Assembly (NCBI RefSeq): GCF_011043545.1
Contig: NZ_JAAKGP010000004.1
Location: 186,001-250,000 of the forward strand
From: Rhodobacter sp. SGA-6-6
GTDB lineage: Bacteria > Pseudomonadota > Alphaproteobacteria > Rhodobacterales > Rhodobacteraceae
Reading direction: 5' to 3'
DNA length: 64,000 nt
A program made the translations under genes and the position numbers. The notes below the pieces were generated by a model. That model saw nothing but the letters and a program-made list of their open reading frames with translations. It was not told the origin of the DNA and searched no databases. Each line of letters opens with the position of its first letter. Within the stretch, counting starts at the first letter, position 1. Shown piece by piece: positions 1-64,000 of the stretch.

Positions 1-1
1 G

Positions 2-412
2 ACGATGGAGCAGCTTCTGCGCCACGTCGTCACCCGCGTCACCGACGAGGGTCTGGTGATCGAGGTCTACGACCTGGAAAACGCGCCGCTGTTCAGCAAC
101 GACACCGCCGAGCCGACCGCGGTGACGCTGGCGCTGGCCGGGCTTCTGGCCGAGGTGCTGGCGCTGACGAAGAACGATGTGGCAGTGAACGGCCACCTGC
201 GCAGCTATCCGGTGACGCTGCGCGCCAATCCGGTCTGGGAACTCTCGGCCGAACGGGCGCAGCGGATGCGCCTCCTGCTGGAGGCCGCCGGGCTGGACGC
301 CGCGCGGATGGAGCGGGTCTCGGGCTTCGCCGACCGCAAGCCGGTGACGGCGGACGGCGCGGCGGTGCGCAACAACCGGCTGGAGGTGATCCTGCTGCGC
401 AGCGACCGCTAG
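2..412 (+). CDS. motB: Flagellar motor protein MotB, C-terminal part (5' end outside window)
   Basis: The reading frame is already open at the window edge and ends at 412, leaving about 136 residues. The visible part resembles the periplasmic OmpA-like peptidoglycan-binding domain of MotB, with a VNGHLRSYPV strand, a SAERAQRMRLLLEAAGL helix and a closing NNRLEVILL strand (the family usually has NRRVEI). MotB anchors the stator to peptidoglycan so that MotA can turn the rotor. Its position directly ahead of flgE-flgK-flgL-flgI is a common alphaproteobacterial order. The ATG at 5 is probably internal, because the codons before it stay open. The N-terminal membrane segment cannot be assessed. 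Confidence 0.8.
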   Translation, partial: TMEQLLRHVVTRVTDEGLVIEVYDLENAPLFSNDTAEPTAVTLALAGLLAEVLALTKNDVAVNGHLRSYPVTLRANPVWELSAERAQRMRLLLEAAGLDAARMERVSGFADRKPVTADGAAVRNNRLEVILLRSDR

Positions 413-521
413 GCCGGGCCGCCGGAGGACAATCGCTAAAATTGCGCCTGTTAGGGGTTTGTTCGGGCCCCTTGGTGCAGCTTGCGCGGATACGGGATCG
501 CAGCAGCAGAAAGGTGCCCCG

Positions 522-1829
522 ATGACCATCTCGTCGTCCCTCGCCGCGGGGGTGGCCGGCCTGAACGCCAATGCCACCCGGCTGGCCACCATCGCCGACA
601 ACATCGCCAACTCCGGCACCTACGGCTACAAGCGCGCCGCGGCGGATTTCTCCAACATGGTGATCACCAATGCCCGCGGCTCCGGCGTCTATTCCGCCGG
701 CGGCGTCCGCGCCTCCTCCTTCCGCCTGATCGAGGAGCGGGGGGCGCTGGTCGGCACCGCCAATTCGCTGGACCTCGCCGTCGCCGGCCGCGGCTTCCTG
801 CCGGTGATCCCGGCGGTGTCGATGGGCAATGCCTCGGGCGACATCCCGCTGATGATGACCACCACCGGCGCCTTCCGCACCGATTCCAACGGCGTCCTGA
901 AGACCGACTCGGGGCTGGTCCTGCTGGGCTGGCCTGCCGCCTCGGACGGCACCATCCCGGTCTTCCCGCGCGACACCATGGGCGGGCTGGAGCCGATCGT
1001 CATCAACTCCAACCAGACCGCGGGCGACCCGACCACCAAGATGAACCTCGGCGTCAACCTGCCCGCCACCGGGACGGAGGCCGGCGCCACCGGCACCGCC
1101 TTCCCGCTGTCGGTGGAATATTTCGGCAACCTCGGCACCTCGGAATCGCTGGACATCACCTTCACCCCCACGGTCCCGGCCACCGGCACCTCGAACGAAT
1201 GGACGATGGTGATCCGCGACAGCGCCGGCGGCGGCAACATCATCGGCGAATACACCCTGACCTTCGACGACAGCCGCGCCGCCGGCGGCACGCTGGCCTC
1301 GGTGACGGTGGTCTCGGGCGGGGCCTACGATTCGGCCACCGGCCAGCTGGCGCTGACGGTGGCGGGCGGGCCGCTGAACGTGAACATCGGCCGGCTGGGC
1401 GACCCGAACGGCCTGACCCAGCTGTCGGACGGCTTCGCCCCGGTCTCGATCACCAAGGACGGCTCGCCGGTCGGCAACCTGACCTCGGTCGAGGTGGACC
1501 AGAACGGCTATATCACCGCCACCTACGACACCGGCTTCACCCGGCGGCTCTACCAGATCCCGCTGGTGGACGTGCCCAACCCCAACGGCCTGCTGTCGAA
1601 GAACAACCAGACCTTCCAGGTCTCGCCCGAGTCTGGGTCGTTCTTCCTCTGGGACGCCGGCTCCGGCCCCACCGGCTCGATCGAGGGCTATGCGCGCGAA
1701 GGCTCCACCACCGACGTGGCAGCCGAACTGACGAGCCTGATCCAGACCCAGCGGGCCTATTCCTCGAACGCCAAGGTCATCCAGACCGTGGACGAGATGC
1801 TGCAGGAAACCACCAACATCAAGCGATAG
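522..1829 (+). CDS. flgE: Flagellar hook protein FlgE
   Basis: This 435-residue protein polymerises into the flagellar hook. The N-terminus carries the rod/hook signature (SLAAGVAGLNANATRLATIA then DNIANSGTYGYKR). The C-terminus has the matching helix (SLIQTQRAYSSNAKVIQTVD). The middle is a Gly/Thr-rich variable domain. The ATG at 522 is chosen because AGAAAGGTG lies just upstream; an in-frame TTG at 459 would add 21 residues without homology to the family start. The 109 bp gap after motB holds no gene and no promoter that I can defend. flgK follows 5 bp downstream, so the two are surely co-transcribed. Confidence 0.93.
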   Translation: MTISSSLAAGVAGLNANATRLATIADNIANSGTYGYKRAAADFSNMVITNARGSGVYSAGGVRASSFRLIEERGALVGTANSLDLAVAGRGFLPVIPAVSMGNASGDIPLMMTTTGAFRTDSNGVLKTDSGLVLLGWPAASDGTIPVFPRDTMGGLEPIVINSNQTAGDPTTKMNLGVNLPATGTEAGATGTAFPLSVEYFGNLGTSESLDITFTPTVPATGTSNEWTMVIRDSAGGGNIIGEYTLTFDDSRAAGGTLASVTVVSGGAYDSATGQLALTVAGGPLNVNIGRLGDPNGLTQLSDGFAPVSITKDGSPVGNLTSVEVDQNGYITATYDTGFTRRLYQIPLVDVPNPNGLLSKNNQTFQVSPESGSFFLWDAGSGPTGSIEGYAREGSTTDVAAELTSLIQTQRAYSSNAKVIQTVDEMLQETTNIKR

Positions 1830-1834
1830 GCTGA

Positions 1835-3292
1835 ATGAGCGTCACCTCGGCCCTTTCCAGCGCGCTGACCGGGCTGACCGCGACCTCGCGGCAGGCCGAG
1901 GCGGTGTCGTCCAACGTCGCCAATGCGACCACCCCGGGCTATGCCCGGCGCGAGGTCTCGCTGACCGCCCTGTCCCTGGGCGGCAGCGGGCAGGGAGTGG
2001 CGGTCCGCGGCATCACCCGGCAGGTGGACCGCTTCCTGATCGACGACCGCCGCGCCGCGCAGGCCGCCGCCGGCGACCGCGACCTGCGGGCGGCCTTCCT
2101 GAACCGGCTGGAGAAGGCCCTCGGCGACCCAACCGATCCCGGATCGCTCTCGGCAAGGATCGCCGCCTTCGACACCGCGCTGATGGAAGCCGCCAGCCGC
2201 CCGGAATCCGAGGCCCGGCTCTCCGCCGCCGCCGACGCCGCCCGCCAGCTGGCGCAGACCCTGAACCGGGCCAGCGAGGCGGTGCAGGCCGAACGGCTGC
2301 GCGCCGATGGCCAGATCGCCACCGCGGTCGAGGACCTGAACGCCGCCCTGCGCCAGGTGCGCGAGCTGAACAGCCAGATCCGCAGCTTCACCGGCGCCGG
2401 CCGCGATGTCTCGGCGCTTCTGGACCAGCGCCAGCAGATCGTCGACGGCATCGCCGAAATCGTCCCCCTCCGCGAGGTCGAACGCGAGCACGGCCAGATC
2501 GCGCTGATGACCACCGGCGGCGCGGTGCTGCTGGACGGCAAGGAATCGGTCTTCGGCTTCACCCCCGTCAACACCTTGGTCCCCGAGATGACGCAAGCCT
2601 CCGGCGGCCTTTCCGGGCTGACGCTGAACGGCAGGCCGATGGCGACCTCGGGCGAGACCAGCCTCGTCCTCGGCGGCACGCTGGCCGGGCTCTTCGCAGT
2701 GCGGGACGATCTGGCGGTGCAGGGCCAGGCCCGGCTGGATGCGGTGGCGCGCGACCTGGTGGAGCGCTTCGGCGCGGCCGGGCTGGATGCCACGCTGGCC
2801 CCCGGCGCCGCGGGTCTCTTCACCGACAACGGCGCGGCCTTCGACCCGGCCGACGAGACCGGCCTGTCCGCCCGCATCGCCCTGAACGCCGCCGCCGATC
2901 CGCAGGCGGGCGGGCAGGTCTGGCGGCTGCGCGACGGCCTGGGCGCCGCCGCGCCCGGGGCCACCGGCAATGCCGCCCTGCTGGTCGCGCTGTCGGAGGC
3001 GCTGACGGCGGCGCGGCCGACCGCCTCCGCCGCCCTGCCCGCCGCCAGCCGCAGCCTCTCCGGGCTGGCGGCGGACCTCTTGTCCTTCACCGCCTCCGAC
3101 CGGCTGAATGCCGATACCGAACAGGCCTTCACCGCCGCCCGCCATGCCGCGCTGGACGAGATGGAAAAGGCCGGCGGCGTCGACACCGACCAGGAGCTGC
3201 AGGCCCTGCTGGTGATCGAGAAGAACTATGCCGCCAATGCCAAGGTCCTGCAGACGGTGGACGAGATGATCAACACTCTGCTGGGGTTGTGA
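1835..3292 (+). CDS. flgK: Flagellar hook-associated protein 1 FlgK
   Basis: FlgK (485 residues) forms the first of the two junction zones between hook and filament. The N-terminus is typical (SALSSALTGLTATSRQAEAV, then SSNVANATTPGYARREVSL). The C-terminus (ELQALLVIEKNYAANAKVLQ) pairs with it as a coiled coil. A long helical region follows the start domain, and a variable Ala/Gly-rich region fills the middle. It lies 5 bp after flgE and 1 bp before flgL, in the usual assembly-order operon. It is somewhat short compared with enterobacterial FlgK (about 547 residues), as is common in alphaproteobacteria. Confidence 0.93.
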   Translation: MSVTSALSSALTGLTATSRQAEAVSSNVANATTPGYARREVSLTALSLGGSGQGVAVRGITRQVDRFLIDDRRAAQAAAGDRDLRAAFLNRLEKALGDPTDPGSLSARIAAFDTALMEAASRPESEARLSAAADAARQLAQTLNRASEAVQAERLRADGQIATAVEDLNAALRQVRELNSQIRSFTGAGRDVSALLDQRQQIVDGIAEIVPLREVEREHGQIALMTTGGAVLLDGKESVFGFTPVNTLVPEMTQASGGLSGLTLNGRPMATSGETSLVLGGTLAGLFAVRDDLAVQGQARLDAVARDLVERFGAAGLDATLAPGAAGLFTDNGAAFDPADETGLSARIALNAAADPQAGGQVWRLRDGLGAAAPGATGNAALLVALSEALTAARPTASAALPAASRSLSGLAADLLSFTASDRLNADTEQAFTAARHAALDEMEKAGGVDTDQELQALLVIEKNYAANAKVLQTVDEMINTLLGL

Positions 3293-3293
3293 G

Positions 3294-4295
3294 ATGGTTT
3301 CCCGCGTCGGACATGGCGATGCCTCGCTGACCACGCTCCTGTCGCGCCAGTCGGCCAGCCTGCGCGCCGAGATCGAGCGGCGCAGCACCGAACTGACCAC
3401 CGGCCTGCACCGCGACATGGGCGCGGCGGTCGGCGGCGACTTCTCGGCGCTGGCGGCGGTGGAACACTCGCTGGCCCGGCTGAAGGGCCATGCCGCCGCC
3501 ACGGCCGAGGCGGCGCTGTTCACCGATGCGATGCAGGCGGCCCTCGGGGTGATCTCGGACGGCGCGGACGAGCTTGGTGCCAACATCCTGCGGGCGGTGG
3601 GGCCGGCCCGCGAGACCAGCGTCGATGCGGTGGCGATGGAGGCCGGGCGCACCTACGCCACCGCCGTCGCCGCGCTGAACACCCGCTTTTCCGAACGCGC
3701 GCTGTTCTCCGGGATGAATGCCGGAACCGCGCCGCTGCCGGGGGCGGAGGCGATCCTCTCCGCGCTGGAGACCGCCATCGGCGGAGCCGCGACGGCGGCC
3801 GATGTCCAGACCGCCGTCGCCGGCTGGTTCGCCAGCCCCGCCGGCTATGACGCGCTTTACGCCGGCGGCGCGGCGCGGACCGCCCTGCCGATCGCGGCGG
3901 AAGAGAGCGCCAGCCTGCCGGTGACGGCGCTGGATCCGGCGATCAAGGACACGCTGCGCGCGCTGGCCACCGCGGCGCTGCTGGACCGCGGCCTGCTGGC
4001 CGGCCAGCCGGAGGCGCGGGCGCAACTGATGAAGGCCGCCGGCGACGATCTGGCGACCGGCGGCGAGGCCCGGGCGCAGCTGACGGCACGGGTCGGCACG
4101 GTGCAGGCGCAGGTCGCCGCGGCGCAGACCCGCAACGCGGCGGAAAAATCGGCGCTGGAGATCGCCCGCGCCGGCATCACCGCCGCCGATCCCTACGACA
4201 CCGCCACTGTGCTGGAGGACCTGCAATCCCGGCTGGAATCGCTCTACCTCGTTACCTCACGGGTCTCGCGGCTGTCGCTGGCGGAGTATCTGTGA
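3294..4295 (+). CDS. flgL: Flagellar hook-associated protein 3 FlgL (flagellin family)
   Basis: FlgL (333 residues) is the second junction protein, between FlgK and the filament. The N-terminal helix (RQSASLRAEIERRSTELTTG) and the C-terminal helix (VLEDLQSRLESLYLVTSRVS) have the flagellin-type coiled-coil pattern. The start at 3294 lies 1 bp after the flgK stop. The stop TGA shares its last base with the flgI start (TGATG at 4293-4297), a translational-coupling arrangement. The protein is divergent, so the call rests on both terminal helices and on its fixed place after flgK. Confidence 0.87.
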   Translation: MVSRVGHGDASLTTLLSRQSASLRAEIERRSTELTTGLHRDMGAAVGGDFSALAAVEHSLARLKGHAAATAEAALFTDAMQAALGVISDGADELGANILRAVGPARETSVDAVAMEAGRTYATAVAALNTRFSERALFSGMNAGTAPLPGAEAILSALETAIGGAATAADVQTAVAGWFASPAGYDALYAGGAARTALPIAAEESASLPVTALDPAIKDTLRALATAALLDRGLLAGQPEARAQLMKAAGDDLATGGEARAQLTARVGTVQAQVAAAQTRNAAEKSALEIARAGITAADPYDTATVLEDLQSRLESLYLVTSRVSRLSLAEYL

Positions 4296-5386
4296 TGCGC
4301 TGGCTGCTCTGTCTTCTCCTGCTGTTCCCGGCCATGGCGGCAGCCGAGGCGATCCGCATCAAGGATCTGGTCGAGGTCGACGGCGTGCGCGGCAACGATC
4401 TGGTCGGCTACGGGCTGGTGGTCGGGCTGAACGGCACCGGCGACGGCATCCGCAACGCGCCCTATACCGAGGAGATCATGTCCAACCTGCTGGAACGGCT
4501 GGGCGTGAACGTCACCGGCGAGGATTACCGGCCGAAGAACGTCGCCGCTGTCTTCGTCACCGCCACCCTGCCGCCCTTCGCCCGGGCGGGCAGCCGGATC
4601 GATGTGACCGTCAGCGCCATCGGCGACGCGAAAAGCCTGCTCGGCGGCACGCTGGTGATGACGCCGCTGAACGGCGCCGACGGCGAAATCTATGCCGTGG
4701 CGCAGGGCACCATCATCGCCGGCGGCGTGGCGGCCGAAGGCGATGCCTCCCGCGTGGTGCAGGGGGTGCCGACGGCGGGGACCCTGCCGGCGGGCGGCCG
4801 GGTCGAACGCGAGGTGGGCTTCGACTTCTCCACCGTCTCGATGCTGCGGCTGGCGCTGAAATCGGCGGATTTCACCACCGCGGCGCGGATCGAGGCAGCG
4901 ATCAACGCCGAGTTCGGCAGCCGCGTCGCCACCATGCTGGACGCCGGCACCGTGGCGCTGGACCTCGGGCAGGCCGGAATGCGCTCGCCCGCCCATGCGA
5001 TCAGCCGGATCGAGGGGATATTGGTGCAGCCGGAAACCCGCGCCCGGGTGGTGGTGGACCAGCGCTCGGGCACCATCGTCATGGGCGCGGACGTGCGGAT
5101 CAGCCGGGTGGCGGTGGCGCAGGGCAACCTGACGCTGCGGGTGGAGGAGTCGCCGGTGGTGGTGCAGCCCAACCCCTTCGCCCCCGGCGAGACGGTGGTG
5201 GTGCCGCGCACCTCCGCTTCCATCGCCGAGGACGGCACCGGGCTGGCCGAGGTGGCGGGCGGCACCTCGCTGTCCGAGGTGGTGGCGGGGCTGAACGCCC
5301 TCGGCGTGCCGCCGCACGACATGATCGACATCCTGAAAAGCATCCACGCCGCCGGCGCGCTGCACGCGGAATTCGTGGTGCAGTAG
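4295..5386 (+). CDS. flgI: Flagellar P-ring protein FlgI
   Basis: FlgI (363 residues) forms the periplasmic P ring that lets the rod turn through peptidoglycan. It has a clear Sec signal peptide (RWLLCLLLLFPAMAAAEA). The hallmark start of the mature protein follows (IRIKDLVEVDGVRGNDLVGY then GLVVGLNGTGDG). VVVDQRSGTIVMGADVRISR and a C-terminal segment ending in DMIDILKSIHAAGALHAE are also diagnostic. The ATG at 4295 is preferred to a GTG three bases upstream. Having the P-ring gene last behind flgL, rather than with the rod genes, is a layout seen in several Rhodobacteraceae. Confidence 0.95.
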   Translation: MRWLLCLLLLFPAMAAAEAIRIKDLVEVDGVRGNDLVGYGLVVGLNGTGDGIRNAPYTEEIMSNLLERLGVNVTGEDYRPKNVAAVFVTATLPPFARAGSRIDVTVSAIGDAKSLLGGTLVMTPLNGADGEIYAVAQGTIIAGGVAAEGDASRVVQGVPTAGTLPAGGRVEREVGFDFSTVSMLRLALKSADFTTAARIEAAINAEFGSRVATMLDAGTVALDLGQAGMRSPAHAISRIEGILVQPETRARVVVDQRSGTIVMGADVRISRVAVAQGNLTLRVEESPVVVQPNPFAPGETVVVPRTSASIAEDGTGLAEVAGGTSLSEVVAGLNALGVPPHDMIDILKSIHAAGALHAEFVVQ

Positions 5387-5509
5387 GGTGGCAAGGGCAA
5401 TGGCCCGCCCCCCTGCCCACAAACGTCGGCCCCAGGAAAACCGGCCGCCCGGCCTTGCAACGGGGGCCGGGGGCGGTATGACTTCCGTAGCCAATCACAG
5501 GATCATGTC

Positions 5510-7003
5510 ATGTCCATCATTCTCGACCCGGCCCCGCCGGGCAGCGCCGTCACGGAAACCGCGGAAGTGATCGTCCTGGTCAAGGCCGGGCAGGCCGGCT
5601 TCGGACCCGAGGCGCGGGCGCTGGACGCGCAGGCCGGCGGCGCGGTCTCGCGCGCGGTGCGGGTGCCGCGCTGCAAGGGCAAGGCGGGCGAGTGCATCGA
5701 CCTGCTGGCCCCCGCCGGCCTGAAGGCGCGGCGGGTGGTGGTGCTGGACCTGGGCGAGGCCGCGGCGCTGACCGCGCTGGAGGCGACCCGCGCCGGCGCG
5801 GCGCTGGCCCGGCATCTGGAGGCCGAGGCGGAAACCGCCGCGGCGCTGGTCTTCGAGGCCCCGGCCGGGGCAGCCCTGCCCGGCGAGGAAATCCTCGCCC
5901 GCCTGCTGCTGGGGATGCGGCTGCGCAACTACCGTTTCCCGATGATGGCGAAGTCCGAAACCGCGCCCGACCTGCGGCTGACGCTGGCCGCCGCCGACGG
6001 CCCAGTGCTGGCCCGCAGCACCGCGTTGGCCGAGGGGGTGGCGCTGGCCCGCACCCTGGTCAACCTGCCGGCCAGCCACCTGAACCCGGACAATTTCGCC
6101 GACCACCTGACCCCGCTGGCCGAGGCCGGGATCGGCATCGAGGTGCTGGAGAAGGCCGATCTGGAACGGCTGGGCATGGGCGCGGTGCTGGCGGTCGGCA
6201 TGGGCTCGGCCCGGGCGCCGCGGGTGATCGTGCTCCGCTACCAGGGCGCCGAGGGCAAGCCGCTGGCGCTGGTCGGCAAGGGCATGTGCTTCGATGCCGG
6301 CGGGCTGTGCATCAAGTCCGGGCCGCAGATGTTCCTGATGAAGGGCGACATGGGCGGCGCGGCGGCGGTGATCGGCACCATGCTGGCGCTGGCGCGGCAG
6401 AAGGCGAAGGTCCATGTCGTCGGCGTCCTCGGCGTGGCCGAGAACATGCTATCGGGCACCTCCTACAAGCCGGGCGACGTGGTGACCACGATGTCGGGCC
6501 GCACGGTCGAGGTCTTCGACACCGATTGCGAGGGCCGGATGGTGCTGGCCGATATCCTGCACTACGCCGCCACACGGTTCGAGCCGGCGGCGATGGTCGA
6601 CCTGGCGACGCTGACCTATTCGGTGATGCGCGGCCTCGGCCATGTCTTCGCCGGGCTGTTCGCTACCCATGACGAGCTGGCCGACGGCCTCTTGGCGGCG
6701 GGCGAGGCGACGGGCGAGCGGTTCTGGCGGCTCCCCTTGGACCATGCCTATGACGAGGGTCTGCGGTCCCCCATCGCCGACCTGCGCCAGCACGCCCGCG
6801 ATCTGGAGGACGGCGACTGCGCCTTCGCCGCGGCCTTCCTGCGCAACTTCACCGAGGGGCGGCCCTGGGTCCACCTCGACATCGCCGGCAAGGAGATCGT
6901 CGACGAGGACCGGCTGCACGCCCGGCCGGGCGGCGCCGGCTTCGGGGTGCAGCTCTTGGAGGAATGGATCACCTCGGGCGCGGCAGCGCGCTTCGCGGGG
7001 TAA
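5510..7003 (+). CDS. pepA: Leucyl aminopeptidase family protein (M17)
   Basis: This 497-residue cytosolic metallo-aminopeptidase removes N-terminal residues from peptides and uses two divalent metals. The metal/active-site region KGMCFDAGGLCIKSG starts near Lys257. The family signature appears as DTDCEGRMVLAD near residue 337, where most members have NTDAEGR, so Asp and Cys replace the usual Asn and Ala while the metal-binding Asp339 and Glu341 are kept. MKGDMGGAAAV supplies the other conserved block. AGGA lies 7 bases before the ATG. The gene stands alone, 123 bp after flgI, and is followed by the first copy of a dispersed repeat. Confidence 0.92.
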   Translation: MSIILDPAPPGSAVTETAEVIVLVKAGQAGFGPEARALDAQAGGAVSRAVRVPRCKGKAGECIDLLAPAGLKARRVVVLDLGEAAALTALEATRAGAALARHLEAEAETAAALVFEAPAGAALPGEEILARLLLGMRLRNYRFPMMAKSETAPDLRLTLAAADGPVLARSTALAEGVALARTLVNLPASHLNPDNFADHLTPLAEAGIGIEVLEKADLERLGMGAVLAVGMGSARAPRVIVLRYQGAEGKPLALVGKGMCFDAGGLCIKSGPQMFLMKGDMGGAAAVIGTMLALARQKAKVHVVGVLGVAENMLSGTSYKPGDVVTTMSGRTVEVFDTDCEGRMVLADILHYAATRFEPAAMVDLATLTYSVMRGLGHVFAGLFATHDELADGLLAAGEATGERFWRLPLDHAYDEGLRSPIADLRQHARDLEDGDCAFAAAFLRNFTEGRPWVHLDIAGKEIVDEDRLHARPGGAGFGVQLLEEWITSGAAARFAG

Positions 7004-7046
7004 GGCGGAAGGGCGGGGCGGTGGCCGGCAGCGGAATGCCTCCGGT

Positions 7047-7260
7047 TGGCCGGGCGGGAAAAGGCGAGGCGCTGCCTCGCCCCCGCCCGTGCGTGACATA
7101 TCACCCGGAGACATTGGTCACGCGAACCCCGAGAGGCCAGCGCCCGACCCGGCGGGCGAGAAGCGCCCGCCGAGGGCGGGGCGGGCGCTGGCCGGGCCTT
7201 TGGGGCCCGGCCGGTCCTGATTGCAATGGTGCGCCGTGGCGAAGGCACGCGCCTTCGCCA
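7047..7260 (-). repeat. Dispersed ~215 bp hairpin-rich repeat, copy 1 (inverted)
   Basis: This 214 bp block is the reverse complement of the blocks at 16433-16647 and 53173-53387, with only scattered differences. Read in its own direction it holds four inverted repeats in fixed order: TGGCGAAGGC/GCCTTCGCCA, GGCCGGGCC/GGCCCGGCC, GCCAGCGCCCG/CGGGCGCTGGC and GGCGAGGC/GCCTCGCC. It fills the gap between two convergent genes, starting 43 bp after the aminopeptidase stop and ending 15 bp before the ABC ATPase stop. No open frame in it looks like a gene. A role as a bidirectional terminator is inferred from position and structure only. Confidence 0.85.
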
Positions 7261-7275
7261 GTCAAGACCGTGCTT

Positions 7276-9125
7276 TCACCCCTCGACCATCACCAGATGG
7301 CCGGGGGCCACCTCCTCATACCGCCGTGCGGGCGGCGCATAGTCCAGCGGACGGATCGGGGTGCGCAGCTCGGTCACTGCCAGGTTGCGCCGCAGGTGGC
7401 GGCGGGCCGGGTCGGGCACCGTCACCGCGCCGATCAGCTGGCGGGTATAGGCGTGGCGCGGCCGTTCCAGGATTTCCGCCCGCGGCCCGATCTCGACGAT
7501 CTCGCCCATATACATCACCGCGATGCGGTGGCTGATCCGTTCCACCACGGCGATGTCGTGGCTGATGAACAGGAAGGCGATGCCCATCCGGTCCTGGATG
7601 TCCAAGAGCAGGTTCACCACCTGCGCCTTGACCGACACGTCCAGCGCCGAGACCGATTCGTCGGCGATGATCAGCTTGGGGTCCAGCATCAGCGCCCGGG
7701 CGATGCAGACCCGCTGCCGCTGCCCGCCCGAGAATTCGTGCGGATAGCGCTCCAGCATGGCTGCGGTCAACCCGACCTGGTCCATCAGCCGCGCGGCCCT
7801 GACCCGGCCCTCGGCGGCGGTGCCCATCCGGTGTTCGAGAAAGGGCTCCACCAGCGCGTCGCCCACGGTCATCCGCGGGTTCATGCTGGCCAGCGGGTCC
7901 TGCGGGATCATCTGGATATCGCGCCGCTTGCGCCGCATCGCCTCGGCCCCGAGGCCGAAGAGATCGTCGTCGCCCAAGCGGACGCTGCCGGTGGAGCGGT
8001 CGTTCAGCCGGATGATCGACTTGCCGGTGGTGGACTTGCCGCAGCCGGATTCGCCCACCAGCGACAGGGTCTCGCCGGGGAAGATGCGGAAGGACACGTT
8101 CTCCACCGCATGGACCCGGGCGACGCGGCGGTTCAAAAGCCCGCCGCGCAGGTCGAAGCGGGTCACCAGGTCGCGCACGTCGAGGATCGGCGCCGTCAGG
8201 TCCGGCTTGCTGCGCAGCGGCAGGGCGCCGCCGGCGACGCCGGTCTTCATGTCGACCACCGGAAAGCGCAGCGGCGCCGGCTCACCCTTCATGCTGCCGA
8301 GGACCGGCACGCTGGCCAAGAGCGCCCGGGTATAGGGCTGCTGCGGATCGGCGAAGATCGCCGCCGTCGGCCCCTGCTCCACCGAACGGCCGCGCAGCAT
8401 CACCACGGTGCGGTCGGCCATCTCGGCCACCACGCCCATGTCATGGGTGATGAACAGCATCGCCATGCCGAATTCGGCCTGCAGGTCCTTCAGCAGGTCG
8501 AGGATCTCGCCCTGCACCGTCACGTCCAGCGCCGTGGTCGGCTCGTCGGCGATCAGCAGTTTCGGCCGCGAGGCCAGCGCCATGGCGATCATAACCCGCT
8601 GCCGCATCCCGCCCGAGAAGGCATGGGGATAGTCGTCGATCCGCCGGGCGGCATTGGGAATGCGCACCCGCTCCAGCAAAGCGATGGCCTGCCGCCGCGC
8701 CTCGGCCTTGGGCATGTCGCGGTGGCTGGTCAGCGCCTCCATGATCTGGTCGCCCACCCGGTAGATCGGGTGCAGGCTGGTCATCGGTTCCTGGAAGATC
8801 ATCGCCGCCGCCTGGCCGCGGATGTGGCGGATCATCCCCGCCTCGTCCAGCTTCAGCACGTCGTGGCCGTCCAGCAGGATCGAGCCCTCCAGCCGGCTGG
8901 TGGTCGGGTCCAAGAGGCCCAGGACGGAAAGCGAGGTCACGCTTTTCCCCGAGCCGGATTCGCCGACCAGCGCCACGGTCTCGCCCGGGGCGACGTCGAA
9001 GGACAGGCCCTCGATCACCCGGGTCCAGCTGTTGCGGGCACCGAGGAAGGAAACCGACAGGTCGCGGATCGACAGGATCGGCCTGGTGCCGGCCGCGGCG
9101 GCGGGGGTCAGGGGTGTAAGGTCGG

Positions 9126-9129
<4 letters not shown>
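7276..9129 (-). CDS. Dipeptide/oligopeptide ABC transporter, fused double ATPase (DppD-DppF type)
   Basis: At 617 residues this is two complete ABC ATPases in one chain, as in GsiA-type proteins, and powers uptake through the two permeases encoded just upstream. The first half has Walker A GESGSGKS at residues 56-63 and signature FSGGMRQRV. The second has GESGCGKS and FSGGQRQRV. Each half ends with the peptide-transporter extension ([14 protein letters not shown] in the first, [13 protein letters not shown] in the second). The ATG at 9129 overlaps the stop of the permease gene by four bases (ATGA), which settles the start although the frame is open much further upstream. It is the last gene of the operon and faces repeat copy 1. 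Confidence 0.93.
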
Positions 9130-10097
<968 letters not shown>

Positions 10098-10098
10098 C

Positions 10099-11145
10099 TC
10101 AGCGCCCCCGTGCCGATTTCGGGTCCAGCACGTCGCGCAGCACGTCGCCGAACAGGTTCAGCAGCAGCACCGTCACCATGATCGCCAGGCCCGGCGCCAA
10201 GGACACCATCGGCCGCGAGTAAAGCAGCGTCTGGCCGTCCTGCAGGATGGTGCCCCAGCTGGCGTTCGGCGGCTGCACGCCCACCGACAGGAAGGAAAGC
10301 GAGCTTTCGGTGACGATGTTCAGCGCCATCAGCATCGGCGCGAAGACGATCAGCGTGGTCGAGACATTGGGCAGGATGTGCCGCCACAGGATGCGCCCGG
10401 GCCGGATGCCCAGGCCGCGGGCGGCCATGACGAATTCGCTCTGGTTCAGCGCCAGCACCCGGCCGCGGATAGGGCGGGCGACATAGGGCACATAGACCAG
10501 GCCGATGATCAGGATCGGCACGATCAGGCTGCCCGAGGATATCTCGAACGGCCCGAAGGCATAGCTCTTGCCGATCATCACGATGGAAAGCGAGATCGCC
10601 AGCAGATAGACCGGGAAGGCCCAGATCATGTCGATCAGGTTGGACAGCACGCCATCGACCGCGCCGCCCAGATAGCCGGCGGCGATGCCGACGATGGCGG
10701 CGATCAAGAGGCAGAGCACGGTCGAGGCCCCGGCGATCAGCAGCGAGTTTTGCCCGCCATACAGCAGCCGCGCCGCCACGTCGCGGCCCTGGCCGTCGGC
10801 GCCCAGCAGGTATTGCGGCCCCCAGGTCGGCCCGATCGGGGTGACGCCAAGGCCCAGGCCCTCGGTCGATTGCTGCATCACCGGGACCGGCTTGCCGTCG
10901 ATCTTGATCTTGGCCGACAGGCCGGAGCGGAACGGATCGGTGCCCGAGACCTGCTTGGCATAGACCGGCGCCAGCAGCGTGGCGACCACGATCAGCGCCA
11001 GCAGCGCGGCGGAGATCACCGCGGTCGGGCTGGCCAGCAGACCCTGGAGGACACGCCTCCAGGGACCGCGGCGGGACCAGCCCTTGTCCCCGGCCGAAGG
11101 ATCGGCCGGGGGAAGGGCGGTCTCATGCTCGGGTGTGGCGCCCAT
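10099..11145 (-). CDS. dppC: Peptide ABC transporter permease (DppC/OppC family)
   Basis: This 348-residue permease is the partner of the DppB-like protein. After a hydrophilic N-terminus there is a first membrane segment (VISAALLALIVVATLLAPVY). A large periplasmic loop mentions no recognisable motif, and then comes the permease core (GQNSLLIAGASTVLCLLIAA). The EAA loop is MAARGLGIRPGRILWRHILP. The periplasmic loop between the first and second segments is longer than in E. coli DppC (about 300 residues). The ATG at 11145 shares a base with the stop of the binding-protein gene (TGATG); a GTG one codon upstream is the alternative. Confidence 0.92.
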   Translation of the reverse strand: MGATPEHETALPPADPSAGDKGWSRRGPWRRVLQGLLASPTAVISAALLALIVVATLLAPVYAKQVSGTDPFRSGLSAKIKIDGKPVPVMQQSTEGLGLGVTPIGPTWGPQYLLGADGQGRDVAARLLYGGQNSLLIAGASTVLCLLIAAIVGIAAGYLGGAVDGVLSNLIDMIWAFPVYLLAISLSIVMIGKSYAFGPFEISSGSLIVPILIIGLVYVPYVARPIRGRVLALNQSEFVMAARGLGIRPGRILWRHILPNVSTTLIVFAPMLMALNIVTESSLSFLSVGVQPPNASWGTILQDGQTLLYSRPMVSLAPGLAIMVTVLLLNLFGDVLRDVLDPKSARGR

Positions 11146-12827
11146 CACTGAACCCAGGAATTCCCGACAAGCCAGTGGAACTGGCTGGAGAATTCATAAT
11201 TGCCCAGCCGGGTGGAGATCAGGTCCACGTCCTTCGGGGTGAACAGCGGGACCGCCGGGGCCAGCTTCATCATGTCGTAGTCGATGTTGCCCCATTCGGT
11301 CAGCGCGGCCTCCGGGTCGGTCGCCGCCAGCGCCATCGCCGCCTTCATCCGGTCGTCCAGCCCCTTGTCGCAGATCCCCGACATGTTCACCGAGGAATCG
11401 GACCCCGGGGTGAAGCTGTCGCAGCCGAACAGCACATGCAGGAAGTTCGAGGGCGCCGGGTAGTCCTGATACCACTGCGTCACCGAGATCTGCACGTTGT
11501 TGTTGGTGTTCTGGATATAGGTGAACTGGATGTCGCCCGAGATCGACTGCACGGTGGCGTCGTAGCCCAGCTCGGTCAGCACGGTCTGCAGGTAGGTGCC
11601 CACCGCGCGGCCGGTCGAGGTGTCGTCGGCCACCACGGTGACCTTCTGGCCCTTGGTGCCCGATTCCTCGACCAGCGCCAGCGCCTTCTCCATGTCCGGC
11701 GCGCTCCAGAACTCGCCGGGGTCGGCGGTGTAGTCGCAGCGGTCGGCATGGCCGGGCATGTCCGGTGGCAGGATGGTGCAGACCGGAGCGGCCAGCGCCG
11801 GGCCGCCGAAGACCGAGACCAGCGCACCGCGGTCGACGGCGAAGTTCAGCGCCTGCCGCGCCTGCAGGCTGTCGAACGGCGGGATGTTGACGTTCATCGG
11901 CGCATACCACCAGGCCACCAGCGGCGCCACGCGCAGTTGGTCGGCGTTCGACACGCTCAGCTCGGCCAGACGGTCCGAGGGGACGGGCTCATACATCCAG
12001 TCGGCCTGGCCGTTCAGGATGGCGTTGACCGCCGCTTCCTCGGTGCCGCCGAAGGTGTATTCGATCCGGTCGGGATAGCCCTTCGGCTGGGCCTCCTTGC
12101 TCCACTCCTGGAAGTGCGGGTTGCGCACCATGATCAGCGAGGCGTTCGGGTCGTAACTTTCGAACATGTAGGTGCCGGTGCCGGGGATCGGCTGGTTGCC
12201 GGCATCCTTCATCACCGTGTCGGCCGGCATGATCACCGCGTGCGGAACGGCCAGCTTGAACAGGAATTCCGCGTCCGGCGCCACCAGGTTGATGGTGATC
12301 GTGTTGGTCGCGGCATCGCCGGTCACGCCGCCTTCCAGCGTGCAGGTCTCGGCCTCGGCCAGGCATTTGTCGGCGCCGACGATGCCGGAATAGAAGCTGC
12401 CCGAGGTCGGGCTGGAGACCTTGAAGATGCGCTGGAACGAGGCCACCACGTCATCGACGGTCAGGTCCTTGCCGTTCGAGAACTTGATCCCCTGGCGCAG
12501 CTTGAAGGTATAGGTCTTGCCGTCGTTCGACACCTCCGGCATCGCCTCGGCCAGGTCGGGCACCACCTCGGCGCTTTCCGGGCCGCCCACCTTCTTGAAG
12601 GCCATCAGCCCGTCATGGGTGTAGATGAACAGCGGCCAATAGCGCGCGGTATAGTTGATGTGCGGGTCCAGCGTGCCCTCGGACGAGACGCCGAGCAGCT
12701 TCATCGTGCCGCCGTAATGCGCATCGTCCTGCGCCAGCGCGGGGAAGGCCGCGCCGATGGCCAGCGCGGCGACGCCGCCCAGGAAGCGGCCCTTCAGCCG
12801 CGCCCGGATGGATCTGATCTCACTCAT
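11145..12827 (-). CDS. dppA: Peptide ABC transporter substrate-binding protein (SBP family 5)
   Basis: This 560-residue periplasmic protein captures the peptide and delivers it to the permeases. A signal peptide with cleavage near ALAQD follows a charged N-terminus. Family 5 features include GTLDPHINYTARYWPLFIYT near the start and KLRQGIKFSNGKDLTVDDVV, the conserved strand and helix of DppA/OppA proteins. AGAAGGGAG lies before the ATG at 12827; the open frame continues upstream without family similarity. Ligand specificity cannot be read off, but the linked D-aminopeptidase gene makes short peptides, possibly with D-residues, the likely cargo. Confidence 0.92.
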   Translation of the reverse strand: MSEIRSIRARLKGRFLGGVAALAIGAAFPALAQDDAHYGGTMKLLGVSSEGTLDPHINYTARYWPLFIYTHDGLMAFKKVGGPESAEVVPDLAEAMPEVSNDGKTYTFKLRQGIKFSNGKDLTVDDVVASFQRIFKVSSPTSGSFYSGIVGADKCLAEAETCTLEGGVTGDAATNTITINLVAPDAEFLFKLAVPHAVIMPADTVMKDAGNQPIPGTGTYMFESYDPNASLIMVRNPHFQEWSKEAQPKGYPDRIEYTFGGTEEAAVNAILNGQADWMYEPVPSDRLAELSVSNADQLRVAPLVAWWYAPMNVNIPPFDSLQARQALNFAVDRGALVSVFGGPALAAPVCTILPPDMPGHADRCDYTADPGEFWSAPDMEKALALVEESGTKGQKVTVVADDTSTGRAVGTYLQTVLTELGYDATVQSISGDIQFTYIQNTNNNVQISVTQWYQDYPAPSNFLHVLFGCDSFTPGSDSSVNMSGICDKGLDDRMKAAMALAATDPEAALTEWGNIDYDMMKLAPAVPLFTPKDVDLISTRLGNYEFSSQFHWLVGNSWVQ

Positions 12828-12914
12828 GACTGGTCTCCCTTCTGGTGTCGGGGCGGTCGCGCGGCCGCCGGTTTTCACCCCCCGGACAACAGGCGGGGGG
12901 CGCGCGGAAAAGGA

Positions 12915-13820
12915 TCAGGCGGTGTTCTGCCCTGCATCGCACCGGGCCAGGAATTCTCCAACCACTTTCATGCAGTCGTCGAATTCCTCGACATGCGGCA
13001 TGTGGCTGGAGTTCGGAAAGACGTGCCAGCGCACGTCCGGGATGCCGTCGGCGAAGGGCTGCACCGTCGCCGGCGTCGCCTCGTCATGCGCGCCGGAAAT
13101 CAGCAGCGTCGGCACCTCGATCAGGTGCACCCGGTCGACCACGCTCCAGTCCGCCAGGGTGCCGGTGATGTGGAATTCGTTCGGGCCGATCATCAGGTTG
13201 TAGACGTGGGAATCCGCCTCCATCGCCGCATTGGTGCGCTTCACCGCATCGGGCAGCGGGTCCAGCCGGCAGACATGGCGGGCGTTGAAAGCCTTGGTGG
13301 CCTTGGCATAGTCCGGGTGGTCGGTGGTGCCGGCGGCCTCGTGCCGCGACAGCACCTCCTTCACCTCCTCGGGCAAGGCGTCGCGCAGGCGGCCGGTCTC
13401 CTCGATCCAGACCGGCATCGAGGCCGGACTGTCCGCCAGCACCAGCGCCTTCAGCCCCGCGGGCCGGGTGATGGCGAATTCCGCCCCCAGCATCCCGCCC
13501 CAGGACTGGCCGAGCAGGTAGTAGCGTGCCAGCCCCAGATGGGCGATCAGGTTGTGCAACTCGTCCATGAACAGGCCGACCGTCCAGAACGCCGCCCCCT
13601 TCTCCGGCAGCCGGGTGGAGCGGCCGTTGCCGATCTGGTCGTAATGGATCACCGCCCGGCCCGCGCCGGCCAGCGCGGCGAAGCTGTCCACGTAGTCATG
13701 GGTGCAGCCCGGCCCGCCGTGGGCCACGATCAGCGGCGTCAGGCCGGAGGTCAGGTCGCCCGTCACCCGATACCAGGTCTCGTAATCACGGAACGGGGCT
13801 TTGCCTTCGGTGGTCTGCAT
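12915..13820 (-). CDS. Alpha/beta hydrolase, proline iminopeptidase / L-amino acid amidase family
   Basis: This 301-residue protein has the family HGGPG oxyanion motif (IVAHGGPGCTHDY) and the nucleophile elbow GQSWGGMLG. An Asp (SGAHDEATPA) and a His (FPNSSHMPHVEEF) complete the catalytic triad. Such enzymes release N-terminal proline or hydrolyse amino-acid amides in the cytosol. AGGA lies seven bases before the ATG. It sits between the D-aminopeptidase gene (22 bp away) and the importer gene dppA (87 bp away). This position implies that it processes imported peptides. Whether proline or another residue is preferred cannot be told from sequence. Confidence 0.88.
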   Translation of the reverse strand: MQTTEGKAPFRDYETWYRVTGDLTSGLTPLIVAHGGPGCTHDYVDSFAALAGAGRAVIHYDQIGNGRSTRLPEKGAAFWTVGLFMDELHNLIAHLGLARYYLLGQSWGGMLGAEFAITRPAGLKALVLADSPASMPVWIEETGRLRDALPEEVKEVLSRHEAAGTTDHPDYAKATKAFNARHVCRLDPLPDAVKRTNAAMEADSHVYNLMIGPNEFHITGTLADWSVVDRVHLIEVPTLLISGAHDEATPATVQPFADGIPDVRWHVFPNSSHMPHVEEFDDCMKVVGEFLARCDAGQNTA

Positions 13821-13842
13821 GGAGAAGTCCTGTCGGCCCGGC

Positions 13843-15405
13843 TCAGGCCAGGCGGGTGAAGTCGAGGCCGCGGGCCAGCCAGCAGCCGAGAATCAGGCCG
13901 GTCACCGCGCCTTGGGCATCGCGACGGAGCCGTAGCGTCCAGTCGCCCGGCGCCGGCGCGTCCATCGACCGGCGGGTGCGCAAGAGCCAGACATCCCGCC
14001 CGGCGGGAAGCACCGGCTCCATCCGCCCCTGCCCCAGCCGGCCGGTGAACAGCGCGAAGACCGCACCGTCGCGCGCCTCCAGCCGCAGGGTGCCGCCGGT
14101 CTCCCCGCAGCGATATTCCCCGGCGATGGCCCCGCCATCGGCGGTTTCCACCACCGGCAGCGGCTGCAGCAGGGTGTCGAGGTTGTCCCGCCGCCGCCGC
14201 ATCCGCAGGCCGTCGCCCTGCCGTTCGATCCGGGTTTCCTCGGAGGCCAGGACGCCCGGCTCCTGCTGGCACAGCACCTCGGGGCCGGTGGCGAAATGCA
14301 GCTTCACGCCCTCGGCCTCCGGCTCCAGCCGGGCGATCAGGCCCGTCGTGGGGCAAAGCCATTGCCCCTCCCACCCCGGCTCCGGCGCCTGCCATGCAGG
14401 CTCGGGCTGGCCGAGCGCCGCGCGCATCAGGAAGGCGGCGGCGTCATGGGCGCTGGCCTCGTGGTTGAACATCACCACCACCGAGACCCGGGCCTCGGCT
14501 GCGTGCATCCGCTGCGCCCGGAAGCCGCGCAGCGCGCCGCCGTGGCCGGTGACGGCGACGCCGCCCACCACCTCATGCGCCAGGCCGAAGCCATACAGCG
14601 CCGGGGTGCCGTCGGCGAAGGTCACGGGCGCCGACAGCCGGCGGTAAAGCCCGGCCGGGTCGTCGCGGGTGGCGTCGATCCAGGCCTCGTAGGCCAGCAT
14701 ATCGTCCAGCGAGGCGGAAATCCCGGCGTCGCCGACCCAATAGATGCCGTTGTCGCCCGGGAAATAGCCGGTGGCCTCGTTGCCCTCATAGCCGGTGACG
14801 CCATCCTCGGGGTGGCGGGTGTTGGCGGTCAGCACCGCCGTCCGCATCCCCGCCGGACCCCAGATATGCCGGCGGTAAAGGTCCTCCAGCTCCTGCCCGG
14901 TGGCCTTGCGGATCAGCTCGGGCAGCAGGCGGTAGTTGGCGTTGCAGTAGGAATAGCCCATGCCCGGGGCGAAATGGCCGCTGCGGGTGGCGGCGATCAT
15001 CGGCAGCGCGTCGCCGGAGCCGAAGGTCTGCTCGGCCTTCGCGCCCTCGACCACCGTCATCGCCCAGTAGTCGCGCAGGCCCGACTGGTTGTGGCACATC
15101 CGCCGCACCGGGGGCAGCGGCCCCTCCAGCGTCGGCAGGAAGCCCGGCAGCAGCGGGTCCAGCGCCTCCGGCTCCCCCACCTCGGCCAGCAGGGCGCCGC
15201 AGGTGAATTGCTTCGAGATCGAGCAGATCGGCAGCCGGGTCTGCCGCGTCATCGGCCGGTGGCTCTCCAGCCCGGCATAGCCCCAGGCCCGCGCGGCGAC
15301 CTCCTTGCCGTCGCGCAACACCACGGCGACACCGCCCGGCCCCGGGAAGCGCCGGGGCAGCAGGTCAAGGGCAAGATCGAGAGGAAGGGGATTCTGGCCA
15401 GCCAT
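13843..15405 (-). CDS. dap: D-aminopeptidase (DAP, serine peptidase family S12)
   Basis: This 520-residue, three-domain penicillin-recognising enzyme releases N-terminal D-residues from peptides and amides. With the ATG at 15405 the SxxK motif falls at Ser62-Lys65 and YCN at Tyr153, exactly the numbering of the Brucella (Ochrobactrum) anthropi enzyme; HGG follows later (VTGHGGALRGF). The similarity to that enzyme continues to the C-terminal CWLARGLDF. This favours 15405 over an ATG 18 codons upstream, although no good ribosome binding site is visible. It is the first gene of the operon that contains the dipeptide importer. Such enzymes are cytosolic, and no signal peptide is seen. Confidence 0.93.
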   Translation of the reverse strand: MAGQNPLPLDLALDLLPRRFPGPGGVAVVLRDGKEVAARAWGYAGLESHRPMTRQTRLPICSISKQFTCGALLAEVGEPEALDPLLPGFLPTLEGPLPPVRRMCHNQSGLRDYWAMTVVEGAKAEQTFGSGDALPMIAATRSGHFAPGMGYSYCNANYRLLPELIRKATGQELEDLYRRHIWGPAGMRTAVLTANTRHPEDGVTGYEGNEATGYFPGDNGIYWVGDAGISASLDDMLAYEAWIDATRDDPAGLYRRLSAPVTFADGTPALYGFGLAHEVVGGVAVTGHGGALRGFRAQRMHAAEARVSVVVMFNHEASAHDAAAFLMRAALGQPEPAWQAPEPGWEGQWLCPTTGLIARLEPEAEGVKLHFATGPEVLCQQEPGVLASEETRIERQGDGLRMRRRRDNLDTLLQPLPVVETADGGAIAGEYRCGETGGTLRLEARDGAVFALFTGRLGQGRMEPVLPAGRDVWLLRTRRSMDAPAPGDWTLRLRRDAQGAVTGLILGCWLARGLDFTRLA

Positions 15406-15692
15406 GTCCACGGCATCATCACCGGAACGCCGGGAAGCGCAAGGGGCCGGGGAACGCAATCGTTACCGCCGGAAGGGCGGACGGGTTGCCCCCGCCGCCC
15501 TTCCCGGGCCATATGGGGCCATGCGCATCCGTGAGAACATCTCCCGCGCCGCGGCGCTGTTCCCGCTGCTGATCGGAACCCGGGCACGTCATGTCCCCGG
15601 GTTGTCCGGGCATTGACCGCCGGGCAACCCCAGACCCTTCGCTGACGATCACCGGAACCGGCGCTGCCAGCGGCGCGCCTTGGGAACATGCC

Positions 15693-16415
15693 ATGACACT
15701 CTGGACAGAACTGGCCCGCACCGCCACCGCGGCGGGCGACGAAATCCTCCTGCGACGACGCGGGACCATCCACGAAATCCGCTTCAACGGCATCGAGCTG
15801 ATGTCGAACCTGACCTGGCAGTCCGAGGCGGTGCTGGCCGAACGCAGCCTGCGCCGCCATGGCGGCGAGGCGCCGCGGGTGCTGATCGGCGGCCTCGGCA
15901 TGGGCTTCACCCTGCGCGCGGCGCTGGACCTGCTGGACGAGGGCGCCCGGGTAACGGTCTGCGAGCTGATCCCGGCCATCGCCGGCTGGAACCGCGGCCC
16001 GCTCGGCCCGCTGGCCGGGCATCCGCTGCGCGACCCACGGGTGGAGTTGCGGATCATGGACGTGATGGACCTGCTGGAGGACAGCCCGGCCGGCTTCGAC
16101 GTGATCCTGATGGACACCGACAACGGCCCCGACTTCACCGTGCGGGCCGAGAACGAACGGCTCTACGCCCGCAGCGGGCTGGCGGCGGTGCGCGCCGCCC
16201 TGCGCCCGGGCGGCATCGCCGCCTTCTGGTCGGCCGAGGTGTCGGAGCCCTTCGAGGCAAGGCTGACCGAGCAGGGCTGGGACTGGCGGCGCGAGGACGT
16301 GCAGCTTGCCGGCGGAAGGGCGGATGCCTTCCACCACGTCTATTTCGGCCGGGACCGGATGGCGCAGGCGCTGCGCGCGGAACCCGCCCGGCAATTGGTC
16401 GGCGGAAGGGTGTGA
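15693..16415 (+). CDS. Spermidine-synthase-like protein (SAM-dependent methyltransferase fold)
   Basis: This 240-residue protein has a Rossmann core of the spermidine-synthase superfamily. It shows a glycine-rich cofactor loop (VLIGGLGMGFTLRAAL), an acidic residue after strand 2 (VTVCELIPA) and an Asp-rich segment (FDVILMDTDNGPDF). The two DY/DA catalytic motifs of true polyamine synthases are not obvious, so the substrate is unknown. GGGAAC precedes the ATG at 15693. The gene is transcribed away from dap and runs into repeat copy 2. Between 15406 and 15692 lies a divergent promoter region in which I see no gene. Confidence 0.75.
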   Translation: MTLWTELARTATAAGDEILLRRRGTIHEIRFNGIELMSNLTWQSEAVLAERSLRRHGGEAPRVLIGGLGMGFTLRAALDLLDEGARVTVCELIPAIAGWNRGPLGPLAGHPLRDPRVELRIMDVMDLLEDSPAGFDVILMDTDNGPDFTVRAENERLYARSGLAAVRAALRPGGIAAFWSAEVSEPFEARLTEQGWDWRREDVQLAGGRADAFHHVYFGRDRMAQALRAEPARQLVGGRV

Positions 16416-16432
16416 CTTTCGCCCGTTTCCAT

Positions 16433-16647
16433 GGCGAAGGCCATCGCCTTCGCCACGTCCCGACGTATCACCTTGTTCCGGCCGGGCCTCAAAGGCCCGG
16501 CCAGCGCCCGCCCCGCCCTCGGCGGGCGCTTCTCGCCCGCCGGGTCGGGCGCTGGCCTCTCCGGGTTATGCGCTGCAGCGTCTCCGGGTGACATGCCGCG
16601 CACGGGCGGGGGCGAGGCAATGCCTCGCCTTCTCCCGCCCGGCCAGA
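16433..16647 (+). repeat. Dispersed ~215 bp hairpin-rich repeat, copy 2
   Basis: Same element as at 7047-7260 (inverted) and 53173-53387. The first hairpin is at 16433-16456, the GGCCGGGCC/GGCCCGGCC hairpin at 16481-16503, the large GCCAGCGCCCG/CGGGCGCTGGC hairpin at 16501-16557, and the GGCGAGGCA/TGCCTCGCC hairpin near 16612-16630 inside an outer CGGGCGGG/CCCGCCCG pair. It starts 17 bp after the stop of the spermidine-synthase-like gene and ends 28 bp before the stop of the facing SDR gene. The loop sequences differ slightly from the other copies while the stems are kept. Confidence 0.85.
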
Positions 16648-16675
16648 CCGTGGAGACCACCAGCACCCGCTACGG

Positions 16676-17443
16676 TCACACCATCAGATAGCCGCCGTCC
16701 ACCACCATCTCCGCCCCGGTGACGAAGCTGGATTCGTCGCTGGCGAGGTATAGCACCATATAGGCGATGTCCTCGGGCTTCCCCAGCCGGCCGATGGGAT
16801 GGCGGGACAGGGCCTTGGCCTTCTCCGCCTCCAGCCGCCCCAGCCCGGCCAGGTAATTCTCGGTCTGCGGCGTCCAGATATAGCCGGGGTGGATCGAGTT
16901 GCAGCGGATGCCGTAGCCCTGTTCGGCGCAATGCACCGCCACCGCCTTGGTCAGCGTCCGCACCGCGCCCTTCGAGGCGCAATAGGCGGCAAGGTCGGCC
17001 TCGCCGATGATGCCGTCGATGGAGGACAGGTTGACGATGGACCCGCCCTGCCCCTTCATCAGCGCCACCGCGGTCTTGCAGCCCAGGAACACCCCGTCCG
17101 CGTTCACCGCCATGCAGCGGCGCCATTGCTCCATGTCGCAGCTTTCGATGGTGCCGATGGGCGCGATGCCGGCGTTGTTGACCAGCACGTCCAGCCGCCC
17201 CTCGGTGCTGCGCACATCGGCCTCCACCCGCGCCCAGTCCTCGGGCGAGGAGGTGTCCTGCACGATCCCGCGCACCGTGGCGCCGGCGGCGCGCAGGGTC
17301 GCCACCGCCTTCTCCAGATCGGGCGGACTGATGTCGGTCAGGATCAGCGCCGCGCCCTCGCGGGCCAGAAGCGTGGCGCTGGCCAGGCCGAGGCCCATTC
17401 CAGCGCCGGTGATCAGGGCGATCTTGCCCTCTGCTCTTCCCAT
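16676..17443 (-). CDS. SDR family NAD(P)-dependent oxidoreductase
   Basis: This 255-residue classical short-chain dehydrogenase has the cofactor motif TGAGMGLG at residue 13, the NNAG motif (VNNAGIAP), the active-site Ser in NLSSIDG and YCASK for the Tyr/Lys pair. The acidic residue at the end of strand 2 (LTDIS) suggests NAD rather than NADP. AGGAGG precedes the ATG. It is the last gene of an eight-gene minus-strand operon that begins at 27910, so its substrate is probably a hydroxy or keto intermediate from the compound imported there. It faces repeat copy 2. Confidence 0.9.
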   Translation of the reverse strand: MGRAEGKIALITGAGMGLGLASATLLAREGAALILTDISPPDLEKAVATLRAAGATVRGIVQDTSSPEDWARVEADVRSTEGRLDVLVNNAGIAPIGTIESCDMEQWRRCMAVNADGVFLGCKTAVALMKGQGGSIVNLSSIDGIIGEADLAAYCASKGAVRTLTKAVAVHCAEQGYGIRCNSIHPGYIWTPQTENYLAGLGRLEAEKAKALSRHPIGRLGKPEDIAYMVLYLASDESSFVTGAEMVVDGGYLMV

Positions 17444-17465
17444 GTCGTCCTCCTTGTCGATGGGG

Positions 17466-18218
17466 TCAGACCAGCGCCTCGGCGGCCAGCAGGTCGTAGA
17501 AAGGCCGGTGATGTTCCAGATGGGCGCGCATGTTCGGATGGTCCTGCGCCATCTTCTCGAAGGTCTCGCGCTGCGCCCGGATTTCCTCCTCGGTCAGCGG
17601 ACGGATGCCCTTGGAGGCGCTGACATCGCCGTGCCAGCCGCCCACCTGCTCCCAGTCCTTCGGCTTTTCCGACTGCCAGTCGAAGGCGGCTTCCGAGAAC
17701 GGCAGCCCCACCGCCTGCCAGAACCGCGCCATCGCGCCGCGGGTGTCCTGCCGCACAGACTCGGCCCGGATCACCACCGGGCTGCGCCCCGCCGCCTTCA
17801 GCGCGGAGTAATGCCTCCACTGCGCCTCCAGCCCGATCTCGTCCAGCGTCACCTCCGGGTCCAGCTTGTGGTAGGAGGCGATGGAGGCCACCGGATCGCG
17901 GATCAGGAAGGCATCGACCAGCCGTTCGGCGAAGACGGCATCGTCGAGGATGTGGGGCATGACGTAATAGCTCATGTCCTTGAAGAAGACCGGAGCCTTT
18001 TCCGACCGGGCGATCAGGTGGTCGCGGATCGCCGCGTAGCTGACCGGATGGTCGGGCCGCACGTCGAAATGCGGCATCACCCGGATGCGGCGATGGACGT
18101 AGTAGTCATACATGAACGGCTCATGCGCGCAGTCGAGGTCGCCCCGCTCGCGCATCACCCGCTCCATCGCCGTCGACATCGACCGCGGATGCGACCAGAG
18201 CGCATAAATCCTGTTCAC
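17466..18218 (-). CDS. Sulfotransferase family protein
   Basis: This 250-residue protein has a PAPS-type phosphate-binding loop near its start (LWSHPRSMSTAMERVM) and a 3'-phosphate region (FLIRDPVASIASYHKL). These are the two landmarks of the sulfotransferase fold. It starts with GTG at 18218, where GAGGAGGGG provides a strong ribosome binding site and no in-frame ATG exists nearby. It lies 13 bp after the permease gene and 22 bp before the SDR gene, so it belongs to the betaine-island operon. A sulfotransferase is unusual in a catabolic operon; the acceptor is unknown, and a non-sulfating role is possible. Confidence 0.82.
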   Translation of the reverse strand: MNRIYALWSHPRSMSTAMERVMRERGDLDCAHEPFMYDYYVHRRIRVMPHFDVRPDHPVSYAAIRDHLIARSEKAPVFFKDMSYYVMPHILDDAVFAERLVDAFLIRDPVASIASYHKLDPEVTLDEIGLEAQWRHYSALKAAGRSPVVIRAESVRQDTRGAMARFWQAVGLPFSEAAFDWQSEKPKDWEQVGGWHGDVSASKGIRPLTEEEIRAQRETFEKMAQDHPNMRAHLEHHRPFYDLLAAEALV

Positions 18219-18231
18219 CGCATTCCCCTCC

Positions 18232-20256
18232 TCAATCGGTTCTGCCCGGCGCCTCGCCCGGGGTCCGCAACAGCCGGTCGGCGACCAGCGCGATGCAGGC
18301 GATGATGCCGCCCGCGATCATCCCCGCCCCGGCATCGGCCTTGGACAGCGCGACATAGACCTGCTGGCCCAGTTCCCGCGTGCCGACCAGCGCCGCGATC
18401 ACCAGCATCGACAGCGCCGCCATGATGGTCTGGTTCAGCCCCAGCCGGACCGAGGGCCGGGCCAGCGGCAGCTTGACCTGCCACAGCATCTGCCGCGGCG
18501 TGGCGCCCATCTGCACCGCCGCCTCGACCAGATCGGCGCGGACGCTGCGCAGCCCGTGCTCGACATAGCGGATCGGCGGCACCACGGCGTAAAGCACGAT
18601 GGCGATCAGGGCGGTGAACTCGCCCACCTTAAACAGCATCAGCGCCGGGATCAGGAACACGAACTGCGGCATGGTCTGCAAGGCGTCGCTGACGGGGCGG
18701 AGGAGGGCCGAGAAGCGGTCGCTCTCGGCCGCCAGCACACCCAATGCGCCGCCGAGGGCGAAGGAGATCAGCACCGCGACGGCGCAGAGGTAGATCGACT
18801 GCATCATCGGCGCCCAGAGGCCGGAGACGCCGGCCAGCGCCAGCCCTGCCAGCGCCAGCGCGCAAAGCCCCGGGCCGCCGGCGCGCCAGCAGGCCACGCC
18901 GGCCAGCGCGAAGACCCCGGGCCAGGGAAAGCCGGGCAGGCCGGTCCAGACCAGCAGCGCCGCGAAGCCGAAGGCGATGCCGCGCATCGGCCGGCGGCGG
19001 CCGAGCCAGAGCGCCAGCGCAAGGCTGGCCAGCGCATAGGCGGCGATGATGGCCGGCGTCAGCGCGAAGCCCCAGACCATCGGGCTGGCCGAGCCGGAAA
19101 ACCCCAGCCGCATCGGCAGCATCACCCCATAGGTGATGGCATTGCGCAGCAGGCCGAAGAAGGGTGCGCTCCAGGCCACGAAGTCCAGGAGCCAGCCGTC
19201 CAGCCGCCTCAGGCTGCGCTGCCCGGCGTCGCCCGGCAGCAGGTCCTGCCCCGCCAGCGCCACGGCCAGCACCAGCGCCGCCGCCGCCCCGATCCACAGC
19301 ACCCGCCGGCCCGTCCGCCGGCCGCGGGCGGCGAAACCGCGGGTGATCCGGTCCAGCAGCACCGCGATCAGCACGATCACCAGCCCGGCGCCGAGGCTGC
19401 GCCCCAACTCGGCCGCGCGCATGGCCGACAGCACCTCCCAGCCGATGTCGTCGAAGCCGCCGATGATGGCGATGATGATCACCATCGACAAGGAGGCCAT
19501 GGTGGTCTGGTTCACCCCCACCAGCAGCTGCGGCAGGGCCGAAGGCACCCGCGCCTGCCAGAACAGCTGCGCCGGGGTCGCCCCCGCCATCAGCGCGCTT
19601 TCGACGATGGCGGGCGGCACCCCGCGCAGGCCGACCAGCGTGTTGCGCACCATCGGCGGGATCGAGAACACCACGCTGGCCGCCAGCCCCGCGGTAGGGC
19701 CGAAGCCGAACAGCAGCAAGAGCGGGATCAGGTAGCCGAAGGCGGGCCAGGTCTGCATCACGTCCAGCAGGACGACCAGCGCCGGCTGCAGCTTCGGGAA
19801 ACGGTGCGCCAGCGCGCCCAGGGCGAAGCCGATCCCCACCGCCAGCGGCACCGAGATCAGGACCAGCGCCAGCGTGTTCATCGCCTTGGGCCAGTAGCCC
19901 ATCGCCACCACCAGCCCCAGCGCGGCGGCGGCGAAGACCGCCAGCCCCCGCCCCCCGGCCTGAAGCGCCAGCGCCGCGACCAGTAGCACCGTCGCCGGCC
20001 AGGGCAGCCAGGCCAGCGCGGCGCGGATCGCCTCCAGCGGCCCCTCCACCGCGGCGGAGACCAGCCGGCCCAGCGGCCGCAGTGCCTCGACCAGCGGGGT
20101 GAGGACGGCATTCGCCCAGTCGGCCAGCGGCAGGGTCAGCCCGGCCGGAAAACCGCGCAGCACGGGGAAGACATGCGCCAGCGCCGCCAGCAGCACCGAA
20201 GCCGCCAGCAGCAGGACCCAGAGCATCTCGGCCCGTGTCAGGCGCGGCAGGGTCAT
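18232..20256 (-). CDS. Betaine-type ABC transporter, fused double permease (ProW-ProW)
   Basis: This 674-residue protein carries two ProW-like permease domains in tandem. The first has WPAFGYLIPLLLLFGFG with the EAA-like loop ALMAGATPAQLFWQARVPSA; the second has MPQFVFLIPALMLFKVG with AAVQMGATPRQMLWQVKLP. Each is preceded by its own group of membrane segments. Most ProW-type permeases are single-domain homodimers, so this fusion would supply the whole channel as one chain. The ATG at 20256 overlaps the ATPase stop by four bases. The binding-protein and ATPase genes lie directly upstream in the same operon. Confidence 0.92.
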   Translation of the reverse strand: MTLPRLTRAEMLWVLLLAASVLLAALAHVFPVLRGFPAGLTLPLADWANAVLTPLVEALRPLGRLVSAAVEGPLEAIRAALAWLPWPATVLLVAALALQAGGRGLAVFAAAALGLVVAMGYWPKAMNTLALVLISVPLAVGIGFALGALAHRFPKLQPALVVLLDVMQTWPAFGYLIPLLLLFGFGPTAGLAASVVFSIPPMVRNTLVGLRGVPPAIVESALMAGATPAQLFWQARVPSALPQLLVGVNQTTMASLSMVIIIAIIGGFDDIGWEVLSAMRAAELGRSLGAGLVIVLIAVLLDRITRGFAARGRRTGRRVLWIGAAAALVLAVALAGQDLLPGDAGQRSLRRLDGWLLDFVAWSAPFFGLLRNAITYGVMLPMRLGFSGSASPMVWGFALTPAIIAAYALASLALALWLGRRRPMRGIAFGFAALLVWTGLPGFPWPGVFALAGVACWRAGGPGLCALALAGLALAGVSGLWAPMMQSIYLCAVAVLISFALGGALGVLAAESDRFSALLRPVSDALQTMPQFVFLIPALMLFKVGEFTALIAIVLYAVVPPIRYVEHGLRSVRADLVEAAVQMGATPRQMLWQVKLPLARPSVRLGLNQTIMAALSMLVIAALVGTRELGQQVYVALSKADAGAGMIAGGIIACIALVADRLLRTPGEAPGRTD

Positions 20257-21296
20257 GTCGCCGTCCCGCCGTGACGGGCATCGCGGTGCAGCACCTCCAG
20301 CACCGCGGCAGCCTCGACCACCCTGCCGCCCTCGACCGCAAAGCGCCGCTGCCCCGCGGCCAGCGCGGGCAGCAGCACCTCGATCGGGGCGCGGGCGGAC
20401 AGCGGCGCGCCCTCCGGCGGCGCGGCGTCGGGCTGCGCCAGATCGCCCAGCCGGATCGCCCGGCCCAAGGCCACCTCGGCGGTGAAGGCCGCCACGTAGT
20501 CGTCGGCGGGGGACAGCAGGATTTCGGCCGGGGTGCCGATCTGGATGATCCGCCCGCCGCGCATCAGCGCGATGCGGTCGGCCAGCCGGCAGGCTTCCAT
20601 GATGTCATGGGTGATGAAGACGATGGTCTTCTTCAGCTGCCGTTGCAGCCGCAGGAATTCGTCCTGCATCTGCCGCCGGATCAGCGGGTCCAGCGCAGAG
20701 AACGGCTCGTCCAGGAACCACAGCTCCGGGTCCGGCGCCAGGCTGCGGGCGATGCCGACCCGCTGCTGCTGGCCGCCCGAAAGTTCCGTGGGCAAGGCAT
20801 CGGCCCGGCCGCCCAGTTCCACCAGGTCCAGCATCTCCTGCGCCCGCGCCTCGCGCGCCGCCCGGTCCATGCCGCGCAGCTTCAGCGGGAAGGCGACGTT
20901 CTCCAGCGCGGTGAGGTGCGGCATCAGGCCGAAGCTCTGGAACACCATGCCCATCTTGCGGCGGCGGATCTCGGTCAGCTCGCGCCCGCCGACGCGGCCG
21001 AGGTCCCGGCCGTCGAACTCCATCGCGCCATGTTCGATGTCCAGAAGCCGCGACAGGCAGCGGACCAGGGTGGACTTGCCCGAGCCGGACAGCCCCATGA
21101 TGACGAAGATCTCGCCCTTCTTCACGTCGAAGCTGGCATCGGCCACCGCCGGGATATGCCCCTCGCGCCGCAGCCGGGCGGCAAGGGCGTCGGGGTCGAT
21201 CCGGTAGCCTGCGGTGTCGAAATAGTATCCGGGCCGCGGCCCGAACACCTTCCACAGGTTGCGGCAACTCAGCATGATCTCGGGCGCCTGCGCCAT
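20253..21296 (-). CDS. Betaine-type ABC transporter ATPase (ProV family)
   Basis: This 347-residue ATPase shows the ProV-type N-terminal extension (NLWKVFGPRPGYYF). Walker A is GLSGSGKST, the Q-loop lies in MVFQSFGLMPH, the signature is LSGGQQQRV and Walker B leads to LDEPFSALDP. The C-terminal ~75 residues do not form clear CBS domains, so ionic-strength sensing through CBS is not supported. AGGAGG lies 7 bases before the ATG taken here; a GTG one codon upstream is the alternative. It is coupled by overlap to the fused permease gene. Confidence 0.93.
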   Translation of the reverse strand: MAQAPEIMLSCRNLWKVFGPRPGYYFDTAGYRIDPDALAARLRREGHIPAVADASFDVKKGEIFVIMGLSGSGKSTLVRCLSRLLDIEHGAMEFDGRDLGRVGGRELTEIRRRKMGMVFQSFGLMPHLTALENVAFPLKLRGMDRAAREARAQEMLDLVELGGRADALPTELSGGQQQRVGIARSLAPDPELWFLDEPFSALDPLIRRQMQDEFLRLQRQLKKTIVFITHDIMEACRLADRIALMRGGRIIQIGTPAEILLSPADDYVAAFTAEVALGRAIRLGDLAQPDAAPPEGAPLSARAPIEVLLPALAAGQRRFAVEGGRVVEAAAVLEVLHRDARHGGTAT

Positions 21297-21329
21297 CACG
21301 GGGCCTCCTGCAAGGGTGCCGGACGGGCG

Positions 21330-22262
21330 CTATTGCAGCGCCGCATCCACCCAAGGACGCCAGGCCGCCTCGTTCGCGGCGATCCAGCCGTCGGCCACTG
21401 CCTCCAGCGACTGGCCCTGCTCGATCGCCAGCATCATCTGCTGCTGGTCCTCGGTCGACAGCCGGAAGGACTTCAGCACCTCATGGGCCGCGGGCCATTT
21501 CTCGGCGAAGCCGGACCAGACCACCTTGTTCACGTCCGGCGGCATGATGCAGTGCTCGTTCGACTGGTCGACGCAGGGCGGCATCTCGATCCAGCCGACC
21601 TCGACCTCGGCCAGGATGAAATGCGGCGCCCAGAACATCATCACCAAGGGCGTCTTCGCCGCCTCCGCCGCCCGCAGTTCGGCCAGCATCGCCCCTTCGG
21701 ACCCCGAGGGCACCGCCGTCAGCGGCAGGTTGTTGTCGGCGATGATCGTCGCCGCGCGCGATCCCCAGTCCGAGGGATAGTCGAGGAACCGCCCGTTCGG
21801 CAGCGTGTCCGGCGTCGCCAGCTGCGCCACGCAGTCCGGGTCGTTCAGCGCCTCCCACGAAGGCAGCGCGGGGCACAGTTCCTCCATGAACTTCGGATAG
21901 ATCCAGCCCTCGTTGGTCTGCAGGCCCAGGGTGCCGAGGTCCTCGATCTGCCCGGCCTCCAGCGCCTTCGGATAGATGTCGCCGACGTTGTTCAGCCAGA
22001 TCTCCGGCGAGACGGCGATCTCGCCATCGGCGAGGCCCTGGAAATGCGGATAGTTGCCGGCGGTGACGTATTCGACCTTGTAGCCGGCCTTCTCCAGCAC
22101 CCGGCCCACCACCTGCGATGTGATCTGCGCCCCGGTCCATTCCAGCATGGCGATGCGGATGGTGTCGCCCGTGGCGCCGGGATCGGCGGCATGGGCCGGG
22201 CCGAAGCCCATGGCGGCCAGCGCGAAAGCCGACACGGCGGCATTGATGCTCTTCCTTGTCAT
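21330..22262 (-). CDS. Betaine-type ABC transporter substrate-binding protein (ProX/OpuAC)
   Basis: This 310-residue periplasmic protein has a signal peptide ending near GPAHA. The OpuAC fold is seen in IRIAMLEWTGAQITSQVVGR, VSPEIWLNN and VMMFWAPHFIL, the last two contributing Trp residues typical of the aromatic cage for quaternary ammonium groups. Four further Cys residues (CPALPS, DPDCVA, PPCVD, EHCIM) are visible and may form periplasmic disulfides. It lies 33 bp upstream of the ATPase gene and 52 bp after the SDR gene. The exact ligand is not evident; glycine betaine, carnitine or related compounds are all possible. Confidence 0.92.
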   Translation of the reverse strand: MTRKSINAAVSAFALAAMGFGPAHAADPGATGDTIRIAMLEWTGAQITSQVVGRVLEKAGYKVEYVTAGNYPHFQGLADGEIAVSPEIWLNNVGDIYPKALEAGQIEDLGTLGLQTNEGWIYPKFMEELCPALPSWEALNDPDCVAQLATPDTLPNGRFLDYPSDWGSRAATIIADNNLPLTAVPSGSEGAMLAELRAAEAAKTPLVMMFWAPHFILAEVEVGWIEMPPCVDQSNEHCIMPPDVNKVVWSGFAEKWPAAHEVLKSFRLSTEDQQQMMLAIEQGQSLEAVADGWIAANEAAWRPWVDAALQ

Positions 22263-22314
22263 TCCTTGTCTCCCTGTCTGTTGGTCTTCGGTTTTCGGTC
22301 TTCCCGTCCGGCGC

Positions 22315-23109
22315 CTACCAGAGCGCGCCGCCGGTGATCTTCACTTCCTCCATGGTGATGCCCTTCGCCGCGTCGCCGATCAGGAAACCGATCAGCGCGG
22401 CCACTTCCTCCGGCCGGATGATCCGCCCCTGCGGATTCTGCGCGGCGATCTCTGCCCGCGCCTCGGCCACGCTGCGGCCCTTGCCTTCCCGCGCGACGAT
22501 CTGGGCCAGGTCGGATTCCATCATCGGCGTGTCGACCCAGGTCGGGCTGACCATGACGCAGGTCACGCCATGCGCCGCGCCCTCCAGCGCCACGCAGCGG
22601 GTCAGCCCCAGCAGCCCCGCCTTCGAGGCGCAATAGGCCGGGTTGTCCTTCCAGCCCACCGTCGCGGCGGTGGAGCCGATGTTGACGATCCGGCCCCAGC
22701 CCTGCGCGATCATCGCCGGCAGGCAGGCGCGGATCATGCGGAAGGCGCCGGTCAGGTTGGTCTCGATCACCTTCTGCCACAGCGCCTCGGAATGGCCCTG
22801 CACCGGCTGCTCCGCCGTCACCCCGGCGGCGTTGACCAGCACGTCGGCCGGGCCGAAGCGTTCGGTCGCGCGGGCGCAGAAGGCGGTGACGGAGGCCGGG
22901 TCCGTCAGGTCCAGCGCATCGGCCCGCACCTCGCCGCCGCCCGCCAGTGCCGCCTCGGTCAGCGCGCCGAAAGCCTCGCGCCGCGACCGGCTTTCCAGGT
23001 CGCGGGCGCCAACCGCCACCCGGTGGCCCTTGCCGGCCAGGTCCAGCGCCACCGCATGGCCGATGCCGGACAGTCCCCCGGTCACGATCACCCGGCGCCG
23101 TTCGGTCAT
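22315..23109 (-). CDS. SDR family oxidoreductase
   Basis: This 264-residue short-chain dehydrogenase has TGGLSGIGHAV at residue 10, NAAG (VLVNAAGVTA), the active-site Ser in NIGSTAATVG and YCASKAG. An Arg-containing loop after strand 2 (GARDLESRSRR) favours NADP. It is not a close copy of the SDR at 16676. The ATG at 23109 overlaps the stop of the preceding FAD-GcvT gene by four bases. Its place between the demethylases and the importer suggests that it acts on the carbon skeleton of the same substrate, for example a beta-hydroxy group as in carnitine-like compounds, but that is inference. Confidence 0.9.
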   Translation of the reverse strand: MTERRRVIVTGGLSGIGHAVALDLAGKGHRVAVGARDLESRSRREAFGALTEAALAGGGEVRADALDLTDPASVTAFCARATERFGPADVLVNAAGVTAEQPVQGHSEALWQKVIETNLTGAFRMIRACLPAMIAQGWGRIVNIGSTAATVGWKDNPAYCASKAGLLGLTRCVALEGAAHGVTCVMVSPTWVDTPMMESDLAQIVAREGKGRSVAEARAEIAAQNPQGRIIRPEEVAALIGFLIGDAAKGITMEEVKITGGALW

Positions 23110-25520
23110 GGCACACCCCCGCGCATCCTTGCGCCCTTCGGATCGAACGGCGGTTCCGCCAGGATGCGGGCGCCGCGGCGCTTGCCCAGAACCTCGGCCT
23201 CCAGCCCCTCGCGCGCGCTGCGGTCGCGCAGGTAGGCCAGCGCCAGCACCTTGCCGGTGCGATGGCCATAGGCCGCCGAGGTGATCACGCCGACGCAGCG
23301 GTCGCCCTGCCAGAGGCCGTGCGAGTAATAGGGATCGGCCTCGCCCGGGTCGAGCTCCAGCAACACCATCTCCCACCGCGCCGGGTCCTGCATCCGCTTC
23401 AGCAGCGCCTCCCTGCCGATGAAATCGTGATCCGGCTTGACCAGGAAACCCATGCCGGTCTCCGCCGGGGTCCGTTCGGTGGTGAAGTCCGATCCCCAGG
23501 CGGGATAGCCCTTCTCCAGCCGCATCGCGTTCATCGCATAGGCGCCGAAACAGCCGATCCCCTCGGGCTTGCCCGCCGCTTCCAGCGCCAGGAACAGCTC
23601 CGCCGCGCGCGGGGCGGGGACATGCAACTCCCAGCCGAGTTCGCCAACGTAGGAGAGCCGCATCGCCCGCACCGGGATGCCGGCGACGGTCATCTGCCGG
23701 ACCGACATCCACGGCCCCAGCGGATCATCGGTCAACCGTTCGAGGATCGCCTGCGAAGCCGGCCCCATCAGCCCGATCACCGCCCAGTCCTCGGTCACCC
23801 GCTTCACCTCGACATCGAAGCCCTGCGCCCGGGCGCGCAGCAGGTCGTCGTCGCGCATCTCGGCCGCGGCGGCCGAGGTCAGGTAGAAATGGTCCTCGGC
23901 CAGGCAGGCGACGGTGAATTCCGATTCCGTCCCGCCCGCCGGCGACAGCGCATGGGTCAGCCCCACCCGCCCCGGCTGCGGCGCGCGGTTGGCGCCGAGC
24001 GCATCGACGAAGGCCCGCGCCTGCGGCCCCTTCGCCTCGAACTTCGAGAAGACCGACATGTCGGCCAGCCCTGCGGCGGTGGTCACCACATGGCATTCCC
24101 GCGCCACCGCATCGGACCAGCCGGGGCGGCGGAAGGTCAGGCCCGCGGGGTCGCCGAACCAGTTCGGCCGCTCCCAGCCATAGGCCGCGCCCATCTGCGC
24201 GCCGCGCGCCTTCATCAGGTCGTAGAGCGGGGTCAGCCGCTTGCCGCGCGCCGCGGGGCGTTCCTCATAGGGGTAGTGGACGCCGAACTGCAGGCCGAAG
24301 CATTCCACCGCCTTCTGCACCCGGTAGTCGCGGTCGGCCCAAGGGCCGAAGCGGCGGCTGTCCACGGCGAGGGCATCCATCGGCGGCGCGCCGTGGGTCA
24401 TCCAGTGGGCCAGGAACCAGCCCGAGCCGCCGCCCTCCATCACCCCCATCGATGACCCGGTCAGCAGCCAGGCGTTCGGAAGCCCCCAGGCCGGGCCGAT
24501 CAGCGGATTGGCGTCGGGGGTGAAGGTGATCGGGCCGTTGACCACCGACTTCACCCCGCCGGTCTCCAGCGCCGGGATGCGGGCCATGGCGGCCATCAGG
24601 ATATGCTCCACCCGGTCCAGATCGGGGGCCATCAGCTCCGCCCCGAACTCCGGCGGCACACCATCCACCGACCAGACCTGCGCGTCCTTCTCGTAGGGGC
24701 CGAGAATCAGCGCATCGCGCTCCTGCCGGACATACCAGCTTTCCTCGGGGTCACGGATCATCGGCAGTTCCGGCAGGCCGGCAGCGATGCGCTCGGCCAC
24801 CGCGGGCACGGTGTCGGTGACCAGATACTGGTGCAGCACCGGGACCGAGGGCACGTTGGCCCCCATCATCGCCCCGATCTCCCAGCCCCAGGTTCCCGCC
24901 GCATTGACGATGTGCTTCGCCCGGATCGGTCCCTGTTTCGTCTCGACCAGCCAGTGCCCGCCCTCGCGGCGGATCGACTGCACCGGATTCCAGCGCAGGA
25001 TCGTCGCCCCTCCGGCCCGGGCCACCTTCGCCATGGCGTTGGTCGCCAGCGTCGGATCGACATGGCCGTCGTCGGGCTCGTAGATGCCGCCGAGGATGCC
25101 CTCGGTCCGCGCCAGCGGGTGCAGCGCCGCCACCTCCTCGGGCGATTTCAGCAGACGCAATTCGTAGCCGGTGAACTTCGACAGCCCGGCGACATGGGCG
25201 AATTCGTCCATCCGGTCGGGGTTGGAGGTGATCCGCATCGCGCCGGAGCGGTGGAAGCCGCAGCTTTCCCCCGTCTCCTGCGGAAGGATGTCGCGGTAAA
25301 GCCGCACCGAGGTGGCGCGCAGCTCCTGGATCGTCGGGTTGTGGGCGAAATGGGTGCACAGCCCGGCGGCGTGCCAGGTGGAGCCATGGGTGAGGTCGTT
25401 CTTCTCGGTCAGGACCACATCGGTCCAGCCCGCCTTGACCAGATGATACATCAGCGAGACGCCCATGGCGCCGCCGCCGATGATCAGGACCTGCGCCTCG
25501 GTGGTCGCCTGCGTCGTCAT
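23106..25520 (-). CDS. FAD-dependent N-demethylase with GcvT domain (dimethylglycine/sarcosine dehydrogenase family), second paralog
   Basis: This 804-residue, two-part enzyme has an N-terminal FAD domain with GGGAMG near residue 15. HGSTWHAAG includes His50, the residue to which FAD is covalently bound in dimethylglycine and sarcosine dehydrogenases. The C-terminal half is a GcvT/aminomethyltransferase domain (LSYVGELGWELHVP, AMNAMRLEKGYPAWGSDF). There, tetrahydrofolate can trap the formaldehyde released from an N-methyl group. ATGA overlaps couple it to both neighbours. It shares architecture with the gene upstream but is clearly diverged, which suggests a different methylation state or substrate rather than redundancy. 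Confidence 0.92.
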   Translation of the reverse strand: MTTQATTEAQVLIIGGGAMGVSLMYHLVKAGWTDVVLTEKNDLTHGSTWHAAGLCTHFAHNPTIQELRATSVRLYRDILPQETGESCGFHRSGAMRITSNPDRMDEFAHVAGLSKFTGYELRLLKSPEEVAALHPLARTEGILGGIYEPDDGHVDPTLATNAMAKVARAGGATILRWNPVQSIRREGGHWLVETKQGPIRAKHIVNAAGTWGWEIGAMMGANVPSVPVLHQYLVTDTVPAVAERIAAGLPELPMIRDPEESWYVRQERDALILGPYEKDAQVWSVDGVPPEFGAELMAPDLDRVEHILMAAMARIPALETGGVKSVVNGPITFTPDANPLIGPAWGLPNAWLLTGSSMGVMEGGGSGWFLAHWMTHGAPPMDALAVDSRRFGPWADRDYRVQKAVECFGLQFGVHYPYEERPAARGKRLTPLYDLMKARGAQMGAAYGWERPNWFGDPAGLTFRRPGWSDAVARECHVVTTAAGLADMSVFSKFEAKGPQARAFVDALGANRAPQPGRVGLTHALSPAGGTESEFTVACLAEDHFYLTSAAAAEMRDDDLLRARAQGFDVEVKRVTEDWAVIGLMGPASQAILERLTDDPLGPWMSVRQMTVAGIPVRAMRLSYVGELGWELHVPAPRAAELFLALEAAGKPEGIGCFGAYAMNAMRLEKGYPAWGSDFTTERTPAETGMGFLVKPDHDFIGREALLKRMQDPARWEMVLLELDPGEADPYYSHGLWQGDRCVGVITSAAYGHRTGKVLALAYLRDRSAREGLEAEVLGKRRGARILAEPPFDPKGARMRGGVP

Positions 25521-27910
25521 GCCTTCATCCTTTCGCCCGCAGGGTCGTAGGGCGGGCGGGCCAGCGCCTGTGCCTGATGGTGTGTTCCCGCGATTTCCAC
25601 GGTGAAGACCCGCGCGCAGGTCTGCGCCATGGTCTCGCCCTTCGTTATCCCGATCAGGCCGAGCGCCAGCGTCCAGCCCGTCCGCGCACCCTTCGCGCCG
25701 GAGGTGGTCAGGCCGACCACGCGGCCGTTCTCCCATATCGGCTCGTCATGCAGCACCAAGGGGTGGCCGGGCAGGTCGAACAGCACCAGCTTGCGGGCGA
25801 TGCCCTCGCCCCGCTGCGCCTGAAGCGCCGGCTTGCCGAGGAAATCCTTCCCCCAGTCCACCGCGAAGCCGAGACCGGCCTCCAGCGGCGAGATGTCGGG
25901 GCCGAGGTCGTGGCCCATGTGGCGGAAGCCCTTCTCGATCCGGCAGGCGTCCAGCGCGTAATGGCCCATCGGCCTCGCGCCCGCCCCGGTGAGGGCGCGG
26001 AAGACGGCGGCGGCGGACGCGGCGGGGACATAAAGCTCCCACCCCAGTTCGCCGACGAAGCTGACCCGCTGCGCGGTGCAGGGCTGGCCGGCGACGGTGA
26101 CGGCGCGGGCGGTGGAGAAGGGGAAGTCCTGCCAGTCGTCGGGCGACAGCCCGGCCAGCAGCGCCCGGGAGCCTGCGCCCATGACGCCGATCACCGCCTC
26201 GGCCTCGGTCGCGTCCTCGATCCGCACATCGAAGCCCGCCGCATTGCGCCGCAGCCAGGCCCCGTCGCGCCAGCGGGTCGCGGCGCCGGAGACCAGGCGG
26301 AAGTCCTGCGCGGCGCGGCGCAGGATGGTCACATCGCCCTCGATCCCGCCGCGGTCGTTCAGCAGAACGGTATAGACCGCCCGGCCCGGGGGCACGTCCA
26401 GATCCGCCGTGGCGACATGCTGCACGAAGCGCAGCGCATCGGGGCCGGAGATGTCGAACTTGCCGAAGGGTGAGAGGTCCAGCAGCGCCGTCCCTGTCTC
26501 CATCACCGCCGCCTCGCGCTGCGCGATGGGGAACCAGGGCTGCGCGCCGACGGAATAGGGCAGGTCGCGTTCCGCGGCGTCGCGGGCATACCACAGCCCG
26601 CGCTCCCACCCCGCGGTCAGGCCGAAATGCGCGCCTTCCGCCGCCCAGAGGTCGTGCAGCACCGACTTCCGCAGCCCCCGCCCCGCCTTCGGCTGCTTGA
26701 ACGGCCAGTGCAGCGCGAAGACATCGGCCACCGCCTCTTCCATCCGCGCCTGCACATGCTCCGCCGCAGCCGCCAGCGGGTCGGCCCGGGCCACGTCCAC
26801 CTCCCACAGGTCCATCGGCGCATGGCCGGCCAGCATCCAGTCCGCCAGCACCCGCCCGACCCCGGCCGAGGACATCACCCCGGTCGAGTTCATCCCGGCG
26901 GCGACGAAAAGCCCGTCCACCGCCGGCGCCTGCCCCAGCAGCATCCGGCTGTCCACGGTGAAGCTTTCCGGCCCGTTCATGAAATGCTGGATGCCCACCC
27001 GCTCCAGCCCCGGGATCAGCGCCAGCGCCGCCTCCATGAAGGGGGTGAACTGGTCCCAGTCCTCGGGCATCTCCAGGAAGGGCCGGTCGCCCTCCGGCCC
27101 GTAGGCATCCCAGCATTTCGCCGCCGGCTCGAAGCCGCCGATCACCAGCTTGCCGGCATCGCCCTTGACATAGATGCCGCGGTCCAGGTCGCGCAGCACC
27201 GGGAAGGGATGCGGCATCTCCGGCATCGGCTCGGTCACCACATACATGTGTTCCACCGCCTGCAGCGGCAGCGCCACGCCCAGCGGATCGGCCAGCCGCT
27301 TCGACCAGGCCCCGGCGCAGAGCGCGACCTGATCGGCGGGGATCACCTCGCCGTCGGCCATCTCCACCCCCGTCACCCGGCTGCCCGCGGTGACGATCCG
27401 CGCCACCCTTGCATTCTCGCGGATCACCGCGCCTTGCGCCTTCGCCGCGCGGGCATAGGCCATGCAGAGATCGACCGGGTTGACGTTGGCATCCTCCTCC
27501 ACCGCCATCGCGCCCACGACACCGGACAGGTCCAGCCCCGGCACCGCCACGCCCTCCGGCCCGGTGATCGCGGGATGCAGCCCGAAGTGGCGGCCGAGCG
27601 CGGCGATGCGGTGCAACTCGTCCATCCGCGCCGGATCGCGCGCCAGCCAGTAGCCGCCGGTGCGGCGGTAGCCGGTGGAAAGCCCGGTCTCGGCCTCCAG
27701 CCGCGGGAACAGCTCCCCGGCATACATCGCCAGCTTCGTCGCATTCGGCGTCGCCCGCAAAGGCCCGACGATCCCCGCCGCGTGCCAGCTGGTGCCCGAG
27801 GTCAGCGTGTTCCGCTCCAGGAGCGTGACCGAGGCGGGGCCGGCCTTCGTCAGGTGATAAGCGAGGCTCAGCCCCACCGCCCCGCCGCCGATGATCACGA
27901 TCTTCCGCAT
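25517..27910 (-). CDS. FAD-dependent N-demethylase with GcvT domain (dimethylglycine/sarcosine dehydrogenase family), first paralog
   Basis: At 797 residues it has the same architecture as its downstream neighbour. The FAD-binding GGGAVG is at residues 8-13, TSWHAAG contains the putative FAD-linking His43, and a folate-binding GcvT half carries VSFVGELGWELYVP and DACRIEKGFRHMGHD. The reaction expected is oxidative removal of one N-methyl group, with the one-carbon unit passed to tetrahydrofolate. It is the first gene of the eight-gene minus-strand operon and is divergent from lysR. The start at 27910 fits the Rossmann start; the frame is open further upstream but enters the regulatory gap and lysR. 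Confidence 0.92.
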   Translation of the reverse strand: MRKIVIIGGGAVGLSLAYHLTKAGPASVTLLERNTLTSGTSWHAAGIVGPLRATPNATKLAMYAGELFPRLEAETGLSTGYRRTGGYWLARDPARMDELHRIAALGRHFGLHPAITGPEGVAVPGLDLSGVVGAMAVEEDANVNPVDLCMAYARAAKAQGAVIRENARVARIVTAGSRVTGVEMADGEVIPADQVALCAGAWSKRLADPLGVALPLQAVEHMYVVTEPMPEMPHPFPVLRDLDRGIYVKGDAGKLVIGGFEPAAKCWDAYGPEGDRPFLEMPEDWDQFTPFMEAALALIPGLERVGIQHFMNGPESFTVDSRMLLGQAPAVDGLFVAAGMNSTGVMSSAGVGRVLADWMLAGHAPMDLWEVDVARADPLAAAAEHVQARMEEAVADVFALHWPFKQPKAGRGLRKSVLHDLWAAEGAHFGLTAGWERGLWYARDAAERDLPYSVGAQPWFPIAQREAAVMETGTALLDLSPFGKFDISGPDALRFVQHVATADLDVPPGRAVYTVLLNDRGGIEGDVTILRRAAQDFRLVSGAATRWRDGAWLRRNAAGFDVRIEDATEAEAVIGVMGAGSRALLAGLSPDDWQDFPFSTARAVTVAGQPCTAQRVSFVGELGWELYVPAASAAAVFRALTGAGARPMGHYALDACRIEKGFRHMGHDLGPDISPLEAGLGFAVDWGKDFLGKPALQAQRGEGIARKLVLFDLPGHPLVLHDEPIWENGRVVGLTTSGAKGARTGWTLALGLIGITKGETMAQTCARVFTVEIAGTHHQAQALARPPYDPAGERMKA

Positions 27911-27985
27911 CTGTCCCGCCGTTGCCGTCCTGACACCCGAAGTCAGACAGGCAGGCAGGGCGTCGCGCAAGGATGGACAGGCATC

Positions 27986-28000
27986 ATTAGGGATACTAAT
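27986..28000. promoter_or_regulatory. Candidate LysR operator ATTAG-N5-CTAAT
   Basis: In the 127 bp gap between the divergent FAD-demethylase operon and lysR there is a perfect inverted repeat, ATTAG GGATA CTAAT. It contains the T-N11-A pattern typical of LysR-type binding sites. It lies 38 bp before the lysR start and about 75 bp before the other start, inside a short AT-rich patch in otherwise very GC-rich DNA. A related half site (ATTAGG) overlaps the lysR stop at 29021, ahead of the methyltransferase gene. Binding by the adjacent LysR protein is inferred from position. Confidence 0.65.
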
Positions 28001-28037
28001 TCTTATCAGAACAGCAGCCCGGACCAAGCCCCGCCCG

Positions 28038-29024
28038 ATGAACCAGCGCCATAAAGACGAGCCGGATATCAACCTTTTCCGGGCGATAGAGGTCTTCATG
28101 GCCGTGGCCGAGATGCGGCAGGTCACCGCCGCGGCCTCGGCGCTGCGGATCACCCAGTCGGCCGCCTCGCAGCACCTGAAGAACCTGGAGACGATCTTCG
28201 GCCTGCCGCTGATCGACCGCTCCACCCGCCCCATCGCCCTGACCTATGCCGGCGAGACGCTGCAACGCCACGGCTTCCGCCTGCTGAACCTGATCGACGA
28301 CCTGAAGCGCGACATGCAACATCTGGGCGCCTCGTCGCTGCCGGCGCTGCGGGTCGGCCTCCTCGCCTCCATCGCCACCACGCTGACGCCGGGGCTTTAC
28401 GAACTGGTCTGCAAGGAGATGAAGGTGCCCGAGCTGATGCTGTCGGCCGGCCTCGCCACCGACCATTTCGCGGCGCTGAACGACCGGCGGATCGATATGG
28501 CGGTAACCTCGGAGAAATTGCAGGAAGGCCCGGGATATACCTTCATCCCGATCCTGGAGGAGCCGTTTTATCTGGTTCTTCCAGAGGGTTACACCGGACC
28601 CGCCGACGACATCCACGACATCGCCCGCCGGCTGTCGCTGGCGCGCTTCGGCACCTCCACCCCGGTGGGGCGCAGGACCGACCAGCACCTGCAACGCTGC
28701 CGGCTGGACCTGCCCCGCGCCATCGAGGCCGACCGCACCTCGATGGTGATGGCGGGGGTGATTACCGGCAAATGCTTCGCCATCCTGTCGCCGACGCTGC
28801 TGATCGACGGGGTGGCCGAGGGGATGCGGCTGCGGATCGAGCCGCTGCCCTTCGCGCCGCTGAAGCGCACACTGCATCTGGTCTGCCGCCGCGACGACCT
28901 GGGCGCCATCCCCGCGCGGATCGCAAGGGAAAGCCAGGCGATCCTGAAACGCGCCTTCGACCACCATTTCCCCGCGATCTCGCACCAGGTCAGCTACCAC
29001 GAGATCACTTATCCGTCCCATTAG
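28038..29024 (+). CDS. LysR family transcriptional regulator
   Basis: This 328-residue regulator has an N-terminal winged helix-turn-helix (VFMAVAEMRQVTAAASALRI, TQSAASQHLKNLETIFGLPL), followed by a long linker helix and a periplasmic-binding-protein-like effector domain. The ATG at 28038 is chosen because the helix-turn-helix begins shortly after it; earlier in-frame codons lie in the divergent promoter region. It sits between the two arms of the betaine island and probably controls both, responding to the imported compound or a degradation product. The effector cannot be predicted. Confidence 0.92.
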   Translation: MNQRHKDEPDINLFRAIEVFMAVAEMRQVTAAASALRITQSAASQHLKNLETIFGLPLIDRSTRPIALTYAGETLQRHGFRLLNLIDDLKRDMQHLGASSLPALRVGLLASIATTLTPGLYELVCKEMKVPELMLSAGLATDHFAALNDRRIDMAVTSEKLQEGPGYTFIPILEEPFYLVLPEGYTGPADDIHDIARRLSLARFGTSTPVGRRTDQHLQRCRLDLPRAIEADRTSMVMAGVITGKCFAILSPTLLIDGVAEGMRLRIEPLPFAPLKRTLHLVCRRDDLGAIPARIARESQAILKRAFDHHFPAISHQVSYHEITYPSH

Positions 29025-29118
29025 GATTTCCGATACTGCAACTTTGTCCTGTCCAGCCCGGCGCGGCGGCCTCTATCGTCCCCCTGCCGCGGCTTGCGGC
29101 GACCGGAGGGGAAGACCG

Positions 29119-30639
29119 ATGCAGGAGCGACGGGGCCGCAGCGCCCGGATGCAGGAACGCAGCGCGAAGAACCGGGTCTCGGCGCCCTATGTGCTGCGTC
29201 GCATCGGCATCGTCAGCCTGATCGACGAGGAAGCCGTCGCCACCATCGAACGGAACGCCGACCGCATCCTGGACGAGATCGGCATGGATTTCCGCGGCGA
29301 CGCCGAGACGCTGGAAATCTTCCGCGCCGCCGGCGCCCGCGTCGACGGCGAGCGGGTGCGCTTCGATCCCGGCTGGTGCCGCGACAGGATCAGGACCGCG
29401 CCGAAGGTCTTCACCCAGCACGCCCGCAACTCCGCCCGCTCGGTCCAGATCGGCGGCAATGCGCAGCTCTTCTGCCCCAGCTTCGGCCCGCCCTTCGTGC
29501 ACGACATGGAGAAGGGCCGCCGCTACGCCACCATCCACGACTTCCGCGAGATCACCAAGCTGCACTACAGCCTGAACGCGGTGAACCACTCCGGCGGGGT
29601 GGTGGTCGAACCCGTGGACCTGCCGGTCCCGGTCCGCCACCTGCACATGGCGCATTCCCACCTGACGCTGTCCGACAAGCCCTTCATGGGCGCCGTCACC
29701 GCGCCCGAACGCGCCCGCGACACCATCGAGATGTGCCGGCTGGCGATGGGGCGGGATTTCGTCGACCAGAACTGCGTCCTCTATTCGGTGGTCAACACCA
29801 ATGCGCCGCTGGTGATGGACGAAACCATGCTCTGGGCGCTGAAGGAGTATGCCAAGGCCGGGCAATGCACCGTGGTCTCGCCCTTCGTCCTCGGCGGCGC
29901 GATGAGCCCCGTCACCGTGGCCGCCACGCTGGCGCAGGTGCTGGCCGAGGTGATGGCCTCCGTCGCGCTGATCCAGCTGATCCGCCCCGGAGCGCCTTCG
30001 GTCTTCGGCACCTTCTTCTCGCCGCTGTCGCTTCGCACCGGCGCCCCCACCTTCGGCACGCCGGAGGGCACCCAGTTCCAGATGTGCGCCAAGACCCTGG
30101 CCGACCGGCTGGGCCTGCCGTTCCATTCCGTCGGCGCGCTGACGGCCTCGAAGGTGCCGGACGCGCAGGCGGGCTATGAAAGCCAGGCGCAGCTGACCGG
30201 GGCGGTGATGGCGGGGGTGAACTTCATCATCCACGCCACCGGCTGCCTGGAGGGCCTTCTGACCACCGGCTACGAGAAGATCGTGATGGACGCCGACCGC
30301 TGCGCCGCGCTGGCGCGCTTCGTGCAGGGCATCGACTTCTCCGAGGCCGCGCAGGCGATGGACGCCTTCGCCGAGGTCGGCCCCGGCGGCCATTTCCTCG
30401 GCGCCACCCATACCCGCGAGAATTTCGAGAGCGCCTTCTGGCTGGGCGACATGTCCGACAACGGCACCTACGAGCAATGGACGGCGGAGGGCGGCCTCTG
30501 GCAGCACGACCGCGCCTCGGCCCGGGTCAAGCAGATCCTGCGCGACTACGAGGCCCCCGAAATGGACATCGGCATACGCGAGGCGCTGGACGATTTCGTC
30601 GCCCGCCGCACATTCGAGATCACCGGAGAGAAAGCATGA
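29119..30639 (+). CDS. Trimethylamine methyltransferase (MttB) superfamily protein, non-pyrrolysine
   Basis: This 506-residue protein is of the MttB superfamily, whose non-pyrrolysine members transfer a methyl group from quaternary amines such as glycine betaine, proline betaine, carnitine or gamma-butyrobetaine to a corrinoid protein. The frame has no in-frame amber codon. The stretch ASKVPDAQAGYES, with Lys345, falls where archaeal MttB carries pyrrolysine in my recollection of the alignment. GFGPP-like and HATGCLEGLLTTGYEK blocks also fit the family. GGAGGGGAAG precedes the ATG. No corrinoid-protein gene or methyl-corrinoid:folate methyltransferase lies in this window. The next gene starts inside its stop (ATGA). 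Confidence 0.88.
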   Translation: MQERRGRSARMQERSAKNRVSAPYVLRRIGIVSLIDEEAVATIERNADRILDEIGMDFRGDAETLEIFRAAGARVDGERVRFDPGWCRDRIRTAPKVFTQHARNSARSVQIGGNAQLFCPSFGPPFVHDMEKGRRYATIHDFREITKLHYSLNAVNHSGGVVVEPVDLPVPVRHLHMAHSHLTLSDKPFMGAVTAPERARDTIEMCRLAMGRDFVDQNCVLYSVVNTNAPLVMDETMLWALKEYAKAGQCTVVSPFVLGGAMSPVTVAATLAQVLAEVMASVALIQLIRPGAPSVFGTFFSPLSLRTGAPTFGTPEGTQFQMCAKTLADRLGLPFHSVGALTASKVPDAQAGYESQAQLTGAVMAGVNFIIHATGCLEGLLTTGYEKIVMDADRCAALARFVQGIDFSEAAQAMDAFAEVGPGGHFLGATHTRENFESAFWLGDMSDNGTYEQWTAEGGLWQHDRASARVKQILRDYEAPEMDIGIREALDDFVARRTFEITGEKA

Positions 30640-31961
30640 GCCTGGAAACCAGCTGGAACCTGGAAGAGACCGCGGCACGGCGCGACCGCTACTACTCGGC
30701 CAGCCAGCGCAAGTTCGTGCCCTTCAAGGACCCGATCGTGTTCCGCAAGGGGCAGATGCAATATCTCTGGGACGAGAAGGGCCGGAAATACACCGACCTT
30801 CTGGGGATGAACGTCTGCATCTCGGTCGGCCACTCCCACCCCGAGGTGGTGAAGGCGGCGATGGACCAGGCGCAGGAGCTGACCCATTGCACGACGATGT
30901 TCTACCACCCGGTCCCGGCCCATTTCGCCGAGGAACTGACGGCGACCATGCCGAAGGGGCCGAAGGGCGACATCGAATGGGTGGTGCATTTCACCAATTC
31001 CGGGTCCGAGGCCATCGACCTGGCCATGGCGATGGCGCGCGGCTACACCGGCAACCTGGACCTGCTGGCGCTGCGCACGGCCTATCATGGGCCGACCTCG
31101 GCGGCGCAATCGGTGACCGGCATCGCCGGCTGGCGGCACCCGGGGATGCCCGGCAACGTCGCCTTCGTGGCCGAGCCGAACCAGTATCGCGGCATCTTCG
31201 GCCGCAACGCCGGCGCGCAGCCCTATCTGGACGAGATCGAGCGGGTGATCGACTCCTCGACCACCGGGCGCATCGCCGGCATCCTGATCGAAAGCGTGCA
31301 GGGCTATGGCGGCATCATCGAGATGCCCCCCGGCTACCTGTCCGGCGCGGCCGAGCGGGTGCGGGCGGCGGGCGGGCTCTACATCGCCGACGAGGTGCAA
31401 TCGGGCTTCGGCCGCACCGGCGGGCATATGTGGGGCTTCGAATCCGACGACGTGATCCCCGACATCGTGGTGATGGCCAAGGGCATCTCCAACGGCTTCC
31501 CGCTGGGCGCGGTGGTGGCGCGGCGCCACATCGCCGAGCCGATGGCCGAGAAGTTCATGTTCCACACCTACGGGTCGAACCCCACCTCCTGCGCCGCGGG
31601 CCGGGCGGTGCTACAGGTGTTGAAGCGCGACCGGCTGCAGGAGAATGCGAAAGACGTCGGCGGCGCGCTGCTGAAGCGGCTGCAGGACCTGTATCAGAAA
31701 TACCCCGTCATCGGCGACGTGCGCGGCCGCGGGCTGATGCTGGCGATCGAGATGGTGTCGGACCGCGCCAAGATGACCCCCGATGCCGAGACCACCAGCG
31801 CCGTGTTCGAGGCCTGCCGCGAGGCCGGACTGATCCTGTCGAAATCCGGGCCGCACCGCTCCACCCTGCGGATGGTGCCGCCGCTCTGCCTTTCGATGGA
31901 GGATGTCGAGACCGTCGCCGAGGGGCTGGACCGGGCCTTCGACATGGCGCGGAAAGGATGA
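30636..31961 (+). CDS. Class III aminotransferase (alanine-glyoxylate / omega-amino acid type)
   Basis: This 441-residue PLP enzyme has HFTNSGSEAIDLAMAMAR for phosphate binding. IADEVQSGFGRTGGHMWGFE includes the Asp that contacts the pyridine nitrogen, and VVMAKGISNGFPLG holds the Schiff-base Lys. Class III enzymes of this subgroup (AGXT2-like) use alanine, beta-alanine, GABA-type omega-amines or glyoxylate. The ATGA overlap with the methyltransferase gene means that the two are made together. It is well placed to deaminate the primary amine left after demethylation of the imported compound. The precise amine is unknown. Confidence 0.9.
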   Translation: MSLETSWNLEETAARRDRYYSASQRKFVPFKDPIVFRKGQMQYLWDEKGRKYTDLLGMNVCISVGHSHPEVVKAAMDQAQELTHCTTMFYHPVPAHFAEELTATMPKGPKGDIEWVVHFTNSGSEAIDLAMAMARGYTGNLDLLALRTAYHGPTSAAQSVTGIAGWRHPGMPGNVAFVAEPNQYRGIFGRNAGAQPYLDEIERVIDSSTTGRIAGILIESVQGYGGIIEMPPGYLSGAAERVRAAGGLYIADEVQSGFGRTGGHMWGFESDDVIPDIVVMAKGISNGFPLGAVVARRHIAEPMAEKFMFHTYGSNPTSCAAGRAVLQVLKRDRLQENAKDVGGALLKRLQDLYQKYPVIGDVRGRGLMLAIEMVSDRAKMTPDAETTSAVFEACREAGLILSKSGPHRSTLRMVPPLCLSMEDVETVAEGLDRAFDMARKG

Positions 31962-31963
31962 GG

Positions 31964-31987
31964 CGCGAAGGGATGAAACCCTTCGCG
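31964..31987 (+). terminator. Perfect 9-bp hairpin after the aminotransferase gene
   Basis: CGCGAAGGG and CCCTTCGCG pair perfectly around a six-base loop, starting 3 bp after the stop codon. There is no run of T after the stem, so it is either a weak terminator or an mRNA-processing/stabilising hairpin between the enzyme genes and the importer genes. The remaining bases to 32124 hold no gene and probably carry leader sequence for the binding-protein gene. Confidence 0.5.
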
Positions 31988-32124
31988 GAAGGCCCGTCGC
32001 GGGGAAGCGTCCTGCTGTCCCGCGCCGGGGTTTGGAATGTCCCGGGCGGCCCGCCGGTGCGATAACCCGCCCAAGGGATTGAATGGAAACGCCGTTGATC
32101 CTTGACCCAGACAGGAACAGAAAA

Positions 32125-33096
32125 ATGTCGCTCTTGCCCAGACTGCTCGCCGCCCTGCTGATCGCGGCCCCCGGCATTGCCCTTCCCGGCATCGCCTCGG
32201 CCGAAAAGCTGGTGATCCCGGACCCGAACTACGCCTCCGGCCGGGCCACCGCCTTCGCCGTCAAGGCGATCATCGAAGAGGCGCTCGGCCTTGAAGTGGA
32301 AACCGTGCCGCTGACCGCGGTGCCGGTGGTCTGGGAGGCGATGTCCCGCGGCACCGGCGAGGTGGACATCTGGACCGAGACCTGGCTGCCGAACCAGCAG
32401 GCACCGAAGACCAAATACGTCGACGAGGACAAGACCGTCACCCTGTCGGAGAAATCCTTCGAGGCGGTGCAGGGCTATTGCGTCCCGCGGGCCGCGGCCG
32501 AGAAGCACAACATCCGTTCGGTCTTCGACCTGTCCAACCCCGAGGTGGCGGCGCTGTTCGACACCAACGGCGACGGCAAGGGCGAGATCTGGATCGGCCC
32601 GCAGGGCTGGCTCTCGACCAACACCGAGACCATCCGCGCCCGCGACTACGGCTTCGCCGAATTCTTCGAGCTGCAATCGACCGACGAGGCGGTGGCGACC
32701 GCGGGCCTCGACGCCGCGGTGAAGGCGGACCGGCCCTGGATCGGCTATTGCTACGGGCCGCACCAGAACTTCGTCCTCTACGACCTGGTGCTGCTGGAAG
32801 AGCCGAAGCACGACCCGGCGGCCTTCGTGATGGTGCAGCCCGAGGACGACCCGGACTGGCAGGCGAAGTCGAAGGTGGCCTCGGCCTGGCCGGACACCCG
32901 CGTCTACATCAGCTGGTCGGCCAACATCGCCGAGCGCAACCCGGCGCTGAACACCCTGCTGGGCAACATCCAGCTTTCGGCCGACGACGTGAACGTCTGG
33001 TCGCTGGCGATCATCCAGGGCACCGATCCGGCCGAGGCGGTGAAGCCCTGGGTGGAGGAGCACGCCGCCGAGATTGCCGCCTGGGCGGCGCAATGA
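32125..33096 (+). CDS. Betaine-type ABC transporter substrate-binding protein (OpuAC), second system
   Basis: This 323-residue periplasmic protein has a signal peptide ending near GIASA. The family fold begins with LVIPDPNYASGRATAFAVKA and continues with VDIWTETWLPNQ and WIGYCYGPHQNF, which supply Trp and Tyr residues for a cation-binding pocket. AGGAACAG precedes the ATG at 32125. It is only distantly similar to the binding protein at 21330, so the two importers probably have different ligands or affinities. The ATPase and permease genes follow; the 101 bp gap to the ATPase gene contains no obvious terminator. Confidence 0.92.
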   Translation: MSLLPRLLAALLIAAPGIALPGIASAEKLVIPDPNYASGRATAFAVKAIIEEALGLEVETVPLTAVPVVWEAMSRGTGEVDIWTETWLPNQQAPKTKYVDEDKTVTLSEKSFEAVQGYCVPRAAAEKHNIRSVFDLSNPEVAALFDTNGDGKGEIWIGPQGWLSTNTETIRARDYGFAEFFELQSTDEAVATAGLDAAVKADRPWIGYCYGPHQNFVLYDLVLLEEPKHDPAAFVMVQPEDDPDWQAKSKVASAWPDTRVYISWSANIAERNPALNTLLGNIQLSADDVNVWSLAIIQGTDPAEAVKPWVEEHAAEIAAWAAQ

Positions 33097-33197
33097 CCGC
33101 GACGGCCCGCCGCGACCGGCGGGCCGTTCCCTGACCTTCCGGCCGGAGATGCGCGCCGCATCCCCGGCCTTGCGCCATTCTGCAACGGACCCGATCC

Positions 33198-34220
33198 TTG
33201 AACCAGCCAGTCATCGAATTCCGCGGGGTGTGGAAGATCTTCGGCGCCCGCGCCGGGCAGGCGCTGGCGGCCGCCCGGGCCGGGGCGGGGAAATCCGACC
33301 TGATGGCCGACCACGACGCCGTGGTGGGCGTGCGCGACGCCGGCTTCTCGGTCGAGAAGGGCGAGATCTTCTGCGTCATGGGCCTGTCCGGTTCCGGCAA
33401 GTCCACCCTGATCCGGCTGATCAACCGGCTGATCGAGCCGACCGCGGGCGAGGTGCTGATCGACGGCGAGGACATCACCCGCGCCGCCCCCGCCCGGCTG
33501 CGGGAGTTGCGCAGCCGCAAGATCGGCATGGTGTTCCAGAGCTTCGGCCTGCTGCCCCACCGCAGCGTGCGCGAGAACGTCGCCCTGCCGCTGGAAATCC
33601 TCGGCGCCACGCCGCGCCAGCGCTTCGACCGGGCCGAGCTGGCGCTGTCGCGCGTCGGGCTGGACGGCTGGGGCGACCGGATGCCCTCCAACCTGTCGGG
33701 CGGGATGCAGCAGCGGGTCGGGCTGGCCCGGGCACTGGCCGCCGATCCGCCGATTCTCCTGATGGACGAACCCTTCTCGGCGCTGGACCCGCTGATCCGG
33801 CGGCAGTTGCAGGCCGAGTTCAGCGCGCTTTGCCACGGGATGGGCAAGACCGCGGTCTTCATCACCCATGACCTGGACGAGGCCATCGCCATCGGCTCGC
33901 GCGTGGCGATCATGAAGGACGGCGAGATCCTGCAGATCGGCCGGCCGGAGATCATCGTCACCGCCCCGGCCAGCGATTTCATCGCCGAATTCGTCCGCCA
34001 CGTCTCGCCGTTGCAGGTGATCCGGGTGGAAAGCATCATGGAGCCGCTGGCGGGGCCGACCGACGCCCTGCCGCAGGTGGAGGCCGAGGCGCCGCTGGCC
34101 CGGCTGGCCCGGGTGCTGGCCGGGCAGGACGGCCCGGCGCTGGTGACGCGCGAAGGGCAACCCGTCGGCCTCGTCCATCCGCAGGCCCTGCTGAATGCCA
34201 TCGGGGAGCGTCCGGCATGA
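33198..34220 (+). CDS. Betaine-type ABC transporter ATPase (ProV family), second system
   Basis: This 340-residue ATPase starts with TTG at 33198. The next in-frame ATG, at 33303, would remove the first strand (VIEFRGVWKIFG), so the rare start is well supported. Walker A is GLSGSGKST, the signature is LSGGMQQRV and Walker B leads to MDEPFSALDP. The last ~50 residues (LVTREGQPVGLVHPQALLNA) look like a single remnant CBS-type repeat. The permease gene overlaps its stop by four bases. A TTG start can lower translation, which may keep ATPase below binding-protein levels. Confidence 0.9.
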   Translation: MNQPVIEFRGVWKIFGARAGQALAAARAGAGKSDLMADHDAVVGVRDAGFSVEKGEIFCVMGLSGSGKSTLIRLINRLIEPTAGEVLIDGEDITRAAPARLRELRSRKIGMVFQSFGLLPHRSVRENVALPLEILGATPRQRFDRAELALSRVGLDGWGDRMPSNLSGGMQQRVGLARALAADPPILLMDEPFSALDPLIRRQLQAEFSALCHGMGKTAVFITHDLDEAIAIGSRVAIMKDGEILQIGRPEIIVTAPASDFIAEFVRHVSPLQVIRVESIMEPLAGPTDALPQVEAEAPLARLARVLAGQDGPALVTREGQPVGLVHPQALLNAIGERPA

Positions 34221-35701
34221 CCGCCCGCATCGACCCGCTCGTCGCCGAATTCGCCGGACGCGGCGGCGCCTATTACAGCGCCGAGTTCGACCGGCTGGCC
34301 GATCAGACCCGCCCGCGGCCGCATTTCAACCCGGCGGCGGCGCTGGCCGGCCCGGCCTGGCTGGGCGCCCGCGCGCTCTGGGGCGCGTTCTGGCCGGCCT
34401 TCCTGCTGGCGCTGGCCTCCGTCGTGCTGCTGGCCATCGCGCTGCTCGGCGATCCCGGCGCCGATGCCCGCGCCCGCGCGGTGCGGCTGGATGCGCAATC
34501 CGCCGACCGGCTGGCCGCGGCCGAGGCCGCCATCGCCGTGGGCGACCCGCTGGGCGAGGGGATGAAACGCTCCGCCGAGGGCATCGCCCAGGCCGCCGCC
34601 AAGGCGCGGGACGAGGCCGAGGCAGCGCAGGCCCGCACGCTGGGCTATGGGCTGGCAGGCGGCTTCGGCCTTCTGGCGGTGCATCTGGCGGTGGGGTTCG
34701 GCGGCAACCTGCTGTTGAACCGCCGCTTCCGCCGCTGGCGCGGCGACCGCAGCCTGGCCCACGGCCTGCCGCTGCCGCGCGCCGCCTTCGCCGCGCTGCT
34801 GGTCGCCGGCAGCTATCTGGTGGCCGCCTGGCGCTTCGCCACCGCCACGGCGCCGGAATGGCTGACCGCCTTCCCCTCTTCGCCCGAGATCCACAACGAA
34901 AGCGCCCGCTGGCTGGACCGGGTGTTCAAGTCCGCCTCCGACCAGCTGGGCGGCCTGTTCCGCGGCATCTCCGCCGCCATCGAGGCGCTTCTGGGCCTGC
35001 TGGAGATCGCGCTGGTCGCCACGCCCTGGCCCATCGTCATGGTTTCGGTCGTCGCCATCGCCTGGCAATGCGCCGGACGGCGGGTGGCGGTGTTTTCGGC
35101 CGCGGCGCTGGTCTGGCTGGCGCTTTTCGGCTTCTGGGAGAAGAGCATGGCGACGGTCGCGCTTCTGGGCACCGCGGCCTTCCTCTGCGTGGTGATCGGC
35201 CTGCCCCTGGGCATCTGGGCCGGCCGCGACCGGCGGGTGCTGAACCTGATGCGTCCGGTGCTGGACCTGATGCAGACCATGCCGGCCTTCGTCTACCTGA
35301 TCCCGGTGATCGCCTTCTTCGGCATCGGCAAGCCGCCCGGCATCATCGCCACGCTGGTCTTCGGGATGCCGCCGGTGATCCGTCTGACCGCGCTCGGCAT
35401 CGCTTCGGTGCCGGAAAGCATCCGCGAGGCGGCGACGGCCTTCGGCGCCACCCGGCGGTTCCTGCTGTTCCGGGTGGACCTGCCGATGGCGCGGCCCTCG
35501 ATCATGGCGGGGATCAACCAGACCCTGCTGATGTGCCTGTCGATGGTGGTCATCGCCTCGCTGATCGGCGCGCGGGGCCTGGGCGAGGACGTGCTGTCGG
35601 CGCTGCAATACGCCGCGGTCGGCAAGGGCATCCTCGCCGGGCTGGCGATCCTGGCCTGCGCCATGGTGATCGACCGCATCGTGCAGGGCCGCGGCCGGTA
35701 G
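34217..35701 (+). CDS. Betaine-type ABC transporter permease (ProW family) with long N-terminal extension
   Basis: At 494 residues this is much longer than typical ProW permeases (about 280-350). The C-terminal ~290 residues are a standard permease (MRPVLDLMQTMPAFVYLIPV, EAA loop TAFGATRRFLLFRVDLP). The N-terminal ~200 residues add a membrane segment with FNPAAALAGPAWLGARALW, which resembles the start of DUF2628-type membrane proteins. A long Ala/Glu-rich helix (residues ~90-140) that could form a coiled coil follows, then a second hydrophobic pair. The permease is single-domain, unlike the fused one at 18232. It ends the plus-strand arm of the island. Confidence 0.9.
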   Translation: MTARIDPLVAEFAGRGGAYYSAEFDRLADQTRPRPHFNPAAALAGPAWLGARALWGAFWPAFLLALASVVLLAIALLGDPGADARARAVRLDAQSADRLAAAEAAIAVGDPLGEGMKRSAEGIAQAAAKARDEAEAAQARTLGYGLAGGFGLLAVHLAVGFGGNLLLNRRFRRWRGDRSLAHGLPLPRAAFAALLVAGSYLVAAWRFATATAPEWLTAFPSSPEIHNESARWLDRVFKSASDQLGGLFRGISAAIEALLGLLEIALVATPWPIVMVSVVAIAWQCAGRRVAVFSAAALVWLALFGFWEKSMATVALLGTAAFLCVVIGLPLGIWAGRDRRVLNLMRPVLDLMQTMPAFVYLIPVIAFFGIGKPPGIIATLVFGMPPVIRLTALGIASVPESIREAATAFGATRRFLLFRVDLPMARPSIMAGINQTLLMCLSMVVIASLIGARGLGEDVLSALQYAAVGKGILAGLAILACAMVIDRIVQGRGR

Positions 35702-35721
35702 GGCGGATCACGCCCTGCCGG
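35695..35721 (+). terminator. Hairpin terminator between convergent permease and WYL genes
   Basis: CCGGTAGGGCG and CGCCCTGCCGG can pair with one U-G wobble around a five-base loop, followed on the plus strand by TTTCCTT. The hairpin includes the permease stop codon and the stop region of the facing gene, whose coding ends only 6 bp away, so it could serve as a bidirectional terminator. Confidence 0.5.
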
Positions 35722-36316
35722 TTTCCTTGTCCAGGAGCCCCTGCAGCAGGGTCAGGCGATCCTTGGCAAAATCGCCCGAACCCGGGGCAAGGTCCTGCAT
35801 GGCGCGCACGAAGAACTGGCGGAAATCCCCGCGCTCCTTGCACCAGGCCAGCAGCTTCACCCCCTGCGGCGGATGCACCAGCACCAGCGGCAGCACGGTG
35901 CGATGGGTCTTCTTCCCGTCCAGGTCGGTATAGCCGAAGGCCACCGGCCGGCAGGCACGGATCGCCGCGTGCAGGGTCGCAAGATCGACAGCCGGGGCGG
36001 CGGGCAGGTCCGCGCGCCATGCCAGCGCAGGACGCACGTCCAGCAACTGGTAGAGCCGGCCGAGAATGGCGGCCTCGGGATCGGTTTCCGCCAGCCGCGC
36101 CAGCGCGGCCTCGGCCGCGGCCGCCGCCACCGGGTCGCCGCGATGGCCCGCCAGCGCGAGGCCGCGCAGAGCCGCGTCGCGGAGGTCGGGGCCCAAGGCC
36201 GGCACCCTTTCCGCCGCGGCAGCACTCCTCAGCCCGAACGCCGCACCGGCCGCCGCCAGCCGCGCGCCGAGGGCGCGGCGGGTCAGGGTCGGGAACGGGC
36301 TGCGGCCGGGACGCAT
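35708..36316 (-). CDS. WYL-domain protein with an apparent export signal
   Basis: This 202-residue protein's C-terminal half resembles a WYL domain: AIRACRPVAFGYTDLDGKKT, then a hydrophobic LVLVHPPQGVKLLAWCKERG strand pair and FRQFFVRAMQDL. WYL domains usually sense ligands in cytosolic transcription factors behind a helix-turn-helix. Here no DNA-binding domain is present. The N-terminus looks like a Tat or Sec signal (TRRALGARLAAAGAAFGL, then RSAAAAER) with a twin-arginine. The middle is Ala/Leu-rich helix. Export is inferred from the N-terminus only, and an internal start that removes it cannot be excluded. Confidence 0.7.
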   Translation of the reverse strand: MRPGRSPFPTLTRRALGARLAAAGAAFGLRSAAAAERVPALGPDLRDAALRGLALAGHRGDPVAAAAAEAALARLAETDPEAAILGRLYQLLDVRPALAWRADLPAAPAVDLATLHAAIRACRPVAFGYTDLDGKKTHRTVLPLVLVHPPQGVKLLAWCKERGDFRQFFVRAMQDLAPGSGDFAKDRLTLLQGLLDKETGRA

Positions 36317-36390
36317 GGCGAATCCTCCAGAAACCGGAAAAGGCGCCCCTCATCGCATGGCGGGGGGCGCCGAGTCCAGCAGCTTGAGGA

Positions 36391-36642
36391 TCAGCGCCGG
36401 ATCGCGCGGGCGCCGCCGATCAGGATGCAGGCGCCGACGATGCCGGCGACCAGATAGCCGATCCAGCCGCCGAAGGAGACGCCCAGAAGGCCGAAAAGGA
36501 AGCTCGCCACCGCCGCGCCGATGATGCCGAGGACGATGTTCAGCACCAGCCCGGTGTCGGATTTCATGAAGCTGGAGGCGATCCAGCCGGCAAGCCCGCC
36601 GATGATGATGGCTGCGATCCAGCCGACGCTCGTTTCGTCCAT
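36391..36642 (-). CDS. GlsB/YeaQ/YmgE family small stress-response membrane protein
   Basis: This 83-residue, very hydrophobic protein has the Gly-rich pattern of the transglycosylase-associated family: VGWIAAIIIGGLAGWIASSF, GLVLNIVLGIIGAAVASFLF and VSFGGWIGYLVAGIVGACIL, three membrane segments. Members are small inner-membrane proteins induced in general stress; their biochemical role is unknown. AGGGAGAAGG precedes the ATG at 36642. The open frame extends further upstream but only this start gives the family length. It stands alone between the WYL gene and the divergent phospholipase-D-like gene. Confidence 0.92.
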   Translation of the reverse strand: MDETSVGWIAAIIIGGLAGWIASSFMKSDTGLVLNIVLGIIGAAVASFLFGLLGVSFGGWIGYLVAGIVGACILIGGARAIRR

Positions 36643-36773
36643 GTCCTTCTCCCTTCTGTCCACGACGCCAGCCGGCGCCTTGACCTGAAACGCGCGCAAC
36701 CGGATCGGGTTCCCGCCGGGGAACCCGGAGCGGCGGACTGCGTTGCCGGAAGGCATCGGGGACGGGGTGGGGC

Positions 36774-38243
36774 ATGGCGGAAGACCGGATGTTGCAGCCG
36801 GGACGGAACTGCTGGCGGGTCGAGGCGGCGGACCGCTTCTCCTTCATCGTCGACGGCGCGGATTATTTCGTCGCCGTGCGCCGGGCGATGCTGAAGGCGC
36901 GCCGCTCGATCCTGCTGATCGGCTGGGATTTCGACGCCCGCATCACCTTCGGCGAGAACCATGACGGCGGGCCCGAGCGGCTGGGGGACTTCATCCTCTG
37001 GCTGGCCGACCGGACGCCGGCGCTGGAGATCCGCCTGCTGCGGTGGGACACCGGCGCCTTCAAGGCGCTGTTCCGCGGCAACACCCTGCTGACCATCCTG
37101 CGCTGGAAGGCGCATCCGCGCATCACCCTGCGGCTGGACGCGAAACATCCGCTGGCGGCCTCGCACCACCAGAAGATCGTGGTGATCGACGATTGCATGG
37201 CCTTCTGCGGCGGCATCGACATGACGATGCGGCGGTGGGACACCCGCGAGCATCTGGACGGCGATCCCCGCCGCACCTATCCGGGCGGGCAGCCCGCGGA
37301 CCCCTGGCACGACGCCACCAGCGCCTTCGACGGCGACGCGGCGCGGGCGCTCGGCGATCTGGCACGGGCGCGCTGGCTGGCGGCGACCGGGCAGCGTCTG
37401 CCGCCCTGCGAGGAGTGCCACGACTGCTGGCCCGAGGGGCTGGCGCCGACCTTCACGGCGATGCGCCTCGGCATCGCGCGGACCATCCCGAAGATGGACG
37501 GGGTGGAGCCGGTGCACGAGATCGAGGAGGCCTGGCTGGACATGATCGCCGGGGCGCGGCGGATGATCTATGCCGAAAGCCAGTATTTCGCCTCGCGCCG
37601 GATCGCCCATGCCATCGCCCGGCGGCTGGCCGGCGAGGACCCGCCCGAGATCGTCATCGTCACCCCCCGCGGGGCGGAGGGCTGGCTGGAGCCGCTGGCG
37701 ATGGACAGCGCCCGGGCCAAGCTGGTCAAGGCGCTGCGGCAGGTGGACCGGCACGGAAGGCTGCACATCTATCACCCGGTGACGGCGGGCGGCGCGCCGA
37801 TCTATGTCCATGCCAAGGCGATGGTGGTGGACGACCGGGTGCTGCGGGTGGGATCGTCGAACTTCAACAACCGCTCGATGCGGCTGGACACCGAATGCGA
37901 CGTGATCCTTTCGGCGGACGAGCCCGGCAACGACCACCTGCGCGACGAGATCGCCACCCTGCGCGACGACCTGCTGGCCGAGCATCTGGGGCTGCCCCGG
38001 GCCGCGGTGACGGCGAAGCTGGCGGAGACCGGCTCGCTGGCCGCCACGGTCGAGGCTTTGCGCGGCGACGGGCGCAGCCTGGTGCCCTACGAGATCCCCG
38101 AGCTGTCGGGCTTCGCCGGCTGGCTGGCCGAAAACGAAATCCTCGACCCGAACGGCCCGGACGAGATCTTCGAATCCACCGCGAAGCGCGGGCTGTTCAA
38201 GGGCTGGGGCCGGCTGCGGAGCAGGCTGCGGTTGCAGCGGTAG
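36774..38243 (+). CDS. Phospholipase D / cardiolipin synthase-like protein
   Basis: This 489-residue protein has the two HKD motifs of the phospholipase D superfamily: ASHHQKIVVIDD with GGIDMT in the first half, and YVHAKAMVVDD with GSSNFNNRSM in the second. The His and Lys residues form the catalytic pair in each half. Such enzymes hydrolyse or exchange phosphodiester headgroups, as in phospholipase D or cardiolipin synthase. No long N-terminal membrane segments are present, so a soluble phospholipase D-like enzyme is more likely than a classical membrane ClsA. It is divergent from the small stress membrane protein, which suggests a link to envelope stress. Confidence 0.9.
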   Translation: MAEDRMLQPGRNCWRVEAADRFSFIVDGADYFVAVRRAMLKARRSILLIGWDFDARITFGENHDGGPERLGDFILWLADRTPALEIRLLRWDTGAFKALFRGNTLLTILRWKAHPRITLRLDAKHPLAASHHQKIVVIDDCMAFCGGIDMTMRRWDTREHLDGDPRRTYPGGQPADPWHDATSAFDGDAARALGDLARARWLAATGQRLPPCEECHDCWPEGLAPTFTAMRLGIARTIPKMDGVEPVHEIEEAWLDMIAGARRMIYAESQYFASRRIAHAIARRLAGEDPPEIVIVTPRGAEGWLEPLAMDSARAKLVKALRQVDRHGRLHIYHPVTAGGAPIYVHAKAMVVDDRVLRVGSSNFNNRSMRLDTECDVILSADEPGNDHLRDEIATLRDDLLAEHLGLPRAAVTAKLAETGSLAATVEALRGDGRSLVPYEIPELSGFAGWLAENEILDPNGPDEIFESTAKRGLFKGWGRLRSRLRLQR

Positions 38244-38265
38244 CGGTAGACGGCATCCAGCCTCC

Positions 38266-38302
38266 CCGCTGTCATCCCCCGAAAGCGGGGATGACAGCGG
38301 GA
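38266..38302 (+). terminator. 15-bp perfect hairpin (GTCATCCCC repeat type) after the phospholipase-D-like gene
   Basis: CCCGCTGTCATCCCC and GGGGATGACAGCGGG pair perfectly around CGAAAGC, 22 bp after the phospholipase-D-like stop. The same GTCATCCCCG(C)GAAAGCGGGGATGAC pattern is a common extragenic palindrome in several proteobacteria. It has no T run, so it may be an extragenic palindromic repeat that also protects or terminates the transcript. Confidence 0.6.
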
Positions 38303-38422
38303 AACGGGAAGGAGAACAGGGCGCCGCCCGGCAGGGACCGGGCGGCCGGACAGGGGCCGGACCGGCCGTCCTGTCTCCACCGCCCCGCACCGAGTCGCGG
38401 GGGCGGACTCCAGCCCCCGGGC

Positions 38423-38539
38423 CGGCGTTCTCTTTTCCCGCAGCGGAAGACAAACGCCGTTCCACGCCGCCCCCGGACTTCGGCACGGCGTTCCCCGCCC
38501 CCGGATTGTCTTCGCCGGACGCAAGGGGGATAAACGCCG
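38423..38539 (+). promoter_or_regulatory. Candidate cis-regulatory RNA leader of metQ: four alternating complementary segments
   Basis: Segment 1 is CGGCGTT at 38423-38429, segment 2 AACGCCG at 38453-38459, segment 3 CGGCGTT at 38486-38492 and segment 4 AACGCCG at 38533-38539. Segments 1-2 and 3-4 can pair, or 2-3 can pair instead. The 2-3 pairing extends to AACGCCGT/ACGGCGTT, and it is enclosed by a second pair, GAAGACAA at 38446-38453 with TTGTCTTC at 38506-38513. Mutually exclusive pairings are the hallmark of an attenuator or riboswitch. No known SAM riboswitch consensus was recognised, and segment 4 is not followed by a T run. The metQ start is 48 bp downstream. Confidence 0.5.
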
Positions 38540-38587
38540 CGCAGCCCGGACCTCCCCCGGCTGCACGGACATCAGACGAGGATCCTC

Positions 38588-39388
38588 ATGCCGCCCATCG
38601 CTTCCATCACCCGCCGCGCAGCCCTTGCCCTGGCCGCCACGCTTGCCCTGACGCCCGCCGCCCGGGCCGAGGACGTCACGCTGAAGGTGGGCATCATGGG
38701 CGGCGAGGACGAAACCGTCTGGGCCGCGGTGGCCGAACAGGCCAAGCCGCTGGGGCTGGTCATCGAGACGGTGATCTTCAACGACTACACCCAGCCGAAC
38801 GAGGCGCTGGCCAACAAGGAGATCGACGCCAACGCCTTCCAGCACGGCCCCTATCTGGAGGCGCAGATCGCCGCCCACGGTTATGCGCTGGAACCGGCCT
38901 TCGACACCGCGATCTTCCCGATCGGGCTTTACTCCCGCAAATATGACAGCCTGGAGGCGCTGCCCGACGGCGCGCTGATCGGGGTGCCGAACGATCCCTC
39001 GAACGGCGGCCGCGCGCTGAAGGTGCTGGAGCAGCTGGGGCTGATCAAGCTGAACCCCGAGGCGGGCATCCTAGCGACCGTGATCGACGTGGCCGAGAAC
39101 CCCCGCGGCTTCGACCTGCGCGAGCTGGACGCGGGCGTGGTGGGGCGCGCCATCGACGATCTGGACGCCGCGGTGGTCAACACCGACTGGGCGGCCAAGG
39201 CCGGCCTGCTGGACGCCCGCATCGCCGAGGAATCGGGCGAGAACAACCCCTACATGAACTTCCTCGCCATCCGCAGCGAGGACAAGGACGCCGCCTGGGT
39301 CGCCCTGCTGCAACAGGCGTTCCAGAGCGCGCCGGTGAAAGAGGCCTATCTTTCCGCCTATAAAGGGGCCGCCGTTCCGGCCTGGTGA
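38588..39388 (+). CDS. metQ: Methionine ABC transporter substrate-binding protein MetQ
   Basis: This 266-residue binding protein of the MetQ/NlpA family has characteristic blocks: LKVGIMGGEDETVWAAVAEQ, FNDYTQPNEALANKEIDANA, FQHGPYLE, and GVPNDPSNGGRALKVLEQLG. The N-terminus is a signal peptide with a twin-arginine (SITRRAALALAATLALTPAA) and no lipobox Cys. The protein is thus probably soluble periplasmic rather than a lipoprotein, as often seen in alphaproteobacteria. It precedes the ATPase and permease genes and is separated from them by a strong hairpin, which may keep binding-protein mRNA in excess. Methionine is the usual ligand of this family. Confidence 0.93.
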   Translation: MPPIASITRRAALALAATLALTPAARAEDVTLKVGIMGGEDETVWAAVAEQAKPLGLVIETVIFNDYTQPNEALANKEIDANAFQHGPYLEAQIAAHGYALEPAFDTAIFPIGLYSRKYDSLEALPDGALIGVPNDPSNGGRALKVLEQLGLIKLNPEAGILATVIDVAENPRGFDLRELDAGVVGRAIDDLDAAVVNTDWAAKAGLLDARIAEESGENNPYMNFLAIRSEDKDAAWVALLQQAFQSAPVKEAYLSAYKGAAVPAW

Positions 39389-39412
39389 GCCGCAAACCCG
39401 TTGCACTTCCGG

Positions 39413-39437
39413 CAGGCGCCCCTATGACGGGCGCCTG
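39413..39437 (+). terminator. Intercistronic 9-bp hairpin between metQ and metN
   Basis: CAGGCGCCC and GGGCGCCTG pair perfectly around a seven-base loop, followed by TCCCTGTTTT. It lies 24 bp after the metQ stop and 24 bp before the metN start. It can act as a partial terminator or a 3' mRNA-stabilising element that yields more MetQ than MetNI. Confidence 0.6.
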
Positions 39438-39461
39438 TCCCTGTTTTGAAGGATGGACGGC

Positions 39462-40505
39462 ATGACCGGGAACACGGGCCCCGTGGTGCGGCTGGAGGCG
39501 GTGGAGCGGCGCTTCTCCGACCGGCCGGCATTGGACGGCATCTCGCTGACCTTGGACCGCGGCGAGATCGTCGGCCTGATCGGCCGCTCCGGCGCGGGGA
39601 AATCGACGCTGATCCGCTGCCTGAACGGGCTGGACCGGCCGCAGGCGGGCCGGGTGGTGATCGACGGCACCGACATCACCCACCTGTCGGAACAGGAATT
39701 GCAGCCGATCCGCCGCCGGATCGGGATGATCTTCCAGCATTTCAACCTGCTCTCGGCCAAGACCGTGGCCGAGAACGTCGCCCTGCCGCTGAAGATCGCC
39801 GGCCAGCCCCCGGCGCAGCGCCGGGCGCGGGTGATGGAGCTTCTGGACATGGTGGGGCTGGCCGACAAGGCCGACACATACCCCGCCCGTCTGTCCGGCG
39901 GGCAGAAGCAGCGCGTCGGCATCGCCCGGGCGCTGGCGGGCGACCCGATCCTGCTCTTGTCGGACGAGGCGACCTCGGCGCTGGACCCCGAGACGACGCA
40001 GGCGATCCTGGCGCTGTTGCAGGACGTGAACCGCCAGCTGGGCGTGACCATCCTGATGATCACCCACGAGATGGAGGTGGTGCGCCAGATCGCCCATCGG
40101 GTGCTGGTGCTGGACGCCGGCCGCATCGTCGAGGAAGGGCCGGTCGCCCGCGTCCTGGCCTCGCCGCGGACGGACACCACCCGCAGCCTGCTGCGCGGCC
40201 TGTCGCCGGTGCTGCCGCAGCACATCGCCTCGCAGATCGCGCCGCAGGGCGAGCAGGCGCTGATCCGGGTGGATGTCTACGGCGCCGCCGCGCGCCAGCC
40301 GCTGCTGGCCATCGTCGAAGGGATCACCGGCCGCCCGGCCCGGCTGGTCCATGGCGGGCTGAACGACGTGCAGGGCGAACCCTACGGGCGGCTGTTCATC
40401 GCCCTCGGCACCGCCGATCCCGACCGGGTGGCCGCAGTGGTCGCCCGGCTGCAACCCGAAACCACAGCCATCGAGGTGTTGGGCCATGTCCCGGGCGATG
40501 TTTGA
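39462..40505 (+). CDS. metN: Methionine ABC transporter ATPase MetN
   Basis: This 347-residue ATPase has Walker A GRSGAGKST, a Q-loop in MIFQHFNLLSAKTVAENV, the signature LSGGQKQRV and DEATSALDPETTQAIL. The last ~80 residues form the NIL regulatory domain (LIRVDVYGAAARQPLLAIVE to GRLFIALGTAD), which binds methionine and causes trans-inhibition in E. coli MetN. GAAGGA lies well placed for the ATG at 39462; an in-frame ATG nine bases earlier is too close to it. The metI gene starts 20 bp before its stop. Confidence 0.94.
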   Translation: MTGNTGPVVRLEAVERRFSDRPALDGISLTLDRGEIVGLIGRSGAGKSTLIRCLNGLDRPQAGRVVIDGTDITHLSEQELQPIRRRIGMIFQHFNLLSAKTVAENVALPLKIAGQPPAQRRARVMELLDMVGLADKADTYPARLSGGQKQRVGIARALAGDPILLLSDEATSALDPETTQAILALLQDVNRQLGVTILMITHEMEVVRQIAHRVLVLDAGRIVEEGPVARVLASPRTDTTRSLLRGLSPVLPQHIASQIAPQGEQALIRVDVYGAAARQPLLAIVEGITGRPARLVHGGLNDVQGEPYGRLFIALGTADPDRVAAVVARLQPETTAIEVLGHVPGDV

Positions 40506-41139
40506 CCTGCTCTTGAAGGGCCTGTGGGAGACAGTGGTGATGACCGGCGTCTCCGGCGCGCTGTCCTTCGCGATCGGCCTGCCGCTGGCCCTGATCCTCG
40601 TCACCACCGACCGCGGCGGCATCTTCCAGAACCTTGCCGTCAACCGCTCGCTGGGGCTGGTGGTGAACGCGCTGCGCTCGATCCCCTTCATCATCCTGCT
40701 GGTGGCGGTGATCCCGCTGACGCGGCTGATCACCGGCTCGGCCATCGGCATCGCCGCGGCCATCGTGCCGCTGACCATCGCCGCCGCGCCCTATTTCGCC
40801 CGGGTGGCCGAGGTTTCCCTGCGCGAGGTGGACCGGCCGCTGATCGACGCCGCCCGCGCCATGGGCGCCACCCGCTGGACCATCCTGCGCGAGGTGCTGA
40901 TCCCCGAGGCGCTGCCCGGCATCGTCTCGGGCTTCACGGTGACGCTGGTCACCCTGATCGGCGCCTCGGCCATGGCCGGGGCGGTGGGGGCGGGGGGCCT
41001 TGGCGACATCGCCATCCGCTACGGCTATCAGCGGTTCGAGACCGCGGTGATGCTGGCGGTGGTGGCGATTCTGATCGTCATGGTGGCGGGGATGCAATGG
41101 GCGGGCGACCGGCTGGCCCGCCGGATCGACCGGCGCTAG
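40486..41139 (+). CDS. metI: Methionine ABC transporter permease MetI
   Basis: This 217-residue inner-membrane permease has five predicted membrane segments. GLWETVVMTGVSGALSFAIG opens the chain, ALRSIPFIILLVAVIPLTR is the diagnostic MetI block, and the EAA-type coupling loop reads ARAMGATRWTILREVLIPEA. It overlaps metN by 20 bp, which indicates tight coupling. It completes a three-gene methionine importer and ends 3 bp before the stop of the convergent aminotransferase gene. Confidence 0.94.
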   Translation: MSRAMFDLLLKGLWETVVMTGVSGALSFAIGLPLALILVTTDRGGIFQNLAVNRSLGLVVNALRSIPFIILLVAVIPLTRLITGSAIGIAAAIVPLTIAAAPYFARVAEVSLREVDRPLIDAARAMGATRWTILREVLIPEALPGIVSGFTVTLVTLIGASAMAGAVGAGGLGDIAIRYGYQRFETAVMLAVVAILIVMVAGMQWAGDRLARRIDRR

Positions 41140-41142
41140 GCG

Positions 41143-42261
41143 TCACCCCCTTGCGTGGCGCTTCAGCCCCTCGATCAGCAGGTCCACGCCGCTGTCGGTG
41201 GTGACGATCCCCGGCGAGGCGCGCAGGATGCGGCCGCGGCCGTCGGTCGAGATGCCTTCGGCCCGCAGCGCATCCACCACCGCCGCCGCCTCGCCCGGCA
41301 GGCGCAGCATGACCGAGCCGCCGCGCCGGTCCTCCGGCTCGGGCGTCACCAGGTCCAGCCCCATCTCCCGCGCCGCCGCGATGATCCGCGCGGTCTGGCG
41401 GCGGTTCTGCGCCAGAAGCGCGCCGTGGTCCTGCGCCGCGTGCCAGTCCATCGCCGGCAGCGAGGCAAGTGCTGCGACGCAGCCCGGGGTGCCGTTGTCG
41501 AAGCGGCGGATGTCGGGGGCATAGGAGAAGCGGTCCAGCGCCCAGCTGAACGGGTCGGGCTGGCTGAACCAGCCGCGCAGTTCCGGCGCACAGTCGGGGA
41601 TCAGCCGGGGCGCGACATGCAGGATGCCGGCGCCGGGGGTGCCGCACATCCATTTCAGGCTGGTGGAGACGGCGAAATCCACCTCCGGCGCCGTCACGTC
41701 GAAGGGCAGAAGACCCGCACCTTGGGTGATGTCCACCCCGACGATGCTGCCCATGGCCCGGCCATGCGCCACCAGCGGCGCCAGGTCGATCCGCCGCGAG
41801 GTGGTGGAGGAGACCCAGGTCAGGATCGCCAGCGCCACGTCCCTCCCCCATTGGGCAAGGAAATCCTCGTCCTCCACCCAGGGACTGCCCTGCCGCATCG
41901 CCACGGTGTCCAGCGTGAAGCCCAGCCGTTCCTGCAGCTTCGTCAGCAGGAAATGGTTGGAGGGGAAGCAGTCGGCGGCCACCAGCACCCTTTTGCCGCG
42001 CAGCCGCTCCGGCGGCAGCGCGGTCAGCAGCATGTGCACCGCCTGCGTCACGTTCTCGGCGGTGGTCACGCTGCCCTCGGGCGCATTCAGGATGCCGCGC
42101 CAGCGGTCGACGAAGGCGGCGCGCCGGGCCAGCACCCAGCCCCATTGCGCATCGTTCGCGGCGCCCCAGACGGCAGCGAATTCGGCCATGACGCGGGCCA
42201 GGTCGGCCTCCTTGCCGGGATACTGGCCGATGGAATGATACAGGAAATAGGCGTCTTGCAT
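41143..42261 (-). CDS. Class V aminotransferase-fold PLP enzyme (kynureninase-like)
   Basis: This 372-residue PLP enzyme has VSSTTSRRIDLAPLVAHGRA and GSIVGVDITQGAGLLPFDV, with Asp and Gln positioned as in class V enzymes. The Schiff-base Lys is in STSLKWMCGTPGAGILHV. TAENVTQAVHMLL near residue 65 is the phosphate-binding region. Relatives include kynureninases, cysteine desulfurases and epimerase-like enzymes. It lies 5 bp after the permease gene in an operon with a DUF1445 hydro-lyase-like gene and an amino-acid binding protein, so it probably acts on the imported amino acid. The actual reaction is unknown. Confidence 0.83.
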   Translation of the reverse strand: MQDAYFLYHSIGQYPGKEADLARVMAEFAAVWGAANDAQWGWVLARRAAFVDRWRGILNAPEGSVTTAENVTQAVHMLLTALPPERLRGKRVLVAADCFPSNHFLLTKLQERLGFTLDTVAMRQGSPWVEDEDFLAQWGRDVALAILTWVSSTTSRRIDLAPLVAHGRAMGSIVGVDITQGAGLLPFDVTAPEVDFAVSTSLKWMCGTPGAGILHVAPRLIPDCAPELRGWFSQPDPFSWALDRFSYAPDIRRFDNGTPGCVAALASLPAMDWHAAQDHGALLAQNRRQTARIIAAAREMGLDLVTPEPEDRRGGSVMLRLPGEAAAVVDALRAEGISTDGRGRILRASPGIVTTDSGVDLLIEGLKRHARG

Positions 42262-42266
42262 GGGTC

Positions 42267-42941
42267 TTACCGTTGGTAGGCGCGCTGGAAGCGATGCTCC
42301 AGCCAGCCGGTCAGCCGCACCAGCGGCCAGAGGATCGCCACATAGATCAGCGCGGCGCCGAGCAGGGGCGTGGGGTTGGCGAACAGCGCCTGCGCGTCGG
42401 TCGCCTGTTTCAGGAGGTCGGTCATGGTGACGACCGAGGCCAGCGAGGTGTCCTTGATGATGCTGACGCAGTTGGAGGCATGGGGCGGGATCACCAGCCG
42501 GGTGGCCTGCGGCAGGATCACCTTCTGCATCGTGCGCCAGAACCCCAGGCCAAGGGCCGAGGCCGCCTCGAACTGACCCTTCGGCACGGCCTGTATGCCC
42601 GCCCGCATCACCTCGGCGGTATAGGCGCCAAGGACCAGCGACAGCGCGATCAGCGCGGCGGTGAAGGAAGACAGCACGATCCCGGCGAAGGGCAGCGCGT
42701 AATAGATCAGGATCAGCACCACCAGCACCGGCATGGCGCGCATCAGGTCGGTGTAGAGGATCGCCAGCAGTTGCAGCGGCCGCACCGCGAACAGCCGCAC
42801 CAGCGCGATGCCGAGGCCGAGCAGGGTGCCGAACAGGATGGTGGAGAAGCCGAGCACCAGCGTCATCCCCAGCCCCTGCAGCAGCATCGGGAAGGCCCGG
42901 CGGAGCACGTCGAGATTGAAGAAGATCTCGATGGCGTTCAT
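42267..42941 (-). CDS. Amino acid ABC transporter permease (HisM/GlnP family)
   Basis: This 224-residue permease contains the polar amino acid type core: LLQGLGMTLVLGFSTILFGT, DLMRAMPVLVVLILIYYALP, the EAA loop ASALGLGFWRTMQKVILPQA and IKDTSLASVVTMTDLLKQAT. The ATG at 42941 overlaps the DUF1445 stop by four bases, which fixes the start inside a longer open frame. It is the only permease in the operon, so it would work as a homodimer. No ATPase gene is present nearby. Confidence 0.92.
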   Translation of the reverse strand: MNAIEIFFNLDVLRRAFPMLLQGLGMTLVLGFSTILFGTLLGLGIALVRLFAVRPLQLLAILYTDLMRAMPVLVVLILIYYALPFAGIVLSSFTAALIALSLVLGAYTAEVMRAGIQAVPKGQFEAASALGLGFWRTMQKVILPQATRLVIPPHASNCVSIIKDTSLASVVTMTDLLKQATDAQALFANPTPLLGAALIYVAILWPLVRLTGWLEHRFQRAYQR

Positions 42942-43699
42942 CTGGGGCCTCCTGCGGGGCGGTCGGTGATCAGCATGTGCCCGGGCGCATGGGTGATGGC
43001 GAAGGGCAGCCGGGCGGCGGCGATGGCGCGCTCCATTGTCACGCCGCAGGCCCAGAACACCGGGATCTCGCCGGGAAGCACGTCGGTCAGCCCCAGCCCG
43101 TCGATCGGGCGCGACAGGTCGACGCCGATGGCAGAAGGGTCGCCGGTATGGACCGGGGCACCATGGGCCTGCGGATGCGCCTCGGTCACGGCCACGGCCA
43201 GCGGCACCTGCGCTTCTGGCATCGCCCGCATCGTCACCACCAGCGTGCCGCCGAAGGGTCCGGCGGCGGCGTTCGGAATCGTGGTGTCGAAAGCGGAACA
43301 GCTGACCCCCGGCGCATGGCAGCGCAGGGCAACGCCGGCAGCGACCAGATCGGCCTCGAAGGTCAGCGAGCAGCCGATGGCGAAGGGCACCAGATCGTCG
43401 CGCCAGTGGCCGGCGATGTCGGGCAGCCGCTCGGTGGCCGCGCCGTCCACGAACAGCCGGTAGAGTGGCAGGTCGCGGCGCAGGTCGAACTCCCCCAGTC
43501 CGGGCAGCGTCGGGTCGCCCGGCCGCCCCCGCGCCAGCAGCGGGCAGGCGGCGGGGTTGGCGCGCAGGAAGGACTCGAAGTCGTCGGCCCAAACCTCGGG
43601 GATGAAGGCCATGTTGGCCTGCGCGTAACCGTGGCAAAGCGCGGCGGTCTGCCGCACCTCGCCGGCCCGGAACCGCGCGCGCCACTCGGCCGGGGTCAT
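42938..43699 (-). CDS. DUF1445 / YcsI family putative hydro-lyase (D-glutamate cyclase-like)
   Basis: This 253-residue protein matches the YcsI/DUF1445 pattern: AALCHGYAQANMAFIP early, LVPFAIGCSLTFEADLVAA in the middle, and GAPVHTGDPSAIGVDLSRP with LPGEIPVFWACGVTMERAIA near the end. Mammalian members include the D-glutamate cyclase domain, while most bacterial ones are only called putative hydro-lyases. It is coupled by ATGA overlaps to both neighbours and linked to an amino-acid importer and a PLP enzyme. A role in D-amino-acid or cyclic amino-acid breakdown is thus plausible but unproven. Confidence 0.9.
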   Translation of the reverse strand: MTPAEWRARFRAGEVRQTAALCHGYAQANMAFIPEVWADDFESFLRANPAACPLLARGRPGDPTLPGLGEFDLRRDLPLYRLFVDGAATERLPDIAGHWRDDLVPFAIGCSLTFEADLVAAGVALRCHAPGVSCSAFDTTIPNAAAGPFGGTLVVTMRAMPEAQVPLAVAVTEAHPQAHGAPVHTGDPSAIGVDLSRPIDGLGLTDVLPGEIPVFWACGVTMERAIAAARLPFAITHAPGHMLITDRPAGGPR

Positions 43700-44130
43700 C
43701 TGCGGCTCCAGTCGGTCTCGATCTGCGCCTTGAACAGCAGGACTTCCAGCTCATGCGTGCGGCGGGTGCGGTCCCACCGCTCCTCGTCCATCCAGCCGGC
43801 GCGCCAGGTGGTCATGGCGACAAGGCAGCACGTTTCCGGCAGGCCCCAGTCAGGCCCCGGCGTCACCCGGATCGACACCCGCGGCACCCGCGCCCCGGCG
43901 GGGCCGAGGTGGAAATCGATCAGGCCGAGCCCGGCATGGGGCCGGATCTCCACCTCCGCCGCCGAGCCGTCGAAGAGCGAGATGCCGTGCCAGACCCCGG
44001 GCTCTTCCCCCGGGGTCAGGTCCATCGAGCCCAGCGCCCACCGCCCCAGCCTGCGCCCGTCCGACAGATGGGCGAAGGCGAAGCCGGCGGGCACATCGAC
44101 CCGGACCGAGGCAAGATGGGCGGGCTGCAT
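43696..44130 (-). CDS. SRPBCC-fold protein of unknown function
   Basis: This 144-residue protein shows the layout of a small START/Bet v1-like domain: DVPAGFAFAHLSDGRRLGRW at the start, alternating strands, and a long C-terminal helix (DRTRRTHELEVLLFKAQIET). The WRAGWMDEERW stretch before the last helix is distinctive. SRPBCC proteins bind hydrophobic ligands or serve as ring cyclase-type enzymes. It lies 10 bp after the binding-protein gene and overlaps the DUF1445 gene by four bases. I do not recognise a defined family member, so the function is open. Confidence 0.7.
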   Translation of the reverse strand: MQPAHLASVRVDVPAGFAFAHLSDGRRLGRWALGSMDLTPGEEPGVWHGISLFDGSAAEVEIRPHAGLGLIDFHLGPAGARVPRVSIRVTPGPDWGLPETCCLVAMTTWRAGWMDEERWDRTRRTHELEVLLFKAQIETDWSRR

Positions 44131-44140
44131 GTCGCGGGCG

Positions 44141-44935
44141 TCAGTCGGCCGAGGTCGGGACCGGCATCGGCGTCACCGCGAAGCTGCCCTCCGCCGGCGG
44201 CACGCCCAGCCATTTCTCGTAGATCGCGGCCATGGTGCCGTCGGCCTTCATGTCCGAGATGATCTGGTTCACCTGCTCCAGCTTGTCCGATCCCTTCGGC
44301 ATCATCATGGCGAATTTCTCGCCGGTGACGATCTCGTGAGAAACGGTCAGCCCTTTCATCTGGGTGGCGGCATAGCGCAGCCCGACCACATCGTTCACCG
44401 CCGCGTCGATCCGGCCGTTCTGCAAGTCGGTCAGCATGTTGGCGGTGGTGTCATAGCTCTTGTAGTCGGCATACCCGATCTCTTCCGCGCGTTCCTTCAG
44501 CCAGTTCTCGGGGAAGGAGGTGGCGACGGAGCCAACGGTCTTGCCCTTCAGCGCCTCAACCGAGGCGATGTCGGAGCCTTCCTTGACGCCGATCCCCAGC
44601 GCGCCCTCGAAATAGGGCTGGGTGAAGGACTGGCTTTCCAGCCGCTCGTCGGTGATGGTCAGGGACGAGATCACGATGTCCACCCGGCCCGAGGCCGTGG
44701 CGACGAACAGCGCCTTGAAGTCCATGCCTTCGATCTGGGCGGTGGTGCCCATCCGCTTGGCGATCTCGTTGACGATATCGACCTCGAACCCCTCGAAAGT
44801 GCCCGCTTCGGTCTTGTTCTCCCACGGCGGGTTGGCGGGGTAGGAGCCCACGCGCAGCGGGTCCTGCGCGAAGGCCGGGGCGGCGAAGGCAAGCGCGGCG
44901 GCAAGCCCAAGCGCGGTGCGACGGGTGAAGTTCAT
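44141..44935 (-). CDS. Amino acid ABC transporter substrate-binding protein (SBP family 3)
   Basis: This 264-residue protein has a signal peptide (NFTRRTALGLAAALAFAAPA ending near AFAQ). The family 3 fold shows GTFEGFEVDIVNEIAKRMG, IVISSLTITDERLESQSFTQ, PYFEGALGIGV and LQNGRIDAAVNDVV, close to lysine/arginine/ornithine or cystine binders. The Arg normally binding the ligand carboxylate is not evident in the ITDERLES stretch beyond R-L. AGGAGG lies nine bases before the ATG; a TTG three codons earlier is a weaker choice. It is the first gene of the operon that ends at 41143 and is divergent from a GntR regulator. Confidence 0.92.
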   Translation of the reverse strand: MNFTRRTALGLAAALAFAAPAFAQDPLRVGSYPANPPWENKTEAGTFEGFEVDIVNEIAKRMGTTAQIEGMDFKALFVATASGRVDIVISSLTITDERLESQSFTQPYFEGALGIGVKEGSDIASVEALKGKTVGSVATSFPENWLKERAEEIGYADYKSYDTTANMLTDLQNGRIDAAVNDVVGLRYAATQMKGLTVSHEIVTGEKFAMMMPKGSDKLEQVNQIISDMKADGTMAAIYEKWLGVPPAEGSFAVTPMPVPTSAD

Positions 44936-45071
44936 CGGGTGCAACCTCCTGCTGGATGACGGCGGGCTCTTCCCCGGGAATCGGGGGACTCGCTTCTAGG
45001 GTAAAGACTGCCAGAAAAAGAATACATTTCAAGAGATATTTTGAACCTGAAGTATACCGATTTTGCCGTCA

Positions 45072-45090
45072 TGCAAGGGTTTCCCTTGCA
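45072..45090. promoter_or_regulatory. Candidate GntR operator: TGCAAGGG-N3-CCCTTGCA
   Basis: A perfect 8-bp inverted repeat with a three-base centre (TTT) lies in the 207 bp gap between the SBP operon and the GntR gene, 53 bp before the chosen GntR start. The surrounding 100 bp are far more AT-rich than the rest of the window. A weaker repeat, TTCAA-N8-TTGAA, lies at 45028-45045. Both are candidates for control of the divergent pair by the GntR protein. Confidence 0.6.
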
Positions 45091-45142
45091 AATCAGCGCA
45101 ATGGCTGCTTCCATCTTGGCAAGAAACTGTATTCAAATCCAG

Positions 45143-45796
45143 ATGTCCCGACAGAACCTGCGCGACCGCATCTACGACCGGCTGATCCAGAGCATCCGCT
45201 CCGGCGCCTTCGGCTGGGACGACCGCTACGTCGATGTCACCGTGGCGGCCGAGCTTGGCGTCTCGCGGATGCCGGCGCGCGACGCGCTGATGCGGCTGGC
45301 GGCCGAGGGCTATCTGGTGCCCACCACCCGCGGCTTCGTGCTGCCGCGGTTGACGCCCGCCGAAATCCTGGACTTCTTCGAGTTGCGCCGGCTGCTGGAG
45401 CCCCGCGCCGCCGCGCTGGCGGCGCAGGCGATGACCGACGCCGCGTTGGCAACGATGGAACGGGCGGTGGAGGACGGCGCCGCCGCCGTCGCCGCCCATG
45501 ACGGGCCGGTGCTGTTCACCGCCTCGGAACTCTTCCGCAACGCCTGGCTGTCGGTGGTGCCGAACCGGGCGCTGGAACAGTCGATCCGGCGCTATTTCGT
45601 GCAGGTGCAGAACGTCCGCCTGATCACCATGCGCGAGGACCGCACCCTTGCGGTGATCGTCGAGGGCCAGCGCGACCTGCTGGCCGCCTTCCGCGCCGGC
45701 GACGCCGTGGCCGCCGCCGACCGGATGCTGCGCTTCGTGATCGAGGGCGAGACCGCCTTCCGCCGCAGCGGGGCGGAAGACGACCGGCCCCTCTGA
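45143..45796 (+). CDS. GntR family transcriptional regulator (FadR/FCD subgroup)
   Basis: This 217-residue regulator has an N-terminal winged helix (LRDRIYDRLIQSIRSGAF, LGVSRMPARDALMRLAAEGY with VVPTTRGF-like wing VPTTRGFVLPRL). The helical FCD effector domain follows (FFELRRLLEPRAAALAAQAM), as in regulators that sense organic acids. The ATG at 45143 gives the usual family start; in-frame starts upstream would place the palindrome at 45072 inside the coding region. No good ribosome binding site is visible, so the start is uncertain. It most likely controls the divergent amino-acid uptake operon. Confidence 0.88.
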   Translation: MSRQNLRDRIYDRLIQSIRSGAFGWDDRYVDVTVAAELGVSRMPARDALMRLAAEGYLVPTTRGFVLPRLTPAEILDFFELRRLLEPRAAALAAQAMTDAALATMERAVEDGAAAVAAHDGPVLFTASELFRNAWLSVVPNRALEQSIRRYFVQVQNVRLITMREDRTLAVIVEGQRDLLAAFRAGDAVAAADRMLRFVIEGETAFRRSGAEDDRPL

Positions 45797-45841
45797 GGCC
45801 GCCGTTCACATTTCCGCCTGCGCCTCCAACCCCAAATTGAC

Positions 45842-45856
45842 GAACATTTCGTGAAC
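45842..45856. promoter_or_regulatory. SOS box (LexA site GAAC-N7-GAAC) and promoter
   Basis: GAAC ATTTCGT GAAC is a perfect copy of the alphaproteobacterial LexA site (a direct repeat, GTTC-N7-GTTC on the other strand). It lies between a TTGACG -35-like hexamer at 45837-45842 and a TATATC -10-like hexamer at 45858-45863, where a bound repressor would block RNA polymerase. The operator ends 15 bp before the ATG at 45872, so the mRNA leader must be very short or leaderless. Confidence 0.85.
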
Positions 45857-45871
45857 ATATATCCCTACCCC

Positions 45872-47104
45872 ATGGCAAGGGCGACTCTCCAGGACAAGCT
45901 GGCCATCCTTTCGGATGCGGCGAAATACGATGCCTCCTGCGCCTCCAGCGGGGGCGAGAGGCGCGATTCGCGCAAGGGCGGGCTGGGGTCCTCGGGCGGC
46001 AGCGGCATCTGCCACGCCTATGCGCCGGACGGGCGCTGCATCAGCCTGCTGAAGATCCTGATGACCAACTTCTGCATCTTCGACTGCGCCTATTGCGTCA
46101 ACCGCGTCTCCTCCAACGTCGAACGCGCCCGCTTCTCGGTCGAGGAGGTGGTGACGCTGGTGCTGGAGTTCTACCGGCGCAACTACATCGAGGGGCTGTT
46201 CCTGTCCTCGGGCATCATCCGCTCGCCCGACCAGACCATGGCCGACATGGTGCGCATCGCCCGGACGCTGCGGCAGGACCATGGCTTCAACGGCTATATC
46301 CACCTGAAGACCATCCCCGACGCCAGCCCGGACCTGATCCGCGAGGCCGGGCTTTGGGCCGACCGGCTGTCGATCAATGTCGAGCTGCCGCAGGACGCCA
46401 GCCTGCGGCAGCTGGCCCCCGAGAAACGGCCCGAGACCATCCGCTCGGCCATGGCACAGGTGCGGCTGGAGGGCGAGGCGGCGCAGGACGAAAGCCACGC
46501 CGGCAAGCGTCCGCCCCGCTTCGCCCCGGCCGGGCAATCGACGCAGATGATCGTCGGCGCGGACGGCGCCGACGACATGGCGATCCTGCAAAGCGCGACC
46601 CGGCTCTACACCGGCTACCGGCTGAAGCGGGTCTATTATTCCGCCTTCTCGCCGATCCCCGACGCCTCGGCCGCGCTGCCGCTGGTCCGGCCGCCGCTCT
46701 TGCGCGAGCATCGGCTGTATCAGGCCGACTGGCTGCTGCGCTTCTACGGCTTCTCGGCCGAGGAGATCGCCACCGGCACCAAGGCCGGGCATCTGGACCT
46801 GGAGATCGACCCCAAGCTGGCCTGGGCGTTGCAGCACCGCGGCCTGTTCCCGCTGGAGGTGAACCGCGCCCCGCGCGAGATGCTGCTGCGGGTGCCGGGC
46901 TTCGGCACCCGCACGGTGGACCGCATCGTCGAGGCCCGCCGCAGCCGCAGCCTGCGCTACGAGGATCTGGCGCGAATGGGGGCGGCGATGAAGACGGCCC
47001 GGCCCTTCGTCGCCCTGCCCGGCTGGTCCCCCGGCGCGCTGACCGACAGCGCCGGCCTGCGCGCCCGCTTCGCCCCGCCGCCCGAGCAGCTGCGCCTGCT
47101 GTGA
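45872..47104 (+). CDS. Putative DNA modification/repair radical SAM protein (UDG-linked)
   Basis: This 410-residue protein belongs to the radical SAM family that is almost always paired with a UdgX-type protein. It opens with the family block KLAILSDAAKYDASCASSG. The iron-sulfur motif CIFDCAYC (Cys68, Cys72, Cys75) follows. A helix-hairpin-helix near the C-terminus (LRVPGFGTRTVDRIVEAR) suits DNA contact. The family is described as SplB-like, but its lesion is not known to me. The ATG at 45872 is preferred to a GTG at 45851, which lies inside the LexA site. The next gene overlaps its stop by four bases. An SOS box controls it. Confidence 0.9.
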   Translation: MARATLQDKLAILSDAAKYDASCASSGGERRDSRKGGLGSSGGSGICHAYAPDGRCISLLKILMTNFCIFDCAYCVNRVSSNVERARFSVEEVVTLVLEFYRRNYIEGLFLSSGIIRSPDQTMADMVRIARTLRQDHGFNGYIHLKTIPDASPDLIREAGLWADRLSINVELPQDASLRQLAPEKRPETIRSAMAQVRLEGEAAQDESHAGKRPPRFAPAGQSTQMIVGADGADDMAILQSATRLYTGYRLKRVYYSAFSPIPDASAALPLVRPPLLREHRLYQADWLLRFYGFSAEEIATGTKAGHLDLEIDPKLAWALQHRGLFPLEVNRAPREMLLRVPGFGTRTVDRIVEARRSRSLRYEDLARMGAAMKTARPFVALPGWSPGALTDSAGLRARFAPPPEQLRLL

Positions 47105-48528
47105 CCCATGCCGTCGCCCTGCCCCGGCACGGCCTGTTCGAGGCCTGGCGCGAGGCCGCGCGGCGGGCGATCGGCCACCGCATTCCGCCGGAGGAGATCG
47201 ACTGGACCGGCGGCGAGGGTCTGTTCGCCGCCGATCCGCTGCCCGACAGCCCCGGCCCGCACCGGGCGCATGTGCCGGCGGCCTTCCTGCAACTGGCCCG
47301 TTCGGTGATCTGGCATTCGGCGCCGGAGCGGACGGCGCTGCTCTACCGGGCGCTGTGGCGGATAGACCGGCAGGAGGGCGACCCGCTGTCGCAGGCCGAT
47401 CCGCTGGGACGCCGGCTGAACCTGATGGCCAGGGCGGTCGGCCGCGACATCCACAAGATGCACGCCTTCGTCCGCTTCCGCGAATTGCCCGGGGCAGGCC
47501 GCCGCCGCTTCGCCGCCTGGTTCGAGCCGGAGCACGACACGCTGGAGCCCGGCAGCCGCTTCTTCGCCCGCCGCTTCGCCGACATGGACTGGACCATCGC
47601 CACCCCGCGCCTGACCGCGCGGTTCCAGGACGGCCGGCTGAGCTTCCACCCCGGCGGCCCGCGCCCCGACCTGCCCGAGGATGCCTCCGAGACACTGTGG
47701 GCCACCTATTTCGCCAATATCTTCAACCCCGGCCGCATCAAGCTGGAGGCGATGCGGGCCGAGATGCCCAAGAAATACTGGAAGAACCTGCCGGAGACCC
47801 GGCTGATCCCCGACATGCTGAAGGACGCCGAGGCGCGGGTGGAGCGGATGCGGCAGGCCGCCGCCACCCCGCCCCGCCCGGGCGCGGCGGCAGTCTCCAC
47901 CCGCTACCGCGCCGCGATGCCGCAGGCGGCCGACCTGCCGCAGACGCTGGCCGAGGCGCGACAGGCCGCGCTGCTCTGCCGCCGCTGCGCCCTCTGCGAG
48001 GCCGCGACGCAGACCGTCTGGGGCGAAGGCGCGCCGGAGGCCGGCCTGATGATCGTCGGCGAACAGCCCGGCGACAGGGAGGACCTGGAGGGCCGGCCCT
48101 TCGTCGGCCCCGCGGGCCAGTTGCTGCGCGGGGCGATGGCCGAAGCCGGGGTCGATCCGGCGCGGGTCTGGCTGACCAATGCGGTGAAGCATTTCAAGTT
48201 CGTCCCCCGCGGCAAGCGCCGCCTGCACCAGACCCCGGGGCGCGAGGAGATCCAGCATTGCCGCTGGTGGCTGGGGCTGGAGCTTGCCTTCGTCCGGCCC
48301 CGCATGGTGCTGGCGCTCGGCGCCTCGGCCGCCTTCGCGCTGACGGGGAATGCCGCGCCGCTGGCGCCCCGGCGCGGCGGGATGGAGACCGGGCTGCACG
48401 GCGGGCCGGTGCTGCTGTCCTGGCACCCGGCCCATGTCCTGCGCCTGACCGATCCCGCCGCGCGGCAGGCCGTGCTGCGGGAACTGACCGCCGACCTGGC
48501 CCGCGCCCGGCAGGCCGCGGAAAGCTGA
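47101..48528 (+). CDS. udgX: UdgX family uracil-DNA binding protein fused to DUF4130 domain
   Basis: This 475-residue protein starts with GTG at 47101, inside the stop of the radical SAM gene (GTGA). The N-terminal ~270 residues match the DUF4130 domain that accompanies the radical SAM partner (RDIHKMHAFVRFRE, then RFADMDWTIATP and KKYWKNLPETRLI). The C-terminal part is a family-4-like uracil glycosylase with GEQPGDREDLEGRPFVGPAG near residue 320 and KRRLHQTP, where His376 corresponds to the His by which UdgX binds covalently to DNA after uracil excision. Four Cys (LCRRCALC and later Cys) fit a Fe-S cluster. Confidence 0.92.
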   Translation: MTHAVALPRHGLFEAWREAARRAIGHRIPPEEIDWTGGEGLFAADPLPDSPGPHRAHVPAAFLQLARSVIWHSAPERTALLYRALWRIDRQEGDPLSQADPLGRRLNLMARAVGRDIHKMHAFVRFRELPGAGRRRFAAWFEPEHDTLEPGSRFFARRFADMDWTIATPRLTARFQDGRLSFHPGGPRPDLPEDASETLWATYFANIFNPGRIKLEAMRAEMPKKYWKNLPETRLIPDMLKDAEARVERMRQAAATPPRPGAAAVSTRYRAAMPQAADLPQTLAEARQAALLCRRCALCEAATQTVWGEGAPEAGLMIVGEQPGDREDLEGRPFVGPAGQLLRGAMAEAGVDPARVWLTNAVKHFKFVPRGKRRLHQTPGREEIQHCRWWLGLELAFVRPRMVLALGASAAFALTGNAAPLAPRRGGMETGLHGGPVLLSWHPAHVLRLTDPAARQAVLRELTADLARARQAAES

Positions 48529-48630
48529 TCCCGGGGCGTGGAACCGCGGTGCCTGCGCGGAGTTTGCCCTAAAGCCGCGGCGACGACCGGCAGGACCGGG
48601 CCGCACCCACCTGAAACGAGGGCAGGACAG

Positions 48631-50679
<2,049 letters not shown>

Positions 50680-50696
50680 CCGCGACGGCTTCCGCG

Positions 50697-51926
50697 ATGG
50701 CCGGCAAGGACGCCGCGACCCGCGAGGAAGACCTGCGCACCGGAATGCCGTTCTGGCTGAAGACGCCGCATTCCGCCGTGCCGGCGACGCCCCGCCTGCC
50801 CCGCGACCGCTTCGACGTGATCGTGGTCGGCGCCGGCATCTCGGGTGCGCTGGTGGCCGAGGCACTGACGCGGGCGGGACGGTCGGTGCTGATCCTCGAC
50901 CGCCGCCCGCCGGTGCGCGGCTCCACCCCGGCCTCGACCGCGATGATCCAGCACGAGATCGACGTGCCGCTGACCCGGCTGCGCCGCCGGATCGGCCCGG
51001 ACCGCGCCGACCGGGCCTGGCTGCGGTCGGTGCAGGCGGTGGGGGATCTGGTGGCGCTGGCGAAGCGGCTGGACATCGCGTGCGGAATGCGGCCGAAACC
51101 CGCGCTCTATCTGGCGGGGGAGGAGATGGGCGCACGGGCGCTGGCGGCCGAGGCCGCGGCGCGCGAGGGGATCGGCATCAAGGCCGATTACCTGAAGCGG
51201 GCCGATCTGCTGGCCCGTTTCGGGCTGGACCGCACGGCGGCGATCCTGTCCCCCGCCTCGGCCTCGGCCAATCCGGCGCAGTTGACGGCGGGGCTGCTGC
51301 GCGCCGCGCTGGCGCGGGGGGCGCGGATCGCCTCGCCGGTCGAGATCGCAGACATGGCCGAACTGCCTTCGGGCGTCGCGCTGGCCACCCGGCGGGGCGA
51401 GGCGCTGGTGGCCGGGCACGCCGTCTTCTGCACAGGCTACGAATACCTGCCGCAGATGGAGACGAAATCCCACCGCGTCACCTCGACCTGGGCGCTGGCC
51501 TCGCGGCCGCTGGCCGGCCTGCCGCCGTGGATGCGCGACACCATCGTCTGGGAGGCCGCCGACCCCTATCTCTATTTCCGCACCGACGAGACCGGCCGCA
51601 TCATCGCCGGCGGCGAGGACGAGGATGCCGCGGACAGCAATGCGGACCCCGGAAAGCTGGCGGAGAAGGCGAAGGTGATCGCGCGGAAGCTGCAGGACCT
51701 GACCGGCGTCCGGGTCGGCCGGCCCGCCTATGCCTGGTCCGCGCCCTTCGGGGTGACCGCGGACGGACTGCCGATCATCGACCGGGTGCCGGGATACGAC
51801 CGCTGCTTCGCGGTGATGGGCTTCGGCGGCAACGGCATCACCTTCTCGGTCCTCGCCGCGCAGATCGTTGCCGCCGCCATCGCAGGCAAGCCGGACCCCG
51901 ACGCCGACATCTTCCGCTATCGCTGA
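50697..51926 (+). CDS. FAD-dependent oxidoreductase (D-amino acid oxidase/DadA superfamily)
   Basis: This 409-residue flavoprotein has a Rossmann motif near residue 44 (VIVVGAGISGALVAEAL), then a DAO-type FAD domain (ILDRRPPVRGSTPASTAMIQ), with VGRPAYAWSAPFGVTADGLP and GFGGNGITFS near the C-terminus. It acts on an amine or related donor, reducing oxygen or another acceptor; the substrate cannot be told. A ~35-residue hydrophilic N-terminal extension precedes the Rossmann fold. It follows katE by 17 bp. If it is an oxidase, the catalase would clear its hydrogen peroxide. Confidence 0.85.
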   Translation: MAGKDAATREEDLRTGMPFWLKTPHSAVPATPRLPRDRFDVIVVGAGISGALVAEALTRAGRSVLILDRRPPVRGSTPASTAMIQHEIDVPLTRLRRRIGPDRADRAWLRSVQAVGDLVALAKRLDIACGMRPKPALYLAGEEMGARALAAEAAAREGIGIKADYLKRADLLARFGLDRTAAILSPASASANPAQLTAGLLRAALARGARIASPVEIADMAELPSGVALATRRGEALVAGHAVFCTGYEYLPQMETKSHRVTSTWALASRPLAGLPPWMRDTIVWEAADPYLYFRTDETGRIIAGGEDEDAADSNADPGKLAEKAKVIARKLQDLTGVRVGRPAYAWSAPFGVTADGLPIIDRVPGYDRCFAVMGFGGNGITFSVLAAQIVAAAIAGKPDPDADIFRYR

Positions 51927-51971
51927 ACCGTCCCGGGAAGGCCGGTCCCGCGCCGCCGGATTGACAGGCCT

Positions 51972-51985
51972 TGCACAGGGGTGCA
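51972..51985. promoter_or_regulatory. Operator TGCAC-N4-GTGCA ahead of the LacI gene
   Basis: TGCAC AGGG GTGCA is a perfect 5-bp inverted repeat within the 199 bp gap before the LacI-type gene. A further TGCAC follows at 51993-51997. A TTGACA hexamer sits directly upstream at 51961-51966, so a bound repressor would cover the promoter. The core GCACAG-N2-GTGC recurs at 55909 and 56179. This suggests autoregulation by the LacI protein. Confidence 0.65.
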
Positions 51986-52125
51986 GGAATGTTGCACAGC
52001 CCTTCGGTGCAGGCCGCTTCCGGGCGGGCCGTGAATCCCAACCGCCCGAAATCCCTGCAAGAATGCTGCGCATCTCCTGCCGGAGGGCTGCAAGGACCGG
52101 GCGCTCCAGGAAAGGCAAGGCTGCG

Positions 52126-53142
52126 GTGGCGAAGTCGAAACCCATGGCCAAGAAGCCCTCGGTCAGCGCCAGCAAGGTGGCGGAGCTGGCGGGCGTCTCG
52201 CGCTCGGCGGTGTCGCGGACCTTCACCGACGGCGCCAGCGTCTCGGCCGAGACCCGGGCCAAGGTCCTCGCCGCCGCCGACCGGCTGGGCTACCACGTCA
52301 ACCATCTCGCGCGCGGGCTGATCCATCACCGCTCGGGGATCGTCTGCCTGATCGTGGCCCAGATGCAGACGCCGTTCCAGGCGGCCCTGGTCGAGGCGGC
52401 GACCCGGCGGCTGCAGGCCAAGGGCAAGGTGGTGATGGTGCTGAACACCGCCGGCCAGCCCGCCAATGTCGAGGCCGCGCTGCGCCAGACCCTGAACTAC
52501 CGCGCCGAGGCGACGGTGGTCGTGTCCGGCGCGCCGCCCCTGTCGCTGGTGGAAACCTGCATCGAGAACGGCCAGCGGGTGATCCTGATCAACCGCGACG
52601 ACGTGACCGGCGGGCCGCATTGCGTGATGGTCGGCAACGAGGCGGCGGCGGAAGAGGCTTGCTTCATGCTGCGCCGCGCGGGGTGCCGGCGGCTGGCGGT
52701 GGTCAGCTCCACCGCCGGGACGCCCAGCATCGTGGCGCGCGAGACCGCCTTCGCCGCGGCGGGCGCGGCGGCGGGGATGGAGGTGGCGGTCAGCCGCGCC
52801 GGCCCCACCGGCTATGCCGCCGGGGCCGACAGCGCCCGGCAGCTGCTGGCGGGGTCCGGCCGGCCGGACGGGGTGTTCTGCGTCACCGACCTGCTGGCGC
52901 TCGGCTTCCTCGACGTGGCGCGGATCGAGTTCCGGATGCGGGTGCCGGAGGAACTGTGCCTCATCGGCTTCGACGACATTCCGGCGGCGGGCTGGCTGGG
53001 CTACGACCTCACCACCTTCCGCCAGCCGATCGACGCCATCGCCGACCACATCGCCACGCTGGTGGACGAGGAGGACTCGGCACAGCCCCCGCAGCGCCGC
53101 TTCCCGGCGCAGGTGATCTGGCGCAAGACGGTGCGGCCCTGA
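52126..53142 (+). CDS. LacI family transcriptional regulator
   Basis: This 338-residue regulator has an N-terminal LacI helix-turn-helix (SASKVAELAGVSRSAVSRTF, then VSAETRAKVLAAADRLGYHV). The hinge (NHLARGLIHHRSG) leads to a sugar-binding-like effector domain ending in LIGFDDIPAAGWLGYDLT. GTG at 52126 has AAGG close by; an ATG at 52144 is the alternative, and both leave the DNA-binding domain whole. The gene is convergent with the metallophosphatase gene across repeat copy 3. Shared operators tie it to its own promoter and to the divergent phosphatase and importer operons. Confidence 0.9.
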   Translation: MAKSKPMAKKPSVSASKVAELAGVSRSAVSRTFTDGASVSAETRAKVLAAADRLGYHVNHLARGLIHHRSGIVCLIVAQMQTPFQAALVEAATRRLQAKGKVVMVLNTAGQPANVEAALRQTLNYRAEATVVVSGAPPLSLVETCIENGQRVILINRDDVTGGPHCVMVGNEAAAEEACFMLRRAGCRRLAVVSSTAGTPSIVARETAFAAAGAAAGMEVAVSRAGPTGYAAGADSARQLLAGSGRPDGVFCVTDLLALGFLDVARIEFRMRVPEELCLIGFDDIPAAGWLGYDLTTFRQPIDAIADHIATLVDEEDSAQPPQRRFPAQVIWRKTVRP

Positions 53143-53172
53143 GAGGGGGAAACGGCATTACCGCGATCTCCG

Positions 53173-53387
53173 TGGCGAAGGCGCGTGCCTTCGCCACAGC
53201 GCAACGGTTCAGCCTAGACCGGCCGGGCCCCAAAGGCCCGGCCAGCGCCCGCCCCGCCCTCGGCGGGCGCTTCTCGCCCGCCGGGTCGGGCGCTGGCCTC
53301 ACCCGGTCTCGGGCTGGCAGGTCTCCGGTTGACATGTCACGCACGGGCGGGGGCGAGGCAGTGCCTCGCCTTCTCCCGCCCGACCAG
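53173..53387 (+). repeat. Dispersed ~215 bp hairpin-rich repeat, copy 3
   Basis: Third copy of the element at 7047-7260 and 16433-16647, in the same direction as copy 2. Hairpins: TGGCGAAGGC/GCCTTCGCCA at 53173-53196, GGCCGGGCC/GGCCCGGCC at 53221-53243, GCCAGCGCCCG/CGGGCGCTGGC at 53241-53297, and GGCGAGGCA/TGCCTCGCC at 53352-53370 inside CGGGCGGG/CCCGCCCG. It starts 30 bp after the LacI stop and ends 35 bp before the stop of the metallophosphatase gene, again filling a convergent gap. No gene is seen in it. Confidence 0.85.
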
Positions 53388-53422
53388 GCCGCGGGTTTCC
53401 CACCCCCGGACACCGCCCCGCC

Positions 53423-55006
53423 CTATCTCCCGCTTACCGTGAACTCCTGCAGGTCCAACGTGAAGTCCTCGTTCGGCAGCCGGGCCAGATAGCCCACCAG
53501 GATGCGCAGGAAGACCGTGAAGCGGGCGGCGAGGCCCGCGCCCTCCGGCACCGCCAATTGCCGGACCAGCCGGGCGTAGAAGGCCAGCCGCTCGGGCGCG
53601 ATGTAGCGCCGGGCCAGCGTGCCGCCCTTGCGCAGGCGATACCAGTCCTCGGCCAGCAGGGTCAGGCGGAAGTCGGGCGCATCGGGCAGGTCCAGCTCCA
53701 GCAGGCGCAGCAGGTCGGCCATCCTGCCCCGCAGGAAACCGGCCATGTCGTCGGGCCATTCGCGCGGGATGTAGCGGCGGTGGACCAGCTCGACCAGATG
53801 GCGGTCGAGGAAGCTGCCGTGGTCGGGTGCCTGCGCTGCCGGCGGCACGGGCCGGCCAGCGGCGGCGGCTTCGAGGGCATAGGCGGCGAAGGCGGCGTCG
53901 TGCCCGGGCACCACGGCCAGAACCGGGCTGCGGATCTCCACCCGGCCGGGGTGCAGGTCGACCAGCTTCATCACCGGGCAGAAGCCCACCGGCGAGGGCA
54001 CCGCGACGTTGAAGAAGCCCCGTTCCCCCTGCACATGCACCGCAGTGTCGTTGACATGCAGGTGACCCGAGAAATGCAGCGGCACCCCGGTCTCCAGGAA
54101 GGCCGCGGCGACCTCGGGCGGCGGGATGCGGCGGGCGAGGCCGCTGGTGCCGAAGATCCGCAGTTCCTCGGCCCCCGTCCCCGCCAGCACGTCCAGCGCC
54201 GGGTAATGCGAGAAGGCGACCAGATGCTTGCCGCCGGCCCTGGCCCGGTCGGCGACATCGCGCATCCAGGGCAGCAGATGGGCGCGGTGGCGCAGCACGG
54301 CGGGCCAGCAGCCATCGGTGGGATCGTGGAAACTGTCGGGGTCGGACAGGTCCCGCGCACCGTCGCGCGGCACGCAGACGTTGGTGTCGAGCGACAGCAG
54401 CCAGAGCCCCTCCACCGGCTCCACCAGATAGGAGGCGTCGATCATCCGGCAGGCGGTGCGGCCGTCGGGGCTGCGGACCCGATAGCTGCGGGCGGACCAG
54501 GCGGGATCGGCGCCGAAGGGGGTTTCCCAATGCAGGTCGCCTTCCTGCGGCCGGTAAAGCGCCTGCATCCGCCTCAGCGCCTCGGCGGTGCCCAAGGTGG
54601 CGGCATCGGGGCTGTCGGCACTGTCCACGGCAAGCGGCGTGCCGTCTTCGCGCAGGAAGGTCTTGACCTGCGGCCGGCCCTCCAGCGCGAAGAGGTCGTG
54701 GTTGCCCGGCGTCGCCAGCACCCGCAGCCCGTGGCGGTCGCGGTAGTCGCCGATCAGCGCCATCGCCGCGGCGATGTTGGGGGCCTGGCCGTCGTCGGTC
54801 AGGTCGCCGACCAGCAGGACGATCCGCACCCCCTCCGCCACCACCCGGTCCAGCGCGGCGCGGAAGGCGGGGAGGCTTTCGTTGAACACCCGGGTGGAGT
54901 CCACGGTGTCGCCGTAGCTGCGGATCGCGGCGGAAAGGCCCGAGCCTTCGGGCCGCCAGCCGCAGTCATGCACATGCGGGTCGGCGATGACGGCGATGCG
55001 GATCAA
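53423..55006 (-). CDS. Calcineurin-like metallophosphoesterase
   Basis: This 527-residue protein has the metallophosphoesterase motifs in order: IAVIADPHVHD, LLVGDLTDDG, ATPGNHDLF, AFSHYPALD and HFSGHLHVND, giving the two-metal site that cleaves phosphomono- or diesters. A C-terminal ~170-residue helical extension has no motif that I recognise. There is no signal peptide, so it acts in the cytosol. It starts with TTG at 55006, inside the stop of the phosphatase gene (TTGA); no other start keeps the first strand. Together with the upstream inositol-monophosphatase-like gene it suggests stepwise dephosphorylation of an imported organophosphate. Confidence 0.87.
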   Translation of the reverse strand: MIRIAVIADPHVHDCGWRPEGSGLSAAIRSYGDTVDSTRVFNESLPAFRAALDRVVAEGVRIVLLVGDLTDDGQAPNIAAAMALIGDYRDRHGLRVLATPGNHDLFALEGRPQVKTFLREDGTPLAVDSADSPDAATLGTAEALRRMQALYRPQEGDLHWETPFGADPAWSARSYRVRSPDGRTACRMIDASYLVEPVEGLWLLSLDTNVCVPRDGARDLSDPDSFHDPTDGCWPAVLRHRAHLLPWMRDVADRARAGGKHLVAFSHYPALDVLAGTGAEELRIFGTSGLARRIPPPEVAAAFLETGVPLHFSGHLHVNDTAVHVQGERGFFNVAVPSPVGFCPVMKLVDLHPGRVEIRSPVLAVVPGHDAAFAAYALEAAAAGRPVPPAAQAPDHGSFLDRHLVELVHRRYIPREWPDDMAGFLRGRMADLLRLLELDLPDAPDFRLTLLAEDWYRLRKGGTLARRYIAPERLAFYARLVRQLAVPEGAGLAARFTVFLRILVGYLARLPNEDFTLDLQEFTVSGR

Positions 55007-55836
55007 GGCGCGGCATCGGCGGCGGGCAGCCGGTCGGGGCCGGACAGCAGCGGGATGCCGGTGGCCCGCGACAGGATGCCGGCGACGCCCGGCGCGGCGG
55101 CCAGCACCGGCGCGCCCTCGGTCAGCCCGCCCAGCGACAGGAAGGGGCCGGTCACCCCGCCCGCCTCGCGCACCATCAGCAGGCCGGCGAGACAATCCCA
55201 GGAGTTCATGTGCAGCTCGGCATAGCCGTCGCTGCGCCCGTCGGCGACATAGGCCAGGCCGAGCGCCCCGCAGGCCCCGCGCCGCACGTTGCTGCCGGCG
55301 CGGAACAGGGCATGGACCGCCTCGATGTAGTCGGCGGTGGGTTCGCGGCGCGACCAGCCCATCTCGAACGAGGTCGCGGCGATGTCGGTGGTCCCGGCCA
55401 CCCGCATTGGCTTGCCGTTCATCTGCGCCCCGTGGCCGAGCCGGGCGAAATGGGTCTCGTCCAGCACCGGGTTGACGATGGCGCCCAGTTGCACCTCGCC
55501 ATTGCCGACGAAGGCGATGGAGATGCAGAAATGCGGGATCGAGCGGGCGAAGTTGGCGGTGCCGTCGATCGGGTCCACCACCCAGGCCTGCCGGCCGGGC
55601 GCGCCGCCGGTCTCCTCGCCCAGGAAGCCGTCCTCGGGGAAGGACTCCTCGATACGGGCGCGGATATGGGCCTCGACCCGGCCGTCGGTCTCGGTCAGGT
55701 AGTCCTGCGGCCCCTTCATGCTGGCGGGCCGGCCGGCCTGAAGGGCGAAGCCGTCGAGGGCCAGCCGGGCGGCCCCCGGAAGCAGATCGCGCAAGAAGGT
55801 TTCGCGGCGGTCGATCGCCCGGGAGTCGAGTGTCAT
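55003..55836 (-). CDS. Inositol monophosphatase family protein
   Basis: This 277-residue metal-dependent phosphatase has the family motifs: GFLGEETGG for the first metal ligand, WVVDPIDGTANFARSIPHFC, and NSWDCLAGLLMVREAGG with the second metal-binding Asp. Members act on inositol, sugar or nucleoside monophosphates in the cytosol. It is the first gene of a two-gene minus-strand operon, divergent from the importer genes across a 392 bp gap. Its stop overlaps the TTG start of the metallophosphoesterase gene. Confidence 0.92.
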   Translation of the reverse strand: MTLDSRAIDRRETFLRDLLPGAARLALDGFALQAGRPASMKGPQDYLTETDGRVEAHIRARIEESFPEDGFLGEETGGAPGRQAWVVDPIDGTANFARSIPHFCISIAFVGNGEVQLGAIVNPVLDETHFARLGHGAQMNGKPMRVAGTTDIAATSFEMGWSRREPTADYIEAVHALFRAGSNVRRGACGALGLAYVADGRSDGYAELHMNSWDCLAGLLMVREAGGVTGPFLSLGGLTEGAPVLAAAPGVAGILSRATGIPLLSGPDRLPAADAAP

Positions 55837-55908
55837 GCGTCATCCTTCGGCAAGAGCCGGCGCGTCCGCCCACGATTCCCGCAGCGATGGCGGCTGTCAA
55901 CCGATTGC

Positions 55909-55920
55909 GCACAGCCGTGC
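55909..55920. promoter_or_regulatory. Operator GCAC-N4-GTGC upstream of the phosphatase operon
   Basis: GCACAGCCGTGC is a 4-bp inverted repeat that fits the GCACAG-N2-GTGC core of the site before the LacI gene and the site before the importer. On the minus strand a TTGACA lies 9 bp downstream of it, so it would sit just above the -35 region, 73 bp from the phosphatase start. Confidence 0.5.
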
Positions 55921-56177
55921 ATCGCTCCTGCTTGCCGCCTTCTCCCGATGCTGCAGTGCAGAAGCAGTGGAAATCCCGGAAGGCGCCGCGATTCCAGCGC
56001 GCCGCCTTCCGCACTTGCCGCAGCCGCGGGGTCCAGCCAGCCGGGCGGATGCACGCCTGCCCAATCCGCCAAGGCGGCAGACCGGCCTGCCGCGCGGCGG
56101 CGGCAGCCGGGCAATTCCGACCCGCCGCCGCAACGGGCGATAAGGCTTGACAGGCGAAGCCCTCGTCACCCACGATC

Positions 56178-56200
56178 TGCACAGGAGTGCAAGAATGCAC
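56178..56200. promoter_or_regulatory. Overlapping operators upstream of the importer operon
   Basis: TGCAC AGGA GTGCA (56178-56191) overlaps GTGCA AGAA TGCAC (56187-56200), two perfect 5-bp inverted repeats that share a half site. The first matches the site at 51972-51985 in 13 of 14 positions. They lie 26 bp after a TTGACA hexamer and 29 bp before the binding-protein ATG, a normal place for a repressor. The adjacent LacI-type protein is the expected binder. Confidence 0.65.
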
Positions 56201-56228
56201 CGGGCCATCGGCCAAGGGAGGAACAGAC

Positions 56229-57254
56229 ATGACCGGAAGAACCGCCATCATCCTGGCCGGGGCCGCCCTGGCGCTGCCCGCCGCGGCGCAGGCCGCAGAG
56301 CTGAACCTGATCTGCGCCGCCGACGTGGTGATCTGCGAGCGGCTGACCGAGGAATTCGGCAAGACCCATCCCGACATCAGCGTCAACATGGTGCGGATGT
56401 CCTCGGGCGAGGCCTATGCCAAGATCCGCGCCGAATCGCGCAACCCGCAAACCGACATCTGGTGGGGCGGCACCGGCGACCCGCACCTGCAGGCCGCCGC
56501 GGACGAACTGACCACCCCCTACGAATCCCCCATGCAGGCCGAACTGCACGACTGGGCGCTGTCACAGGCCAGGGTCTCGGGCAACCGCACCATCGGCGTC
56601 TATTCGGGCGTCCTCGGCTGGGGCTACAACACCGAGCATTTCGCCGCCAAGGGCCTGAAGGAGCCGCTGTGCTGGGCCGACCTGCTGGACCCCGCGCTGA
56701 AAGGCGAGATCCAGATCGCCGACCCGAATTCCTCGGGCACCGCCTATACCGCGCTGGCCACGCTGGTGCAGTTGATGGGCGAGGACGAAGCCTTCGCCTA
56801 TCTCAAGCAGTTGCACGCCAACGTGGCGCAATACACCAAGTCGGGCTCGGCCCCGGTGAAGGCGGCGGCGCGGGGCGAGGCCGGGCTCGGCATCGTCTTC
56901 ATGCACGACGCGGTGACGCAGCAGGTGGAAGGCTTCCCGATCAAGCCCGTCGCCCCCTGCGAGGGCACCGGCTACGAGATCGGCTCGATGTCGCTGATCG
57001 AGGGCTCGGCCAACCCGGACGAGGCGAAGATCTTCTACGACTGGGTGCTGGGCGCCGAGGTGCAGAGCCTGATGCCCGAGGCCGGGTCCTACCAGATCGC
57101 CTCGAACAAGGCGGCGAAGCCTTCGGAACACGCCATCGACCCCAGTGCCGTCAAGCTGATCGACTACGATTTCGCCGAATACGGCTCGGCCGAGCGGCGC
57201 AAGCACCTGCTGGCCCGCTGGGATGCCGAGATCGGCGGCGCGGCGTCGGAATGA
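56229..57254 (+). CDS. ABC transporter substrate-binding protein (AfuA/FbpA-like family)
   Basis: This 341-residue periplasmic protein has a signal peptide ending near AQAA and two Cys at residues 29 and 36 (LICAADVVIC) that may form a disulfide. The family block VNMVRMSSGEAYAKIRAESR with TDIWWGGTGDPHLQAA is diagnostic. GSGSAPVKAAARGEAG-like and YEIGSMSLIEGSANPDEAK blocks follow. Proteins of this kind are often called iron(III) binders, but AfuA proved to bind hexose phosphates. The linked phosphatases and LacI regulator favour an organophosphate here. GGGAGGAAC precedes the ATG. Confidence 0.88.
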   Translation: MTGRTAIILAGAALALPAAAQAAELNLICAADVVICERLTEEFGKTHPDISVNMVRMSSGEAYAKIRAESRNPQTDIWWGGTGDPHLQAAADELTTPYESPMQAELHDWALSQARVSGNRTIGVYSGVLGWGYNTEHFAAKGLKEPLCWADLLDPALKGEIQIADPNSSGTAYTALATLVQLMGEDEAFAYLKQLHANVAQYTKSGSAPVKAAARGEAGLGIVFMHDAVTQQVEGFPIKPVAPCEGTGYEIGSMSLIEGSANPDEAKIFYDWVLGAEVQSLMPEAGSYQIASNKAAKPSEHAIDPSAVKLIDYDFAEYGSAERRKHLLARWDAEIGGAASE

Positions 57255-57273
57255 TGCGGACCGGCCGGCCCCG

Positions 57274-59469
57274 ATGAACGCCGACAACCGGCGGCTGGAC
57301 CGGGTTCTTGCCGCCGTCGCGCTCGCCCTGCTGTTGCTGCCCTGGTATCGCGTCCGCTCGGGCTTCTTCGGGCTGGACTGGCTGGCCGAGGTCTTCGGCA
57401 AGCCCGACCTCTGGCCCGGCCTCGCGCAGGCGGCGGCCGGGCGCTGGCAGTTCTGGCCGGTGCTGGCGCTGATCGCGGCGGCGGTCTGGCTGCGGCTGCG
57501 CACCCCCTCCGGCCCCCGGCGGGGACGGACCCTGGTCTGGCTGGGCGCCGCCGGGCTGGCCTGGATGGCGGCGCAGGGCCTGTCCATCGGCACGCGGGGC
57601 TGGAACTGGTCGCTGCTGGAACGGACCCTCGGCGAGGTCGCCGGCCAGCCCGCCTTCGGCGCCGGGGCCATCGTCGCCGGGCTGTTCTTCACCTGCCTGA
57701 TCTCCTTCGGCAAGGCCGAGCGCGGGGCGCTGAAGGGCGATGCCTTCGTGCTGACATCGATCGCGGTGCTGATCCTGCTGGTCGGGGTCTTCGTCTTCTA
57801 TCCGATCCTGTCGATCTTCATCGGCGCCTTTCAGGACTTCGACGGCTCCTTCACCGCCGAAGGGGTGCTGCGCAACATCGTCGATCCGAAGATCTGGAGC
57901 CTGGCCTGCCTGGGCGGCGGCAATTGCGGCGTCGCCTGGCGCACCTTCTTCCTGGCGATCTGCACCGCCACCGCCTCCACCCTGCTGGGCCTGGCCTTCG
58001 CGCTGGTCGCCACCCGCACCGGGTTTCCGTTCAAGAAGGGGCTGCGGCTCCTGACCGTGCTGCCGATCATCACCCCGCCCTTCGTGGTGGGGCTGGCGCT
58101 GACCATGCTTCTGGGCCGCAGCGGCACCCTTACCCAATGGATCGAGGCCGCCACCGGCTATGAACTCGGCCGCTGGCTCTACGGCCTGACCGGCATCTGG
58201 CTGGCGCAGGTTCTCAGCTTCACTCCCATCGCCTTCCTGGTCCTGATCGGCGTGGTCGAAGGCGTCAGCCCCTCGATGGAGGAAGCCTCGCAGACCCTGC
58301 GGGCCGACCGCTGGCGCACCTTCCGCCATGTCTCGCTGCCGCTGATGGCGCCCGGGCTGGCCAATGCCTTCCTGATCGGCTTCATCGAAAGCATGGCGGA
58401 TTTCGGCAACCCGCTGGTGCTGGGCGGCTCGGGCGGGGTGCTGTCGACCGAGATCTTCTTCTCGGTCGTCGGCGCGCAGAACGACCCCTCGCGCGCGGCG
58501 GTGCTGGCGACGGTCCTCCTCGGCTTCACCCTGTCGGCCTTCCTGGCACAGCGGCTGTGGCTGTCGGGGCGCAGCTATGCCACCGTCGGCGGCAAGGGCG
58601 ACGGCGGCACCCATGCGCTGCTGCCGCGGCGGCTGTCCTGGCCGGTGGTGGGCGTGGTCGTCGCTTGGGGCAGCTTCACCGTCGTCGTCTACCTGATGAT
58701 CGTCTTCGGCGGCTTCGTGAAGCTCTGGGGTCTCGACCATTCGCTGACGCTGGACCACTACATCCGCGCCTTCGGCATCGACCTTTCCGATGGCTGGCGG
58801 TGGAGCGGGGTGGCCTGGAACAGCTTCTGGACCACGATGCTGATCGCGCTGATCGCCGCCCCCCTGACCGCCGCCGTTGGCCTTCTGACCGGCTGGCTGA
58901 TCGCGCGGCAGCGCTTCCCCGGCAAGGGCCTGTTCGAGTTCCTGCTGATGATGAGCTTCGCCATCCCCGGCACGGTGATCGGCATCAGCTACATCATGGC
59001 CTTCAACCTGCCGCCGATCCAGATGACCGGCACCGCGCTGATCCTGATCGCCTGCTTCGTCTTCCGCAACATGCCAGTCGGCGTGCGCGGCGGGGTGGCG
59101 GCGATGTCGCAGCTGGACGGCAGCCTGGACGAGGCCTCGCTGACGCTGGGCGCCGATTCCGGCCGCACCCTGCGCCGGGTGATCCTGCCGCTCTTGCGCC
59201 CGGCGATCACCGCGGCGCTGGTCTACAGCTTCGTGCGGGCGATCACCTCGATCTCGGCCGTGGTCTTCCTGGTCTCGGCCAAATACAACATGGCGACGGC
59301 CTATATCGTCGGGCTGGTCGAGAACGGGCAATACGGCGTGGCCATCGCCTATTCCTCGGTGCTGATCGTGGTGATGATCGCCGTGATCGGCTTGTTCCAG
59401 GTCCTGGTGGGCGAGCGCCGCCTGCGCCGCAGGCCCGCCCCACCCAGCCCATCGGAGGCAGCAGCATGA
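57274..59469 (+). CDS. ABC transporter permease, two fused domains (AfuB/FbpB type)
   Basis: This 731-residue inner-membrane protein has two permease domains with many membrane segments. Each has its own coupling loop: MEEASQTLRADRWRTFRHVS followed by LPLMAPGL in the first, and DEASLTLGADSGRTLRRVIL followed by PLLRPAI in the second. Two-domain fusions are typical of this family. A ~130-residue N-terminal stretch with several hydrophobic segments comes before the first domain. The start at 57274 follows the binding-protein stop by 19 bp and lacks a strong ribosome binding site. The ATPase gene starts inside its stop (ATGA). Confidence 0.92.
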   Translation: MNADNRRLDRVLAAVALALLLLPWYRVRSGFFGLDWLAEVFGKPDLWPGLAQAAAGRWQFWPVLALIAAAVWLRLRTPSGPRRGRTLVWLGAAGLAWMAAQGLSIGTRGWNWSLLERTLGEVAGQPAFGAGAIVAGLFFTCLISFGKAERGALKGDAFVLTSIAVLILLVGVFVFYPILSIFIGAFQDFDGSFTAEGVLRNIVDPKIWSLACLGGGNCGVAWRTFFLAICTATASTLLGLAFALVATRTGFPFKKGLRLLTVLPIITPPFVVGLALTMLLGRSGTLTQWIEAATGYELGRWLYGLTGIWLAQVLSFTPIAFLVLIGVVEGVSPSMEEASQTLRADRWRTFRHVSLPLMAPGLANAFLIGFIESMADFGNPLVLGGSGGVLSTEIFFSVVGAQNDPSRAAVLATVLLGFTLSAFLAQRLWLSGRSYATVGGKGDGGTHALLPRRLSWPVVGVVVAWGSFTVVVYLMIVFGGFVKLWGLDHSLTLDHYIRAFGIDLSDGWRWSGVAWNSFWTTMLIALIAAPLTAAVGLLTGWLIARQRFPGKGLFEFLLMMSFAIPGTVIGISYIMAFNLPPIQMTGTALILIACFVFRNMPVGVRGGVAAMSQLDGSLDEASLTLGADSGRTLRRVILPLLRPAITAALVYSFVRAITSISAVVFLVSAKYNMATAYIVGLVENGQYGVAIAYSSVLIVVMIAVIGLFQVLVGERRLRRRPAPPSPSEAAA

Positions 59470-60521
59470 TGCAGGCCCGCAGGGGCGCGGTCGAATTCCG
59501 GGCCGTGCGCAAGGATTATGGCAACTTCACCGCCGTGCCGCAGCTGGACCTGTCGATAGAGCCGGGGCAGCTGGTCACGCTGCTCGGCCCCTCGGGCTGC
59601 GGCAAGACCACCACGCTGCGGATGCTGGCGGGGCTGGAAACCCCCACCGTCGGCAGCATCCTGATCGGCGGCGAGGACGTGACCCGCCTGCCGCCCAACC
59701 GCCGCGACGTGACCATGGTGTTCCAGAGCTATGCGCTGTTCCCGCATATGTCGGTGATCCGCAACATCGCCTACGGGCTGGAATCGGGGGGCATGAAGCC
59801 GGCCGAGGCCAAGGCGGCGGCGGGCCGCGGGCTGGAGCTGGTGGGCCTGTCCGGCCTGGGCGACCGGCTGCCCTCGGAGCTGTCCGGCGGCCAGCAGCAG
59901 CGCGTCGCCGTCGCCCGCGCGCTGGTGCTGGAGCCGCAGGTGCTGCTGCTGGACGAGCCGCTGTCGAACCTCGACGCCCGCCTGCGCCGCCGGGTCCGCA
60001 CGGAAATCCGCGAATTGCAACAGCGGCTCGGCTTTACCGCCGTCTACGTCACCCACGACCAGGACGAGGCGCTGGCGGTCTCGGACCGGATCGTGGTGAT
60101 GAAGGAGGGCCGCATCGCCCAGGACGGTCCGCCGCGCGACCTTTACGAAAGCCCGGCCTCGGAATTCATCGCCGACTTCATCGGCGAGGCGAATGTGGTG
60201 GATTGCACCGTCACCGCGGTGAAGGACGGCCTCGCCACCGTCTCGCTGAGCGGCTTGCAGATCGCCCTGCCCGCCCGCGGTCTGCCCCGCGGCCCCGCCC
60301 GCATGGCCCTGCGTCCCAATGCGCTGAGCGTCGGCCAGGGTCCCGGCCTTGCCGCCCGGGTGCTGAGCGCGGCCTATCTGGGCGACCACATCGAATACGA
60401 ATTCGAGACCGTGGTCGGCCGGCTCTTCGTCACCGACGACGGCATCGACAGCATGGTGCCGGTGGGGCAGGAGGCCAGCCTGACCTTCCGCGGCAAGGGC
60501 GCGGCGCTGATCCGGCGCTAG
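59466..60521 (+). CDS. ABC transporter ATPase (AfuC/FbpC type)
   Basis: This 351-residue ATPase has Walker A GPSGCGKTT, a Q-loop in MVFQSYALFPHM, the signature LSGGQQQRV and Walker B LLLDEPLSNLDARLR. The C-terminal ~110 residues form the OB-type (TOBE) domain seen in this group (GEANVVDCTVTAV through ARMALRPNALSV). GGAGG stands before the ATG; a second ATG follows directly and is an alternative. Its TAG stop lies within the CTAG that also holds the stop of the convergent M20 gene. It completes the importer for what is probably a phosphorylated compound. Confidence 0.93.
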   Translation: MMQARRGAVEFRAVRKDYGNFTAVPQLDLSIEPGQLVTLLGPSGCGKTTTLRMLAGLETPTVGSILIGGEDVTRLPPNRRDVTMVFQSYALFPHMSVIRNIAYGLESGGMKPAEAKAAAGRGLELVGLSGLGDRLPSELSGGQQQRVAVARALVLEPQVLLLDEPLSNLDARLRRRVRTEIRELQQRLGFTAVYVTHDQDEALAVSDRIVVMKEGRIAQDGPPRDLYESPASEFIADFIGEANVVDCTVTAVKDGLATVSLSGLQIALPARGLPRGPARMALRPNALSVGQGPGLAARVLSAAYLGDHIEYEFETVVGRLFVTDDGIDSMVPVGQEASLTFRGKGAALIRR

Positions 60522-62125
60522 GCCGGCCCGGCCGCCAGCAGCCGCCGGGTCAAGTCCTCCAGCAGCGCGGGCAGCTGGCGGAACAGATAGCCGGCATGGG
60601 CGCGTTCCAGCGGGTTGTGGTAGTCGCGGCCCCAGGGGCCGAGGTTCACCGTCGGCACCTGCGCCAGCGCCCCCGGCGCCAGCCGCACCGCCTGCGCCCA
60701 GGCCGGGGTTTCCGCCGCCAGCGCGTCCAGCACCCGGTCGTCGGCCTGTCCGAAGAAGCTCATGTCCGAGATGCCGGCGAAATAGGGCGTCTCCGTCAGG
60801 GCGGCGCCATGCCGCGCCGGCGCCTCGGCCAGGAAGTCGCGCAGGAGGCGCAACAGCGCCGGATCGCCGACTTCGGTCGCCAGATAGGGGATCGACCCCA
60901 AGCCCAGCACCACCGCCGGCCCCATCCGGCCCGAACGCTGCCACAGCGCGGCGGTCATCCGGCGGCAGCGTTCCGGCAGATCGGCCCCGGCGCTTGCCGC
61001 CGCCACCTGCTCCAGATGCGCCGCCACGCCCGGGTCGCGGGCCGAGACCTCGGCCAGCAGCGCGCCCCAGGTCAGCACCGGCACCTCCGCCTCCAGCCCC
61101 GCCGCGTCGGCGGCAAGGCCCGACTGCGCCGCCCGCCCGGCCAGCGCGGCAAGGCAGTCGCGCAGCGCCTCGCGCACCAGGGCCTCCACCGCCGGCAGCA
61201 CCTCGGCAGGGTCGCGCCGGTGCAGCAGCACGTTCCAGAACAGGAAGGCGGTGCCCGGCGTGGTCACGTCATAGCCGCCCTTGCCGTCCTTCATCGACAG
61301 CAGGCTGGCCGCCGTGCCCGCCGCGCCGCCGGTGTCGTCGGTCAGCTCGGGCGCCCATTCCAGCCGCGCGGCGATGGCCCCGGCCAGCGCCGCCGCGTTC
61401 AGCCCGCGCAGGGCAAAGCCGCTGTGGACCGGCCGGCCGACCACGAAGGCCGTGGGCAGCACCTTGCCCACCGTCCCGGTCGCCAGCACCCGCCCGGCGC
61501 TGCCGTCGCCGTCGTCGGCGATGGCGTCCAGGTTGATCGCCGCCGCGATCTCCAGCCCATGCGCCGCGGCCAGGTCCCCCAGTCGCGCCGCCGCCGCCCG
61601 CGCCCCGGCCGAGGCGTTCTCCTCATCCGGAACGGCCAGGAACAGGAGGTTGCCGTCGAACGGCGCTTCCGCGATCTTGGCCATCGCGGCCAGCCCCGCC
61701 GCCAGCCCGCCCTTCATGTCCAGAAGCCCGCGCCCGGGCAGGAATTCGCCCGACTCCATATCCGCCCGCGCCCGCTGCGACGCCGGGTCCTGCGCCCCGC
61801 GCAGCCGGGCCAGCAGCGCCTCGCGCAAGGCCTCGGGCTGGCAGGCCAGCGGCGCGAGATCGCCGTAATCCGCGACCGTCACCGTGTCGTAATGGCCGGT
61901 CAGCACCACCGTCCGCGCGCCCTTGCCGCGCAGCAGCAGCGCCGCCACCTGCCGCCGGTCGCCCTGGGCCACCGGAAAGGTCCAGACCTCGGGCGCGGGG
62001 CCGAAGCAGGTCTGCGCCCGCAGCAGGTCGGCCAGCCAGGGCCCGAAGCTTTCCTCGTCCGGGGTTCCGGTCACGCTGGGCCGGGCCACCAGGGCCAGCG
62101 CCAGATCGCGGCAAAGGGTTTCCAT
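60518..62125 (-). CDS. M20 family peptidase (RocB-like)
   Basis: This 535-residue protein has the M20 metal-ligand motifs: VVLTGHYDTVTVADYGDL (His and Asp), GRGLLDMKGGLAAGLAAM (bridging Asp) and LFLAVPDEENASAGAR (Glu pair). Its length and the inserted C-terminal region match RocB-like proteins from arginine utilisation rather than the shorter ArgE/DapE group. Substrate unknown. GGGAGG precedes the ATG at 62125; the frame is open further upstream without similarity. It lies 28 bp downstream of the cytochrome b561 gene on the same strand and shares a stop-codon tetranucleotide with the facing ATPase gene. Confidence 0.88.
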   Translation of the reverse strand: METLCRDLALALVARPSVTGTPDEESFGPWLADLLRAQTCFGPAPEVWTFPVAQGDRRQVAALLLRGKGARTVVLTGHYDTVTVADYGDLAPLACQPEALREALLARLRGAQDPASQRARADMESGEFLPGRGLLDMKGGLAAGLAAMAKIAEAPFDGNLLFLAVPDEENASAGARAAAARLGDLAAAHGLEIAAAINLDAIADDGDGSAGRVLATGTVGKVLPTAFVVGRPVHSGFALRGLNAAALAGAIAARLEWAPELTDDTGGAAGTAASLLSMKDGKGGYDVTTPGTAFLFWNVLLHRRDPAEVLPAVEALVREALRDCLAALAGRAAQSGLAADAAGLEAEVPVLTWGALLAEVSARDPGVAAHLEQVAAASAGADLPERCRRMTAALWQRSGRMGPAVVLGLGSIPYLATEVGDPALLRLLRDFLAEAPARHGAALTETPYFAGISDMSFFGQADDRVLDALAAETPAWAQAVRLAPGALAQVPTVNLGPWGRDYHNPLERAHAGYLFRQLPALLEDLTRRLLAAGPA

Positions 62126-62153
62126 CGCAAGCGCCTCCCACCTGCCGCCCGGG

Positions 62154-62756
62154 TTACTCGCTCGCGGCGCCCCGGTCCAGAGCCGCGGCCCGCCGCCGCC
62201 CGGCCATCCGCGCCAGCGTGCCGTCGCGCCACATCCCCTCGTGCACCCCGACCATGACGACATGGCCGAGGATCATCACGGCCAGCAGCCAGGCCAGCTC
62301 GCCATGCAGCGCTTCGGCCAGCGATTGCGTCCAGGCCATGGGCGCCTCGCGGCCCGGGAAGACCGGGATGCCGAAGGGGGCAAAGGGCCGCTCGCCGCCC
62401 CAGGCCCGCAGCAGCGCCAGCGTCGGCACCGCCGCCATGACGAGGTAGAGCAGCAGATGCCCGGCCCGCGCGGCAAGGCCGAGGGGGCCGCGGCCATGCG
62501 AAGGCCGGTTCCTGCGGTTGGCCAGCGCCCAGAGAAGCCGCAGCACGATCAGCCCGAACAGCACCGTCCCCACCGGCTGGTGGCTGCCGACGAAGAAGCC
62601 GACGACGGGCTGGCGGCCGAGCGCCAGCTTCAGCCCCATGCCCAGGAACTGCCACAGGATCAGCGCCGCGATCGACCAGTGCAGCGCCCTGGTGACAAGG
62701 CCATAGGCCAGCGGCGTGTCGCACAGCGGCAGGCGCGGGGTGGGGGTGCGAGTCAT
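62154..62756 (-). CDS. Cytochrome b561 family protein
   Basis: This 200-residue membrane protein has four predicted membrane segments with His residues spaced as haem ligands: [18 protein letters not shown] in the first, [40 protein letters not shown] and [17 protein letters not shown]. Prokaryotic b561 proteins oxidise ubiquinol or pass electrons to periplasmic partners such as superoxide. The first ATG that gives the family start is at 62756. It is divergent from the siderophore-type ligase gene. Confidence 0.9.
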
Positions 62757-62840
62757 CGTCCGGTCCGTTTTCTGCAATCGGTTCCGGGCGGGATAGCCGG
62801 GGTGCAGCGGCGTTCCAACCACCCGCAGGTGCGGCGCGCG

Positions 62841-62870
62841 AAAAGTTGACTAAATTACCATACTATACTA
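62841..62870 (+). promoter_or_regulatory. AT-rich promoter region of the siderophore-type ligase gene
   Basis: A short AT-rich patch holds TTGACTAAATTA (62846-62857) and a TATACT -10-like hexamer (62864-62869), 51 bp before the ligase start. The -35 spacing is not ideal. TTGACTAAATTA resembles one half of the palindromic iron-responsive box of Rhodobacterales as I remember it, which would fit iron control of a siderophore gene, but the second half is not well matched. No Fur-like box was recognised. Confidence 0.45.
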
Positions 62871-62920
62871 GGGGCAGGGCCGGCGCTTTCGCCCGCCGGG
62901 CCGACCAGAGAATTTCCGTC

Positions 62921-64000
62921 ATGCAGAACAACGACATGCCTCGCCAGCTCTGGCCCGAAGAGCTGGCCGCGCGTTACCGCGAAAAGGGCTACTGGCAGGG
63001 CGAGACCTTCGGCCGGATGCTGCGCGACCGCGCTGCCGCCCATGGCAGCCGGCTGGCGGTGGTCGATGGCGACACCCGCTGGACCTATGCCGAGCTGCTG
63101 GACCGGGCGGAGGCGGCGGCGGGCGGCCTCCTGTCGCTCGGCCTGCAACCGGGCGACCGGGTGATCCTGCAACTCCCCAACATCGCCGCCTTCTTCCCCG
63201 CCGTCTTCGGCCTGTTCCTGGCCGGCCTGCTGCCGGTCTTCGCCCTGCCCGCGCACCGGCAGTCCGAGCTGATCCACCTTGCCCGCAAGGCGCGCGCGAA
63301 GGCGCTGGTGCAGGCCGACCGGCACGAGGGCTTCGACTACCGCCCGCTGGCGTTGGCGGTGCAGGCCGAAGCACCCGAGCTGCGGCATCTGGTGGTGGTG
63401 GGCGAGCCCGGACCGGGGATGCTGGCTTTCGGCGACCTCCGCCCCGGCCCCGCCCTGCCGCCCGATCCCGATCCGCAGTCGGTGGCCTTCCTGCAGATCT
63501 CCGGCGGCTCCACCGGCCTGCCGAAGCTGATCCCGCGCACCCATGACGACTACATCTACAGCTGCCGCGCCAGCGCCGAAATCTGCGGGCTGGGGCCGGA
63601 GTCGGTGTTCCTGGCGGCGCTGCCGGTGGCGCACAACTTCACCATGAGTTCCCCGGGCGTCTTCGGCACCCTCCATGCCGGCGGGCGGGTGGTGCTGTGC
63701 CCCAATCCCTCGCCCGAGACCGCCTTCGCCCTGATCGCACGGGAAGGCGTCACCATCACCGGGGTGGTGCCGCCGCTGGCGCTCTTGTGGATGCAGGCCG
63801 CGCCGAAGACCCGGCACGACCTGTCCAGCCTGAAGGTCCTTCAGGTCGGCGGCGCCAAGTTCATCCCGGAGGCCGCGGCGCGGGTGCGCCCGACCCTGGG
63901 CTGCACCCTGCAGCAGGTCTTCGGCATGGCCGAGGGACTGGTGAACTACACCCGCCTGGACGAACCGGAGGGGATCATCGTCTCCACCCAGGGCCGGCCG
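62921..64000 (+). CDS. 2,3-dihydroxybenzoate-AMP ligase (EntE/DhbE type), 3' end outside window
   Basis: The first 360 residues of an adenylate-forming enzyme. The family phosphate loop reads [20 protein letters not shown] and is close to EntE/DhbE (SGGTTG in E. coli). [16 protein letters not shown] and [15 protein letters not shown] followed by [18 protein letters not shown] are nearly diagnostic for 2,3-dihydroxybenzoate-AMP ligases. The enzyme activates an aryl acid to load it on a carrier protein in catechol siderophore assembly. The frame is still open at the window end. It is the first gene of what is probably a siderophore cluster. A salicylate-AMP ligase is the main alternative. Confidence 0.88.

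What the first reader, a model, noticed from the sequence alone, without database searches (positions are those of the whole stretch)
17466..18218. Sulfotransferase inside a betaine catabolic operon
A PAPS-loop sulfotransferase with a strong ribosome binding site and a GTG start is the seventh of eight genes in the demethylase/importer operon. Sulfotransferases are not part of known betaine degradation. It may sulfate an alcohol intermediate or store the compound as a sulfate ester; alternatively it has lost sulfation activity.
Basis: inference. Interest (0 to 1): 0.5.

Follow-up and report, generated by a model that had tools for sequence, protein, structure and literature searches.

The report
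Sulfotransferase tied to choline-type demethylation
A bacterial gene that probably adds a sulfate group to a small molecule keeps company, across many species, with enzymes that strip methyl groups and nitrogen from choline-like compounds, which suggests that sulfate is used as a handle and leaving group to break such a compound down.

Summary
In detail: 17466-18218 on the minus strand is an intact Sulfotransfer_5 gene (GTG start, AGGAGG site), seventh of eight tightly packed genes. It folds like a PAPS sulfotransferase with an invariant P-loop, so lost activity is unlikely. It belongs with a four-gene core: MttB-family methyltransferase, two dimethylglycine-dehydrogenase-like flavoproteins and a class III PLP enzyme whose nearest solved relative is ethanolamine-phosphate phospho-lyase. 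In 292 genomes of the order, 11 carry the sulfotransferase, 15 the PLP enzyme, 10 both (Fisher p 3e-14), sometimes unlinked. PAPS synthase (5 of 80 loci) or CysQ (2 of 80) lies beside or near it in relatives. Best reading: it makes choline-O-sulfate; three demethylations give ethanolamine-O-sulfate; the PLP enzyme expels sulfate and ammonia. A published Eubacterium limosum pathway does the first part with phosphate (PMC12155760). Coupling is well supported; substrate and chemistry are inferred. Against: the gene sits inside only 8 of 24 islands sampled without regard to it (a lower bound), 4 genomes have the island without it, and PLP-enzyme residues do not settle lyase versus transaminase.

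The parts
17466..18218 (-). Sulfotransferase (Sulfotransfer_5), GTG start, 250 aa; the finding
16676..17443 (-). SDRb, short-chain dehydrogenase, 22 nt downstream; a close relative (91%) beside the sulfotransferase only in L003 among the 80 loci
18232..20256 (-). Permease, double BPD_transp_1, choline/betaine type (below the curated cut-offs)
20253..21299 (-). ABC ATPase, ProV/ChoV type (below the curated cut-offs)
21330..22262 (-). Substrate-binding protein, OpuAC; closest PDB chain 4xz6, a glycine betaine/proline ABC binding protein
22315..23109 (-). SDRa, short-chain dehydrogenase; present in some Rhodobacterales islands
23106..25520 (-). DMG2: FAD oxidoreductase + GcvT, dimethylglycine-dehydrogenase-like
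25517..27910 (-). DMG1: second FAD + GcvT protein of the same kind, first gene of the operon
28038..29024 (+). Divergent LysR-type regulator (start codon not certain), often conserved with the island
29149..30639 (+). MTTB: non-pyrrolysine MttB-family methyltransferase (PF06253), one of nine in this genome (start codon not certain)
30636..31961 (+). AAT: class III PLP enzyme, nearest solved relative ethanolamine-phosphate phospho-lyase 6tor
32083..33096 (+). Second betaine/choline-type substrate-binding protein
33198..34220 (+). Second ProV-type ATPase
34217..35701 (+). Second choline/betaine-type permease

Best explanation
The gene encodes an active PAPS-dependent small-molecule sulfotransferase that serves the MttB / DMG1 / DMG2 / AAT route. 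Most likely it converts imported choline to choline-O-sulfate. The sulfate gives the quaternary amine an anionic group of the kind that known MttB-family substrates carry; MTTB removes the first methyl, DMG1 and DMG2 the next two, leaving ethanolamine-O-sulfate; AAT, a relative of ethanolamine-phosphate phospho-lyase, then eliminates sulfate and ammonia to give acetaldehyde. Sulfate thus acts first as a handle and then as a leaving group. Shown by computation: the gene, its predicted fold and conserved site, its coupling to AAT and the island, PAPS synthase and CysQ beside or near it in relatives. Inferred: that it is active, that the acceptor is choline, the order of steps, and that AAT is a lyase on a sulfate ester.
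For: Fold: model pLDDT 93.3; best structural matches are the olefin-synthase and curacin sulfotransferases (4gox Z 15.1, rmsd 3.9, 227 aligned; 4gbm Z 14.6, rmsd 3.9, 229 aligned). Invariant H10 P11 R12 S13, S15 T16, H32 E33 P34 F35, K80 D81, S115 in 53 sequences. PAPS supply: PAPS synthase beside or one gene away in 5 of 80 loci, CysQ in 2 of 80; in 2 of 8 genomes searched (G001, G708) there are two full-length PAPS synthases, one of them at the sulfotransferase; the window's genome has one on another contig. Coupling: 26 of 80 loci hold all four core genes, 39 of 80 at least one. Of the 47 loci without AAT in reach, 46 were given for a genome search, 45 genomes were held and 35 of these have AAT. 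In 292 genomes: 11 sulfotransferase, 15 AAT, 10 both, p 3e-14; all 8 sulfotransferase genera are among the 10 of 113 genera with AAT. AAT: best PDB match 6tor, 303 bits against 228 for the next; Z 47.8 at 39% identity against 46.2 at 31% for the next row; best NCBIfam models PRK06149/PRK06148, matched over their C-terminal part and so below cut-off. Choline sulfatase stands beside the sulfotransferase in L082 (601 bits, cut-off 433) and, with one regulator gene between, near a 61-62% AAT homolog in L139 (682 bits). TmpA/TmpB follow sulfotransferase and AAT in L063, and their relatives in L076. An aminoethylphosphonate cluster precedes the sulfotransferase in L046. These are all 2-aminoethyl or choline-type chemistry. 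Precedent: in E. limosum the MttB-family MthB acts on phosphocholine, not choline, after the kinase MthK, and the authors propose that the acidic group is a binding determinant (PMC12155760: abstract, sections 10-11, passages).
Against: Inside only 8 of 24 islands sampled by AAT; 4 genomes hold the island and no ortholog (G142, G166, G174, G215). Two genomes of another family (G387, G406) also have the island, with no sulfotransferase at E 1e-40 (partner genes recognised by eye from their first residues). In 10 of 45 genomes the sulfotransferase occurs without AAT, and G082 is a further case in the order sample. AAT keeps an invariant Arg412 and Glu219 where E. coli GABA transaminase has its carboxylate Arg and partner Glu (roles recalled), and lacks the N-terminal GP..FF stretch of 6tor and 5g4i, so it may be a transaminase. 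Its Z lead over GABA transaminases is 2.0 and its model is weak around the active site. PAPS costs more ATP than a kinase would. No acceptor was tested. A PAPS synthase is near-universal in the family anyway (52 of 53), while two sulfotransferase carriers, G028 and G010, show no fused one at E 1e-60, so their PAPS supply is not shown.
Confidence: 0.4

Rival explanations
1. The sulfotransferase makes choline-O-sulfate as a compatible solute or sulfur store; the demethylation island burns it, or choline, when it is not needed.
For: Two choline/betaine-type importers lie in the island. The gene stands apart from the island in many genomes and without any AAT in 10 of 45, five of them in one Roseovarius-rich clade. 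Choline-O-sulfate is accumulated as an osmoprotectant by plants, fungi, red algae and some bacteria (PMC6189696, passages).
Against: Does not explain why the gene tracks AAT so closely across genera, nor its place inside a catabolic-looking operon with a divergent LysR.
Confidence: 0.2
2. Same logic with another hydroxylated quaternary amine such as carnitine: the O-sulfate of 4-amino-3-hydroxybutyrate would be eliminated to succinic semialdehyde.
For: The phospho-lyase subfamily also handles phosphohydroxylysine (recalled); the two SDRs could act on such a compound (inference).
Against: An MttB-family enzyme, MtcB, demethylates carnitine itself (title in the reference list of PMC12478193), so no handle is needed. 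Gene neighbours in relatives point to 2-aminoethyl and choline chemistry.
Confidence: 0.12
3. AAT is an ordinary transaminase; its aldehyde is reduced by an SDR and the alcohol is sulfated, so that sulfation is the last step (overflow, detoxification or export).
For: AAT keeps transaminase-like residues; SDRa and SDRb lie in this operon.
Against: Of the 33 loci with AAT in reach, 5 show an SDRa relative of 58% or more and none an SDRb relative of that level (flanks at most 10 kb). Spending PAPS on a catabolic product is hard to justify.
Confidence: 0.12
4. Passenger gene, or a sulfotransferase fold with lost activity, carried along by linkage.
For: Physical linkage varies; inside only 8 of 24 sampled islands.
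Against: Invariant active-site residues; coupling persists when unlinked; PAPS synthase and CysQ beside or near it in relatives.
Confidence: 0.06

Closest known systems
MthK-MthB-MthC-MthA choline demethylation of Eubacterium limosum (PMC12155760)
   Same: An MttB-family methyltransferase works on choline only after the alcohol has been turned into an acidic ester; the modifying gene lies near the methyltransferase gene.
   Different: There a kinase and phosphate, an acetogen, one methyl removed, ester recycled. Here a PAPS sulfotransferase, two further flavoprotein demethylases and a PLP enzyme.
MtgBCDE glycine betaine demethylation of Ruegeria and relatives (PMC12478193)
   Same: MttB-family protein in Rhodobacterales; later demethylation steps often placed nearby in other marine bacteria.
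   Different: No corrinoid or pterin protein gene was seen among the profiled genes of the island, and a sulfotransferase and a phospho-lyase-like PLP enzyme are added.
Ethanolamine-phosphate phospho-lyase ETNPPL/AGXT2L1 (6tor) and A1RDF1 (5g4i)
   Same: 6tor is the closest solved relative of the island's class III PLP enzyme by sequence and by fold.
   Different: Substrate would be a sulfate ester; some pocket positions differ and a transaminase-like Arg is kept; 5g4i ranks only 40th by fold.
Curacin CurM and olefin-synthase sulfotransferase domains (4gbm, 4gox)
   Same: Nearest folds; in those systems sulfation primes an alcohol for elimination (recalled).
   Different: 12-18% identity; those are polyketide synthase domains acting on carrier-bound acyl chains (recalled).
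Plant choline sulfotransferase (Limonium, cited in PMC6189696)
   Same: Proposed reaction, choline + PAPS to choline-O-sulfate.
   Different: Plant enzyme activity; no sequence compared here.

Membership tests
PAPS-dependent sulfotransferases, Pfam Sulfotransfer_5 | Profile match above the curated cut-off | tested here: met
   57.2 bits against 23.2
PAPS-dependent sulfotransferases, Pfam Sulfotransfer_5 | 5'-phosphosulfate loop and 3'-phosphate Arg/Ser motifs (roles recalled) | tested here: met
   HPRSxST and S115 invariant, R107 nearly invariant in 53 sequences
PAPS-dependent sulfotransferases, Pfam Sulfotransfer_5 | Sulfotransferase fold | tested here: met
   4gox Z 15.1, rmsd 3.9, 227 aligned; the first 20 Foldseek rows are sulfotransferases
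PAPS-dependent sulfotransferases, Pfam Sulfotransfer_5 | Transfer of sulfate from PAPS | not testable with these tools
   needs an assay
Choline sulfotransferase | Choline as acceptor | not testable with these tools
   neighbourhood evidence only
Ethanolamine-phosphate phospho-lyase (for AAT) | Nearest solved relative by sequence and fold | tested here: met
   303 against 228 bits; Z 47.8, rmsd 2.4, 384 aligned, 39% identity
Ethanolamine-phosphate phospho-lyase (for AAT) | Phosphate-pocket residues in place of transaminase carboxylate residues | tested here: inconclusive
   Arg412 and Glu219 invariant, N-terminal GP..FF stretch not shared; residue roles recalled
MttB superfamily (for MTTB) | PF06253, full length, without an in-frame stop | tested here: met
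   673 bits over profile positions 2-499 of 500; open frame
MthK-MthB choline pathway | Choline kinase gene beside the methyltransferase | tested here: not met
   no kinase among the 14 profiled genes of the island; an APH-family kinase lies near some relatives (L056)
MtgBCD glycine betaine demethylase | Corrinoid and pterin partner genes in the same island | tested here: not met
   none among the 14 profiled genes; elsewhere in the genome not searched. Ruegeria itself has them apart (PMC12478193), so glycine betaine as substrate is not excluded

The most novel reading that the evidence does not exclude
A sulfation-primed catabolic pathway: a Sulfotransfer_5 enzyme turns choline into choline-O-sulfate so that an MttB-family enzyme and two flavoprotein demethylases can strip all three methyl groups, and a PLP 'sulfo-lyase' then uses the same sulfate as leaving group, returning it as inorganic sulfate. 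It would be the first bacterial choline sulfotransferase gene and the first catabolic use of PAPS that I know of. Pairing of Sulfotransfer_5 with PLP enzymes may be general: a paralog in this genome starts a few bases after a class IV aminotransferase gene.
Probability: 0.33. Interest if true: 0.82.

Novelty: new variant of a known kind. Interest (0 to 1): 0.62.

Why it matters
MttB-family proteins form a very large superfamily (nine copies in this genome), yet the 2025 E. [quoted passage not shown] A sulfotransferase in that role would be a second solution and would link choline turnover, sulfate activation and one-carbon metabolism in Rhodobacterales. It would also give a function to Sulfotransfer_5: a full-text search for its name and accession found 2 papers; the passages I saw only list it.

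Tried and rejected
Rejected or weakened: (1) Presence of PAPS synthase as a marker: 52 of 55 genomes searched have it, 52 of 53 in the family, so only its placement at the gene, or an extra copy, counts. (2) Sulfotransferase as a fixed operon member: inside 8 of 24 islands. Three of these 24 (L135, L138, L142) show only part of the partner genes, some on cut contigs, so 8 is a lower bound. (3) A kinase replacing it in genomes without it: the genes around AAT in L084, L085, L086 and L088, looked at by their first residues only, showed none that I recognised; no profile search was run on them. (4) AAT as a clean phospho-lyase by residues: inconclusive. (5) Promoter scan: nothing found. (6) No PDB sequence match for the sulfotransferase up to E 1. 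(7) Phylum-wide sample too thin: 4 of 398 AAT, 2 of 398 sulfotransferase. (8) Literature: ten searches listed no paper that I recognised as dealing with this sulfotransferase, a bacterial choline sulfotransferase gene or sulfation before MttB demethylation. Only open-licence PMC papers are held, listings are capped, and of most papers I saw only title and start of abstract. Read further: PMC12155760 (abstract, sections 10 and 11, passages), PMC12478193 (sections 5 and 7, passages), and passages of PMC8154272, PMC12442346, PMC6189696, PMC11625862, PMC12506393.

Errors and limits of mine: the AAT query and in the PDB search was in a wrong frame; AAT labels are void, and the AAT results used come from cluster c4 or from then on, with 30636 as start. 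In the tree, L026 was labelled as having AAT without a test. L026 was also the one locus without AAT in reach that I did not give; L064's genome was not held. Identity thresholds were set by me (AAT 55%, MTTB 45%, DMG1 45%, DMG2 50%, PAPS synthase 70%, CysQ 50%). Among the 35 AAT genomes, G036 is a partial match of 230 residues and G015 has one stop inside; completeness of the ten negatives is not known. That G741, G813 and G948 carry the sulfotransferase elsewhere is inferred from identical AAT coordinates in G031, G037 and G014, the genomes of L059, L070 and L030.

Full report
What is there. The frame at 17466-18218 on the minus strand encodes a 250-residue Sulfotransfer_5 protein (57.2 bits, cut-off 23.2), with a GTG start and a strong Shine-Dalgarno sequence. 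The start is supported by homologs whose frames begin at the same residue, such as L003 and L006. It is seventh of eight genes read in one direction from 27910 to 16676: two FAD/GcvT proteins (DMG1, DMG2), SDRa, an OpuAC-type binding protein, ATPase, double permease, the sulfotransferase, SDRb. Gaps around it are 13 and 22 nt, and three other junctions overlap by 4 nt. A divergent arm carries a LysR regulator, an MttB-family methyltransferase, a class III PLP enzyme (AAT; its start overlaps the MttB stop by 4 nt) and a second transporter of the same type.

Is it a working sulfotransferase? In 53 aligned sequences H10, P11, R12, S13, S15 and T16 of the loop, H32-E33-P34-F35, K80-D81-M82 and S115 are invariant (the roles of these motifs are recalled from the superfamily). 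The model has mean pLDDT 93.3. The first 20 Foldseek rows are sulfotransferases, and the structural aligner puts the olefin-synthase and curacin sulfotransferase domains first (Z 15.1, rmsd 3.9, 227 aligned; Z 14.6, rmsd 3.9, 229 aligned). In 5 of 80 loci a fused ATP sulfurylase/APS kinase lies at the gene: directly upstream in L003, L004 and L006, directly downstream in L038, one gene away in L023. In 2 of 80 (L020, L023) a CysQ-type 3'(2'),5'-bisphosphate nucleotidase, which clears PAP, lies next to it (profiles checked for L003 and L023). The family at large carries a PAPS synthase (52 of 53 genomes), but in 2 of 8 genomes searched (G001, G708) there are two full-length copies, one of them at the sulfotransferase. 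Two others of the eight, G028 and G010, show no fused synthase at E 1e-60, so their PAPS supply is open. The window's own genome has its synthase on another contig. Loss of activity is therefore unlikely, though activity itself is not shown.

What it belongs with. The scan of genome contigs gave 104 relatives, of which the best 80 were kept as loci. Within up to 10 kb on each side, 33 of 80 carry AAT, 29 MTTB, 36 DMG1, 35 DMG2, 39 at least one and 26 all four. These include Geminicoccaceae, Hyphomicrobiales and Gammaproteobacteria, with different transporters and gene orders. Of the 47 loci without AAT in reach, I gave 46 to a genome search: 45 genomes were held and 35 have AAT, at 57-92% identity. 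To avoid choosing by the sulfotransferase I drew 292 genomes of the order: 11 have the sulfotransferase at E 1e-40, 15 have AAT at E 1e-140, 10 have both. Fisher's p is 3e-14; without the window's genome 5e-13; by genus, all 8 sulfotransferase genera are among the 10 of 113 with AAT, p 9e-11. The two genes can be far apart, for instance 3 Mb apart on one contig in G119 and on different contigs in G175 and G296. A phylum-wide sample was too thin (4 and 2 of 398). These tests do not fully remove shared ancestry.

Results against. Starting from AAT instead, 24 genomes (13 from the order sample, 11 more from a family sample of 394) have AAT with at least part of a DMG partner beside it. Several stretches are cut by contig ends, so 8 is a lower bound. 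Two genomes of another family also have the island, with no sulfotransferase match at E 1e-40 (partners recognised by eye). In 10 of 45 genomes the sulfotransferase occurs without AAT; five of these fall in one clade of mostly Roseovarius. G082 is a further such case. So the sulfotransferase is a separable feeder or partner.

What the PLP enzyme is. AAT's best solved match by sequence is human ethanolamine-phosphate phospho-lyase (6tor, 303 bits; next 228; the bacterial phospho-lyase 5g4i 223), and by structure too (Z 47.8, 39% identity, rmsd 2.4, 384 aligned; next row 46.2 at 31%; 5g4i only rank 40, Z 43.6), though the model is weak around the active site. Its best curated models are the C-terminal parts of PRK06149/PRK06148, long proteins that I recall as kinase fusions. 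Yet Arg412 and Glu219 are invariant, as in GABA transaminase, and an N-terminal stretch shared by the two phospho-lyases is missing. Class III enzymes include lyases annotated as transaminases: PbfA was shown to be one (PMC8154272, passages). GABA transaminase is known to eliminate sulfate from ethanolamine-O-sulfate (recalled). Lyase is therefore plausible, not shown.

The mechanism I commit to. In Eubacterium limosum the MttB-family MthB acts on phosphocholine but not choline; the kinase MthK acts first, and the authors argue that an acidic group is a binding determinant (PMC12155760, abstract and sections 10-11). That paper's main text does not mention sulfate. Here I propose the same with sulfate: choline to choline-O-sulfate, three demethylations to ethanolamine-O-sulfate, then elimination of sulfate and ammonia by AAT. 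Three demethylases for three methyl groups, a phospho-lyase relative for a 2-aminoethyl ester, and the neighbours in relatives fit: choline sulfatase beside the sulfotransferase in L082 (601 bits) and, across one regulator gene, near an AAT homolog in L139 (682 bits); the trimethylaminoethylphosphonate enzymes TmpA and TmpB after sulfotransferase and AAT in L063, with relatives of both in L076; an aminoethylphosphonate cluster before it in L046. Genomes with the island but no sulfotransferase could live on ready-made choline-O-sulfate. The weak points are the cost, as PAPS is dearer than ATP alone, and that a sulfatase beside the gene could as well undo its work.

Known versus new. The first part is a variant of MthK-MthB, the demethylation core is related to MtgB-type glycine betaine demethylation in Ruegeria (PMC12478193, sections 5 and 7), and the last step to ethanolamine-phosphate phospho-lyase. 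None of the papers listed by my ten searches was one that I recognised as describing a bacterial choline sulfotransferase gene or sulfation before MttB demethylation; in the passages seen, two papers only list Sulfotransfer_5. I rate the coupling of the sulfotransferase to this island at about 0.85 and the full chemistry at about 0.4.

Noticed in passing
L126 8745-9641 and 9648-10358 (own genome, contig C67): A second Sulfotransfer_5 gene (260 bits) starts a few bases after a class IV aminotransferase gene; the pair recurs in L106 and L108, while L107 has the sulfotransferase without a match to the aminotransferase. Sulfotransfer_5 may pair with PLP enzymes generally.
   Followed up: partly
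own genome, contigs C1, C6, C15, C33, C44, C55, C65: Nine MttB-family (PF06253) genes; the window's copy is at most 51% identical to the seven others compared. Two of these lie near DMG-like genes and one near a distant class III aminotransferase.
   Followed up: partly
L139 6101-10943: Choline sulfatase, a MocR/PdxR-type regulator and an AAT homolog of 61-62% in a row, without close MttB or DMG1/DMG2 relatives in the stretch.
   Followed up: partly
L046 3-10744: Aminoethylphosphonate degradation genes (PhnA, a cut-off phosphonoacetaldehyde dehydrogenase, PhnS2, TIGR03364 oxidoreductase) followed by an SDR and the sulfotransferase; L058 shows the same gene clusters without the SDR.
   Followed up: partly
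window 7276-15459 (-): D-aminopeptidase (700 bits, cut-off 443) and a proline-iminopeptidase-family hydrolase, next to what looks by eye like a dipeptide-type ABC transporter.
   Followed up: no
L050 10923-12602: A second type of sulfatase (best curated model PehA, below cut-off) directly after the sulfotransferase.
   Followed up: no
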